NCBI GenBank assembly: GCA_025617375.2
Contig: JAMYGW020000006.1
Span: 1,865,001 to 1,929,000 of the forward strand
Direction: 5' to 3'
Source: Acarospora socialis
Taxonomy: Eukaryota; Ascomycota; Lecanoromycetes; Acarosporales; Acarosporaceae
Length of the DNA: 64,000 nucleotides
Part shown: positions 1 through 64,000 of the stretch, piece by piece
How the letters are laid out: every line of letters begins with the position of its first letter
Numbering within the stretch: the stretch's first letter is position 1
The notes under the pieces: model-generated
Databases searched by the model: none
What the model saw: only the letters and a program-made list of their open reading frames with translations
Told to the model about the DNA's origin: nothing
Position numbers and translations under genes: made by a program

Positions 1-529
1 CTGGCGGAGTGTGAGGATATGATAAGGCAGCACCATCGTGTTTACGATTCTTTCGCACGAATACGGGACGTACTTCTCACTCAGCAGTTGGCTTTGGCAG
101 AACAACGTGCCCACGAACAAGGCTACAAAGGCTCGAGCGAGTATGACGAAGATGGGGGTGGGTATCAAGACGAGTTCAAAGCCGGCGGGGGATTCGCTGG
201 TGCAGATGCCAAGAAGAGAAGAGGAGTGAGTGCCCCCCAATTCAGGTCGGATAAGCGACTGACGTTTGTCCAGAGAGCTGCACCACCCGGTAGATGTCAT
301 AGCTGCAATCGAGCAGAAACACCCGAGTGGCGAAGGGGTCCTGACGGTGCCCGGACATTGTGCAACGCGTGTGGTCTACGTTAGTACATTGGGCTCTTCT
401 CTGTTCAAGGTCCAGCTAACATTCGATTTAGATTACGCGAAGTTGACACGCAAGATGGGTTCCAAGGCTTCGGCCGGAGTGCCCAATTTACGACCAAAAT
501 CCATGGGCCCCAACTCCTTACCGTGTTGA
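1..529 (+). CDS. nsdD: GATA zinc-finger transcription factor, NsdD/SUB-1-like, 3' part only
   Basis: The gene enters from outside the window, so only the last 142 codons are seen. Exons read 1-225, 274-379 and 432-529, with introns 226-273 and 380-431. The finger has CxxC-18-CxxC spacing (CHSC to CNAC) followed by GLHYAKLTRK, and a basic KKRRG patch precedes it. It lies about 30 residues from the C-terminus, which ends after an NLRPKS motif. That layout is typical of NsdD of Aspergillus and SUB-1 of Neurospora, nuclear regulators of sexual development; the assignment rests on family knowledge. Intron 2 splits the His codon directly after the finger. Intron 1 is 48 nt, has a CTGAC branch-like site and no in-frame stop, so a retained form would still be translated. 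Another type-IVb GATA factor is possible but less likely. Confidence 0.8.
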
Positions 530-2786
530 GGTTCGTTGTCATTGTTACCACGAAGTTGCAGAGCGAATGTCATCCGCAAGTCTACGGAAAGCAGTATACA
601 AGTCATATAACCGAGCGATTTCCACTTTCAATTTTCCGCAGCTATCGGACCATGTGGGGGCGTTGAAAGGTCTGTGGACGCAGATGGAAAAGGTCTCTTT
701 GGGAAACCGTCAACGGCCCAGTTTGAGGTGTTTGGAGGTTGTAATGCCTAGACATCCTACGGTGTTTTGCTATTTGTACAGGGTCCTCGGGCATGCCTTA
801 TTAGAGGCTTTCTTACATGATACCGCCTTAGCGATGAGGGTTTCGAACAACCGGGCTATATTTGGAGTTTCAGTTTCGTTTGGGGGACACCCAGGAGCGG
901 CTGATGGGTTCAAGTTTTCAGCGCACCAACAGACAGAGCCACAGATGTAGAGATATCATACCATTCAATCACATCATCTCAATTTGCAATCATTTCCGGC
1001 TATCTGGAATCGCTTTCGGCGCTGCTGCTGACACAGCGATATGACAGTCCCTACAAGATACAGCCATCGACCCGGACACCGCATCCCCCCTGTATTACGC
1101 GAGCCCGCTGACAGGCCGCAGTCGTCCGACTTTTCCCAACCATGCCATGTCATGTCACGACTGCAGGACGGCATCCTGAAACGCCGCCTCGTGCTCCATC
1201 ACCGCGGTCCTGCTCCCAATCGACGACAATGCAATCTTTCCACCCCCCAAATCTCCATCCGGCTTGCCGCAACGACGACTCCCCGACCAACTCGATGAAC
1301 GCCCACCCCCCCTCTCCCGCCCCGCGCCCGATCGCCGATCGAGCTGTCAGATGCGCAGGCCCCCGGACCTCGGTCGCGTCGGGGACGGATCGGGTCGCGG
1401 CAGCGACCGAAAGGATCATGCAGCTCGCCTGCGACGACGGAGCGCCACGTGGGATTTGCTTTTGAAGGCGGGGTTTGGTTCGCGAGGCGGGTAGGGGCAG
1501 CATGTGACGCCGGGGGGGATTTTGGGGGGAAGGCAGAAGGGATTGGTTGGTGGGATGGCGATGTTGGGAGACGAGGAGGAGAAAGTTGGACGGAAACGGA
1601 ATGGATGGATGGATGGATGGAAGGAGGGAGTGAGTGAGTGAGTGAGTGAGTGAGGGGCCATGACGGGTAGGTGCAGATGCTCTGGCGGGCGATGCGGATG
1701 GGAGGTTTGACAGCTTTTGTGAGGTCGTATTTGGGGGGTGGCGTTGGATGTAGAGGGAGAGTCCGAGTCGGTGTCGGAGTACAGGGTCCTTTGGCAAGTT
1801 GGGTAGGGTATGCTTCGGGCTATGCGAGCTGGAGAGGATAGGTCTGGGCTGTGGTTATGGTTGTGGACTGGTGGATTAAGATCTGTCACCTAGTGGTAGA
1901 TTATCGTGTACCTGAGCCTGCATACAATGCCTTTCTGGTTTTCGCAGCCATTGTGTTGGATATTATTAGGTCTTGTATGTCTAGAAGCTGTCAAATTTTA
2001 TGGGATGCACGCCAAGCCGAGAAGGGTACTGCAGCTTTACGTCAAATTGTCGGAATTATGATCGAAGCAAATATGTCACCGGATAATAATGTATTGTTTG
2101 GAGGGACATGTTACAGTTGACTCATCAACCACCTCTCTAAATTACCTCCATACATACGGAGAGCGAGCGCCCTTTCGTTTGATGAGAATCATCTCCACAA
2201 GACTTAAGTCACATGACATTAATAAGGCAAAAAGTGAGGTAGCGGATACCTTTGGTTCAATCGGCTATCTTATCGATTATGCGGATGCGGTATCGGTACT
2301 CGGTATCTCCCCCACTACCTTAGTAGGTATCTGTACCTTAGGTAGCATTCCATATTGGTCAGCAACACCATGGCCGAATCTATTCAGAATCTTTACGAAT
2401 TACATTCACTTTACACCGAAGCAGAGATCGGTACATATGCCCAGAGATAATCCTCCAAGCCGGCGATACCTGGAGCTAAGGTGACAGGCCTGTCGGCGTG
2501 GACCCTTCCTCGTGTTGAGTTTCCACGGTGTCCCTACGTCACCAACTCGAGATTTGAATATTATTCTGTCGGAGCGATGCGACACCATGAATAAGCCTGA
2601 GTAAACAACATCGGCCAGCAAGGTCTTAACTTGATGCTTTCTTGACCGAGAAGCGAATTTGGTCTCCGCCATTATAATAACCTTAGTTCTCATCATACCC
2701 ATAATCTTCCTTAGACTCTGCAGCTATACCCAAGGGACCGAGCCGGTACTGTTTAGATCAGTGCTGTTAAACGTACGCCTTTCGAT
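530..2786. other. Long intergenic region with microsatellites
   Basis: I see no supportable gene here. It should hold the 3' UTR of the GATA-factor gene and the promoter of gsh1. Simple repeats stand out: (GGAT)n near 1601-1620 and (GAGT)n near 1627-1654. Open frames across 1150-1890 on the minus strand are low-complexity Pro/Ser/His-rich shadows of these repeats. The frame at 567-950 has no recognisable motif. Confidence 0.6.
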
Positions 2787-5227
2787 ATGGGGCTATTGTA
2801 TGAGCAACTACCACCGTATAAGAGTTCAAGAGCGGCCGCTGATGCATGCAACCACAGAGCCGTAGGCACACCTCTGGCCTGGCCGGAAGCCAAGAAGAAC
2901 GCCAGTCACGTCAGACAATGGGGTATTGAGGTAAGACAGGACCAGACGTAAAGGCGAACAAGCCAGCGATTGACACTGCTTCAGCAATTGCTTGCCATCT
3001 GGAGACGAGCTAAGGGGAAAGAACGTGATGCGCTACTCTGGGGGGACGAAGTAGGCACGCTGTTGAGTACTTCCGCGACAGCAGTATTAAGCTACACCGC
3101 AGATCGAATATCTTGTTGTCGCATTCGAAGAGAACAAACGAAAGGTCAAGCTGTCGTTGCGGCAAGCGGATATCCTGAAGGCCTTGGCATCCGATGAAGA
3201 TCTCTGCAAACATGGAGGAGTTGTGCCAGACCTGCAGAACGTAGCACGGTAATAGATACAATTAAACTATAGGAATCAATAGACTGACATGGTTTAGTCA
3301 AAGCGACACGCTTCCTGTATTCCATCCAGAGTTCGGTCGCTTCATGCTTGAGGCCACTCCCGGCAAGCCTTGGGGAATTGGATTCAAGGATTTATTGGAT
3401 GTTGAACCGAACATGAAGCTGCGGTCAGTTTACTTGATTACATCTGGATGTTGGCTGTGATTAATCGATTCGATATCAGACGATTTATAGCAAAGGACCA
3501 CATGGAAGCAAACGAGTACCCGATCACCATGACTACGTTTCCCCGTTTAGGTACAGCGGACGAGTTCATATGTCCATACTATCCTCCCTCTGGCGAAAGG
3601 TTACGTTCACAGTTCCTTCCAGACGAAATAGCCAACCCACACATTCGCTTTCCAACCTTAGCCGCCAACATTCGGTCACGGCGAGGTCGCAAGGTGGAAA
3701 TCAACGTACCGGTGTTTAGGGATGAGAATACCCCCTGGCCTTTTAAAGACCCTACAATCAATTACGATCTCCACAAGTGGCCTGAAGATGATGATGTCCG
3801 TAATGGTGCCGCTAAAGAGAATCACATCTATATGGATGCGATGGCGTTTGGGATGGGCAGCTGCTGCCTGCAAATCACGTTTCAGGCCAAGAATATCACG
3901 GAAGGCCGGCGACTGTATGATCAGTTAAGCCCTCTGGGACCTATCATGTTGGCTTTGACCGCAGCAACACCAATATACAAAGGCTTTCTGGCAGATACGG
4001 ACGTGCGGTGGAATCAGATCAGCCGGGCCGTCGACGATAGGACGCCGGAAGAACTGGGAGAAAGGGTTTGTACCAAACCCCGAGCAGGCATGATCCAATA
4101 CTGACTTCTATCAGCCACTCAAAAACGACCGATGGCGAATACCTAAATCCAGATATGCATCGAACTCGACCTATATCTCGCAAGACCCCCGATTACGGAA
4201 GGAATACATGGACCCAGATCTTGTCGTCGATCAAGTTCTGAAGCAACGTCTAGTTGACGGTGGCATGGATGATCTGCTTGCCACTCATTTCGCACATCTC
4301 TTCATCCGTGATCCAATTGTCGTCTTCGCCGAGGACCTGAAGGAGCTGGACCTCAACAGAACCGACCACTTCGAAAACCTACAATCAACAAACTGGCAGC
4401 ATATGCGATTTAAACCGCCGCCACACGACAAGGACACGGGCTGGCGGGTCGAGTTTCGACCGATGGAGATCCAACTCACCGATTTCGAAAACGCCGCCTT
4501 CGCCATCTTCATCGTCCTCATCACCCGCGCCATCCTCAGCTTCGACCTCAACTTCTACATCCCAATCGCCCGCACTACCGAAAACATGGAAACGGCACAC
4601 GCCCGTGATGCCGTGAACGACCGGAGATTCTTCTTCCGCAAAAACCCTTTCCCCTCGCGGCCCGTCAAAGTCGCCAACGCCAACGCCAACGCCAACGCCA
4701 ACGCCAACGGCACATCCGGCACCTCCACCCCCGCCCAAGCAGCCAGTCGCCCACCCACCCCCTTCGGTCCCGTCGACGACGAATACGAACTCATGACCAT
4801 CAACGAAATCATCAACGGCCAAACCCCTTCTTCCGAGGCCGACGAAGCGGGATTCCCCGGCCTCGTCCCCCTCGTCGAAAGCTACCTCAACTCCGTCAAC
4901 GTCGACGTCGAGACCAGATGTGAGTTGGCACGCTACCTCGACCTCATCCGCAATCGGGCCAACGGGAATCTCTGGACAGCGGCGAAGTGGATCAGGCATT
5001 TCGTTAGGGGGCATGCGGAGTATAAGGGCGATAGCATGGTGAGTGAGGGGACGTGCTTCGATTTGGTCAAGGCCGTCGAGGAGATTACGCAGGGGGAGTG
5101 TAAGCAAGGAGGGATGGGCGTGGAGATGTTCAGAGTTGGGAGGAGCGATGGGGGTGGGGGTGAGGGGAGGGGAAAAGGGAAGGGGAAGGGGAAGGAAGAA
5201 ATAAAGAATGGACAGGGGGCTAGTTGA
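2787..5227 (+). CDS. gsh1: Glutamate-cysteine ligase catalytic subunit, seven exons
   Basis: This enzyme joins L-glutamate and L-cysteine with ATP, the first and rate-limiting step of glutathione synthesis in the cytosol. Exons are 2787-2797, 2858-2930, 2985-3050, 3103-3248, 3298-3423, 3480-4065 and 4115-5227, giving 706 residues with all phases consistent. The 11-nt first coding exon supplies MGLL, and splicing gives the canonical start MGLLAVGTPLAWPEAKK. Conserved blocks include WGDEIEY (residues 47-53), TTFPRLG, HIYMDAMAFGMG, HLFIRDP, STNWQHMRFKPPP and FRPMEIQLTDFENAAF (around 455-470). A six-fold Asn-Ala hexanucleotide repeat lies near residue 524 (about 4675-4708), and the C-terminus is Gly/Lys-rich. 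Both are absent from the animal enzyme and look like tolerated insertions. The gene appears intact. Confidence 0.95.
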
Positions 5228-6225
5228 TGTACGATGTGAAGCCGGTTATGATTTGGATATAGTTGAACTGGATAGATCCTGGACCGGTTACGGTATTAGC
5301 TGTATCTGATCATTGCGTAACTATCATTCCCGTCGCTGGTTCTTAGACCGTCTCACACCGTCGGAACATCTTCAAGTCCAAGTCATGACCCCTGAAGCTT
5401 GATATTAGAGTATAAAGCATACATCCATGATGTGGTTGTATAAGAGCGCATCAGCCCAGATAGTGGGTTTAAAACCCGCAACCTTGAACAAAGACGGCCC
5501 CAAATGGTGCATAGAACCAGCGAGCTGTAGGTTCTCCGACTTGAACCCAGCGACCTTGCTGGCCGACTGCAAGCTAGACATTCGTAGTAGATGAAGTGCC
5601 TCTGACAGCCCTCCAGAACGTTCAGTCGTCTCCATTCTTCTCTTACCCGCGTCGCTTCTGTGTACACCGGTGGCCGCACCCGAGGAGCCCGGGGCAGAAG
5701 ATCAGGCGAAACGGGTACATCCACCAGCTGGTGGGGTAGCATCCGGACGCCCGGCGATTTCAAGATTGAGTTTGAAACATGAGATGTTGGAGTTTGAATA
5801 GGCTCGAAGGATGCATGTTTGTCTTTTTTAAAGGCTCTGTTAACTTTCTGTTCAGGCCAGTGACATCGCCGCCGGAAGGTTGTGGCGCTTCGATCACGAT
5901 TAGCTAGGTATTTTTTCCGCTAGCCAGTTTCGATTTTCCAGGGACGCTAATGGGGTGATAGAAGGCCTGGGGCAGCTTTCGAAACGACGCGAAGATTGTT
6001 CAGCTTTACTGTAATGACAAATGCACATATGCCGCTTGCTGAGTATTGGGAGCCCACCGCGGCCGGTATCACGCAGCCACGGCTTTATGCCGGTCCAGTC
6101 ATTGAAGCTCTGACCTACGTCCCGGATGACGTTGGTTCCGAGGGCGGGAAGTCTGTGACGTTATCTCCCGTTGTTGACAACCATGAGCCACTCACTCTAT
6201 TGCCGCAGACAATGTGAAGTAGATG
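5228..6225. other. Convergent intergenic region between gsh1 and ssn3
   Basis: This stretch separates the 3' ends of gsh1 and ssn3. I see no gene. Around 5465-5570 there are short GGGTTTAAAACCC and GACTTGAACCC strings that recall tRNA T-arms on the minus strand, but no full tRNA can be folded around them. The small open frames at 5383-5763 and 5996-6217 have no recognisable motif. Confidence 0.5.
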
Positions 6226-7502
6226 TCAGCCTTCCTTCAACCTCTTAGCTGGCCGGCCTATCATGCTGTCATCCGGTAGTCCACCCCTTTTGGTACCAGG
6301 CAAACTGCTCGTCCGAATATCGTTGTCATCCTGACTCACTCGTCGATGTGGGTACTCAGTCTTGATACCGTCGAAGCAGTTCGCTCGGTTGCCTATATCG
6401 CCTTGAGTGAAATACGGGTGCTGCAGTGCTTCCCTGGCTGTCAGTCGTTTGGCCGGATCGTACTCGAGCAGACCTGAAAGCAGGGCATAGCCATCTGCAC
6501 CCGGCGTGGCGGAAGCTGGTGAGGGAGGATACGATGAGGTTTTGAGGGTTGTATTGTACCAAGTTTCGAGACTCGGTGGTTTGCCACCACTGCTATTCCG
6601 TGCCCCATGAGAAACTGATATTGATTGTAGCTGTCCATACTCTGGTTGGGAGACGAGACCGGGCCAGTTCTCTTTGGTGGGCATACCGAGTATCTCCACG
6701 ATTTTCTGAACTTGGTTCCTTTGGAAGGGCACCGTTTTCTTGCTGTCCATCTTGGCTTCTTCGCCTTTGAAGATGGGTCGCAGGGACAGCAACTCGGCGA
6801 ATATACAGCCAACGGCCCACAAGTCGACTGCGGGTGTGTAATGGTGAGATCCAAGAAGAAGCTCGGGCGCCCTATACCATATGGTCACGACGACCTTGTC
6901 CCCGTTGAACAGCGAATGCAAGGGTTTGTAGAAGAGACGAGCGAGGCCGAGATCTCCGATTTTGACTTCGCCTTTAGAAGTAACCATGATGTTTGCCGGC
7001 TTCAGATCTCGATGGAGAATCCAGTTGCTGTGAAGGTACAACAATCCGTTTAGAAGTTGAAAAAGAATCGACTTGATGGTGGGTGCGGGAATGGCGTGCC
7101 GTTGAGGTTGCGTGTGATGGTGGATAATCTGTAAGAGATCGTGCTCGGCGTACTCGAACACCATGAAGATACACTTGTCCTCGAGAATGATTTCGACAAG
7201 ATGAATGATATTCGGATGGGATAGCTCAGAGCATAGTGCCATCTCACGGCAGGCTGACTGGGAAATGCCGGTGTATTGGATCACCTCGCCTTCCTTGTCG
7301 GGCTTGAATCTAAGAGCTCACGTTAGCTGCATTGCTTCAAACGGTATCATTGGGAGACCCACTTCTTGATAGCAAACTCCCCCGCTTGGCCATTCCGTCC
7401 CTGAGCCTTATACACTCGGCCATATGTACCACTGCTGATAAAGCCGACGACTTTGTACCGATCATGAACCCGGACTTTGCTCGTATAGCCTCCGGACAGC
7501 AT
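6226..7502 (-). CDS. ssn3: Mediator kinase-module cyclin-dependent kinase (CDK8/Srb10)
   Basis: This is the catalytic subunit of the Mediator CDK8 module, which pairs with cyclin C and phosphorylates the RNA polymerase II tail and transcription factors. Exons on the minus strand are 7502-7363 and 7309-6226, with intron 7310-7362; this gives 407 residues. The start of the kinase domain reads GYTSKVRV then [12 protein letters not shown] (glycine loop), with AIKK holding the catalytic Lys (about residue 46). The alphaC motif is SACREM, the catalytic loop HRDLKPAN (Asp about 148), and the magnesium motif DLG (about 166), as expected for CDK8. The tail [19 protein letters not shown] and the ending KRLKEG are characteristic of fungal Ssn3. 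The Met chosen precedes LSGGYTSK. A 3' splice site just upstream (TATCAG near 7522) suggests one more N-terminal exon that I could not place. Confidence 0.92.
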
Positions 7503-8546
7503 TTTCTTGGGATCGGACGGTTCTGATAGAGATAATCAGATGAATGAAACCGTGGTGACGTGTGACAACTGGTATGAAGACGCTCCAAGCTTAGTCGAAC
7601 CAGAAAAGCATACTGATGGAGGAGATCGAAATACGCCAGTTATTGGGAGAGCATTAATGTGGACACCGTGTCCGAGACCAGAATCGTAACTAGGATAAGA
7701 GAAAAGTAGAGGGAATAAAATCATCTGATACGAAAGGCACGCATAAAGGTAGAGAGTGAAGGATCCATCGATATCATATCATGAGACAAGTCATGAACAC
7801 AGGCTAGGGCTACTCAGACGAATAGCAGAGAAAGGTGTCCCTACCATCAAAGGCAGCCTGGACACTTCTCCTCAAATTCTGCTGGGTTGCAGACGCACTT
7901 GCGGCAGCCCTTGCGGTAGTGGCGGTAGCCTCTCCGGCCGAGGAGGGAGGATTAGTAAGATTCATGATTACTGCAATAGTGTAGGAGCTAATGATGTGCT
8001 GCTCGGCAGCTTAGCCAAAGCCCTGGACGATACACCTTGCTAGCATGTGGATGGATAGGATAGATAGTGAGGGAATGCAAGATTCGGAGTCGGTTCGAAG
8101 TCCATGTAGCATCTGTATGTAAGAAAGCCCGCTCTTACATGGGCAAGCAGCCATAGGGAGCTGTGCCGTAGCTGTACGTCAGCGGAAGTGCGGGAAGAAC
8201 GGATGGAACGATGCAGCTTTCAGACCCCAAATGAGAACGAGGAGTGATGATGCCTTCGTGATCACTTTTTGGTGCATCACGATCTTATATCACTGGCCCC
8301 TGTGCCTTGTGGAAGTCCACGTGCATATGCTTGCTTATGTAATACAAACTGTATCCCGTGAGAACCTACCTTAACTTCTGTGCAACTCTAGACATTATTA
8401 CTGCTGGGTTGAGGCCACTGTCAGGAGCATCTTATACTACCCAGTCAGTTTAGCTCTATAATCATGGCTTGAAGTAGTGCGTGGCTTCCTTTAGTTCTTG
8501 GAGATAGTACGGGTGTCGACTCGCTCGACTTCGAGAAAGACTCAGA
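7503..8546. other. Divergent promoter region between ssn3 and a transporter gene
   Basis: This should contain both promoters and perhaps the missing first exon of ssn3. On the minus strand a short Ala/Thr/Ser-rich frame begins near 7963 and runs about 50 codons (ATATTARAAASASATQQN). Its function and status are unknown, and it could be an upstream exon. I see no other gene. Confidence 0.4.
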
Positions 8547-10101
8547 ATGGCGTCCTCTGAACCTTCGAGCCCGCGGTCCTGGACACACGACATTACTGCT
8601 TACCTGATCTTCGTGATCCTGACCACAACGATAGGTCCTCTACAATATGGATATCATCTCGTACTACTCTCCTCTGCTCAAAAACGCCGTATATCCTGTG
8701 CTAAGATAACAACAGGCCGAGCTCAACGCCCCACAAGCCGTGATTACCTGCGAGAAGAAGTCCGTTTCAACAACCCTCCTCGCCGGTCCGCGACTTCCGC
8801 AATGCATTCGCATGAACCCTACACAGTTTGGCCTGGTCTCCTCCCTCTACACCCCCGGCGGTCTTCTGGGCGCTCTGGCGGCTGGACCATGTGCTACCAA
8901 GTACGGGCGTCTGCTTGTGATGCGCTTAACCACGATCTTTTTTATCTTAGGTCCAGTGTTTGAAGCGCTGGCTCCGAACATATGGGTCATGACTATTGGA
9001 AGATTCATTAGTGGCGTCGGTGCCGGTGCTGCGATCGTAGTAGTGCCCATCTATATCGCCGAAGTTGCGCCTCCAACGGCGAAGGGCTTATTCGGGGCGT
9101 TGACGCAGATCATGATCAACGTGGGCGTCCTTATCACGCAGCTACTGGGCTACTTTTTAAGCAGAGGAAGTCTGTGGAGGATAGTGCTTGCTGTCGCTGG
9201 AGGCATCGGACTCTTGCAGATGGCCGGATTATTCTTGGTACCGGAAAGCCCGAAGTGGCTTGTCGACCACGGTCGCTCACCACAAGCCCGAACTATCGTG
9301 CAGAGGATCCGGGGTGCAGACGCAGACGTGGAGGAAGAAGTGGACGGCTGGGGCACGAACGAAACGGGAGGAACATCCGCCGAAGAAGAGAGCCTCCTCC
9401 AGGCCCCTGACGGCCATCGACAACCATCCTCCAAGAAAGCAGCGTCGAAAAAGGACGACGTCGGCATTTTCAAAGTCGTCTTCCACCCAACGCACCACCG
9501 CGCCATCGTCGCTGTCGTGGGCGTCATGTTCGCTCAACAGCTCTGCGGCATCAACAGCATCATCATGTACTCGGTGTCTCTCCTCTCCAGCCTCCTCCCC
9601 ACCACCGCCTCCCTCCTCATCGTCGTCGTCTCCGCCATCAACCTCCTCGCCACCATCGCCTTCTCCCCGCTGACCGACAAACTCGGCCGCAAACCCTGCC
9701 TCCTCATCTCCATCGCCGGCATGGGCACCAACGCCCTCCTCCTCGCCCTCGCCCTCCTCTTCCGCATCAAAATCCTCTCCGCCATCGCCACCATCCTCTT
9801 CGTTACCGCCTTCGCCGTCGGCCTCGGCCCCGTCCCCTTCATTCTAGCCAGTGAACTCGTCGGCCCCGAGGCCGTCGGCGCCACGCAAAGCTGGGCCCTC
9901 GCTGCCAATTGGATCTCAACGTTTCTCGTCGCCCAGTTCTTCCCCATTCTCAATACCTGGTTGGGTGGGAACGGGAAGGTCTATTTCGTTTTTGCGGCCC
10001 TGGCGGCTGGCTTCTTTGCCTTTGTGCTTTGGTTCGTGCCGGAGACGAATGGGAAACGGGATGCGGATGAGGTGTGGGGGAGGGAAAGGAGGGAGGATTA
10101 G
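8547..10101 (+). CDS. MFS sugar-porter family protein, Vps73/YBR241C-like
   Basis: This is a 12-helix major-facilitator transporter of the sugar-porter family. Exons are 8547-8660 and 8716-10101 with intron 8661-8715, giving 499 residues. The splice joins GPLQYGYHL to AELNAPQAVITCEKK, a junction typical of the Vps73/YBR241C group of vacuolar or Golgi-associated sugar-porter proteins. Family motifs seen are GRFISGVGAGAAIVVVPIYI, PESPKWL after helix 6, DKLGRKP in the loop after helix 8, and VPETNGK after helix 12. The central loop (about residues 225-290) is acidic and Ser-rich. Substrate is unknown, and yeast Vps73 has not been given a clear substrate. The second exon carries a strong C bias at third codon positions from about 9480, but no break is visible. 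Confidence 0.88.
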
Positions 10102-10624
10102 TCAGACTATGGCACAAGTGAAGGCGAGAGCTTGAGGCGCTTGGCGTATAATGGTATGGGGGTCCCGGAATGGTCAGCATGTGTTGCTGTTGACCGTTTT
10201 CATGGCTGTTGGGTTGACATCGCTGGGATGACTTGTACGTCCGGCTTATGATGAACCTTCCTGTTACTATCGTTGATTGTGCCATCCTACTCTAGCTTGA
10301 GCAGCTGTCAGTAAAACGATGTTATGAGACATATTTAAAGTCTGGAGCCACTGTTTGTGTCCTCAATCTGCCGTGATTCTAGACAGAAAATTGCTGGTTT
10401 GAGTTGGCTTCCAGTTTCATCCAACATAAGTCCTATGTGACGTGCAATAGCCAGAATGGCTATATCATCAGTCAGATAATCGCTGCTACGAGCTCGACGC
10501 ATTGACCTTCGTTGTCACTTGGTATCGCAAGACAATGCCAACTGCCAACACCCATGAGCACAGACTCGCCATGACCCACAGCTTCAACTTGACGCCAGGG
10601 CCTCATTGCCCACCACCCTCCACC
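10102..10624. other. Convergent intergenic region
   Basis: This lies between the 3' ends of the sugar-porter gene and the F-box gene. No gene or repeat is visible. Open frames on the plus strand beyond 10500 are Pro-rich shadows of the F-box gene. Confidence 0.5.
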
Positions 10625-11989
10625 CTACGCATCCCTAAAACGCCTCCAAACCCCATCTCCACACCATCTCCACCCCGTCCCCGACCCAATCTCTTCAAAC
10701 CTACTCTCCAACCCCACCCTCACATCCTCCACGCCACAATCCCAACTCTTAAACACCCCAAACCCTCCTCCCTCTCTCGCCCCCATCTCCACAACCGCAT
10801 GCACCACCAGCTCATACCCTGTATCGACCTCCATCCAACAATCCTCCAAATTGACCTTGGCCGTCCTTGTCGGGTCGTCGAACGCCGTGCTCTCCTCCCC
10901 CGGAACCAATTGCAAGCTCAACTTCTCGAGGAGCGGCATCGCTTTGGCGTACTTGAGGACGTTGTCGACGTGGCTGTAGAAGGGGAAGGTCGCGGTGTAA
11001 TGCAGGGACGTGAGGGTCGAGGCTAGGGCGAGGAGGGGTGGCGAGACGGTTTCGCGCGGCCGGGTCCCGAGGAGGGAGGGGGTGATTTTCAGATAGTATT
11101 CGTAGGATCGGTAGGCGGGGAGGGCGGAACCTTCGTTTAGGGACAGGTGCGTCCAGGGCCGGGCGTCGAGGAGGCCGAGTGCTGTGGAGGTGTGTGCGTG
11201 CTCGGGGTTGGTGGAGGGACGCGCGGTTTGTGAGACCCGGACGATTTGGAGTGGCATGTCGAAGAACCATTGGTGGAGGATGGAAAGGCCGCAGAGCATG
11301 GATCGGGCGAGGTAGAGCGGTTCTCCGATGATGGTGATGGTTTGCGGGTTGATGTGGGGAAGGATAACCTGCCATATGGACGTGGCTTTCCGGACGGTAA
11401 CGATCTCGCGGAGGGCGTCGGAGGGCGGAGCGTCGATGTAGACGACCAGGCTCTTCACGTGCCCGAGGAGTTTGTTCGAGCGGAGGAATGCGAGGTACGA
11501 TTCGATCATGTCGATGAAGAATGAGACCGAGTAGAGCTGTTTGTTCACAAGCACCTTGTAACAGATGGTCTTGACTCGGGAGTGTCCGAACAGCCGTGGT
11601 AAAGAGAATTCTCGGAAGAGATTGGAGGTTCGGGAGAGATTCTTGAGAGCCTTGACCGTCGACACTGTCAATTCCAAGGACGGGTCTTGATTAAGCTTCA
11701 GCGTTGATGGAGGCTCGACATCGAGGAAAGAAATGATGTAGTCAAGTAGTTCGTTAGGCAATTGCTCGAGTCCCAATGGTGACGGTGACCTCTGCTCCTG
11801 TTCATGGCGGTTGGGTTGACTTTTGTTGCATATGCCCAAACCTCTTAGGTCGTCCTCCAAAGCATGGTCCCTCAAAGTATCCAGCTCAAGAGTTTCGTCG
11901 TGCTCCATTGTTGGTTGAATGGACATCGCTGAAATACCGATGTTGTGATCCGGGAGGGATGTATGTCCTAAGTGCATCAACAACACCAA
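10625..11989 (-). CDS. F-box domain protein of unknown target
   Basis: This is a single-exon protein of 454 residues. An F-box-like motif, LEQLPNELLDYIISFLD, lies at about residues 73-89 and is followed by a helical region with a KNLSRTSNLFREFSLPRLF segment, a common arrangement in fungal F-box proteins. F-box proteins recruit substrates to SCF ubiquitin ligases through Skp1, but the substrate cannot be told. The first Met is used here; Met22 (SIQPTMEHDE) is an alternative start because the first 20 residues look unconserved. The C-terminal third is Gly/Trp-rich and ends in RRFRDA. It is divergent from the MetE-like gene that starts at 12377. Confidence 0.75.
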   Translation of the reverse strand: MVLLMHLGHTSLPDHNIGISAMSIQPTMEHDETLELDTLRDHALEDDLRGLGICNKSQPNRHEQEQRSPSPLGLEQLPNELLDYIISFLDVEPPSTLKLNQDPSLELTVSTVKALKNLSRTSNLFREFSLPRLFGHSRVKTICYKVLVNKQLYSVSFFIDMIESYLAFLRSNKLLGHVKSLVVYIDAPPSDALREIVTVRKATSIWQVILPHINPQTITIIGEPLYLARSMLCGLSILHQWFFDMPLQIVRVSQTARPSTNPEHAHTSTALGLLDARPWTHLSLNEGSALPAYRSYEYYLKITPSLLGTRPRETVSPPLLALASTLTSLHYTATFPFYSHVDNVLKYAKAMPLLEKLSLQLVPGEESTAFDDPTRTAKVNLEDCWMEVDTGYELVVHAVVEMGAREGGGFGVFKSWDCGVEDVRVGLESRFEEIGSGTGWRWCGDGVWRRFRDA

Positions 11990-12376
11990 GGCCCTGCAGC
12001 CAACAATGTCGGGCTATTCCTTGAACTGGTGTAGCTCACTACCTAGGACCTGTTGCACGACTTTGTCAGAGATCTACAAGTACGTAGTACCTTGACGTTC
12101 TCAGGCTTGGTGATGACTGTGATGTGGAGTATGGTGGGGTATGGTGGGGTTCGACTTCGGCACTTTATAGACGTCGTTGCCGATCATAACACGAGACCGG
12201 CCCTGTGTTGTTCTTTAACATTAACATAATTCCTGATGTGTTGGTCAATGTTACTGAAGGTGAGACTATGATTCGAGTCACAGTCTGACTTGCTCTGAAC
12301 CCGGCACCAAGACCTTCGCTATCTCGTTATCGACCTCCATTCGTTAGGGTGGCGGGATCACGTAGTAACCGATAGA

Positions 12377-13688
12377 ATGGCGGGACAATTACATCGCAAT
12401 CCACCCTTCCGTGCGGAACACTTGGGATCTCTTCTCCGTCCTAATGATTTGCTCCGAATTCGTGATGCCGTTGACAAAGGCACGGCGCAACAAGACGAGC
12501 TCTCGAACATCGAGGACAAAGCTGTAAAGGACATCGTAGATCTCCAGATCAAGCTCGGGTTTCATGCTGTATCTGATGGCGAATACCGATGACACAGTAT
12601 GTTCTGATCCTTCTCTATGCGTATGTTTAGAGGTAGTGATGGTCGCAGTGTTCTGGGGTACCTTCTTTCCCGGACTCGAAGGTTTCACAGAAATCCAGAA
12701 ACTGGAACCAGATATTTTTCGCGAATACATGCCCGACATTGCCGCCTTCATGGAGAAGGGCTACAAGCCCGCTGAGAGTGTCATATGCACAGGAAAGATC
12801 AAACACGCTGGGAGCACATACCTTGACCAATGGAACTACCTGAAGAGCATCGTGCCCAAAGAAATGGTGCCCCACTGCAAACTGACGCTTGCCGCCCCGA
12901 ACTGGTATCACATGCGCTATAAGGAGGGTCTGGCATACCCCAAGGAAGTGTACAACAGCGATCAGGAATACTTTGCCGACATTGCAAAGGCGTACCAGGC
13001 GGAATTGGATATCTTATATAATGCTGGCTTGAGAAACATTCAGTTTGATGATCCAAACCTTGCATGTACGATCTTTTGCAGCTCCCACGTCCCCTCCAAA
13101 AGCTGATTTCGTTCAGACTTCTGTTCGGAGAAGATGCTCGCTGGCTGGAAAGCCGATAAAGCAAACACGAAATCTGTGGACCAACTGCTGGACGAATACA
13201 TCGACTTGTACAATAACTGTATCAGAAAACGTCCTGCGGACATGCATGTCGGCGTTCATCTCTGCAGAGGTAACTTTGTCAACAGTCGCCACTTCTCTGA
13301 AGGTGGCTACGACAGAATTGCCGAAAAGCTCTTCCGCGCATTGGAAGTCGACACCTATTACCTAGAGTACGATACCCCCCGCGCTGGTGGATTTGAACCA
13401 CTTAAATTCTTGCCGAAGAACAAAAACGCCATCCTTGGGGTAGTAACATCGAAGTTCCCGAAGCTGGAGAACCAGGAAGAAATGAAAAAGAGAGTATATA
13501 GGGCCGCAGATATGATTGCTGAGGGCAACGGCGAGGCAAGGCAGGAGGCTTTGGGGAGGCTTGGCGTGAGTCCACAATGCGGCTTTGCCAGTCACTCCTC
13601 GGGTAATGCAGTCAATAGAGACGATATGATAGCAAATTTGAAGCTTGTGAGGGAACTCGCTGACAGCATATGGTCTGGCGAGCCATAG
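12377..13688 (+). pseudogene. MetE-type (cobalamin-independent methionine synthase-like) zinc enzyme interrupted by a UGA codon
   Basis: The protein resembles the Meth_synt_2 family, the C-terminal barrel of MetE and its stand-alone fungal and bacterial relatives (YxjG type). Exons are 12377-12596, 12649-13065 and 13117-13688, with introns 12597-12648 and 13066-13116. Together they span 403 codons. It starts with FRAEHLGSLLRP, as the family does. Zinc-ligand candidates are the His and Cys of VHLCRGN and the Cys of QCGFASHSSGN. At 12590-12592, where the family has Arg in GEYRRHMFWGTFFPG, the codon is TGA, three codons before the first intron. All the rest is intact and in frame. It could be a recent pseudogene, a sequencing error, or a read-through stop. 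No GT donor is seen that would remove the stop and keep the conserved residues. Confidence 0.8.
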
Positions 13689-14322
13689 ACAATTAGATGG
13701 CCAAACGAGAGTCGATTGAAAGACGCAGTGACTTCAAGTATATTTGCTTCAACTCGTCTCCCTAGCCTTTGGACCAACGTAATTGAGAAACATGTGTACT
13801 GTACGATATAGAACAAGTAATGATTGACAGCTCGGGTTGTCTTTTCGCGTCAGCGATGTTGCTGAGTGGCTCATGGGAGAGACTTCAGATGGCCCGTCAA
13901 GCTAAGACTGAAAGGATAATGAATAAGAAAGACAAAAAGAAAAGCAAAAAATACACTCGAGCAGACCAGGGATCGAACTCGGTGTATTTAAGGAGGCTTT
14001 CTAAGTTCAGGGCATTGACGTTGGATCATGTGGAGGGATGTTTCATCGAAATCCACTGAGCCAGGCTACCCGCCACCGTTAGAGAGATCTCCTGTTCACT
14101 GGTATATATATCACCTTTGGCAGGGCGAATTTTTGCTCAAAAAAAGGCAAAATACATTCGATGGTTTTGCTCAGGAGATGACACGAAGTAACAACAAAAT
14201 CAACACGCGACGGAAGTTTATACACGAACTTTCTGCCACCGCCTTACTCACCGCCCTCATCGCACCGTCAGAACTACCAAGGAAAGCCATCAGTCCCAAA
14301 CACAGAAATCAATAATGTAGCA
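13689..14322. other. Intergenic region with a possible tRNA-like relic
   Basis: No protein gene is visible. On the minus strand near 13990-13955 there is a GAGTTCGATCCC string with a following run of T, resembling the 3' half of a tRNA gene. No matching 5' acceptor arm or good T-stem was found, so I do not call a tRNA. The rest shows nothing. Confidence 0.4.
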
Positions 14323-15038
14323 ATGCCTCCTAAAGCCATCAGAGGCGAATACATCGAGACCGTATGCCATTCACCCCTCCAGCATCTTGGAAAGCAAAAT
14401 TAACCCTCATCCCCACCCAGGAAACCGGCAACAAAGTCTCGCGCAAAGCCCAAATCCACGGCACGCAAAACATCATCCTCGGCGGCCGCACCGTCATCCA
14501 AGCCGACGTGTGCATCCGCGGCGACCTACACAAGACCCTCCCCGCTCCTCCACCCACCTCTTCCACGACCGGCAGCACCCTCCAACCCCCCTCCCACTCC
14601 CGCCCCACCCCGCCGCCAGCCCCAAACCAAAAACCTGCCATCGCCATCGCCATCGGCCGCTACGTCTTCCTCTCGCGCTCCTGCATCCTGCGCCCCCCAT
14701 CCAAGCTCCACCGCGGCGTGTACAGCTACTATCCACTAAAAATCGGCGACCACGTCTTCGTCGGCGAAAACACCGTCGTCGAAGCCGCCGTCATCGGCTC
14801 CAACGTGCATATCGAGCGGAACTGCGTCATCGGCAAGTTTGCGATCCTGAAGGACTGTGTTAAGGTGTTGGAGGGGACGGTTGTGCCGCAGGGGCTGGTC
14901 GTGCCGAGCTTTTCGGTCGTGGCGGGGAGGCCAGGGAGGGTGGTGGGTGAGGTGGGGGATGGGTGGGGGGTTGGGGAGGGGTTGGGGAGGGGGGTTGTTG
15001 AAGGGGGAGACTTGCGGGAGTTGTGGAGGAGTGTTTGA
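14323..15038 (+). CDS. DCTN5: Dynactin p25 subunit (left-handed beta-helix)
   Basis: This is the p25 subunit of the pointed-end complex of dynactin, which helps dynein bind endosome cargo in fungi. Exons are 14323-14361 and 14421-15038 with intron 14362-14420, giving 218 residues. The splice joins MPPKAIRGEYIET to ETGNKVSRKAQIHG, the usual N-terminus. Hexapeptide-type turns follow: NIILGGRTVIQADVCIRGDL, then after a Pro/Ser-rich loop AIAIGRYVFLSRSCILRPP, VYSYYPLKIGDHVFVGENTV, and NCVIGKFAILKDCVKVLEGT. It closes with VPSFSVVAGRPGRVVGE. The Pro-rich insert (about residues 55-90) and a Gly-rich tail before the final LRELWRSV are longer than in animals. The symbol is the animal orthologue's name. 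Confidence 0.92.
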
Positions 15039-15456
15039 GGGGTTGGGCGTTGAGGTCGTGGATAGGATGTTGGTGAGGGGTTGGTGGTGGTGCATATATT
15101 GCGGTGTAAGGGACTGCGTTTTCGGTGCGGGCTTCGGAGACCTTGTAGGAAGGAGTTGGTTACCTACTAGAGTTGATTGAAGGTTCACAAGCTGAGTAAG
15201 AGCTTCGAATGGTGCATTAAAAGTAGTCTCTAGCTTCGCCGGCCGGCCGGCCGATACAATTACAAAGGGATATCTCGTGACGCTGTGAAGTAACGCAATG
15301 ACTGAGGTAGAAATAACATGAAAGAAAACACAAGCATTAAAGGGTAAAGAAAAGACCTAGGTATAGCCTCTGTAGAGACCCAAAACCTTCGATAGTAGCC
15401 AGTTAACATCGTAGTGTACAAAACAACCAAGGCACACGTGGAACAGGAGTCTGCAG
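15039..15456. other. Convergent intergenic region
   Basis: This lies between the 3' ends of the dynactin p25 and arf6 genes. A short palindromic GGCCGGCCGGCCGGCC-like run lies near 15238-15253. No gene is visible. Confidence 0.5.
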
Positions 15457-16268
<812 letters not shown>

Positions 16269-17145
16269 CCTTGCAGGACTGCACGGCCGGGCTACGCGCC
16301 TCAGCTGAGCGTTGCGCGGTTCTGCTGTGGTGTAATGTAAGACAAGCTAGTGACTCGTCGAGGTAAGCGTGCAGTTTCGCAATGGATCTGTGGCGTATAA
16401 TTCGTGTGTGCGGTGAGAGCAGGGGGGCGCAACAGTGATCGGGGGTTGCTGATAGGGTGTCGAGACTCGAAGCTTGTCGAACAAGCGTTTTTCGTGACGA
16501 AAATGGCTGCTTCGAATATGCCTGGGGAGAGCGCCGACGACAATGTGGGATATGTCTTATTTCTGGATGTAAAGATAATTTGTGACTACTCTGTGTATCG
16601 ATGGCTTGATTACAGACGAGTAACCCTGAAGCGCGCAACACAGATTAAAGGGATGAGATGGCGCGTGTTCCTTTGGCTTTCGCCTATCTTACATTAGCGC
16701 TCGATGACGTGCAACTACCTTATCCGAACATCAACATCCCATACGATAAAAATGTAGAGCAGCTGGAAAAGATTGAATATTCTATACGTTTATGTAAGAG
16801 CACCGGAGAGAGAGAACGAGCCGGTGCCGATGCAGAGGACAGCTTGTCAGCTCTGCATGGGTTTACCTGCATAAGGCACTGTAGCTTGACATCGGCCCGT
16901 CCCGTGCTGCAGCAAGCCCTGGAAGCTTGTCACAGTTCGGTTCAAAAGGTAAGGTAGTTCAGATGACTTGATTACTATTGCTGAAGACCAGGAAACAATG
17001 TACGCCAATATAGACACGAGGTCCTCCAACAATACATCCTCAGCTGTCGATGGCACAATAACGCCTATCTCAAGTACATCAAGGGGTATCTCCTGTCACC
17101 AACCCTCCAGACGCCAATGGAGACTTGAAGCTCCTGTGAGGGCCC
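16269..17145. other. Intergenic region between sgf29 and arf6
   Basis: This should hold the arf6 promoter and the sgf29 3' UTR. The open frames at 16404-16697 and 16658-16957 show no recognisable domain, and I do not support them as genes. Confidence 0.5.
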
Positions 17146-18858
17146 TCACTTATTGCCCACTTCAAGTACATAACGACGATCCACATCCGTCTCCTTATCC
17201 TTCTCGTCTTCACCCTCGAAGTTTAGCCTGCAGACATCCTTCTTCATGCTGATGACCTTGGCGCGGTAGAAAGTCGTCGTTTCCGGGTATCTTGCAAGAA
17301 CTCCCTTTCCCTTTGGAAAGTCGGGTAGTGGTGCACCAGGTGGGGAGATTGGAATCAGCGCGTCTCCGGACGTTTTGTAGATCTGACCGGGTGCACCGCG
17401 CTCATCTGGCTCCGGGTCTTGGACTTCATACCTGTGAGGTGTAAGCGTCTTAAACAGTACAGACAACATGGAGGAAATCGAGGTCTACATACCTTTTCTT
17501 TTTGCCTTCGCCACTTACTGAGATGATCGTGCACTGAATCCAGTCGCCCTCCTTGCTTGGCTGATAGGCTACTTCGGCACCCACTGTGAGCTTTGCACGA
17601 TTCTCCGGAAGAGTCGCCTTTCCCCCTTCTACACCGTCTTCAGTTTTAATGACCGCTTCTTTCCCATCTTTTGCTGTTAGTGATACTACCGAGCCACTCC
17701 GTACGCTCGATCCCTTGAGTCTGGAAGCTGGAATGACGACACTCGGAGATGGTCCTGGAGAGTCTGCAGCGCCATCCACGTCGGCCTTCTGTGGTTGCTC
17801 CAATCTCTGTCGCTTGTTGACGCGAGCTTTCTGGATCGGCGGAATGCGCGAAGAGTCCGACTCGCTGGCGGTACGGAGAGCTGTGAGTAATCCGACATTT
17901 TTGATGACGTCGTTCGGCTCTTCATTGAGAATCTTCTGCTCCTCCTCCGACACCTTCAGACCTTCGCGGTATAAAGCTTCCAGCGCTGACATCTGCGCGA
18001 CGGTGGGTTCTGGTTGGGAGCTGGTGTCAGAACGAGAGGGGCAGGATTCGAAAGAAGGCAGCTGGAAGTAGAACGTGTGCGAATGCTGCAACCTCCTCAG
18101 GTGCAAGCTCAACATGAAACAGATCATGGACAAAATGAAAAGGAGTCGCCAGTAAGACGAACAACGGCGAGAGTTGCACGAGCAGGTAGGCGGACAGTTC
18201 TCCCAGCAATGCCACCAGGTCAACGGGAAAGCCGAAGAGTGCGTAAGAACAGCACACGGCAACGCGGTGCAAGAGAATAGGCGTAGATCCAAGACGAAGG
18301 CCGGTTCTGGTAATCAGGGCATAGATTGTGAGGAGAGAGATGTAGACCAGGGTCAGGTACAGGGCGTTCTCCGTAAGATGCTTAATTGGCCAAGAGTAGC
18401 CTACGAGCTTGAAGGAACAGGGGATAACGAGCCAAAAGAAGACGACGGAAAGATACTGTCGAGGAGAACGAATTTTCTTCAATCCAACTGTACGCCTGTC
18501 CATCGTCGTTCCACCGTGATTGGGGCTTGATGTCTGAAGAGGGAGTTGGAAAGCTTGCGCGAGTAAACATGGCTTCTGATGACAAGAGTGAATCTGAATT
18601 CAAACAGCAACGCAAAACAAACATTCAGAAGCGCATCGTAGCCTCGAAGTGAGGTCGATCCACCAAACCAAGTCACATACCTTCGGCCATGCTCGTCTCC
18701 ATTTCTTTGATTGAACTTGACACTTCCGCAGCGCGAGACCAGATGGTCTTTAACCTTTTGATATCTTGAACGATTTGATTCCACAGATTCCGCTCCTCGT
18801 GAGCATCCGGCGGGTCTTCTTTTGTCATTCCGCCTCGGGGACGGCTACGTGCTGCCAT
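17146..18858 (-). CDS. sgf29: SAGA complex subunit Sgf29 (tandem Tudor H3K4me reader)
   Basis: Sgf29 is a SAGA/SLIK histone acetyltransferase subunit that reads methylated H3K4 through C-terminal tandem Tudor folds. Exons on the minus strand are 18858-18681, 18009-17493 and 17431-17146, giving 326 residues with phases consistent. The N-terminal helical part begins MAARSRPRGG and contains EERNLWNQIV. The middle carries SALEALYREGLKVSEEEQK and LLTALRTASESDS. The Tudor part has KLTVGAEVAYQP, then GEGKKKRYEVQDPEPDE and VLARYPETTTFYRAKV, ending RRYVLEVGNK. The first intron (18010-18680) is 671 nt, more than ten times the local norm. I placed its acceptor after CCAACCAG because only that site joins the frames near the conserved EPTVAQMSALEALY. 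This first junction is the least certain part of the model. Confidence 0.85.
18027..18503 (-). CDS. Possible small membrane-protein frame inside the long sgf29 intron
   Basis: This 158-codon frame runs in the same direction as sgf29 and lies entirely within its long first intron. The translation is strongly hydrophobic, with likely membrane segments around YLSVVFFWLVIPCSFKLVGY, ALYLTLVYISLLTIYALI and AYLLVQLSPLFVLLATPF. It resembles no family I recognise. Several frames are open here on both strands, so it may be chance. It is listed because it would explain the intron's size. Confidence 0.2.
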   Translation of the reverse strand: MDRRTVGLKKIRSPRQYLSVVFFWLVIPCSFKLVGYSWPIKHLTENALYLTLVYISLLTIYALITRTGLRLGSTPILLHRVAVCCSYALFGFPVDLVALLGELSAYLLVQLSPLFVLLATPFHFVHDLFHVELAPEEVAAFAHVLLPAAFFRILPLSF

Positions 18859-20093
18859 GACAGCGGCGAGCTTCTTAACTGAAGGTAGGTCTTTCCCTTC
18901 GCATCGAGTGCCGAGCCATGTAGAAATTTTACCGATGCCTTGCGTTCTGACTGGGACACGGCCAAGCCCAAGCCCGGCTCTCGGTGTATCTGTTTTTCCA
19001 CATCGCCTAATCTTGGATGACATGGTTATCTGAAGCTGTACTCCGTAAGGCTGTGGCTATCCGGCTGTTGCCGTGGCACTAGCGCGGTTGCCCGAGCCCT
19101 TACTTATATACCTTACCTACCCTAACGTCTTCTAGGATTAAGCGAAAATGATGTATGAGCGAAAAACTAGCCTGATCAGGCAGTTATTTAACCGAATCAG
19201 GCAGCTTTCCAAGCTGCGCTGTCCTCGAGCGCTGCCTGATTCAGTTCAATAACTGCCTGATCAGGCTAGTTTTTCGCTCATACATCATTTTCGCTCAATC
19301 CTAGAATACGTTACATTCAAATTCGGCATCTGTTCTTTACGCAATCCCCCACAGCATCTGAAATACACAGTGCCACCTCCCATGTCCTCCGATATCTAAA
19401 GCGTTATAGCTAACCCAAACCTACATTTCCTCGTATCCAGGCCAACTTGACCATCTCCAGCAACGATAATACTTAGCTCTCCCAAGAACATTATGGATGC
19501 TCCATCGCCTTCATGCAAACTCAGGCTGTATAACGCCAAGAGCGTCAATGAGTCCCTAAATCAACTCGCAAGCAAATTCTCCCCTTAGCGCGACGTGGAG
19601 ATCCCAGCTCGCATCGATATAATCAGTCAATCCGGGTGTTGGTTGTAATCGCCAGAATGGTCGTAATATTGCAGCCAGCGAACGATGCTGCATTGCATCA
19701 AGTGGCCTTATTCATGGTGGACTTTATGGCGGCTGACTTGATCCATTTTACACCGCCCCAAGGTTACCTACTTTAGGTGCGGAGGAAATTAATAGATCGA
19801 CGTAGAAGTGCTATTGGACTGGTGGGATCCTGTAAGACGGTCATCCTACTTCAGCTCTGTGGCAGTACACCAGCACTATCGACGTGTTTGTACGGAGTAC
19901 TCCTTGTCTCAGGCCATCGCCTCGTGGGGTAGTGGAGGCACCGGTGCCAGGAGTGCCAGGTGGCATCATCTCACTCGTCGGAAGTAGGGCCGCCCAGCCT
20001 TGAACTCACCTTTGACCTTCAATGGTGAGGCTTGCTGCAATTTCCATTGGTTTGGGAAGCCTTGGTTGCACGTACGATTGATTTCCTCCTTGC
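18859..20093. other. Divergent promoter region of sgf29 and an F-box gene, containing a foldback element
   Basis: The only structured feature I see is the inverted repeat at 19123-19313, listed separately. No gene is supported in the remaining parts, 18859-19122 and 19314-20093. Confidence 0.5.
19123..19313. repeat. 191-bp near-perfect foldback (MITE-like) element
   Basis: Two arms of about 80 bp are almost exact reverse complements. The left arm begins TAACGTCTTCTAGGATTAAG and the right arm ends CAATCCTAGAATACGTTA. The shared interior includes AGCGAAAATGATGTATGAGC and CTAGCCTGATCAGGCAGTT. A short GC-richer loop near 19215-19237 separates the arms. The outermost TA on each side fits a TA target duplication, as in mariner/pogo-type MITEs. 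It is non-coding and sits in the promoter interval between sgf29 and the F-box gene. Confidence 0.85.
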
Positions 20094-21281
20094 ATGGCTC
20101 TCACACTTCATACATTACCTATCGAGGTAGTCGAGCTCATCGCTCACGCCTTGGAACCTAACCAACTTTTCTCTCTACGCCTGGTCTGTAAGCAGCTTCA
20201 TCGAAAGACCCTACACCCTTTTGGTACGTGTTTCACGACGATCCGGACAGACCTTTCCTGCAGGAGTCTCCAGAAACTGCAAGGGGTGTCAGAGAATGCG
20301 CAATTACAACAACATGTTCAAGCGCTTCTCATCAGTAAGGGCGACGATGACACTCTCGGGCGCGGCTTCCAGTGGCATCGACATTCTTTAGGCCACATAG
20401 AAGCGCCTCTTCCCGGTGTTGAAAAGCTGCAAGATATCCTCGTCCACAAGCTGCCGAATTGCCGCTCTTTTCACCTCCGTTGCCCGGGCGGATCCGACGA
20501 AGAGTCCGATGACCTCACGCCGAGCGACGCAATCGCAGTAATCCTCGGCATCGTCGACTCTACCAGCCTACCAGTCAAGTCCTTCGTCGTGGACTTTGGA
20601 AGTGGCCTAGTTGATGCGAAACGACTTCAGATGTGGCAATACCGCCAGCCATCGTTCCGAAGTGGTTGGAGCCATGTGCAAGAGCCATCGCTCTCGCAGT
20701 CTCTAACATCAGAAACATATGACTGGGCGATAGGCTTGATTGTCCACGCCACCAGTCTGCGGAGGCTATCGCTGGGTTTCCGATTTGATCATTCCGCCTC
20801 ATTCATCGAGCGCCTCTGTTCTTCGAATGCGTTGCATGAACTTGAAAGCTTTAGACTTGCTTCCGCCCATGTTGATTCGGACAAGCTCGCCGGGCTGGTT
20901 GTCCGCTCACGGAATAGCCTTCGCGCGCTTGCCTTCCGACATGTTTCGATCAAGTCTGGCAGCGAGTGGCCAACGGTTCTCGAACAGTTTCGGAATCAAC
21001 TTCCCTTTCTGGAAAGCTTCTCGGTGCAGTGGCTCGCCCATTATGGTCGCGAGGAGAGAACTCATGTCATATTTCCAAATCTCTCCAGTAATCCCATAGT
21101 GCCTGGATCCGGGGGACGGAGATTTACGTTGGCAGAGAAGAAATGGAATGGGAAGAGGAGGATTTTTGGCGTGGATTATTACGGGCCAGGTGTTGATAAG
21201 GCTTTGGACATGGTGGTCAAGGCTGCGGAATATACCTGGTATCTAGATCGACTACGAAGCTGCTTGCTTGCGCGAAATTGA
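20094..21281 (+). CDS. F-box protein with leucine-rich C-terminal region
   Basis: This is a single-exon protein of 395 residues. An F-box motif is at the very N-terminus (LHTLPIEVVELIAHAL, then LFSLRLVCKQLHRKTLHPF). The remainder has LRR-like segments such as SLRRLSLGFRF, HELESFRLASAHV and SLRALAFRHVSI, as in many fungal F-box/LRR proteins. It is presumably a substrate adaptor of an SCF ubiquitin ligase; the target is unknown. It is unrelated in sequence to the F-box gene at 10625-11989. It is the last intact gene before the transposon nest. Confidence 0.75.
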   Translation: MALTLHTLPIEVVELIAHALEPNQLFSLRLVCKQLHRKTLHPFGTCFTTIRTDLSCRSLQKLQGVSENAQLQQHVQALLISKGDDDTLGRGFQWHRHSLGHIEAPLPGVEKLQDILVHKLPNCRSFHLRCPGGSDEESDDLTPSDAIAVILGIVDSTSLPVKSFVVDFGSGLVDAKRLQMWQYRQPSFRSGWSHVQEPSLSQSLTSETYDWAIGLIVHATSLRRLSLGFRFDHSASFIERLCSSNALHELESFRLASAHVDSDKLAGLVVRSRNSLRALAFRHVSIKSGSEWPTVLEQFRNQLPFLESFSVQWLAHYGREERTHVIFPNLSSNPIVPGSGGRRFTLAEKKWNGKRRIFGVDYYGPGVDKALDMVVKAAEYTWYLDRLRSCLLARN

Positions 21282-21840
21282 CTCAGAACGTTGTTGATTA
21301 CCTTACTGTGCATTGATTTGAGCAATGCCGCCACCGCTTCAAGCACATTTCTGTTTGTGTATATACGAATCAGATTGTCTGGCTCTGCCTACTGATTGTG
21401 AACGTGTCAAGCCCTATTTTGTCAAAACTGGTCGTCCTTGTCGTCCAGAGAGGATGATTCTTATAGTGAGACTCTACTGTTCACTCCTTTTTTTCTCTTG
21501 AACTCACGTTACTCCTGACTATGACAATCCCTGATTGACTCGAAAGTCATGTCCCACGAAGATAAACACTCCATGAAGGCATCACTAGTCAACCCAAGTG
21601 GGCCGCGAATACTCTGCGCCCCCTCCCATAGCTCTGCGGACAAGATTGCCGGCTTTCCATCACCAGTGTAGACAAAAAATCCTTAGGCAGGGGCCGACGA
21701 TTTCCAGACTAGTGGCTCAAATTGGAGACTTTGGAACGCCCTGCCGTGATTCCAGGCGCAGGTCAGACAATGACGTCCAGCTACTTGTAATGTTGAATAA
21801 GGTGCAGCATCAAGGTTAGCCAGATTCGGCACCAAAATTA
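21282..21840. other. Intergenic region up to the transposon boundary
   Basis: This is ordinary base composition and no gene is supported. It ends in a TA dinucleotide at 21839-21840, taken as the left copy of the target duplication of the element that follows. Confidence 0.5.
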
Positions 21841-21927
21841 CAGTGTGGGAAAAAACTCTGTGCCGTTCACATCATAGACAAAAAAACCACCACTTTTTCT
21901 AGTAAATCCTGCCACCTCCATATTCAC
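21841..21927 (+). repeat. Left terminal inverted repeat of the outer DNA transposon
   Basis: It begins CAGTGTGGGAAAAAACTCTG and matches the reverse complement of 37331-37417 at about 80 of 87 positions. It keeps CC and GG dinucleotides, unlike the interior. Confidence 0.9.
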
Positions 21928-22926
21928 TCACTCTATCATCACAAAACAAAGTCCATGATCTTCACAACTGCACCTCATACATCAACAATGTCTCACTCAT
22001 TGTCTGAGTATACTAGAGACCTCATCAACAATCAATTGTTCTGTAAAATGTTGATCTCATTGATTCACAAGAACATAAAAATGTTTATTTGACAAATTTA
22101 AAAGATGTGAAGCAATCAGTGAGTATGAAAATCTTTTCAGACTTTTAGACTTAAAAAGAATGATTATTTTAGAACTCTGATCTCAATAATGAAAGAAATT
22201 TTTGCTGAATATCTTGAGAAAAAATTCTGAACATATTGTGATGAGATGAAATGATTTCTTTAAGATGAATTTAAAATCAATATCAACTTTAGAACATTGT
22301 CTAATGTTCTGAAGAGAATGAAATATATATGAAAGATGATAAGAATCTTTGTTTAATGATTCAATAATTAATACTTGTAATTTTAATAGTTACAACAGAA
22401 AGTCATTCAACAAAATCATAAACTATATACAAAATGACTTATACAGTTAATCAATTGAATGACAGATCAGTTTGTCTTTATTGATGAGTCAGCTGCAAAT
22501 GAATGAAATAAGAATTGAAAGTTTGACTGAATTTATTGAAAAATAAGAATCTCAACATCAATTTCATTGAAAAGAAATGAACAGTGAAGTGTACTGTCAA
22601 CATACACTGTTAAAGAATACATAACATGAACAGTTAGACAGAACTCTATAACAGAAGTTTTATTTAATTTCTTTATACAAAATGAAATTCTGTTGCAGTG
22701 CAGTTCTTTTTTGAAATTAAAATCTGTTCTTATCATGAATAATGCATTTATTCATTGTTTCAAGATATGTTTTCTGATTTCTCTGTGTTTATTAATTAAC
22801 AGATTATTAAAAATTAATCAACATATGTACTGAGACTGATGTAGAGCTTGTTTTTCTTTCTTTCTACTTTTCTGACTACAATCTCATCAAACAGTTCTTC
22901 ATTATTCTTAAATAGTGAATGCAGCA

Positions 22927-23277
22927 TGTAATGTTCTCACAGAAGATTTCTCTCATATAAAAGCTAAGAGTTTATACTTATAAATATAAAAGCTGATCTG
23001 AAATGATTCTGATCTTTAATTCTTAGATTGTTATTTAAGTTAAACACAATTCTTTTCATAAGAAAAATGACTGTGACTATATACTGATCTGCTCATCAAT
23101 CTTGTTGTTGAGTTTGTTAAGTTAACTCATTCATGCAATTTATTGAGCTTACTTGTCAAACTCACTATCAAACATGTCAAGATATCACATAACTTCTGTC
23201 TTGATAAACAATCTGTTAAATGTTCTTTTCATATATAAGTCAATCTGCATCTTATTTCTTCAAATATAATTATAATA
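22927..23277 (-). repeat. LTR of the older gypsy-type copy (left)
   Basis: 351 bp, starting TGTAATGTTC in plus orientation. It pairs with 35068-35418, and its left edge abuts the CAGCA duplication. Confidence 0.85.
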
Positions 23278-25463
23278 TCATTTTTCTTCTTTTAGATGTT
23301 AATTCTTTAGATTTATATAAGTAAGAATATTCACACTGTTCATCATCAGCAACAATGTTTTTTAAAAATTTCAATTGTCTAAAAATTGCAAAGAAAATTC
23401 AGATTGATGACATATCTATTTTGTTCTCTTGTGATTATTGTGTCAGCTGTGACATCAATTGCTTTGTAATGAAATCTTGATCAAAATACAATAAGTATGT
23501 CTGTTGTAATCATCTGTGTATTAATGTATTGTGAAAGTCTCTCAATAGAACTTGTCTTTTGCTTCAAAAGAAAATAAGTAAAGCAAACAGCAAATTAGCA
23601 ATCAAATATGCTGAGCTTACTGTATTATCTTTAAAAGTTGTGTGTCTTCAGAAAATCTTAAATCAAATAAATCATTATGTTTTACAGAAGACTGACTGTC
23701 TTGCTGTTAAACTTAATAGTGATAATGATGAGATTGAGAATGAAGATTCTCAAATAATGTTGTAACTTATAAACTCAATGTTTTCATTCTTCTGAACTAA
23801 TATTGATTTTTTTTTTTAAAATATTGAAGTGTTCTCATACAGTTCTTAAGATTCTCTTTAAGTTCTCAGATGTTCTCTGAGATATTGTATTCTTTTTATT
23901 TTATGAGATAGTGAACTTCTTCTTTAATCATTTTCTTTTTTAAAATGTTCTTAATTTTGTATTCTTTGTTGAGTTCAACAGACATTTCAATACTTTAAAG
24001 TAATATGAACTGATTGCAATGCTGTAGCATGAATACATGAAATACTGAGTGTATTCACATTTTCTTGAGTAAATTTAACTTATAACTCAATTCTTTGATG
24101 TTTCATATAATTCTGAATGATTCAATACTCTTGTTCTTTAGTTTCTTGTTTTTTTCTTTAATTTTTATTTTGTTTATTCTCAGATATATTTTCTTTTCTT
24201 CTTTGAATAATTTTGTCTCTGTTGTTTGTTTCATCTGCTGTTTAATTTATTTCATTAAATTTTGATGCAGTTTCTTCAGTTAAGCAATATTCAAAATTAC
24301 TTTTTGACTCTGTAATTCATATCTCTGTGAATCTCATCATATCTTTGAGTTGTAGTTATAGTTCACAAAGAAAGATATTTTTTTTATGATTTCATTTGTC
24401 AAAAGTGAGCACCACACTTAGTCATGCTAATCATGAGTTATATTTCTAACATCATTCTTTGTGTTGTTGTACACAAACTGTGCTGTTAACAACAGCTGTA
24501 CTCAGTTATTCTGATTCTCATTGATATAGTGTTTTAAGTATGTTTTCACTATCTGATTTATTCACTTACTCTGTTTATCTGTTTGTGAATAATATGCTGT
24601 TAACATCTTATATTTTATTCTGAGTTCTGCTGTGAGTGTTTCTCAAAACTTGCTTGTAAACAGTTTATCTCTGTCAGTGATAAATTCTTTTAATAGTTTA
24701 TGATTGTTAATCAATTCTTGCAGTATCATATACATCAATACTGATGCTGTTGTAATTTCTTTGAATAAAATGAACATCATGTACTTGATTAATCTGTTCA
24801 CTATGATTAATATACTATTGAATTTCATTTTTCATGTTGAGTTCTTTAATAATCATAGCTTCATAATGAAGTTCATGATAACTGACTTTCATGATGCATT
24901 TAATGCATTTAGTTGTGTTATTTTGTCATATTATTTATCTTGATTAATCTTATTTCTTCAACATAAATTGCACATAGTGATTATTCTGATGATTTAATTT
25001 CTAAAATTGTTAATGTTGTGTTTTCTTTGCATTAAATTCTCAGTGCATTTAACTTCTAGATGTTCTTCAGTTCTGTTATGATAATATATTTTAATAAGTT
25101 TTTTATTTGTCAAGAGAGCTTGCTTTATCTTGTACATTGCTGCTAAACTCTTTGTGAGAATTTTATTGTTGTCTTTGCTGAGAATTTCAGCATATATTGT
25201 CTGTACATCTTCATGATCAAGTTGTCTACTTAAGACATTTACTTCATTATTTTCATTATTCTTCTTGTAATAAATTTGAAATTCATAGTCTGCTAACTGT
25301 TTCACTCAATGAATCTGTTATTGATTGAGTTGCTTAATTGTTGCAAAGTTTCTCAGATTCTTATAATCTGTATAGATCTGAATTGACTTGTTTATTTCTG
25401 CAAGATAAGATCTTCAATCTTGCAGTGTTTTCACTATTGCAAGAAATTTCTTGTCATAAATCT

Positions 25464-25814
25464 TGTAACATTCTAACCTGGGATTCCCTGAGTATGTAGA
25501 ACTAAGAGTTTGTGCTTGTTGATATAATGACTGGTCTGAAACAGTTCTGAACTTTAACTCTTAGATGGTTACTTAAGTTGAACATGATTGTTTTTATAAG
25601 GAAAATGATTATACTATATAGTGTGCTCACTTGTTGACCTCACTGTCAAGCTCATTGAGGCAGCTCACTCATGCAATTCATCAAGTCTGCTCATCAAGCT
25701 CATCATTGAGCATGTCAAGATGTCACATGACTGCTGTCTAAACATTCTCTGAATGTACACTCTCTGTGTACATGCATCAGTTCACTTTAAGTTCATTCTG
25801 ACTTGATCATAACA
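25464..25814 (-). repeat. LTR of the younger gypsy-type copy (left)
   Basis: 351 bp with TG...CA ends, TGTAACATTC to GATCATAACA. It pairs with 31331-31681. Confidence 0.9.
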
Positions 25815-28800
25815 CTATTCTTTTCTTCTCAGACACTAGTTCTCTAGAACCTATATAAGTGAGAGTATTCACATCATTTGTCATCAGCAACAATGCTTTC
25901 TAAAAATTTCAATCATTTAAGAATCACAAAGAAAATTCAGATTGATGGTGTGTCTGTCTTGTTTTCTTGTGACTATTGTGCTCATTGCAACATTGACTGT
26001 TTCATAATGAAATCTTGACTGAAATGTGATAAGTGTACTTGCTGTGATCATTCATGTGTCAATGTGTTGTGAAAGTCTCTTAATAGAACTCATCTTTTGC
26101 TCTGAAAGAAAATAAGTAAAGCAAACAGCAAATTTAGCAGTCAAGCATGCTGAGCTTGCTGCACTTTCTTCAAAAGTCATACATCTTCAGAAAACATTGA
26201 ATCAGATGAATCATCATGTTTCACAGAAGACTGACTGTCTTGCTGTCAAACTTGATAGTGATAATGATGAAACTGAAAATGAAGATTCTCAAACAATGTC
26301 ACAACTTGTTGACTTGATGTCATCATTCTTCTGAGCTAATATTGACTTTTTTTCTTAAAATATTGAAGTGTTCTTGTGCAGTTCTTGAGATTCTCTTTGG
26401 ATTCTCAGATATTTTCTGAGATATTGTAATCTTTTCATTTTATGAGATAGTGAACTTTCTCACTAATCATTCTTCTTTCTAGAATGTTCTCAACTTCATA
26501 TTCTTTGTTGAATTTGACAGATGTTTTGATGATTTGAAGTGATATGAACTGGTTGCAGTGCTGTAGCATGAATGCATGAAATACTGAGTGTATTCTCATT
26601 TTCTTGAGTAAGTCTAGCTCATAGCTTAACTCTTTGATGTTTCATATGATTCTGAATGATTCTATGCTCTTGTTTTCTAGCTTCTTGCTTCTTTTCTTTG
26701 TCTGTATGTTGTTCATTCTTAGATATATCTTTTCTTCTTCTTCAAATGATTTTGTCTCTGTTGCTCATTTCATCTGTTGTCTGATTCATTCTGTTAGATC
26801 TTGATGCAGTTTTTTCATCTGTGTGATGTTCAAAATCACTTTTTGACTTTGTGATCTGTGTTCTTTGAAATCTCATCATATCTTTGAGTTATAGTCATAG
26901 TTCACATAGAAAGATGTCTCTCTTGTGATTTCATTCTTTGCATTGTTGTATGCAAATTGTGCTGTTGACAACAGTCATACTCAGTTGTCTTGACTTTTGT
27001 TGACATAGTGTCTCAAGTATGTTTCTACTGTCTAATTCATTCATTTGCTTTGTTTGTCTATCTGTGAGTGATATGTCATTGACATCTTATGCTTTATTTT
27101 GAGTTCTGCTGTGAGTGTTTTTCAAAACTTGCTTGTAAACAGCTTGTCTCTGTTGATGATAAGCTCTCTTGATAGTTCATGATTGTTAATCAATTCTCTC
27201 AGTATTGTGTATGTCAATATTGGTGCTGTTGTGATTTTCTTGAATGAAATGAACATTGTATATTTGGTCAATCTATTCACTATAATCAATATACTGTTGA
27301 ATTTCACCTTTCATGCTGAATCTTTTGACAGTGATAGTTTTATAATGAAGTTCATGATAACTGACTTTCACAGTGCACTCAGTGCATCTAATCATGTTAC
27401 TTCATCATATCTTTTATCTTGATTGATCTTGTTCTTTTGACATGAATTGCACACAGCAATCATCTTGATGATTCAATTTCTAAGATTGTCAACATTATGT
27501 CTTCTTCACACTAAATCTTTTGTGCATTTAACTTCTAGATGTTCTTTGATTCTGCTGTGATGACACATCTTAATAAGTTCTTTGTTCATCAAGAGAGCTT
27601 GTTCTATCTTGTACATTGCTGCTAAGTTCTTCATGAGAATTTTGTTGTTATCTTTGCTCAGAATTTCAGCATGTATCATCTGTACATCTTCATGATCAGA
27701 TTGTCTGCTCAAGATATCTGCTTCATCATTCTCATTATTCTTCTTGTAATGAATCTGAAATTCATAGTCTGTCAACTGCTTCACTCAATGAATCTGTCAT
27801 CAATTGAGTTGCTTTGTTGTCACAAAGTTTCTCAGATTCTTATGATTCATATAGATCTGAATTGACTTGCTTGTTTCTGCAAGATAAGATCTTCAGTCTT
27901 GTAGTGCTTTCACTATCACAAGAAGTTCTTTGTCATGAATCTCATATTTTTTCTTGAGTTCTGATAACTTTCTAAATTGATATGCTATGAATTTCTGCTG
28001 TTTCTCTTCAATCTAATATAGATATGTTTTTACTGTGAAATCTGAAGCATCAGTTTTCAGTGTTTTCTCACATGCTGAATTGAGTATTCTTAGGTGTGCT
28101 GTTCTGCTAAGACTTTTCTTTAATGCATGAAACACATTCTCTTGTTCTTTGTTCCAATGTTATTTCTTGTTTTTGCATGTCAAACATGTTAGTGATTCTG
28201 CAATTCTTGCATAGTTTGATACAAACTCTTAATAATAGTTTGTCAACTTTAGAAAGATCTGTACTTTCTTGATTCATTTTGATGTTAATCAGTTTCTGAC
28301 TGCTTCTGTCTTTTTTGAATTCTTCTTAATTTGTTTAGATTGAATCACATAGTCTAGAAACTTGACTTTCTTGATCTCAAATCTGCTTTTTGATTTTTTT
28401 ATGTACAAAGCTCTCTCATTGAGTCTTGCTAATATCTTTCACATATGTTCACAGTGCTTCTCAAGGTCTTCTGAATATATCAGAATGTTGTTGAGGTATG
28501 TGATCACAAAATCATTGAGATATTCTCTCAATATGTCATTGATCAATCTTTGAAAGATGACTGAGACATTCTTCAGCTCAAATAACATAACAGTATACTC
28601 ATAATGTTCATATCTTGTTCAGAATGCTGTTTTTCATTCTTTATCTTCTTTCATTCTGACTCAATAATAGATGTTCTTGAGATCTAAGCTCATGAATCAC
28701 TTAGTCTTGTCTAATCAGTCTTGCAACTCTTCTATCAGTGATAGAGAATAACTGTCTTGATGAGTTATCTCATTGAGTTGTCTGTAATCAACACATAGTT

Positions 28801-31330
28801 GTTTTCTGTCATTCTTTTTTAATACAAACAGAATCAAGTATTCTGCTGATGACTTTGATGATTTGATGAATTCTCTCTTGAAATTCTTGTCAAGATAAGT
28901 TCTAACTTTCTTGAGTTGATTTTTGCTCATTGAGTATAATGATATTCACTTAGATTGCTTCTCATTCAATAGTGATATCTCATGATTTCATGACTTATAC
29001 TTCAGTAAGCTCATTTCTGATTGTTCAGAAATCTCATATGTGTCTTTAACTGTGTATATCTCTTTTATAATTCAATCAATTTTCTGATTCTTTCTGCACA
29101 ATCAGGACATCTCTAGTACTGTGTCATATTTAATTAATCTTATAACATTGAATGTTATCTCTTGTGAATTTTCAAGAATTGAGACTTTCACACAGATTTT
29201 CTCATTGATTCTTTCAATGACTTCATTTATCATTTGTATGTTGAATGAACAGTGCACTCACTGTGTCACTAATTCTAACATATTAACTATTTGTTGACTC
29301 ATAATGTTACTGTCTGCTTCAGAATCTATTAATGTGTTGATTTGATGTTCATTGATCATAATTTTGATTCATATTCAATAATCATTGTCTTGTCTTTGAG
29401 ACACTGCTAGCTTCTTATTCTCTAGTCTTGTTGAGAAAGCTCTTCATTTTTTGACTTGCTTGATCATTCAGCTCATCTTCAAAGCTCTTGAAATCATCTG
29501 AGTTTTTTTCTGATCATAAGACTCACATATTTTAGACTGTGCTGCTCAATGTATCTTTTCAGGTGTAGTTGAGATTTATACTGATCATACTTTATCTGCA
29601 ACTGACTCTCAAAGACTCTTACTCTTTGCAGAAATTCAAGTGATATATATTCTCTGCTGAAAATTCATCTGTCTTTATTCTGTGTGATATATTCTTCAGG
29701 TAAGTGTATCTCAATCTTGTGACTTTTTGTTCTTCAAACAAGAGATTTTGACAGTACTGCATCATCACTGCTGAGACATTCATCTTTAACAGCTGTCATC
29801 AGCTTCTCTAGCTGATCATATGTCTTTTTTTCTTTCACACTCTTGTGTTGCACTTTCTGTTTCTGAACTTGTATCTCTTGTTTAAGCTCTTGCTTCTCAA
29901 ACTGAAGCTTTTTTTTTTTTCATGCTTGTCATTGGTTCTCAAGATGCTGGTATGCTGTCTTCAGTCTCATATTGACTTTTCATTTGTTGATCTCTTTCTG
30001 ATTCACATTCAAATTCAGTGCTTGTCAGATATTATCACTGTAGTCTTCTTCTATCTGAGTTTCTCAAGTATTGATCTCTTCAATCTCAGTATCAAGGGCA
30101 TTTTTCTTGATAAGAATAGTTAATTCTTTCTTGTAGATTGATTGACTCATTGTGTTGTATTCATTCTTCATGTCTTTGTGTGATTTCTGTGAGTATCATT
30201 TGACTTCATCTTTTGCACTCATATATGCTCAGCACATATCATCATAACAGACTGTTCAACTCAGAACATTGTGCACTACACTTGGTTTCTTCATCTTCAT
30301 TTTGATCATTACTGCTGCAATATTCTTTCTTTTCATTCAAGATCTGTTGCACTCTCAAGCAAGATGTTCAGATTTTTCACAGTTGTAATACATTCACATT
30401 TTGTTCTGCAGTATCATCTGAGACTTAGTGAATCATTCTGTCTGATGTTCAAACTTTACTTATTTAGTTTTTTATGACTTCTGATGATGCTTCTTGATTA
30501 TATTGAGATTCATAGAGTTTGTTTCTCTATATCTTATTGATGAAACATATTGCTTCATTCACAGTCAGAAGCTTTCTTCTTGACCTTCTATCATAGATGG
30601 CATTCAATATTCTTTTTGTTTCATCTGTCATTTTCATTGACAACTGTCAATATTGATACTCAGATCAATCATTTTCTGAAGATTGTCTGATCATTCTGCT
30701 CAAACTATCTTGTCTTTGATGAACTTTCTCAATTCACAATAGTACTGATAAATGAGTGCTTCATCATTTCATCTGATAAGTGTTGCTAATCACTGAAACT
30801 CTGTGATGTATACTGTCACTGATTCATTCTGTCACAAGATATGAACTTGTCTCTTTGCTGCTCTCTCTTTGTTGATCACTTTGAAGACTTTCTTTAGTTC
30901 TTTCTTAAATCATGCATAGTCATTGAACATAGACTTCATGTCTGCATTGCATTCTTTGTACCTCTTTTCTAGAAACTCATGCAGTTTAAGATTAACTCAA
31001 TTGAAAGCTGCATCTGCAAGATAGGTTGTTGCAAACAATGTTTTTTCTTGATTGATTTGAAACTTCATTTGATTGAATTCAATATACAGATCAAGCTTAG
31101 TCACAAAGACTCACAGCTTCTCTTATTCTTCATCAAAGATATTGAGTATCTGAATCTTTGATGCATTCACAGATAGTTGTATTATCTGAACTGACATTGC
31201 TGATTGTGTCATCATTCTATCTGAAGTAGATGATAGAGATGAGTTTGCTTGAGTTTGTCTCAAGAATAAGATTGAGATGTTCTTCTGTGTGTCAGACATC
31301 ATACTTGTTATATCATAAGAATGTTCAAAG

Positions 31331-31681
31331 TGTAATGTTCTAACCTGGAATTTCTCAGATATGTAAAACTAAGAGTTTGTGCTTGTTGATATAATGACTG
31401 GTCTGAAATGATTCTGAACTTTAACTCTTAGATGGTTACTTAAGTTGAACATGATTGTTTTCATAAGAAAAATGATTCTACTATATAGTGTGTTCACTTG
31501 CTGGTTTCACTGTCAAGCTCATCAAGGCAGCTCACTCATGCAACTCATTGAGTCTGCTCATCAAGCTCATCATTGAGCATGTCAAGATGTCACATGACTG
31601 CTGTCTAAACATTCTCTGAATGTACATTTTCTGTGTGCATGCATCAGTTCACTCTAAGCTCATTCTGACTTGATCATAACA
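31331..31681 (-). repeat. LTR of the younger gypsy-type copy (right)
   Basis: 351 bp with TG...CA ends, TGTAATGTTC to GATCATAACA. It is followed by the AATCT duplication. Confidence 0.9.
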
Positions 31682-34600
31682 AATCTTATATCTTTTCTTA
31701 AATTCTAATAGTTTTCTAAATTGATATACTATGAGTTTCTGTTGTCTCTCTTTAATCTGATATAGATATATTTTTACTGTAGAGTTTAAAATGTCAGTCT
31801 TTAGTATCTTTTTGCATGCTGAATTGAGTATTTTTAAATGCACTATTTCACTAAGATTTTTCTTTGATGTATGAAATGCATTTTCTTGATTTCTTTTTCA
31901 ATGTCATTCTTCACTTTTGTGTGTCAAACACATTAGCAGTTCTGCAATCTTTGTGTATTTGAGTACAAATTTTCAATAATAATTTATTAATTCTAGAAAG
32001 ACTTGTACTTTCTTGATTCTTTTTAATGTTGATCAGTTTCTGACTACTTTTATCTTTTTTAAATTCTTCTTGATCTGTTCAGATTAAATTACATAGTTTA
32101 AAAACTTAATTTTCTTGATCTTGAATCTGCATTTTGACTTTTTCACATACAAAACTTTCTCATTAAGTCTTATTAATATCTTGCACACATGCTCTTGATG
32201 CTTCTCAAGATTCTCTGAGTATATTAGAATATTGTTAAGATATGTGATCACAAAATCATTGAGATATTCTCTCAATGTATCATTGATCAATCTTTAAAAA
32301 ATAATAAAAGTATTCTTCAACTTAAACAGCATGACAGTGTATTTGTAATGTCTGTATCTTGTTTAAAATGTTATTTTTCATTCTTTGTCTTCTTTCATTC
32401 TAACTCAGTAATAGATCTCTTTGAGATTTAAGCTCATGAATCATTTTGTTTTGTTTAATTGATTTTGTAACTCTTTTATCAATGATAGTGAATAACTGTC
32501 TCATTGTGTTATCTTGTTGAATTGTCTGTAATTGATACATAATCATTTCTTGTCTTTTTTTTAGACACAAACAGAATTAAGTATTCTGTTGATGATTTTG
32601 ATGATTTTATGAATTCTTTCTTGAGATTCTCATCAAGATAAGTTCTAACTTTCTTGAGTTGATTTTTGCTCATTGAGTATAATGATATTCACTTAAATTG
32701 CTTCTTGTTCAATAGCAGTATTTTATAATTTCATAATTTATACTTTAATAAATTCATTTCTGATTGTTCAGAAATCTTGTATGTGTCTTTGACTGTGTAT
32801 ATTTCTTTTATAATTCAGTCAATCTTTGAGTTTCTTCTGTGTAATCAAGACATTTCTAGTACTGCATTGTATTTCATTGACTCTATAACATTAAACATTA
32901 TCTCTTGTGAATTTTCAAGAATTGAGACTTTCACACAGATTTTCTCTTTTATTCTTTTCATGACTTCATTAATCATTTGTATGTTGAATGAATAGTACAC
33001 TCATTATATCACTAATTTCAACATCTTAACAGTTCTGCAGTTCATAACATTACTGTTTACTTCAGAATTCATCAATGTGTTAATTTAATATTCATTGATC
33101 TTGATCTGAATTCATACTTAATAATCATTATTGCTTCTTTGAAATGCTGCTAGTCTCTTGTTCTTTAGTCTTGTTGAGAAAGTTCTTTATTTTTTGACTC
33201 ACTTAATTATTCAGCTCATCTTCAAAGTTCTTGAAATTATTTGAATTTTCTTTTGATCATAAAATTTGCATATTTTAAACTGTACTGCTCAATGTATCTT
33301 TCTGAGTGTAATTAGAGTTTATACTAATTGTACTTCATCTGTAACTGACTCTTAAAGACTTTTACTTTTTACAGAAATTTAAATAGTATATATTCTTCAC
33401 TGAAGATTCATCTGTCTTTATTTTGTGTGATATATTTTTTGAATAAGTATATTTCAATTTTGTGACTCTTTATTTTTCACACAAGAAATCTAGACAATAT
33501 CACATCATTATTGTTAAAATATTCATCTTTAACAACTATCATCAGCTTCTTTAGCTGATCATATGTTTTTTGTTTTTTCACATTCTTGTGTTGTGCTTTT
33601 CATTTTTTAACTTGTATTTCTTGTTTAAGCTTTCACTTCTCAAACTGAAGCTTTTCTTCTCTCAATGCTTTACATTGATTCTCAAAGTACTGATATGTCT
33701 TCTTCAGTTTTATATTGATTTTTTATTTGTCAATTTCTTTCTGATTCACATCTGAATTCAGTGTTTGTTAAATGTTATCACTGTAGTTTTTTTCTATCTG
33801 AGTTTCTTGAGTATTAACTTTTTCAATCTCAGTCTCAAGATTTTCTTTCTTAATAAAAGTAACTAATTCTTTCTTATAGATTGATCTGTTGCATTTATCT
33901 TTATTTTTTCTTTTAAATTTCTGTGAATATTATCTGACTTCATCTTTAACACTCATGTGTACTCAACACATATCATCATAACAGACTGTTCAGCTCAGAG
34001 CATTATGTATTATGTTTGATTTCTTTGCTTTTGTTTTGATCATTATTACTGCAATATCTTTTCTATTTATTCAAGATCTGTTGTACTTTCAGACAAGATG
34101 TCTGAGTTTTCTGCAGTTATAATACATTTATGTCTTGTTTTGCAGTGTTATCTGAAACTTATTGAATCACTCTGTTCAGTATTTAAACTTTGTTTATCTA
34201 GTTTTTCATAATTTTTAACAGTACTTCTTAATCATATTGAGATTCATAGAATCTGTTCTTCTATGTTGTATCAGTAAAGTATATCTCTTTATTTAGAATT
34301 TGAAGTTTTCTTTTTGATCTTTTATTATAAATAACATTTAATATTTCTTGTGCTTTATCTGATGCTTTTATTGATGACTATCAATGTTGATACTTAAATT
34401 AATCATCTTTTAAAGATTGTCTGATTGTTCTGTTTAAGCTATTTTGTTTTTAATAAACTTTTTCAACTCACAATAGTACTGATAAATAAGTGCTTCATTA
34501 TTTCATCTGATAAGTATTGCTAATCATTGAAACTCTGTGACATATACTGTCACTAATTCATTTTGACACAAAATGTAAATCTGTTTCTTTACTGCTCTTT

Positions 34601-35067
34601 TTTCATTGATTATTTTAAAGACTTTCTTCAGTTTCTTCTTGAACTGATTATAGTTGTTGAACATGAATTTCATATTGTTGTTGCACTTCTCATATCTTTT
34701 CTCTAGAAACTCATGCAGTTTAAGATTGACTCAATTGAAGACTACATTTACTAAATAGATTATTACAAACAATATCTTCTCTTAATTGATCTGAAACTTT
34801 AACTGATTGAATTCAATGTATAGATTGAGTTTAGTCACAAAGATTTGCAGCTTTTCTCATTCTTCATTAAAAATATTCAGTATCTGTATCTTAAATGCAC
34901 TCAAAGATAGTTGCACAGTGTGAATCAGTATTGCTGCTGATTGTATCATCATTTTATCTGAAGTAGATGATAAAAATGAGTTCACTTAAATTTATTTCAA
35001 GAACAAGATTGAGACATTCTTCTGAGTGTCAAACATCATACTTTTTATATTTTAAGAATGTTCAAAG

Positions 35068-35418
35068 TGTAATGTTTTCACAAAAGATTTCTCTCATATA
35101 AGAACTAAAAATTTATGCTTATAAATATAAAAGCTAATCTGAAATGATTCTGATCTTTAATTCTTAGATTGTTATTTAAGTTAAACATAATTCATTTCAT
35201 AAGAAAAATGACTGTAACTATATACTGATTTGCTCACTGATCTTATTGTTGAGTCTGTTGAGTTGACTCACTTATGTAATCTGTCAAGTTTACTTATCAA
35301 GCTCATCATTAAGCATGTCAAGATATCACATAACTTCTGTCTTGACAGACAATCTGTTAAATATTCTTTCTGTATATAAGTTAATTCATATTTTATTTCT
35401 TTAAGTATGACTGTAACA
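35068..35418 (-). repeat. LTR of the older gypsy-type copy (right)
   Basis: 351 bp starting TGTAATGTTT in plus orientation and ending GTAACA. It is followed by CAGCA. Confidence 0.87.
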
Positions 35419-35423
35419 CAGCA

Positions 35424-37330
35424 ACATGAAGATTTTGTGAAGAAATATAAGAATGACTTTGAAGAGTTTATATAACTAACAATGAAGAAATATAACAAGA
35501 ACAAACATTCAGAGACACATTTTTGAAGTATATATATATAAATGAAATTAATAGTCACTGATAATGACTACAACTATAACTATGAGTTGTAGATAGATTT
35601 AAAAGATAGAAATATATAAATTTAATACTATTTAAGACTTCAGAAACTCTGCAACTGTTGTTAACTGCATTAATGAGTTAACAGCATCACTTCTTTTTCT
35701 TATAATTCTTATATTTCTTATAGTTCTTCTCTTTTTATTTCACTTTTTAACTTTCTTCTTTAGCTGTTTTTCTAGATCTAAAGAGATGTTCAAGTTTCTT
35801 CAGTCTTGAATCTCTGTTTTTTTTATCTGTTTCACATTATACAGCTGATTTTACAGCTGTTTGTATGCATTCTTCAGCAACATTGAGTACTTTGATACTT
35901 ACTTCTTAAATCACTCTATATATTGATATAGAAACTTCATGAACTCTGTGTCATCATTACTAATAAAGTTGCTTTTTTTTTCACATAAAACAGATTATTG
36001 TGAAGACAAGTAATGCAGAAACTGTGAAGCAGACTTTAAAGAAGAATTCAGAGATAGCTGAGACAAGAATGAATGAGAAAAATGCATTAAATAATACAAA
36101 GAATATTATAAAAAAGATGAAAAAGACAGAGCAACATATGAATGCTGATAAAGTTGTGAATATGATAATGAAGACAGATAGAGTGAAGAAAATATATATG
36201 ATAATAAGTATTGTCAGAAACTCTGCATGAACATTGATGACATTGATGACATTAACAACATTGATGATGTCTATTTCATGTAAACATGAACAGATGCAAA
36301 AAATAAAAATAATATAAAAAATAAAACAAACTGTAAAGCAGACTCAGAGATCAGAGAAGAGAGCTAATTAAGTATATAAAGTATTTAAAGAAAAGAACTT
36401 TCAATGATGACATTATCATTATTAATGATTTTATTTCAGACAGTGAAATGATTAGAATTCAGAACATAATGTTTTTCTTTTAACATTAAGTATTTTTCAT
36501 TCTTATTTTTGTACTTCACATTTTCACAATGTCATCAATGCATCAGCTGTCTCACATAATTGTTCAGTTTTAATTTCAGCTTTTTTTATTTTTTCATGAC
36601 TGCTCAATGCTTGTCTGTAGCTGTTCTTTAAGTAAAATTAGTATAAAAGTTCTACAAAAAGCAATTGATTTTTTTTTTTTTGAGAGAACTTCTTCTTCTT
36701 TCAAAAACTCTGACTCATTGTCATCTGTAAAGAAATCTTAAATAGATTTTGAAGCTGTTCTCTGTGCAAATTTGATGTTTATAGATATCTAAATACTCTT
36801 TTTCTTGTTTTTGTGTTAAATCAGAAGTATAATTTTCAAATTGATTTATCTCTTAACATTCTTCAGATTTAAGATCATGATATTCTGTTTTTTAATCTCA
36901 CTGAATAATAGTTCTGCTCTGATCTGCTGTCATTGTACTCAATATTTCTTTGATTAAATTTTTTTCTTCAATCTGATCTGCTCATTTGTCAGAAACATTG
37001 AATAGTTAAAATTAATAAGATTAATCATCTTGATCTTGAAATACTGAATTATTTTATTCAGAAAAACAGTTCAATGAATGAGAAACATAACTGAGATCTT
37101 AGATGAAATCTTCTTTGTTAAATTGACAGTGTTGATGTTCTCAAATTCATTAACATCAATGTTCTCAACATTCTTAAGTAATAAAGACAAAAAAGAATGT
37201 CTGAGATCTTTCAGAATCAATTTTGATGAAGTTTTTGTCTTAAAATTCTTCTTTTTACTCTTCAGCATTGAGACTGTTGTTATAGGACTCAGGAGGTGTC
37301 AATTGATCTTGTGAGTGCATGATTTTATGG
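35424..37330. other. Right interior of the outer DNA transposon, hypermutated
   Basis: This is the continuation of the TIR transposon beyond the LTR insertion. It is AT-rich and without CpG. Short Lys-rich frames such as 36000-36230 exist, but no transposase motif can be recognised. The last 50 or so bases before the right TIR regain GG dinucleotides. Confidence 0.5.
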
Positions 37331-37417
37331 GTGAATACAGAGGTGGCAGGATTTACTAGAAAAAGTTGTGGTTTTTTTGCCTACGATGTGAATGGCACAG
37401 AGTTTTTTCCCGCACTG
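37331..37417 (-). repeat. Right terminal inverted repeat of the outer DNA transposon
   Basis: Read on the minus strand it begins CAGTGCGGGAAAAAACTCTG, pairing with 21841-21927. It is followed by TA at 37418-37419. Confidence 0.9.
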
Positions 37418-37530
37418 TATCTGTGAGCTCGCCGGCAGTTGCCGTGGCATTACGTAGCGTAGTGTCCTGCCCACTCCACCATTGAGAGACAGTGGAGTGA
37501 CTTTCAAGAGCTTTAGGAGATCAGTCAGAT

Positions 37531-39183
37531 ATGCAAGTTCCACTCATCAGATTACAGTGTGGTAAGTTTGAAACTACCATCCGGGGAATGGAAAGCTGAC
37601 AGTCTCTCAGGTGTGAACAGCTACGAATGGGGTGCATATCGAATAAGTAGACGTTGTATTCCTCTTTGATTGACTGATGTTTGTAAAGGCAAAACGGGGA
37701 AAGAGTCTGCTGCGGCCAAGTTTGCTTCCGCAACGCCTTCAAAGGATTTCAATTTAGAAGATGAGAAACCGTACGCCGAGGTATGTACAGCTGCACCGAT
37801 CGCCTTCCACCCGCACCTTGGGTGCTCTGTGACATTGATCGGCTTGTCCGTACAGCTATGGATGGGCACACACCCGTCATTGCCCTCCAAGGATCTGGAA
37901 ACGCAACGTAGCCTTCTCGATCTGGTCCAAGACAATCAGGCTTTGATGTCTCCAGAAATCACGAAGCGTTATGGAGGAAAGCTTCCCTTCCTCTTCAAGG
38001 TGCTATCAATCAAAAAAGCCCTAAGTATTCAAGCCCATCCCAACAAAAAGCTGGCGGAAAAATTGCACGAGAAGGACCCGAAGAACTACCCTGGTCTGTC
38101 CAGCATACACTACGAATCATGCAGTCGAGATCTCTAACATCCATGAAGATGATAACCACAAGCCGGAGATGACTATAGCGATCACACCCTTTGATGGGCT
38201 TTGCGGCTTCAGACCACTTGTTGAGATAACTCATTTTCTCGCAACTGTTCCAGCGTTCCGCAACCTCATCGGTGAATCTGCTGCAAAGGAGTTCGAGTCC
38301 ACCGTCAAGGGATCTGAAACGTCAGATAAAGCTGAAGATCAAGAGAAGAATAAAAAGGCGCTGCAATCCGCCTTCTCAGCGCTAATGAACGCAACCAAAG
38401 AGTCAATAGCGGCAGCGGCCAAGGAGCTTGTGAAGTCCGCCGAGAAGGAGGGTGAGAGCTTTGCTGGCGGAGGTGGACCGTCGAATGGAGGGAAGGAGCT
38501 GGCAGATTTAGTTGTCAGATTTAACGAACAATTCGAGGGTGACATTGGCCTGTTTGTACTGTTCTTCCTAAACTACGTCAAACTGCAGATTGGAGAAGCG
38601 ATGTACCTCAAAGCTGATGATATCCATGCGTATCTGAGCGGCGGTAAGACTGTTGTACGCTTCTGATTGACAGATCAACATCTATTGACACAGAGTAACA
38701 GATATCATGGAGTGCATGGCGTCATCCGACAACGTTGTCCGCGCCGGCTTCACCCCCAAGTTCAAAGATGTCTCCACCTTAACATCTATGCTCACATACT
38801 CGTACGCACCAATCTCCGAGCAGAAAATGCACCCGGTCGACTACCCGTACGTCACTCTGTCTAGCGCCGCTTACAGTTCGAACTCATCGGCCATATTGTA
38901 CGACCCACCGATCGAGGAGTTCAGCGTCGTCAAAACCGACCTGAAAAGGAAAGGAGCCAAAGCCACTTTCGAGGCGATTCAAGGTCCGAGTATCATTATC
39001 TGTACGTCGGGCGAGGGCACGATCAGTGTAGGGCCCAAGACGGAGGAGGTGAAAACGGGCTATGTCTTCTTCGTGGGCGCCACAGCGGAGTGTGTGCTTG
39101 AAAGCTCGGGTGAGGACTTTACTACGTTCAAGGCTTTCTGCGATCTCACGGGTAAAGAAGATGCCGGCAATGGGAAGCTTTGA
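37531..39183 (+). CDS. manA: Mannose-6-phosphate isomerase (type I PMI)
   Basis: This zinc enzyme converts fructose-6-phosphate and mannose-6-phosphate, feeding GDP-mannose for glycoproteins, GPI anchors and cell wall. Six exons: 37531-37561, 37611-37631, 37689-37780, 37856-38093, 38149-38643 and 38702-39183, giving 452 residues with all phases consistent. The joined N-terminus reads [21 protein letters not shown]. Zinc-site and active-site regions are [25 protein letters not shown] and [20 protein letters not shown]. The signature [20 protein letters not shown] is formed across the last junction, followed by [17 protein letters not shown]. Two exons are tiny (31 and 21 nt). The start codon is only 113 bp from the end of the transposon nest, yet the gene is intact, so its promoter must be very short or lie within transposon sequence. 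Confidence 0.94.
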
Positions 39184-39551
39184 CCGAGATTTAGTAGTTA
39201 CGATTTAACGAGATAAAACGCGTACGTTGTCTGATGAGAGAGCATGTAGATTACCGTGAAGGGTTCTCAGTCTTGCGTATAAAAGGAGAGCTGAAGGGAT
39301 ATTGTGCAAATTGTATAGAGCGTGGTATAACTAGCTCTCGTGCACTGTAAGCTTCCTTCTATGTTGCAGGTCTTTCTTGTGTTTACATGGAGGAGGGCTT
39401 CATGAGCTATTAATAAGCTTCTGCATCGGTGCATTGATTCACCGTCCCGGCGCACTTGGCTAGTGCCATGTTGCGTAGCCTCAACCCTAACATCCGCCCT
39501 CTCTCACGGTGATATGAACAAAGCCAGTGGTGACTGAACCTGCTCTCGAAA
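39184..39551. other. Intergenic region between manA and arp2
   Basis: Same-strand spacer of 368 bp that must hold the manA 3' UTR and the arp2 promoter. Nothing else is visible. Confidence 0.5.
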
Positions 39552-41150
39552 ATGGCGGAGGTACCCATAGGTGAGAATTAAGGCTCAGAGCTTGGAAGAG
39601 TCTCTACTTACGCCTAATTCTGTAGTCCTCGATGGAGGAACTGGGTTCCTCAAGGTTGGGTACGCTGCCCAGGTACGTAACTTCAACATAGAGAGCTTGA
39701 TGCCGATTGTGGACAAGTGTGAATGTATCCGGGCTTATGGTCGTTCGTCCTCCAGAACTTCCCAGAACATCAATACCCGTCTATCGTCGGCCGACCAATC
39801 TTACGGTCCGAAGAGAGCGCGGGAGACATTGTGGTAAAGGATATCATGTGTGGAGATGAAGCGGCGGCGGCACGGTCAATGTTGCAGATCAGCTACCCGG
39901 TACGGACCCTCAAAAGCCTCGCATTGTCTATACCTCGAGCGCAGCCGGGCTGATGTTGGAGGGCACATAGATGGAAAACGGCATTGTCAAGAAGTGGGAC
40001 GACATGCGGCATCTGTGGGACTATACGTTCTATGAGAAGATGAAGATCGACACCAGCGGCCGCAAGATCCTCCTTACCGAACCCCCCATGAATCCTCTCA
40101 AGAACCGAGAACAGATGTGCGAGGTCATGTTCGATCAGTACAACTTCGGCGGTGTGTATGTAGCGATACAGGCTGTCTTGGCACTCTACGCTCAGGGTAG
40201 GAAACACCGAGGTCATGAACCTTCGAAACATTGAAGAGCTAAAGCTTCGGGGTCCGGCGCAGGTCTCAGCTCCGGCGTAGTCGTCGACTCCGGCGACGGC
40301 GTCACGCACATCGTCCCCGTCTACGAATCCACCGTCCTCAACCACCTAACTCGTCGACTTGACGTTGCCGGTCGGGACGTCACTCGCAATCTCATCGCCC
40401 TCCTCCTCCGTCGCGGTTATGCTCTGAACCGAACCGCCGACTTCGAAACCGTCCGACAAATCAAGGAGAAGCTGTGCTACGTGTCCTACGACCTGGAGCT
40501 CGATCAGCGACTCAGCGAAGACACCACCGTTCTCGTAGAAAGCTATACTCTACCAGACGGCCGCGTGATAAGGGTCGGTAGCGAGAGATTCGAGGCGCCC
40601 GAATGTTTGTTCCAGCCACACCTCGTAGACGTCGAGCAGCCAGGCATCGCAGAGTTTCTGTTCAACACTATTCAAGCGGCAGACGTGGACGTCAGGAGTA
40701 GTCTGTATAAAGCGATCGTGCTGAGTGGAGGAAGCAGCATGTATCCTGGGTTGCCGAGCAGGTTGGAGAAGGAGCTGAAGCAGCTCTGGTTAACGAAAGT
40801 GCTGCATGGGAATCCTGAGAGGCTCAATGTAAGTGTCATCCTTCTTTGAAAGCACCTCCTTTTGTGCTCTGTGACACGACGGGCTGATGCTGAGATCTAC
40901 GGCAGAAATTCAAAGTCCGGATCGAAGATCCTCCACGGAGAAGACATATGGTCTTCCTCGGAGGCGCAGTGCTTGCGAACGTTGTAAGTACTTTCTACTT
41001 CGAAGATCCTGCGAGATCTGCATCCTATACAATGTTAACTGACCGCTTTCCTCTGCACATCAGATGGCAGACAAGGAGAACATGTGGATCACGAAGCAAG
41101 AATGGCAGGAACAGGGCCCACGCGCGCTGGAGAAACTCGGTCCCAGATGA
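39552..41150 (+). CDS. arp2: Actin-related protein 2 (Arp2/3 complex)
   Basis: Arp2 is one of the two actin-like subunits of the Arp2/3 complex, which nucleates branched actin at endocytic patches. Seven exons: 39552-39570, 39626-39672, 39756-39899, 39971-40196, 40263-40828, 40906-40983 and 41064-41150, giving 388 residues with every junction in phase. The joined start reads [28 protein letters not shown], with the actin-fold phosphate-1 loop [11 protein letters not shown]. Phosphate-2 is [17 protein letters not shown], and the adenosine motif is [19 protein letters not shown]. The C-terminal segment is [12 protein letters not shown] then [27 protein letters not shown] identifies Arp2 rather than actin or Arp3. 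The stop is 267 bp from the convergent stop of the next gene. Confidence 0.94.
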
Positions 41151-41417
41151 CAGGCCGGGCGTGCTTCAATATTCGCTTGGGTTTTCGTGGCGTTTTAGCG
41201 CATAGAATCACATTGTCCCATGCATGCAAGGCAGGATCAAAATTCGCCAGTCAAGGCGCGGGTATCATTATGTCTACAATCGTACAGTACTCTAGTCTTC
41301 GCTGTTATGCTGAGATAGACATCTAGCCCACCAATGCAGACGGGCTGTCTCAACGCCGGAAAGCCTGCCGAACGGGAGATCGCAGTCGTGTAGGGATCGT
41401 GCGCGGGAAAGGATCCT

Positions 41418-43317
41418 TTATACCTCGCTATCTGTATCCGGATCTTCGTTCTCGAGTCTGCCAGGATGTCAGCTCTACTCCGTTGCACTCGCCCTTTACC
41501 TCAAGCAAATCTCACCTTTTCCGCCTTTCCTCATCCATCTCTCTATAAGTGCTCCAGCTGAGCAGTAGAAACGCAACAATGATCAGAAGACCGCCACCGA
41601 TCGCCGCCGCAGATAGTGGTTCGCCCGTGAGGAGCCAGTGTGCAATGGCAACGATGAAAATGGTGAGGCTATAAAGTTGAGTTGTAAGCTAAAAGCACGT
41701 GTATGGCGAGTAGGGTACGGGACGGACTTACAGTGCGGCTACTGAAGATAGTACAGGCGACGTGAGAGAAATCAGGACGAGGAAAGAGCCGGAAAACGCT
41801 GCAGTTCTGTTAGCCGGAAGGCTTAGGAACTGTTTTCCGTGTGCGGGACTTACTGGCATTAGCCAACACGGAAATGAGTAACATCCAGGCCGCCTCCCCA
41901 CGCGGTAGCTCGAACGGTTCAAGACCGGTAAAATGTAATATCGGCAAAGGGATCCAAAGAACGAACAGCGTAAAGCACCCAATCAGGCTACCAAAAGTGA
42001 TGGCGAAGATCATCCCTCGCCCCGGGCTCGTTCCTTCAGGCGGACATGCCAGCTTCTTGTACAGCACCTCATACAGACCGTAAAGCACACTGCCGATGCC
42101 GATGATGATGTTACCTAGTGTCCTATTCCGAGCCTCTTTTTCAGGCGGTGCGCCACCGATTGCACTGTCTCCTTTCTTCCCCGTGTCGCCGTAGGCGATC
42201 ATTACCACTCCTACGATTGCAACAATCACAGAAAACATCTTGTCGAATCGCAGCCTGTCCTTCAGCAAGGGTATACTAAATGCGTAGGCGAAGAAAGCGG
42301 AGCAGTTGTAGATGGCCGTAAGGTCGCTGCTCGATGTGAGGTCGACCGCGACGTACCACGATCCACCGGCTATTGTCAAGGCAGTCGTGACAAAGGCAGT
42401 CATCCTTAGCATGTAGGGTATTGGCGACTTGTACGAGGTGCGATTTGTGAGGTGGAGGTCCTGTGATTCCACCATCTGGGCTGTCGTCCGAAGGACGTAG
42501 ACATGCCGATGCCAAAATGCCTTCCAGGGCATCTTGCGCTTTTGCAGCCGAAGTATCGCGAGCTGAGTAGGCCATAGCAGCGACCAGGAGCCATGTGTAA
42601 AGTATCTGTAAAATGACACATAGAACATCAGCCTTTGTATCAATACAAGGTCTCGGTCCGAGTAGAAACGAAGCCAAAAGGGAATATCTTTCCTTGAAGG
42701 GGCAGTTCGACTTACAGCATACAATACGCCTTTTGCCAGCCAAGTTCCTGTTGAATGTAGACGGCCGTTTCCGTTTGGATAGTAAAGCTCACCAGGCTCA
42801 GCAACAAGAAGAATGCGGCGTAAGTGTACTTCTTCCGTGTTGCCGACTTTCCCTCCAGATCTAGATCACGACTGCGGAAAGTCGAACTCCTGGCAACGAA
42901 AGGTGGCCGGGCAGTGCCATTCGGCGCATCATACGATGGCCGGTCTAGTGGATCTCCATTCAGCAAAGGTTGTTGGGAGCGCCCATCATTTGGTCGATGC
43001 ATGCTTGGCCGACTCCCTGACATGTCCTCGTCGTCTTCATCGATGTCCGAACTGCTCTGGGATATTGGGGGTTGATTCTGTCGCAAAGGTGAAGGACCGT
43101 CCTTAACAACCGAATCTTGCGACGAGCTGGAGCCAGACAATGAAGAAGGACCGCTAGGAGGCTGTAATGAGAGTGGTTGCTGCGCAGCGAAGTTGGACTG
43201 AAGCTCAGAGCGAGCGTTATTATGGCCTAAGGGAGTAGTGGGTAAAGACGCGCTGGGAGGAGACAGGTCGCTGCCTTCAAGCGGCCCCTGCAACGCCCTG
43301 GGGTTATCCGTGACCAT
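41418..43317 (-). CDS. EamA/SLC35F-type membrane transporter (YML018C/Thi74-like)
   Basis: This is a multi-pass membrane protein of the drug/metabolite transporter superfamily. Five exons on the minus strand: 43317-42716, 42605-41854, 41798-41732, 41668-41516 and 41457-41418, giving 537 residues with phases consistent. A Ser/Pro/Gln-rich cytosolic N-terminus of about 165 residues is followed by hydrophobic segments such as TYAAFFLLLSLVSFTI, FDKMFSVIVAIVGVVMIAYG, LGNIIIGIGSVLYGLYEVLY, MIFAITFGSLIGCFTLFVLW and IGGGLLIIVAFLLLSW. DLTAIYNCSAFFAYAFS and LYGLYEVLYKKL are usual in fungal relatives of YML018C, a vacuolar membrane protein. The substrate is unknown. It ends ENEDPDTDSEV. Intron 1 is 110 nt, the others 55-63 nt. 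Confidence 0.85.
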
Positions 43318-43822
43318 CCATGCGGATCAGGGAGAGGGAGCACAGTTGCTGAGACAGTGAATGTTGTGCAGCTGGAAGGCTTGCCTGTGACTCGGATCGT
43401 CTGTATAGCGGTTCAGGCTGACACATTTTGCACAAAAAATCACAGCCAATCAGACTGTTTCTGCCTACTGGGACTATGCGATGAGGTTGAATCTAGGAGT
43501 CTGTAGGCATACTCTTCATGCACTTGTAGCCCTAGGCTGTCACATTAGGGCCAGCGCTATCTACAGTCCCAGGTCAGTTGACTGAACCGTCTTCGATGTG
43601 ACCTGGTATATACATAAGTAACATCATATTGTCAATGCCTAATGAACACGTGCTGGTTGAAGGGATATTCAGGATGCTATGCACAGCCGTAGTTCGGGGA
43701 ATCATTAGCCGAACTTCCGGCGGACCTTGACGTCTCAACCCAACCTCATCCCAGTACCCACAGTGATCAATCTCCTCGTTCGTGAAACAGTACGTTTGGT
43801 CAAGTAACGCCGTTTCTTAATC
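43318..43822. other. Divergent promoter region
   Basis: This lies between the starts of the EamA-type transporter and the aldo-keto reductase. No repeat or small gene is visible. Confidence 0.5.
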
Positions 43823-44931
43823 ATGGCCCTCTTCGCGCAAAACCTAAAGTCTAGGGTCATCCTCGGCTTAATGACATTTGGCCCTGACGAGTCCAGTGGG
43901 GCTCGGATCACCTCTCTGGAAGAGTTTAACAAATGCTTGGATTACTTCCAGAAGCAAGGGTACAATGAAGTCGATACCGCAAGGGTCTACATAGGAGGAA
44001 AGCAAGAGGCCTTCACGAGCGAAGCTCGCTGGAAAGAGCGAGGGTTGACATTGGCCACGAAATGGTATCCTTCAAAGCCCGGTGCCCACAAACCGGAGGT
44101 GATCAGGGAGCAGCTGGAAAAGTCCCTGTCCGAGCTCAAAACCGATTGCGTGGATATCTTCTATCTTCATGCTCCGGATCGCTCTGTACCATTTGCGGAA
44201 ACCCTCGAGGCTGTGAATCAATTACACAAAGAGGGCAAGTTCGTCCAGCTAGGACTCAGCAACTTCACTGCCTTCGAGGTGGCGGAAGTGGTCATCACCT
44301 GCAAGGAAAGAGGATGGGTCAGACCGACGATCTATCAGGGAATGTACAATGCCATCAGTATGTACTGCTGTTGTCCGCTTGTGAGATTCAGGGCCTCCTG
44401 ACACTGTGACTTGAAGCACGCTCGCTCGAACAAGAGCTGATTCCATGCTGCCATCGATATGGCATCGACGTTGTCATCTATAATCCTCTTGCTGGTGGTC
44501 TCTTCTCCGGAAAATACACGAGCCAAGATGTACCTAAGGAAGGCCGATACAGCGAGGTTGCCAGCAGGACAGGCGAGCTGTACCGCAAGAGGTACTTCAA
44601 AGATGCTACCTTCGAAGCCCTCCGTCTCATCGAGCCAGTCGTCCAGAAACACAATCTGACCCTGTTGGAGACGGCTTTGAGATGGTGTGTCCATCACTCG
44701 GCCTTGAATATGAAGGCAGGTGGCCGTGACGGTGTTATTATTGGTGTGAGCAGCTTTTCCCAGCTGGAGAGCAATCTGAGGGACTTGGAAAAAGGACCCT
44801 TGCCGGATGAAGTGGTGAAGGTTTTGGACGAGGCATGGCTGGTCACCAAACCCACGACTCCCAATTACTGGTATTTGGATCTCAAGTACACCTATGACAC
44901 AAGAGAAGCGTTATTCAAGCCAAAGGTATAG
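43823..44931 (+). CDS. Aldo-keto reductase, AKR7 (aflatoxin aldehyde reductase) type
   Basis: This is an NADPH-dependent aldehyde reductase of the AKR7 family. Exons are 43823-44357 and 44417-44931 with intron 44358-44416, giving 349 residues. The catalytic tetrad can be placed: Asp and Tyr in NEVDTARVYIGG, Lys in LATKWYP and His in YLHAPDRSVPF. The junction joins IYQGMYNAIT to RSLEQELIPCC, the expected AKR7 sequence. Later motifs are YNPLAGGLFSGKY and DGVIIGVSSFSQLESNL in the NADPH site. It ends YTYDTREALFKPKV. The likely job is detoxifying reactive dialdehydes or succinic semialdehyde-like compounds; the true substrate is unknown. No biosynthetic cluster is visible around it. Confidence 0.92.
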
Positions 44932-45968
44932 ACATAAGGAGTCTTAGAACTTATAGATTTCTCAAGCATTGCCACCTTGCACTTCTCATCCTTCAAAGTC
45001 GTTCTAAGACTGTTGATATGATCTTGATGGACTTTCGTTGTTGTCTTCTTCCTCTGGTGCATTTGCCGCAATGCCCGGTCACTTCGAGATACGCAGTGGT
45101 ACCCAGATGAGACTGACCACATGGACGGGAAGTGTCCGAACCGTTAATAGAAGAGGAACAGCCTAAATCCCCGTGAGCACATACTAACGAGACCTTGGAG
45201 TCCGCTCTGGGACCACAAACAGAAACGCAGCTGTTTTGAAGGACCACCAGGGTGTCGTGCTGCGAGTGGCGGTTGCTGTGTAGTACTTCGTATGTCGGTT
45301 GATAGGGCGAGCCCAGGGAACTCACACAATAGCAAATTGGCCGCAACTCTCACTTACACCAAGCAAAACATTCCATCCACCACCGCCAGATTGATCTTCG
45401 AAGCTTGTGAACGTTCATCAATCCTGCTCTTCGTTCGCGAAATACCACGTTTCCAGACTTCACCTCCTTCAAGATAACCGTTTTCTCCATACATCATACT
45501 TCGGACAGCATCCATTGATTGATAAGGGGTAAGCTCAGCGTCTTCTTGCCAAAGCTTTCCATCAGTCCACGACCAAGAGTTTCGCTACGCTTGCTACATC
45601 TCGAGAGCACCCAGGCCTTCCGAGCCCTGTTCTCAAAGTCCATATTCCTTCATACACGCTGAAGCACGGAGCTCGCCAGGTGCTACTTTGTCACAGCTCT
45701 GATAATTCACCACCGCTTCCAAAACCTCCAGCTTCTGAGTCTAAACTACGATACCACGTCCGCTTCACCCGGCTGTCAAAGCACTTCCAGCGTCTGGACC
45801 AGTAATTCTTGTGAGCGCGATACATACAGGAAGCACGAACTCTTGCAGCTACTCCTCTCGTTATCGACAGCAGAATCGTTACAATTACCGCGTTCGAGAG
45901 CCTTTTCAGCTTACCACGAATTCTCTTCGCTCTTCGAGACCTTTACCAATCTACAAACTTCAGCCAAG
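44932..45968. other. Intergenic region before a BTB-like gene
   Basis: About 1 kb of pyrimidine-rich sequence likely containing the promoter and a long 5' UTR of the next gene. No gene is supported. Confidence 0.5.
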
Positions 45969-46993
45969 ATGCAGAACGCCTTCCAAGATCTTGCCCTTAC
46001 TGCCATGCCACCGCCCTCATCCTTCTACGAACCTTTCGAGTTCCATGCAGCACCTGGCCTTACCCAGGAGGAGTACGAGGCCAAGATTAGAGACGGATGG
46101 TAAGTTGACACATTTACTTTATATATCAAGCAGCTGGAGGTCCCTCGGTATTTTATACAGTCAATACACGTGTTTAGTGGTTCCCCCCGGTACTTGTTTT
46201 TTGATCGCATCTCGACACAAGCTCAATTAGCCCCTTTCCCCGTCCCAAATATTGTTTTCCCTCAGCTATATCTATGAGTGCTTGCCTGTATACACCCATA
46301 CAAATTACCTACCAGGAGGTCGCCTTAATAGCTGGTTGTGACTGCGAGTCTCCTGTCAAACCCTATCACGTGATCTGACTTTCTGTGAATAGGAAACCTA
46401 CGGATCCCGACTACCTCACCCTCAACATCGTGAATGGAGCGGACCTCCGCACCTTTACCACCCAACGTACCATCCTCGAAGAAGCCCCTCCCTTCGCGGC
46501 ATTCTTCGCCTCGGAGCACTACCTCCGAGGTGCCGCCTACAACATCACCCTCCCCCGCCAATCGGCCGCGTGCATCCACGTGGCGCTGAGGGTCCTCATG
46601 CGGCTGGACCTTTACCCGCCCGAGGACCTGAGGCGCCACGTCGGCCAATACTTCCACGCCGACCAGGTCGTCTTCCTCGCCCGCCTGTGCCGCCTCGCCG
46701 TCCACCTCCGAGTCGACCTCCTGGAGGGCCTGGCGCGCGATCTGCTGACCGAGATCGCGCACCTCATCACGCCGGAGGATTGCGTCGCCTTGGTGGGCAT
46801 CATCTACAATGATGGTGCTGCTCCGAGCGCTTTCCTCCGCGCGTACGTGCTGGCTGCGGTGAAGCAGCACGCCGAGGTCCTCCGGGGGGACGCGCAGTGG
46901 GAGGGAGTGGTCCGCGAAAGCGGCCCAGCGCTCGCCGTCGACTTTGGGGAGGTGGAGGGGGGAGAGGACGGGAGAGGGGAGGAGAGGGGTTGA
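45969..46993 (+). CDS. BTB/POZ-like domain protein
   Basis: Exons are 45969-46099 and 46393-46993, giving 243 residues. The intron of 293 nt is long for this genome; its junction turns RDGW into WKPTDPDYLTLNIVNG in frame. A BTB-like fold is suggested by LNIVNGADLRTFTTQRTIL, APPFAAFFASEHYL and YNITLPRQSAACIHVALRVL. It is followed by helices typical of the post-BTB region (FHADQVVFLARLCRLAVHLRV and LLTEIAHLITPEDCVALV). Fungal proteins with this domain are common and mostly uncharacterised; some are ubiquitin-ligase adaptors. The C-terminus is acidic and Gly-rich, and codon use in exon 2 is very GC-rich. The function is unknown. Confidence 0.75.
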
Positions 46994-47959
46994 AGAGAGT
47001 GGTGAGGAGGGCACTGGGGTGGTTGATTTCCCTTATGTTATTATTTTAGTTTAACGAATAATCTGGAGAGCCTCGTATACAAGCATGCAGTGATGTGATT
47101 ATTGTGTTCTAACCCTGCACTCCTTCCACGCCATGCCGTAAGTTCTCAGCAATCTAAAGAACCCTACCGTACATCACCTACACCAGCCTACTTTACGATG
47201 TCGCCATCAGCAGTGACTTGTCGCTCTTTTAATAGCTCACTTGGAGTTCGAGTAGTATATGAGATCAACTATCAAGTCTAAGGCCTAACTAAGACGCAAG
47301 TATTGATGCATCTTCCGAACTTTATCTAGATAGGATCGATTAGGTATAGTAAGGCAAAGATTGAAGTGGCATACGTGGTCTATATAGTATAAAGTTTGTT
47401 GTGAGAACCTATGGGAATGGCTTCTTCAGTTATGATGAGTGGAAGCGGAGCCTTGGTGTAAAGGACGTCGTGGAATCCATGGTACAGGCAACAAGTACAC
47501 TTAAGCGGATCTTTTAGAGCGCTGTGTCAATAATTCATCAGAAGTGCGCATTGCACCTTGAGAGTTTTGCGGTGAGTAATTCAAAGACCTCTCTGTCGCC
47601 CAGCCTCCCTTGCCCGCACCTGCTCCCGCACCTGCTTGGATCTCAACGTGGCCCGTAGACGAATGAAGTATGTCGCCAGCGGTACCATCTTGCAGGTGGT
47701 ACTTCGTACCTTACGGCGGACACGCTAATCAATTGCTGTATGTTTTTAGCCCTGCATAACCACGTCCTTCATGCCTGATTTAGCTAGCAGGTCCTGTCAC
47801 GAGTCAAGGTGTGCTATGAACTCGTGGGGCTACTGCGGAGGACGTTTTTGGTGCGGCCTTTTCAGCTCGCTGTCGTCTAGGTATAACTGCTTTGACACAC
47901 CAGCAATAATCCAGAACGCTTTACTACTTCACTTGCTGCATTGACGCTAGCCATCCACT
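46994..47959. other. Intergenic region
   Basis: About 1 kb between the BTB-like gene and the first ankyrin gene. No gene, repeat or RNA is visible to me. Confidence 0.5.
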
Positions 47960-50129
47960 ATGCCTTCCGAAAAATTGCTCAACGTGTTCAAAACAATCAG
48001 AAGTCGCAGCGTCGAGAAGAGGAAGGAACCAACAGCATCTGAAAATACACGTGTTCCGATAGACACATCATACAATGGCCTGAAGACCATTCATGAGGGG
48101 CCCAATCCTACGATTGAGTAAGGTAATTCCTAGATGGAAAAGATAGGGAATAACGAATCTGCAGTGTCGTTGCTATACATGGCCTCAACGGACACCGAGA
48201 CAAGACTTGGACTGCTGCTAATGATGTCCTCTGGCTGCGAGATCTGTTGCCACAGAGACTTCCCAGGGCTCGGATAATGGCCTGGGGCTATGATGCTAGT
48301 ACTCACGGCAGGAATCCAATATCGGCCCAATATCTTCATGATCACGCCGATACGCTGGTTTCGGACCTCTGTCTGGAGAGGGCGTTGACATTGGTAGACA
48401 TGAAGTCGGACTCCATGAACAAGTAGATTGCTAACACAAATATAGACCCAAAGGCGGCCTATAATCTTTCTTGCTCATAGTCTTGGGGGCCTTGTGCTGA
48501 AGTCAGTATGTACTGACGCTCTTCTGGATCACCTGGCATTGCCTCATGAAACAAAACCCAATAGGCTCTCATCCACTCTGCTGCTGCCAGGGCCGGTGCT
48601 CAAGAAGACCATCACTCCATATATCTATCCACATATGGCATTATTTTTGCAGGCACACCGCATCAAGGAGGCGAGGGAGTGACTTGGGGTGTCCGCCTAG
48701 TCACCATCGCTTCGATGTTTGTCAACACAAACAACAATATGCTTCAACATCTTCAGCGAGATTCTGAGGAAGTTCAAAGACTAATGCGAGACTTCGCACC
48801 TATATCCAACGATTTTCGAACGAAGTTTGTCTATGAGACACTCGAAACGACTTTACCCACGGGCACTTCTATTATGGTAAGCTTGAACATGAACTCTCAC
48901 ATGTGTCTCACTGATTGAACTAGGTTGTGCCAAAGGCTTCTGCTGTTGTGCCAGGGCTAGCTGATGTGGAGCCAATTGCACTTCATAAAGACCATTCTAA
49001 TCTTGTAAAATTTGTGGGCTCTGATGACGATGGATACCAGACACTGTCAGGGCATATGCATCTAATGGCAGAAAGTGCAGGCCCTCAGATCAGAGCCCGA
49101 TGGGCTCGCTATTCAGCTGTGAGCGGTAAGACTTCCTGGGAGTTTAACTTGCCCCATGACATACGGTTGAAATTTAAACTAAAGGTTCAGTATATGATAG
49201 GACCTTCTCAGTTTACACAATCATCGCAAGTGGCCACACCCGGTCTTCCAGCCAATCCATCTTTAAGTGTGGCAACCACCCCGTCATCCAGTGAGGCGAG
49301 ACCCAGTGTCAACATGGAGCACTTACCCAGTACCGGCCGCAAAATCTCCGGATGGACAATACTCCATGCTACTGTCAACAACAAAAGTAGCGAAGGCGTC
49401 AAAGCCATCTTAAGCGTGGGCAGCGATCCCAACTGCAAGACAAACGAAGAGGCTTGGACCCCACTATGGGTGGCAGCCTTCCATGGGCTCTTAGGTATAA
49501 CACATCTAATCCTTGATGCCGGAGCCAAAGTGAATGCAACAACCCGTAATGCCTGTACCGCGCTGAAAGAAGCTTCCGAAATGGGAGCTACGGAGGTTGT
49601 TCGATTGCTGATTGAGAATGGAGCCAATGTGGACCTTGCATCCCATGACTTTCAGGTTACCCCCTTGATTGTTGCTGCCGGGAAAAATCACGTAGAAGTT
49701 GTAAGACTTCTTCTAGCTGCTGGCGCAAATCCTCGTGCGCAGCAGTGCGGCGGTTGGTCCGCCCTGCACTATGCCCTCATGAACAAGAACAAGGATATGA
49801 CTAATTTGATACTTGCGCATTCTCCTGATGTAAATGCTTCTACTAGACCGGGTACCCGGCCGCTACATTTGGCTGCTTGGGCTGGATACACCGACACTTG
49901 CACAAGGCTTCTCGACCTCGAAGCGGAGATGGAGGCGAAGGAAAGTGGTGGCCTGACAGCCCTGAGAGTTTCTGTACAGGAAGGGCAACTCGACACAGTC
50001 AAGATGTTGGTTGAAAGAGGCGCAGGAACGGATGTTGTGGGAGCAGACGGACATTCCTTGATGGAGGTCGCACTCATGTCGGGACACGTAAATGTATATC
50101 GATATTTAGAGGAGCAACCGACAAGATAA
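47960..50129 (+). CDS. SesB-like alpha/beta hydrolase fused to ankyrin repeats, no NACHT
   Basis: Exons are 47960-48117, 48165-48393, 48446-48505, 48565-48876 and 48924-50129, giving 654 residues with phases consistent. Residues about 50-290 form a lipase-like alpha/beta-hydrolase domain. The oxyanion-side motif is VVAIHGLNGHRDKTW (from residue 53) and the nucleophile elbow is AHSLGG (Ser about 141). GIIFAGTPHQGG (174-185) and a candidate catalytic His in LHKDHSNLVKF follow. This matches the SesB-type domain found at the N-terminus of fungal STAND/NLR proteins. A Ser/Pro-rich linker leads to about seven ankyrin repeats (about 395-650), for example GWTILHATVNN, TPLIVAAGKNHVEVVRLLLA and RPLHLAAWAGYTDTC. 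A NACHT or NB-ARC domain (Walker A, Walker B) is absent where NLRs would have it. Function is inferred only: lipase/esterase effector with a recognition domain. Confidence 0.87.
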
Positions 50130-51587
50130 AGGAGGGATATATTGGAAAAAATTTCCTATTCTTGTTGGTTTCCGGTTAGGATTAGGGAGTTATAATTGGC
50201 TATACACAACACTACTATAGTATCTACGTTCCAGACAACCTACTCAGGTACTTCATCAAGCCCACCATTCTGAATACTTGTTCACTTTGTGATCGATGCA
50301 GTTTCTGTCAGCAGGAGCTCATCGTGTAACGTTCTCGCTAAGGATATTTAGGATTTGACAGTTCTCGGTGTCAATCTACATCTACTTGGTTCCTGTGTTC
50401 TATAGCTGTATCAAATTGAAAGCTGCATCTATTTTGTTTATGTATCGGTCCGGTCATCATGCCGAGAGCTTCTCTCCAATGCCTTTGCGGCAAGCTATGA
50501 CAGTCAATCCACCAGCTCACTGTACACTCGGACTCCACCTGAAATTCGCAACAGCATCTTCAGGCTCGCATTGACCGAATATGACGACATTAATCATCCA
50601 TATGAACAGAGTGCCATCTACTGTAGACCAGGTTACCGCTTCCGCCATCGCATTGATATCGACCTCCTCCGTACTTGTCGCCGTATCTACCTTGAAGCTC
50701 ATTTGCTACCCGTTGCTACTAATTAGCACGTCTTCTGGTGGTACGGAGGCCCACCAGGAAAGAAATACGCTGCTGATCCCCATGGTTATTTCGAGACGAT
50801 GACGTCTCAGCAACGAGATGCTGTAGACTGCGTTGTGCGTCCATCCTATCTGTCATGTGAGTTGGGGACTGGTAGTTGAGGCTCTGTTTGTGCGCCGCGT
50901 GTGGCTTTGTATATAGATGGTGCCACAAGACGGTAGAGTTCTACGTCCTCGTCTCTGCCGCTCTCGCTTCGCGTTCCAGCGTGAAGGTGTCGAGTCTCTC
51001 TCTCCTCCGCGTCCGCGTCCGCGGCGCAGAATTGGGGATGGGCCTTTGGACTGCACAATACTCATACAGAAGGTTGCATCGTCGCGTACTATACCATACT
51101 ATGACTCTGACGGCAATGGATTTGTCTACCAGTAGGCGAGTCTCGCACGGATGACGAGTGGCAGAGGGGTCAGGGAGCGAGATAGGAGGGCTACCTTCTT
51201 GGTGGACCGAACAGACGATGACCAGTCCATTGGTTAGAAGAGCCTCCCTGTCCGACAGATTGAGCTTTTGCCGCCTACTTTTGTCGAGCTCACAAGGCCT
51301 TGACAGCTTTATGTCTCCAAGAGAGAGATGGATGGGGGAAAGCATAGATGGAACATGATGCAATATGGTAGCGGGTGAGATTGGGCAACATGTTAGGTGA
51401 TGTGCCACGTGGATTCCAGTGTTTCTGTTGTATTCCAATGACTGTTGTTGTTTCAGTTATCAGTGCCCTTGATAAGTGCAATGCACTTTGGCATAATTTG
51501 TGATTGATAAAGCTTGAATAGAATAGAGGCAATCTCCAGTCTGTTTCAAATGCACTACTCAATTCCAGTCAAGCCAGAAACAACACT
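50130..51587. other. Convergent intergenic region between two ankyrin genes
   Basis: About 1.46 kb between the stops of the hydrolase-ankyrin and kinase-ankyrin genes. Small frames such as 50876-51154 and 50941-51438 have no recognisable motif. No repeat is evident. Confidence 0.5.
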
Positions 51588-54410
51588 TCACCCAGACTGA
51601 AACAGCTTCTGAAAGGCTTCTTGTACCCGCCTGATTCCATGAGGACTATGCTCACCGGACGTTGAACGTCCCGTGGCTGGCAGGTTCCGAAGGTGCTGCT
51701 TTAAAAATCGAAACATCTTTTTGTGGCCCAAGACATCTGCTAGGTCTAATGGTGTTAACCTGTCCTTGTTGCGGGCTTCCCAATCACGAGATGTGAAATT
51801 GGTAATTTGCTGCTTGAGAAAGTCAAGCTGTCCAGAAAAAACGATTGCATGCAGCACAGTATCCCCATATGCTCCCACAGCATGTAGTGATGCCCCTTTC
51901 CGTTGCAGTGCTTCGAAGCATTTCGTGTTGCCGCACTTTGCTGCATGTACGATTGGAATTTCTCCCCATACTGTCTTCTGCTCCAGGCATTCATGACTAC
52001 CTTCAGCTTCAAGAAGTAGATTAAGAAGTTCTGCATCACCATGATAGAAGACTGCAGCCCAAATAGGTGTCTCCACTGGAGAAAAAGACCAAGAATGTGA
52101 CGGATACACTTGTGCACCGTGTTCTAGCAAGATCTTGGCTGCTTCCTTATGGCCGTGTCTAGCTGCTTCATAAAGCGGGGTATCGTAGTTACTCTCAGCT
52201 AGATGGTTGATGTCGGGTGAGTGTTTCAAAACTTGCTTTATAATTTCAACAGAGCCTCCTGCAGCTGCTGCATGCAAGACAGTCTTCTGCTCGTTGTCCT
52301 CCCATGCAATTTGTTCTTTCGGTTTGGTTTGCAACAGACAGTCGACTACAGCGACATTGGCAGATTCGGCAGCAAAAAATAGAGCTAAACGACTTGTGTC
52401 TGTAGCAACCATCAAGGGACTTATTCCCTGATCAAGGTGATTCTTGACTGTTAGAATGTCACCATTCTTTGCAGCTTCTGTAAGCTCCTTGATATTTTCT
52501 TCAAGCTTGCAGAGAAAGCCATCATTGCTTCTTTGCAGAATATCCCACGGTTTCTCTTTGTCCTTATCATGTACTGTGAGAGACCAACCGAGCTCCCAAA
52601 GCCGAATTATTCTCACTCTATCTTCTTTTCGAGCCGCTCGATGAAGTGGAGTTTGAGAATCAAACGGTATTTCCAATCTGGAATTGTTCGCACTTGGATA
52701 ATACACTGGGGTGAATTTCGATTTTGGGGGCTTTTCGCAAAGGGAAGCCTTCTCCAGCACTGGAATTTGATCGTCATCAGGGCTCAGGAGCTCATGAAGA
52801 TCCATCTCAGCTTCCCACATGTACATTCGGTCCTTAGGATACCGGGCCATCATATGAAGTGCAACGTCCAGAAGCCCGTCAAGCTTCTGGTCGCTGTTGT
52901 AGTACTTCAGTTGCTCTACCCAATTAGTGACCGCAACGAGATTGTTGTGGAAGGAAGCATCTGCCCCATCATGGACAGACTCTGGGCTCTGGTGTTCTTG
53001 GATCATGTTTGCCCTCCTTCTTTCCTTGAACTTGGAGACTTTCCCAGACCAGTCATGGACGATTAATGTTCCAAGTTCAATGATGATACACCCCATCGCC
53101 CAGACGTCGAATGCGCGTCCATGCTTGAACTCGGAACGAGTTCCGTCACTATCCCAGTACTCCGGAGGTTGATATTCGTACGTTCCTAGCTCTGAGATGC
53201 CTTCGGTTGCAGATCCTTCAAGCAAGGGGCGGAGACGTGAACGGCCGAGGTCAGCAATTTGAAACTCGCCCCCAACAACAAGGATGTTTTTAGGTTTCAA
53301 GTCATAATGTGCAGCGATCACTCCCTTGAACTCTCGATGCAGAAAAGAGAGAGCGGATACGAGTCTGTAGGTAGAACGATAAATATACTCCCGCCGTTTA
53401 TTGCTTGGGAAATTTACAAGATTTGCCGGAACAGAAGGGCCGGTCATCCATTGTGCCAGGTCCATTTCAGCCCAGGGAAATACGAGATGTAGCGTCCGAA
53501 GAGCTTCTCCAGACTCAACTGAGTCCAGATAGTATGAAGCCAGCAAGCGAATGATGTTCGGATGTCTCCTTTGTTGAAGATTTTCAACTTCCCGGAAAAG
53601 TTTCCTCCATTCTCCTCTGCTGCGGTCATTCTTTGCGCGGATCCGTTTCTCGGCGACAACAGTCTAGACCGTGTAAGCAATGTTTTACTCTTCAAAGAGG
53701 GCACACTGGACCTTGTCTGATGTTGTAAGATGACCAGCCATGACCGTCACCCGGTATACCACGCCATAAGACCCGTACTTATCGAGATCTTCCCTTCTGA
53801 CGTATGGTAACACGGTGTCCTTTGGCACTTCTTGATGAGGACCAGCGAGTAATAACCCAACATAACTTCGGTATTTTATGAGCTTCTTCCTCTGTGGCTT
53901 ATCCACTTTAGCAAGCTCACAAAGTCGATCGAAACTTGGTTCATCAAATAGCATGGAGTCACGAAGGCCACAGAAGCAGAACTTCCATGCAAGCGACTCC
54001 AACCCTGCTAAGATTAAAACAGTAAAGAAAAGGCAAGCAGTATTACAAATCCAATCGACGATTTGATGAACTTCAGGACGATCTTCTTCTTTTTGCCACA
54101 AGGGGTGGTCTGTGGCCCACCTCAGAAGGCGGTCCGGGGTCAAAATGCGCTTTACAGCTTCAATACAGATAAAGGGTTCTCCCTTATAATTCTTGAACTT
54201 GGAGTGCTCTTTTATGAGAAGCTCATGCAGCGAGTCATCAGGACGAGTCATTGAAAGATTGGTGGCCGCTATGTAGCGCTCCAGGCCTGTTGCAGAGGGC
54301 TCTGTGCCGGCAGTGGAGGTGTCAGTGCCGATTGAGGAAGGCTCTGTCTCAGTAGTAGAGGGCTCTGTAGTTTCTATGGAAGGGTTCATGCTCGCTGTAG
54401 ATGGCTTCAC
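51588..54410 (-). CDS. Protein kinase-ankyrin repeat fusion protein
   Basis: Exons on the minus strand are 54410-53712 and 53663-51588 with a 48-nt intron (53664-53711), giving 924 residues. The N-terminus is a Ser/Thr/Glu/Pro-rich repeat of the type TEPS/TSTAGTEPS (about residues 1-45), then about 160 helical residues. The kinase domain starts near residue 205 with YGSYGVVYRV. The splice then creates VVAEKRI, which holds the likely ATP-binding Lys. The catalytic loop is HYDLKPKN (Asp about 354), the metal motif DLG (about 371), and GTYEYQPPEYW stands for the APE region. So it looks active, with HRD changed to HYD and DFG to DLG. Ankyrin repeats occupy about residues 580-885 (TPLHRAARKEDRVRII, TVLHAAAAGGSVEIIKQVL, TPLYEAARHGHKEAAKILLE). 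No NACHT is seen. A transposon end lies 115 bp upstream of the start codon. Confidence 0.87.
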
Positions 54411-54525
54411 ATATGCTGACTGGTCTTTGGACTTCAGAGTGTAATTGATTGTAAGAACTACATGCGCGTGTATTGGCAGTGGAAGAACAATTCCGCCGCC
54501 GGAATAAGTAAGCTCCTTGTTGATT
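54411..54525. other. Short upstream region of the kinase-ankyrin gene ending in a transposon target site
   Basis: Only 115 bp separate the kinase-ankyrin start codon from the transposon. The last nine bases, TTGTTGATT (54517-54525), are the left copy of its target duplication. Confidence 0.8.
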
Positions 54526-54601
54526 CGGCAAATGTCTCCGGTCTACCCTAATCTCTTCATATCGCATTTATATCTACCCTTTTTACTAATATCTACCCTC
54601 A
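54526..54601 (+). repeat. Left TIR of the 3.5-kb DNA transposon
   Basis: 76 bp beginning CGGCAAATGTCTCCGGTCTA, with three TCTACCCT motifs. It matches the reverse complement of 57970-58045 with a single difference. Confidence 0.92.
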
Positions 54602-57381
54602 CTACTGACTTTAACACCTCAGTTAGGCATCAACTTTAGTCGTGAACATATCTATAGGTAAGATATAACAATCTTGATAGTAAGTATTAGACATGAGCTT
54701 CTGTGCAAGTGTAAGGGCATGCTGTAGAGCAAGGTTCAGTGTGTGACAAGCATTGAAGGTGCCACACTGATACTACAGTCATATAGGAACTTAGCAATAA
54801 CTGAGTGTAGATAGTTATAGTGGTCTTTTGGCTCAAGTGAATTGCTTGTGTCGCTAAGCACTCACACTTACAGCAAGCTTAGACATGATCTTAGACATAT
54901 AGTGTATGTCTGAGGGTCTTTTTGGCAGGGCCATGACCAGTTATGTCAGCTAATCACATAACCCCCTAGAACATCCTAACCAAGCAAAAACATTCTTATA
55001 AGGCTCTAATATGCCTGAATCATAGAGCAACAGCTAGAATTAGTTCATAGATCAATTAATTAAGTTATCACATGCACCACATGCAAATTGAAGTATAATA
55101 ATAGTATAATTGTAACTATATACTGCTATCTAGATGTCTTAACAGTCTTAAGAATCTTAACAAAGCTGCTCAAAGACTTCTCTGACTGCTGTCAAAGCAA
55201 CTTTATTTTCTGCATGACTTTAAGAAAAACTCTGTCATCATCATTTTTCTTTTTCAGAACTGTAATTTTGTTGTGCATCTGATCTATTAAATGTTTCTGT
55301 TGACAGTATTATGTTCTTTTGATGTTGCTGTTTTGTCAGCAAATACTGTAGTCAGTATTGAGACTGACAATTGAGAATTCTTCATCAAAACTCTCATATC
55401 ACTTTCATCAGAGCTTCAGAATTGTATAAACATGTCATGATATTCAATGCTGAGACATCTGATTCAACAACAACAATAAAAAAGCAGAAAAAAATAAGAC
55501 AAAGACAACAATAGAGATGAAGATGAAAGTAATGACAATAAAGAAGAGAAAGAAAACTGCAGAAAAAACAGAAAAAATTATCACTGCAAAGACTGTCTGC
55601 AGTATAGAGTCAGTGACTTTAGCACAAGAGACATAGAGAAAAATGCAACTCTTCATTAAGTTTTTCATGTTAATTCTCATAATTTACAGATTCTTGTCAT
55701 TTTGACTGTTTCAGAAGTTCATTTTTTTTGTTACAAATTGCTGTGATGTTGTCAGTTGCTCAACAACAATTGAAAAAACATTGTAAAACTGCATATTCAT
55801 GAACTTCTCTTGTTCATCATTGATCTTGATAACAGTTCAAACAAAAGTCTCATACTTCAGCAGAACAAAAAGAACTTGTTTTCAGACAGAATACTCTGAA
55901 AATAGTTTTTAAAGTAAAACAGAGTTCTGCAAAAAAACTGTTCACAGTTTCTGCAGTAATTACAGAAATCTCTGTTCTGTAAGATTTAACTTTATTTCTT
56001 TATTTATATTAAGAAACTGATTCATTCATTCATTCATGTTCAGAAAGACAAGCAAAAAAAGAAGATCTGAGAAAATAATTTTGACTTGAGACAAATAGTA
56101 AGTGTCTTATTGCTGAAAGTCAGTCATGTTATAAATAAACTTTTGTGACAGCAACATCAGATAAACACTCTGCATCAAATTGTTGTTTCACTGATCTGCT
56201 TAATGAATTTATAAAATTAATTAATATTTAAAAAGCAAAAAACACTTATCTGAGTCTCAGACACTCTCATTAACTTCATTATTTTTGTTTTTGATACATG
56301 TAAAGTGTGAATTTTCTTTTTGATTGACAGTTCAATATTAATGAAGAACTGATTAATTCACTTCAACTAAGTGTTGTAGAACAACTTCTTGATACAGTTT
56401 TTAAGACTGTTCATTAACATTTATATTGTGTATCAGTTCTTTCTTCATTTGAACAAAAAGAAGAACTTATTACTGCAGTATCATTATCAGAAAAAGTAAA
56501 CAGCAAAAACATCAAGAAAACAGATAAAAAAGTTTTTATTCTGCACTGCAACACAATACTTTATTCTTTCATGTTGATTCATCTTTCTGTTGTGAAAGAT
56601 CAGCATAAGAAAGAGACATAAAATAGAGTTTTCTTCATTAAAAATAACAATAAAAAGATTGACAAATTTAATCATTCAATAAAACTCATCATGACACAGA
56701 AAAAAGTGTTCAAACAGAAAGTCAACAAAAGTGCAGAAGCACTGCTCAGAAAATTTTGTTAAATTGAAGATTTAAAGTTTTTCACAAACTCATTGCATCT
56801 TTTTCACAGTATAGTCATCAAGAATAAAGCTCACAACTCTATTCTCAAACACAGTTCTTTTTTTCTTGTTCTTCTGTCTGTGAAGCATGTTGAGTTGTAT
56901 CTTCATTGTAATGTCATATGAGATAATGTTGAAGTTCTGTCTCATCAATATCTGTTTTTTGTAGATATTTATGATGATGAATATTCAATTCTTTATGTAG
57001 TTTCATCTCAGCTTAGTGAATCTACTCTTCTTCTCTTTCTTTCTTTTTGCTGATTTCTTCTTCACATTTTTCTTTATTTTATTTTTTTTCTTTTTCTTCT
57101 TGATCTTGTTCTTTTTTTTTTTTTTTTTTCTTCATCACTCATTGAGTCAGAACAACTTTCTTGAGAAAGAAAAAAATCTTTAATTCACTGATGAAATAAT
57201 CATCACAGAAGTCTTGTTTCTGACAGAACTTCTATGTAAATTGTTAACAACTGCTGTTAAACAGAACACAAAAATCTCATACATGTCAAAGATGTTTCAG
57301 AAGCTGATATGTTCTCATTATATTGTGAAAATGACTGTGAATTCTTGTTGTCAGAACCTTCTGTTGCACAGTGAACAGTGT

Positions 57382-57571
57382 GATGTTGTTGATTATATTG
57401 ATGTTGTTGATTATATTGATGTTGTTGATTATATTGATGTTGTTGATTATATTGATGTTGTTGATTATATTGATGTTGTTGATTATATTGATGTTGTTGA
57501 TTATATTGATGTTGTTGATTATATTGATGTTGTTGATTATATTGATGTTGTTGATTATATTGATGTTGTTG
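57382..57571. repeat. 18-bp tandem repeat array, about 10.5 units
   Basis: The unit GATGTTGTTGATTATATT is repeated without visible variation. Eighteen bases equal six codons, so frames stay open through it on both strands (DVVDYI and NIINNI repeats). It lies within the hypermutated core of the DNA transposon. The 9-bp target duplication TTGTTGATT of the host element occurs once in every unit. Confidence 0.95.
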
Positions 57572-57969
57572 TGAAAATCAACAACAGTCATAGCAACAGC
57601 AGTGAGAACAAGAAACAGAGAAAGAAAGAAAGAAAAAAAGAAGATGTTCAATTGATTCTGAAAACAAGAAGCAATTAGTCTTAGAACATGAATAGAAAGA
57701 GAAATTGAAATTAATCTCATAATTCTTATACTTCTCTACTTCATCTGTCACTTCTCTCTGCAAATCAGAATGTCTAATTATCTCTTTCATGTTCAGAGAT
57801 CTTGAAATACTGTATGTTGTGGGTGGGGTAGATGTGGACATCTCAATTGACAGGGATGGGTGAAAATATCCTTGGTTATTTGAACATGGCCTACTACGTT
57901 GACATATAAGTCTGAAGCACTCATATATGATTAGTGAACCTTGCACCTAAACTTAGGCCTTGAATTCAA

Positions 57970-58045
57970 TGAGGGTAGATATTAGTAAAAAGGGTAGATA
58001 TAAATGCGATATGAAGAGATCAGGGTAGACCGGAGACATTTGCCG
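57970..58045 (-). repeat. Right TIR of the 3.5-kb DNA transposon
   Basis: Reverse complement of the left TIR. It is followed directly by TTGTTGATT. Confidence 0.92.
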
Positions 58046-58054
58046 TTGTTGATT

Positions 58055-59103
58055 TCACTCCCGGATTAACCTACATCTAGGGATAGGAATTCAACTACTT
58101 CCACTTGTATGATGTTGATAGGTTCGCCTTTCTCTGTAGCTGTATTCAATCAGAATGACCCGCTTAACTCTGCCTATGTTGTAGGGGGCGTGTTGAGAAT
58201 TGTGAGATAGACTGATTTATGAAATGACTAAGTGCGTTCATGCTTTCCGTTCTAACACTCCTTGTACAACGATATCCGATCACACCTTTACCCTAACCGC
58301 CGGCTTAAACTTGAACCAAGTCTGGAGACAAATCACCAGTTTTTCAACCGCATGTCGCCGATATCTGCATGATATGTATCTTCATTCGCGAGATCTCTGA
58401 GCTGAAAATGAAGATGAGATTGGGTATCCAGGGAACTCAGATGAATGGAAGCTTACGGCATACCGCTTCCCACTACTCTCGACGCCCTTGACTTCGCCAA
58501 GCCGCCATTTGCCTGCAGAGTCAGAATTTGCCAGTATGCGTGCTTCTGAAGAAGAGGCGCAATGAGAACCTACCACTGCGAAAATAGTATACCCTTTCCC
58601 GTTCCTTATAAGATGTCACGTACTCAGAATCCTGTGGAGGGTCTGGACGATCAGGCATGGCCGCTCTTGAACTAAGGTACGTTTTCGGTACGCTGAGATG
58701 ACGGACAGAGAACTTGCTGAACCGTGAGGAACGGGGCCGGCCGACGAGGCGTTCTTATGTATTACCTTCGGGCAGCATTTATGCAATGTTACGTCACTGC
58801 GCGTTGATAACGGGCGTTTCATTGCGTACTGGTTGCCATATTGCCACCTCACAGCCTTGCCGTCGATATTGTCTATGCCTCCGAAATACTCGGGGCGTAA
58901 TGAGAGCTTCGAATAAGAATTTTTATATCAGAAGCAAAGTGAATTAGAGGTCGATAAGTTACAGCCTCCCAAGACACTAACATATCCCGGAAGGCGGTTT
59001 CCATTCAGAGGAGGTACGGGCTCTTAGAGATTCTTTTGCTTGACTGAACCCCTTTGCATACCGACTGATTGCTCTATTCTGTCGTCGATATCGGGGCTGT
59101 GAG
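58055..59103. other. Intergenic region upstream of the third ankyrin gene
   Basis: About 1 kb of normal base composition after the transposon. It presumably holds the promoter of the gene at 59104. The small frames on both strands (58382-58947) show no recognisable domain. Confidence 0.5.
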
Positions 59104-61223
59104 ATGTCGGATCCTCTTTCCTCGATCGCCTCGGTTATTACTATAGCCGATTGCGCTGCAGGATCAACCAAGTTGCTTTTAGAATTCTTCCGTCGGTTCC
59201 GAGGAGCACCACAGGAGATACGGCAGTGGCTCGAGGTGCTTGAATCATTATCGATCACTTTGAGCAGACTGCAGCAACAAAGCGCCGGCTTAGACCCTGC
59301 ATTTTCCTTTTCACCACACTTTCGCCGGAGGCTGCTAGACTGCCTGACATATCTCAGGACCTGTATTGACGATGTCAGCAAATTCGATAGACGTCTCCAT
59401 CAGACAGGATCGGATGCCAAGCCTGCTTGGGATAGCCAAGCCAAAAGGTCCTGGAAGAGGGTAAAATGGGTTGCAGTTGAGGGCCATAAGATTAGGAAAT
59501 CGGTAGACGTGATTCAATCCTACCACTTTGAGTTTTCGATGGAGCTTCTGATGCAGTTACTGTAAGGCGAGACTTCTTTGGAAGGGTACGTGTAATGCTC
59601 ACAGTCAGTGTAATCAGAAAGACTTGTGGCCCTCCTTCAGCCTCATCAAATCAAACCCTAAGGCGCCATACGGACAGTAATCTGCAGCCAGTAGGGCACT
59701 CAAGAGAGCGAATGGAGTTTCCATCGCGCACTATACAGGGTTTGGCTCTCGAGACGAGTCCACAACCGTCGAGGAACAGTCGTGTCTTGCAAAAAGTGGC
59801 AGCAACCTCAGGACACACACCCGGCTTCCGACACTATGAAAAGAGCGATTCAATCCAGACCTTGGCAATCGGAAGCCTTGGGCCTCAGCAATTTATCAGA
59901 ACGTCATTCATGATATCTTGGAGGCTATGGGCCTGTAACCTCACTCTTCGAGCAGGCCCAGTGATAGCGCCTCGAACGCATCGTGATCAGGAATTCTACC
60001 TTGCCAAATTGCTTGAACGAATAGGATGGGGGTTAATGTTTTCATTCGACTTTTCAAAGACTTATGGCTCTCGGGCTGACCTGGTACTTCGATTTTTCCG
60101 GACTATGGCTGTGAATCAGACGAAAGCCGCACTACACTGGGATTTGGATTTTCCACGAATCGTTCCAGTAGATGCTGAAGCTTTCGCGTTCGCCAGGAGG
60201 GGCACCGTGGCCGGTATCAGAGAGTTGCTGAGGACCGGGTCAGCAAGCGCGAAGGACGTCAATCCATTCGGCACCACACTGTTACACTCAGCATCTAAGG
60301 CAGGTAATCTTGAGCTGGTACGGCTGCTTGTGCGAGGTGGAGCTGATATCAACGCCCAAGATGAAGACGGCGAGACTCCGCTCCACGGAGCAATGGCAAC
60401 AAATGATAATTTGGACATTGCAAGGCATCTATTGGAAAATGGTGCAGATCTATCCAACCAGGCCATTGATGGCAAGACACCTTTACATAATATTTTCAAC
60501 AGCACCATCGGTCAGGTGATGACGATGGAGTATCTAATTGAAGATGCTTTACCAGACTCAGAGGGGATGTCAATCTCACATTTTCTGGCATGGAGCAGTA
60601 AAAGCACATCAACGAATTTTCACAACGGTCGCAAACATGATATGGCCTCCTTATGGTCCGTTGATGTATTTGGAAGAAACTGTCTGCACTTGGCAGCATC
60701 GAGAGGAAATCTGGACGTCCTCTCTTACCTTTTGAAACGGGCCTCGCCATTTGAGATTAACTGGAGGGATCGCCAAGGATCTACTCCTCTCCACTACGCA
60801 GTTCAAAGTAGTCGAGCGACTAAGGCAATGAGACTACTATCGACAAATGGCTGTAAAGTTGGTGCTGTCAATGGGCTCGGCCAGACTGCACTCCATCAGG
60901 CGGCACAGTGGCAGAACCTCGCGGCAGCCAAAGAGCTTGTGGCACTCAGCCCTGAGAAATCCTTGTCATGCCCAGATCGGAATGGGATGTTTCCATCTCA
61001 ACTTGCTTGTCAAGGTAGTGCCCCTGACCTTCATAAATTTCTGAAAGAAAATGAAGGACCCACCCAATTGATCAGGACGTCAGTCAGTAGCAAAGAGAGT
61101 CATTCGAGTCAGGTGAATGAAGGACACACTGGGAAAAAACCATTCTCACTCTTTGCCAACAAAATGCTAACAATCTTGGTGTTGACAATTATCGTGTTCT
61201 TGTTAGGACTTATTGAACTCTGA
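59104..61223 (+). CDS. Fungal STAND N-terminal (Helo-like) domain plus ankyrin repeats with C-terminal membrane tail, no NACHT
   Basis: Exons are 59104-59561 and 59609-61223 with a 47-nt intron, giving 690 residues; the acceptor after CAGTCAG is the one that keeps frame. The start MSDPLSSIASVITIADCAAGSTKLLLEFF followed by GAPQEIRQWLEVLESLSITLSRLQ matches the Helo-like N-terminal domain of fungal STAND proteins. HeLo-type domains are membrane-targeting cell-death effectors. The middle (about 240-330) has the AALHWDLDFPRIVPVDAEAF segment common in fungal ankyrin proteins. Ankyrin repeats run about 330-640 (TTLLHSASKAGNLELVRLLV, CLHLAASRGNLDVLSYLLK, TPLHYAVQSS, TALHQAAQWQNLAAAKELV). The last 20 residues, MLTILVLTIIVFLLGLIEL, form one membrane helix, a tail-anchor-like end. 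No nucleotide-binding domain is present. Confidence 0.86.
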
Positions 61224-61567
61224 TTTTTCATTAGACACTGTACTGCTATCTGAGCTAGACATGGCCTCTCTACTGTGCTGTAACTACCTTGAACGGACGG
61301 TACCTTTCAACCTATCGTTTCCAAAAAAAAGTATTGATTGCAGGCAGCCATGGCCGATGACCTAGATACAACGCGACCAACTCATTGCCGCGTGTCCGCT
61401 CTCAAGAAGCGGCAATTTAACCTCGCTCGTAGTATAAAGTGCGTATATCCACCGGTAAAGCCTTACCTCAGCCTCTGCTCTACAGCCAATGCATCACATG
61501 TCCTACATCCTCGTTCATGTCATGTGAGGAGGACCTAGAGAGGCGTTGCTGCGAAGTACGGCTCGCC
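61224..61567. other. Intergenic region
   Basis: About 340 bp between the third ankyrin gene and the ach1 fragment. Nothing is recognisable. Confidence 0.5.
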
Positions 61568-61960
61568 TCAGTGATCCCGATTCCGAATCTTCATGCTGCC
61601 GCTGTTGTTGAGCTCCTTGTGCATCTTGAACGCGTTTCACAGCATATGCGGCTCATGACCCCACCCCTTCTTCAGACACTCGTACTTGGCTTGGTCGAAG
61701 TAGTCTTGCAAAATCAGTTGGTAGTTGGGATGGGTGCACTTCTTGATGATGAGGCGAGCACACTTGCGGGGTGAGAGGTCTTGAACGTCAGCCAGACCCT
61801 GTTGTTTAAAAGAGTCAGTGCACTGAGATATTTTGAATGAAGCAGGAGAGGAGGGGGAAGATATCTGCTCAGTCACAATGACATTGAGGTTGTGCTTTGT
61901 CTGATCAACATGTGTGTACATGAGCATAATGGAGCTGACACTGATCAGATCCATCTTGCT
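61568..61960 (-). pseudogene. C-terminal fragment of an Ach1-type acetyl-CoA hydrolase/CoA-transferase
   Basis: Minus-strand translation shows ISVSSIMLMYTHVDQTKHNL, NVIVTEQ, GLADVQDLSPRKCARLIIKK and CLKKGWGHEPHML, then NAFKMHKELNNSGSMKI. This is the C-terminal region of the Ach1 acetyl-CoA hydrolase / succinyl-CoA:acetate CoA-transferase family, normally about 525 residues. Between VTEQ and GLADV lies a 60-odd-base intron relic (about 61800-61863) that ends in CAG but begins AT instead of GT. A TGA stands where a Phe codon is expected after HML, near 61640. The N-terminal four fifths of the gene are missing or unrecognisable beyond 61960. It is a truncated, decayed duplicate; an intact copy presumably lies elsewhere. 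Confidence 0.8.
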
Positions 61961-62557
61961 GAGTCTGGTTCTCGATAGGGAGTATGGCCAGCTGACTTCC
62001 AACATGCATCGCTACGCTCAGACGTGGCCTCCTTTGTTCTCTGGACGCCTTGGGCGAACTCAAATTAGACTGGCCAATTTGTTCACTGGAACCTATGGCC
62101 GCTACCTCCGTCCATTCGTCAGAGCTCGAACTCATAGCGGAAAATCCGAACCCGCGATCCATCAATAACAGACATAATAGTTCTTTGCGGCGCAAAGCAA
62201 AGCATAAACGGAACATACAGAGGACCATAGATACTAGCAGGTGCGACTCAAGCCCTTCCTAAACCGAATCTTCTCCGCATTTGAGGTCTACATTCCAATA
62301 TAGAGCGGAAATAGAGCAACGTTAATCTAACGATCTATCCCCACCACATCTGCAATGATACTCTATTCAGAGCCTTGCTAGCCAACACGTAGCTATGCAT
62401 TACCCCATATCGACGTGGCTATCGCGAAGAGTCACTTTGCTCTTGCGAGAAGAATTTTGAGTTGATAATTCTGCTGTTCAATCACTAGGTCTATCGTCTA
62501 TACACTTTATCATTATCTAGCGTCTAAATTCATATCCTCTAGATGCCTTAACCCCAT
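61961..62557. other. Intergenic region
   Basis: Possibly further decayed ach1 sequence up to about 62050 (a frame with SVAMHVGS), but similarity is too weak to call. Nothing else is seen. Confidence 0.4.
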
Positions 62558-63959
62558 CTAATATGCAACGCCATAAGGATTCGGCTTGATCGAGGCCAAA
62601 TCAATATATCCAAAACTGTACATGCCGGTATCATGCGCCATCTTCTCCGACCAGTCACCCATATCGTGGAAAAACGCCTTCTCGTTCTCCTCTTTCGACA
62701 GGTCGATCGGCTCCTGGTCCTTTCCGATCATGCGGATCTGACTGCCAGCCGCGACGCTGGTGAGACCGAAGTTGTTCTCGTCAATGCGCTGCTTGATAGC
62801 GCCCTTGATCTTGCCGGCCAAGAAGTCGGCACAGAGCCGGGGCTCCTGGCAGACCGGGCGGGCCAGGCCGACGCCGTCGACCGTGTCCAGGGCCTTGACC
62901 ATGGCGCCGACGGTCTTGAAGCCGCCGGTAATGTAGCTCTTCGTCTTCTTCAGAGCGGGGACGATGGCCTCCGCGAAATCGAGGAAGAACGCTTCCCGCT
63001 TCTTCGTCGACTCACGCTTGTGCTCGAACGCAAGCGACTCGTATGTCCCGCCCGAGAGCTCAACGAAGTCGAAGCGGTTCGCCTCGAGCTGCGCGCAGAG
63101 CTGCTTGCATTCCTCTGCGTTGAAGCCTTTGTCCTGGAACTCAACCGAGTTGATCTTGATGCCGAGAACGAAGTCGGATGGGACCCGCTTTCGGATCTCT
63201 TGTGCAACCTCCATGATTAGGCGGGCGCGGTTTTCCAGCGAGCCCCCGTACTTGTCCGTCCGCTTGTTCGTGGTAGGAGAGAGAAATTGTGCGAGTAGGT
63301 AGCCGTGGGCGCCGTGCAGTTCGATGCCGTCGTATCCGGCTTTGTACATGTATTCGGCGCTGTGTGCGAAGCCGTCGATGACGCGGGAGATTTCCTCGGT
63401 GGATGCTGGGTGCGGCTTTTCAAAGGTCATGCCCATAATGTTGCCCTAGTTATTCGATCAGACGCTTGAAATACTTATTGTATGTGAAGGGGCCAAAATC
63501 TACCTCGAGCTGAACGTCACTGGCGGACATAGGGTTCTTCTGAATCCTGCTCTCGACCTGTCTGCCAGGATGGCTGACTTGCCCAACGACCAAACTCCCA
63601 TGCGCTTTCGACGCAGCAGCCAGTTCTTTGAATGCCTCGAATCGCTCGCCATTGAACTCCGCCTCTCTAGGAATGATGGGGTTGCCGGCAGCCTCGAGCT
63701 GATCGTACTCGATCATGATGTTGCCCGTCAAGATAATACCCAACTGGCCCTCGCCCCATCGCTTGTAGACGTTGATGAAGTTCTTGGACGGAATCCCTCT
63801 GGCTTGGAAGTTCTTCGGGTCCCACGAGGAGATACGCTCCGTCATGGCGGCCTTGAGAAATCGGTTCGGCGCGGTTCGGCCGGAGAATTCGAAGTGGAGC
63901 GGCTTCCCCAAGGGCGAAGCGTCCACCTCATCTGATTCATATCGTTGCGCTGGTGCCAT
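62558..63959 (-). CDS. Old yellow enzyme-type NADH:flavin oxidoreductase
   Basis: This is an FMN-dependent ene-reductase-family TIM barrel. Exons on the minus strand are 63959-63504 and 63445-62558 with intron 63446-63503, giving 447 residues. The N-terminus MAPAQRYESDEVDASPLGKP leads to RTAPNRFLKAAMTE, the usual FMN-site start. Other motifs are LTGNIMIEY, VGQVSHPGRQ, GYDGIELHGAHGYLLAQFLS (substrate His region), NKRTDKYGGSLENRARL and YITGGFKTV with VGLARPVCQEPRL for phosphate binding. The second barrel half ends LCADFLAGKIKGA. A Met seven codons upstream (63980) is possible, but the start at 63959 fits relatives better. It is a member of the fungal NADH oxidase/alkene reductase group with unknown substrate. 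Only about 40 bp upstream are in the window. Confidence 0.9.
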
Positions 63960-64000
63960 TATGGGACTGTGGATGTGCAAGGTATATGGAGGGGAAGGAG

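Follow-up and report, generated by a model that had tools for sequence, protein, structure and literature searches.

Three ankyrin genes and a TIR transposon

The window, by which we mean the whole 64,000-nucleotide stretch that was analysed, sits on contig C6 of a 31.1-Mb genome (38 contigs) and contains three genes for ankyrin-repeat proteins, here called A, B and C, with a TIR transposon between B and C. A sequence-only reading of this DNA had proposed these three genes, and each could indeed be read at full length by manual splicing. The coordinates of A (47960-50129) and C (59104-61223), both on the plus strand, stood unchanged, whereas B, on the minus strand, had been started at 54410 and begins in our model with a first ATG at 54389. 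A Pfam profile search of the spliced proteins at E-values up to 10 matched ankyrin repeats in all three and found neither NACHT nor NB-ARC in any, in agreement with the proposed lack of a nucleotide-binding switch. Set against the layout of fungal NLRs, A, B and C carry an NLR-type N-terminal domain and C-terminal repeats, and the central NACHT/NB-ARC is missing. That effector-type N-terminal modules are mounted on ankyrin repeats without a NOD was likewise borne out, and the same modules occur on NLR-type proteins. The SesB module is found on NB-ARC/TPR and NACHT/ANK proteins among the database relatives, and PF17111 matches adjoin NPHP3_N matches at four loci of the same genome (at one of which PF17111 falls below the cut-off and a SesB match lies alongside). 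The B-type kinase is joined to NB-ARC and TPR in protein P0238 and precedes a partial match to NPHP3_N in P0136. Elsewhere in the window, positions 22001-37000 form a 15-kb AT-rich block of 26-33% GC from which classical RIP indices are absent. Between A and B, at 50500-50720, lies a remnant that by eye resembles a fungal 'PPEIRN...' gene, presumably of the 2EXR/F-box type.

Gene A (47960..50129, plus strand) encodes a protein of 654 aa with a SesB-like alpha/beta hydrolase domain followed by ankyrin repeats, in five exons (47960-48117, 48165-48393, 48446-48505, 48565-48876 and 48924-50129). All Pfam hydrolase models remained under their cut-offs (Hydrolase_4, 26.9 bits against 27.0); we count A as SesB-like because it is homologous to the SesB regions of NLRs and has the HSLGG and DHxxLVKF motifs. 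A search with its SesB region gave 332 proteins at E<=0.001, headed by P0001 (77%) and P0002 (67%), from Xylographa. Both lack a NOD and have the SesB-ANK architecture themselves, at lengths of 600 and 594 aa; the best named relative is from the lichen fungus Xylographa pallens. Identity to these two proteins is 76-80% in the SesB part and 54-69% in the ankyrin part, and the SesB region is 62% identical to the best NB-ARC-bearing matches (P0003). A P-loop pattern follows the SesB part in 98 of the 120 relatives listed (of 332), many of which carry NB-ARC or NACHT-type domains together with TPR. Another relative, P0090, has WD40 repeats after SesB, and the 25 listed of its 49 families include no NOD. 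In a SesB tree of A and 69 of the 120 listed matches (the closest 55 and those without the P-loop pattern), A was placed among proteins that are mostly NOD-bearing, and the three NOD-less SesB-ANK proteins formed a single clade (SH-aLRT 100). The NOD-less form of A is therefore no recent loss within this genome.

Gene B (51588..54389, minus strand) encodes a protein of 917 aa with an N-terminal helical domain, a protein kinase domain and ankyrin repeats. Its two exons (54389-53712 and 53663-51588) are separated by a hand-modelled 48-nt intron (53711-53664) whose donor, GTCCAG, is unusual and was selected to preserve the reading frame. This intron falls just before the kinase lysine strand, a position that modelled introns also take in the paralogues of B on contigs C2 and C11. 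The kinase assignment is clear (Pkinase, 84.8 bits), with the catalytic motifs VAEK, HYDLKPKN and DLG kept. The structure of the N-terminal domain was predicted with a mean pLDDT of 90, and comparison of this prediction with known folds gave no clear match. The N-terminal region and kinase together have 178 relatives at E<=0.001, and most of the 120 listed are kinase-ANK proteins; the best named ones belong to Psora, Pyrenodesmia, Ramalina and Bacidia. Together with the Xylographa relative of A, these suggest that the genome is that of a Lecanoromycete or a near relative. Three lichen-fungal members of the family (P0127, P0128 and P0167) appear by eye to have an extra, mutually similar C-terminal region beyond the ankyrin repeats.

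Gene C (59104..61223, plus strand) encodes a protein of 690 aa, in which a HeLo-like domain encoded by exon 1 (59104-59561) is followed, in exon 2 (59609-61223), by a middle region, ankyrin repeats and a hydrophobic C-terminal tail. It passes the gathering cut-off of PF17111 (PigL_N; 31.8 bits against 27.2), which the available text of PMC9815663 gives as a HeLo-like family. Searching the genome with C recovered three more C-type genes; all four are above the PF17111 cut-off, and each has its most hydrophobic 19-residue stretch close to the C-terminal end. A search of a large database with the first 370 residues of C returned no homologue at E<=0.001 among 5,579 candidates. A weak single-sequence AlphaFold2 model of exon 1 consists of long helices (mean pLDDT 68), and when it was compared with folds, unrelated helical bundles scored equal to MLKL or better.

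The cluster had been described as transposon-associated, and this association can now be defined as one element of 3,520 bp and 31% GC (54526..58045), bounded by 76-bp TIRs (75/76 identical) and by 9-bp target-site duplications at 54517..54525 and 58046..58054. It thus combines long TIRs with a 9-bp target duplication, and we take the latter to point to a Mutator-like element (MULE). The longest stop-to-stop frame in it, of 164 aa, spans a perfect array of 10.6 copies of an 18-bp unit (window 57381-57571). Related copies lie elsewhere in the genome; a longer relative at C26:4985-8397 is 77-82% identical in pieces, with none of the matches listed falling in the outer TIRs of the window element. 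Removing the element would bring the starts of B and C to 1,194 bp from each other, near the spacing of their counterparts on contig C2 (984 bp). The element inserted later and widened the B-C gap in the window.

Recurrence of the B-C linkage

The genome has three B-type genes, defined by the N-terminal region, kinase and ankyrin repeats, and these lie in the window and on contigs C2 and C11. C-type genes occur at the same three places and on contig C9, so that all three B-type genes of this one 31-Mb genome have a C-type gene within about 6 kb. Within this single genome, then, a gene of executioner type recurs beside one of sensor type. Two of the pairs are head-to-head: on contig C2 the start codons are 984 bp apart, and in the window they are separated by 4.7 kb, of which 3,520 bp are the transposon. 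The pair on contig C11 is on the same strand, about 6 kb apart, with another gene between, represented by minus-strand frames with weak DUF7580 and kinase matches below the cut-off. Beside this copy of C, at C11:365135-368563 (L053), a further kinase frame and then an ankyrin frame were seen on the minus strand. The copy of C on contig C9 faces a different kinase, recovered only as a weak match to the B proteins. At C9:1.52 Mb there is one more B-like kinase, a distant fourth, for which neither an ankyrin match nor a nearby PF17111 match was found. Random placement would produce the linkage with a probability of 0.0067 for a single B gene and of 3e-7 for the three together; both figures serve as a guide only, because the distance was fixed post hoc and the copies share descent.

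Identity among the paralogues is low, at 35-42% for B and 28-40% for C. In a quick tree of the three B genes and 53 hand-picked sequences of the 120 listed matches, each B gene fell with different fungi in a different clade of the lichen-fungal family: the contig C11 gene in a clade of 6 rows (SH-aLRT 100), the contig C2 gene in one of 13 (94) and the window gene in one of 18 (94). Given such divergent paralogues and separate B clades, the linkage either outlasted deep divergence or arose repeatedly. Among ORFs of at least 120 aa in the stretches compared, only B, C and generic kinase or ankyrin matches were common to the three loci, and no SesB match was found near the pairs on contigs C2 and C11.

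The association extends, in part, to other HeLo and HeLo-like genes. The genome contains 23 loci matching PF17111 or PF14479, of which four adjoin NOD matches and 19 are non-NLR. A kinase lies within 6.5 kb of 6 of these 19, against 0.87 expected (binomial 1.5e-4, with a threshold set post hoc, once the distances were known, and with the C genes being paralogues), given at least 105 kinase loci (from 136 rows; 123 of 215 candidates scored). All four genes of the C type are among the six, together with two HeLo genes (2/6 PF14479 loci), and in five the arrangement is head-to-head. No kinase was found within 6.5 kb of the nine further PF17111 loci outside NLRs (of which four fall below the cut-off), of the remaining 4/6 PF14479 loci, or of any of 51 NOD control loci, a subset of the matches listed. 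When the C family is counted once, 3/16 loci are kinase-linked against 0.73 expected (P 0.034). At C2:3184290-3187700 (part of which is L068), one of the HeLo (PF14479) genes stands head-to-head with a kinase match, 0.83 kb from it, and a same-strand ankyrin match follows the kinase; at C6:1675447-1678206, a HeLo gene is head-to-head with a kinase match, with 1.35 kb between the domain matches.

A candidate two-gene module and its alternatives

By analogy with fungal two-gene clusters of pore-former and sensor, B would be a sensor-kinase and C an executioner. We tentatively propose, at somewhat less than an even chance for the whole including its mechanism, that the two form a module of a kinase-ankyrin sensor/activator and a HeLo-like-ankyrin-tail membrane executioner. 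The ankyrin repeats would bind a cue or hold B and C together; upon the cue, the kinase of B would become active, possibly by oligomerising via its N-terminal helical domain, and would phosphorylate C. Phosphorylation would free the HeLo-like bundle, which together with the tail would attack a membrane and kill the compartment. The pair would then be a NOD-free analogue, split over two proteins, of the action of RIPK3 on MLKL. The cue, the phosphorylation and the killing are, like the B-C interaction itself, features we infer by analogy. A more far-reaching version is rather unlikely in our estimate: a NOD-free kinase/four-helix-bundle death module, present in several mostly head-to-head copies in this one genome, in which the kinase-ANK protein directly phosphorylates and so releases the HeLo-like-ANK-tail protein, ankyrin repeats stand in for the amyloid motif as well as the NOD, and the whole is a fungal counterpart of RIPK3-MLKL.

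The linkage could also be ancestral and of no joint function, an old B-C neighbourhood copied to three places whose genes serve separate, ordinary signalling. The closest C copies, those of the window and contig C2 (39.9%), both belong to head-to-head pairs, as block duplication predicts; the excess of kinases beside HeLo genes is modest once the C family is counted once (P 0.034), and the interaction of B with C is itself argued from analogy. However, the copies are divergent and the rest of the neighbourhood is not common to the stretches compared, which makes neutral retention of just B and C less expected, and a kinase is also found facing the C-type gene of contig C9 and facing each of two HeLo genes. 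We therefore hold this account to be possible, though on the unlikely side.

The initial proposal was that the three genes could be a non-self recognition locus. Were they NOD-less receptors in a polymorphic island of this kind, it would explain why three effector-type ankyrin genes, with the effector domains of fungal NLRs, lie in 13 kb. In simulations with uniform placement of 59 loci (56 from 150 listed matches and three known ones added by hand), an ankyrin triple within 13.3 kb arose anywhere in 1.7-1.9% of cases, 59 being the least number of ankyrin loci (at least 59, with 150 of 326 candidates scored). The available part of PMC6652019 gives 156 ankyrin proteins for the lichen fungus Cladonia grayi, and with 156 loci the same simulation gave 27%, so the proximity of A, B and C alone is weak evidence. 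Contig C11 has a second ankyrin triple, but two of the three loci in it had been added by hand. Hypervariable recognition repeats of fungi are near-identical to each other (PMC4986451, in the text available, where >85% is used), whereas the repeats here are mutually divergent: the best 33-residue self-match is 13/33 in A, 9/33 in B and 14/33 in C, and the hypervariable signature is therefore absent from all three (internal identity at most 14/33). The ankyrin region of A, moreover, aligns one-to-one with those of P0001 and P0002, leaving 1 to 3 positions unpaired. Other sources hold proteins related to A that share its NOD-less architecture, and no SesB match was found near the pairs on contigs C2 and C11, so that a single locus of three equal modules is not supported; we regard the recognition island as improbable and do not favour an incompatibility role for A, B and C.

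A similarly low probability attaches to A, B and C being adaptors of full NLRs, in which resident NLRs with the same N-terminal domain supply the switch. SesB and HeLo-like matches adjoin NOD matches in the genome, and a kinase-NB-ARC protein exists elsewhere (P0238), but no NOD match is listed inside the window. Least credible of all, and very improbable, is that the three are decaying ex-NLR genes that lost their NOD: the position of A among mostly NOD-bearing proteins and the unusual donor site of B would suit decay, yet the frames are open, the catalytic motifs are kept, and A has relatives of the same architecture. Among these accounts, we consider it most likely that B and C represent, by analogy, a new kinase/executioner variant of known fungal cell-death gene pairs, and that A is a separate NOD-less SesB-ankyrin gene adjoining the B-C pair.

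Comparison with known systems

If the proposed B-C module is real, a kinase/HeLo-like pair would give fungi an animal-like phosphorylation route, and an enzyme with an ankyrin sensor would work without a nucleotide switch. It would also provide a limited number of gene pairs that can be tested in close relatives of lichen-forming species.

Fungal two-gene clusters of a pore-former and a sensor are treated as functional units in the available portions of PMC10197012 and PMC12881547. In the same texts, >80% of fungal gasdermin genes have a protease gene in their cluster, many of the linked protease products (a large fraction) carry WD40, ANK or TPR, and only a small subset of these sensors are NLRs. 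The B-C pair resembles such clusters in placing a membrane executioner gene beside an enzyme-repeat fusion gene (PMC12881547, PMC10197012). It differs in that the kinase of B replaces the protease, the HeLo-like domain of C replaces gasdermin, ankyrin repeats are on both proteins, and the control of the executioner is putative. In het-S/nwd2 and HELLP/PNT1, too, a HeLo or HeLo-like executioner adjoins its sensor gene (PMC12881547, PMC10197012, as far as the text goes); there the sensors are NLRs that signal through amyloid motifs, whereas C has a NOD-less kinase-ANK gene next to it. The necroptosis-like pathways of fungi described in these reviews, in the sections at hand, run from an NLR to a HeLo protein via amyloid templating (PMC10197012, PMC12881547).

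The combination of a kinase with a putative four-helix-bundle protein recalls RIPK3-MLKL necroptosis (PMC12881547, in part), and HeLo-like domains are described as related to the MLKL bundle (PMC10197012, PMC12881547, likewise in part). Unlike MLKL, C has ankyrin repeats in place of a pseudokinase domain, and its phosphorylation is putative. The three window proteins combine the same kinds of module with repeats as fungal NLRs with SesB-like, HeLo-like and protein-kinase N-termini do (available text of PMC4986451), and differ from these in that the NOD is missing in all three. Head-to-head NLR pairs make up 13/225 two-NLR clusters in Sordariales, according to the part of PMC12258605 available; the likeness lies in the divergent arrangement, although B and C, unlike the members of those pairs, are not NLRs.
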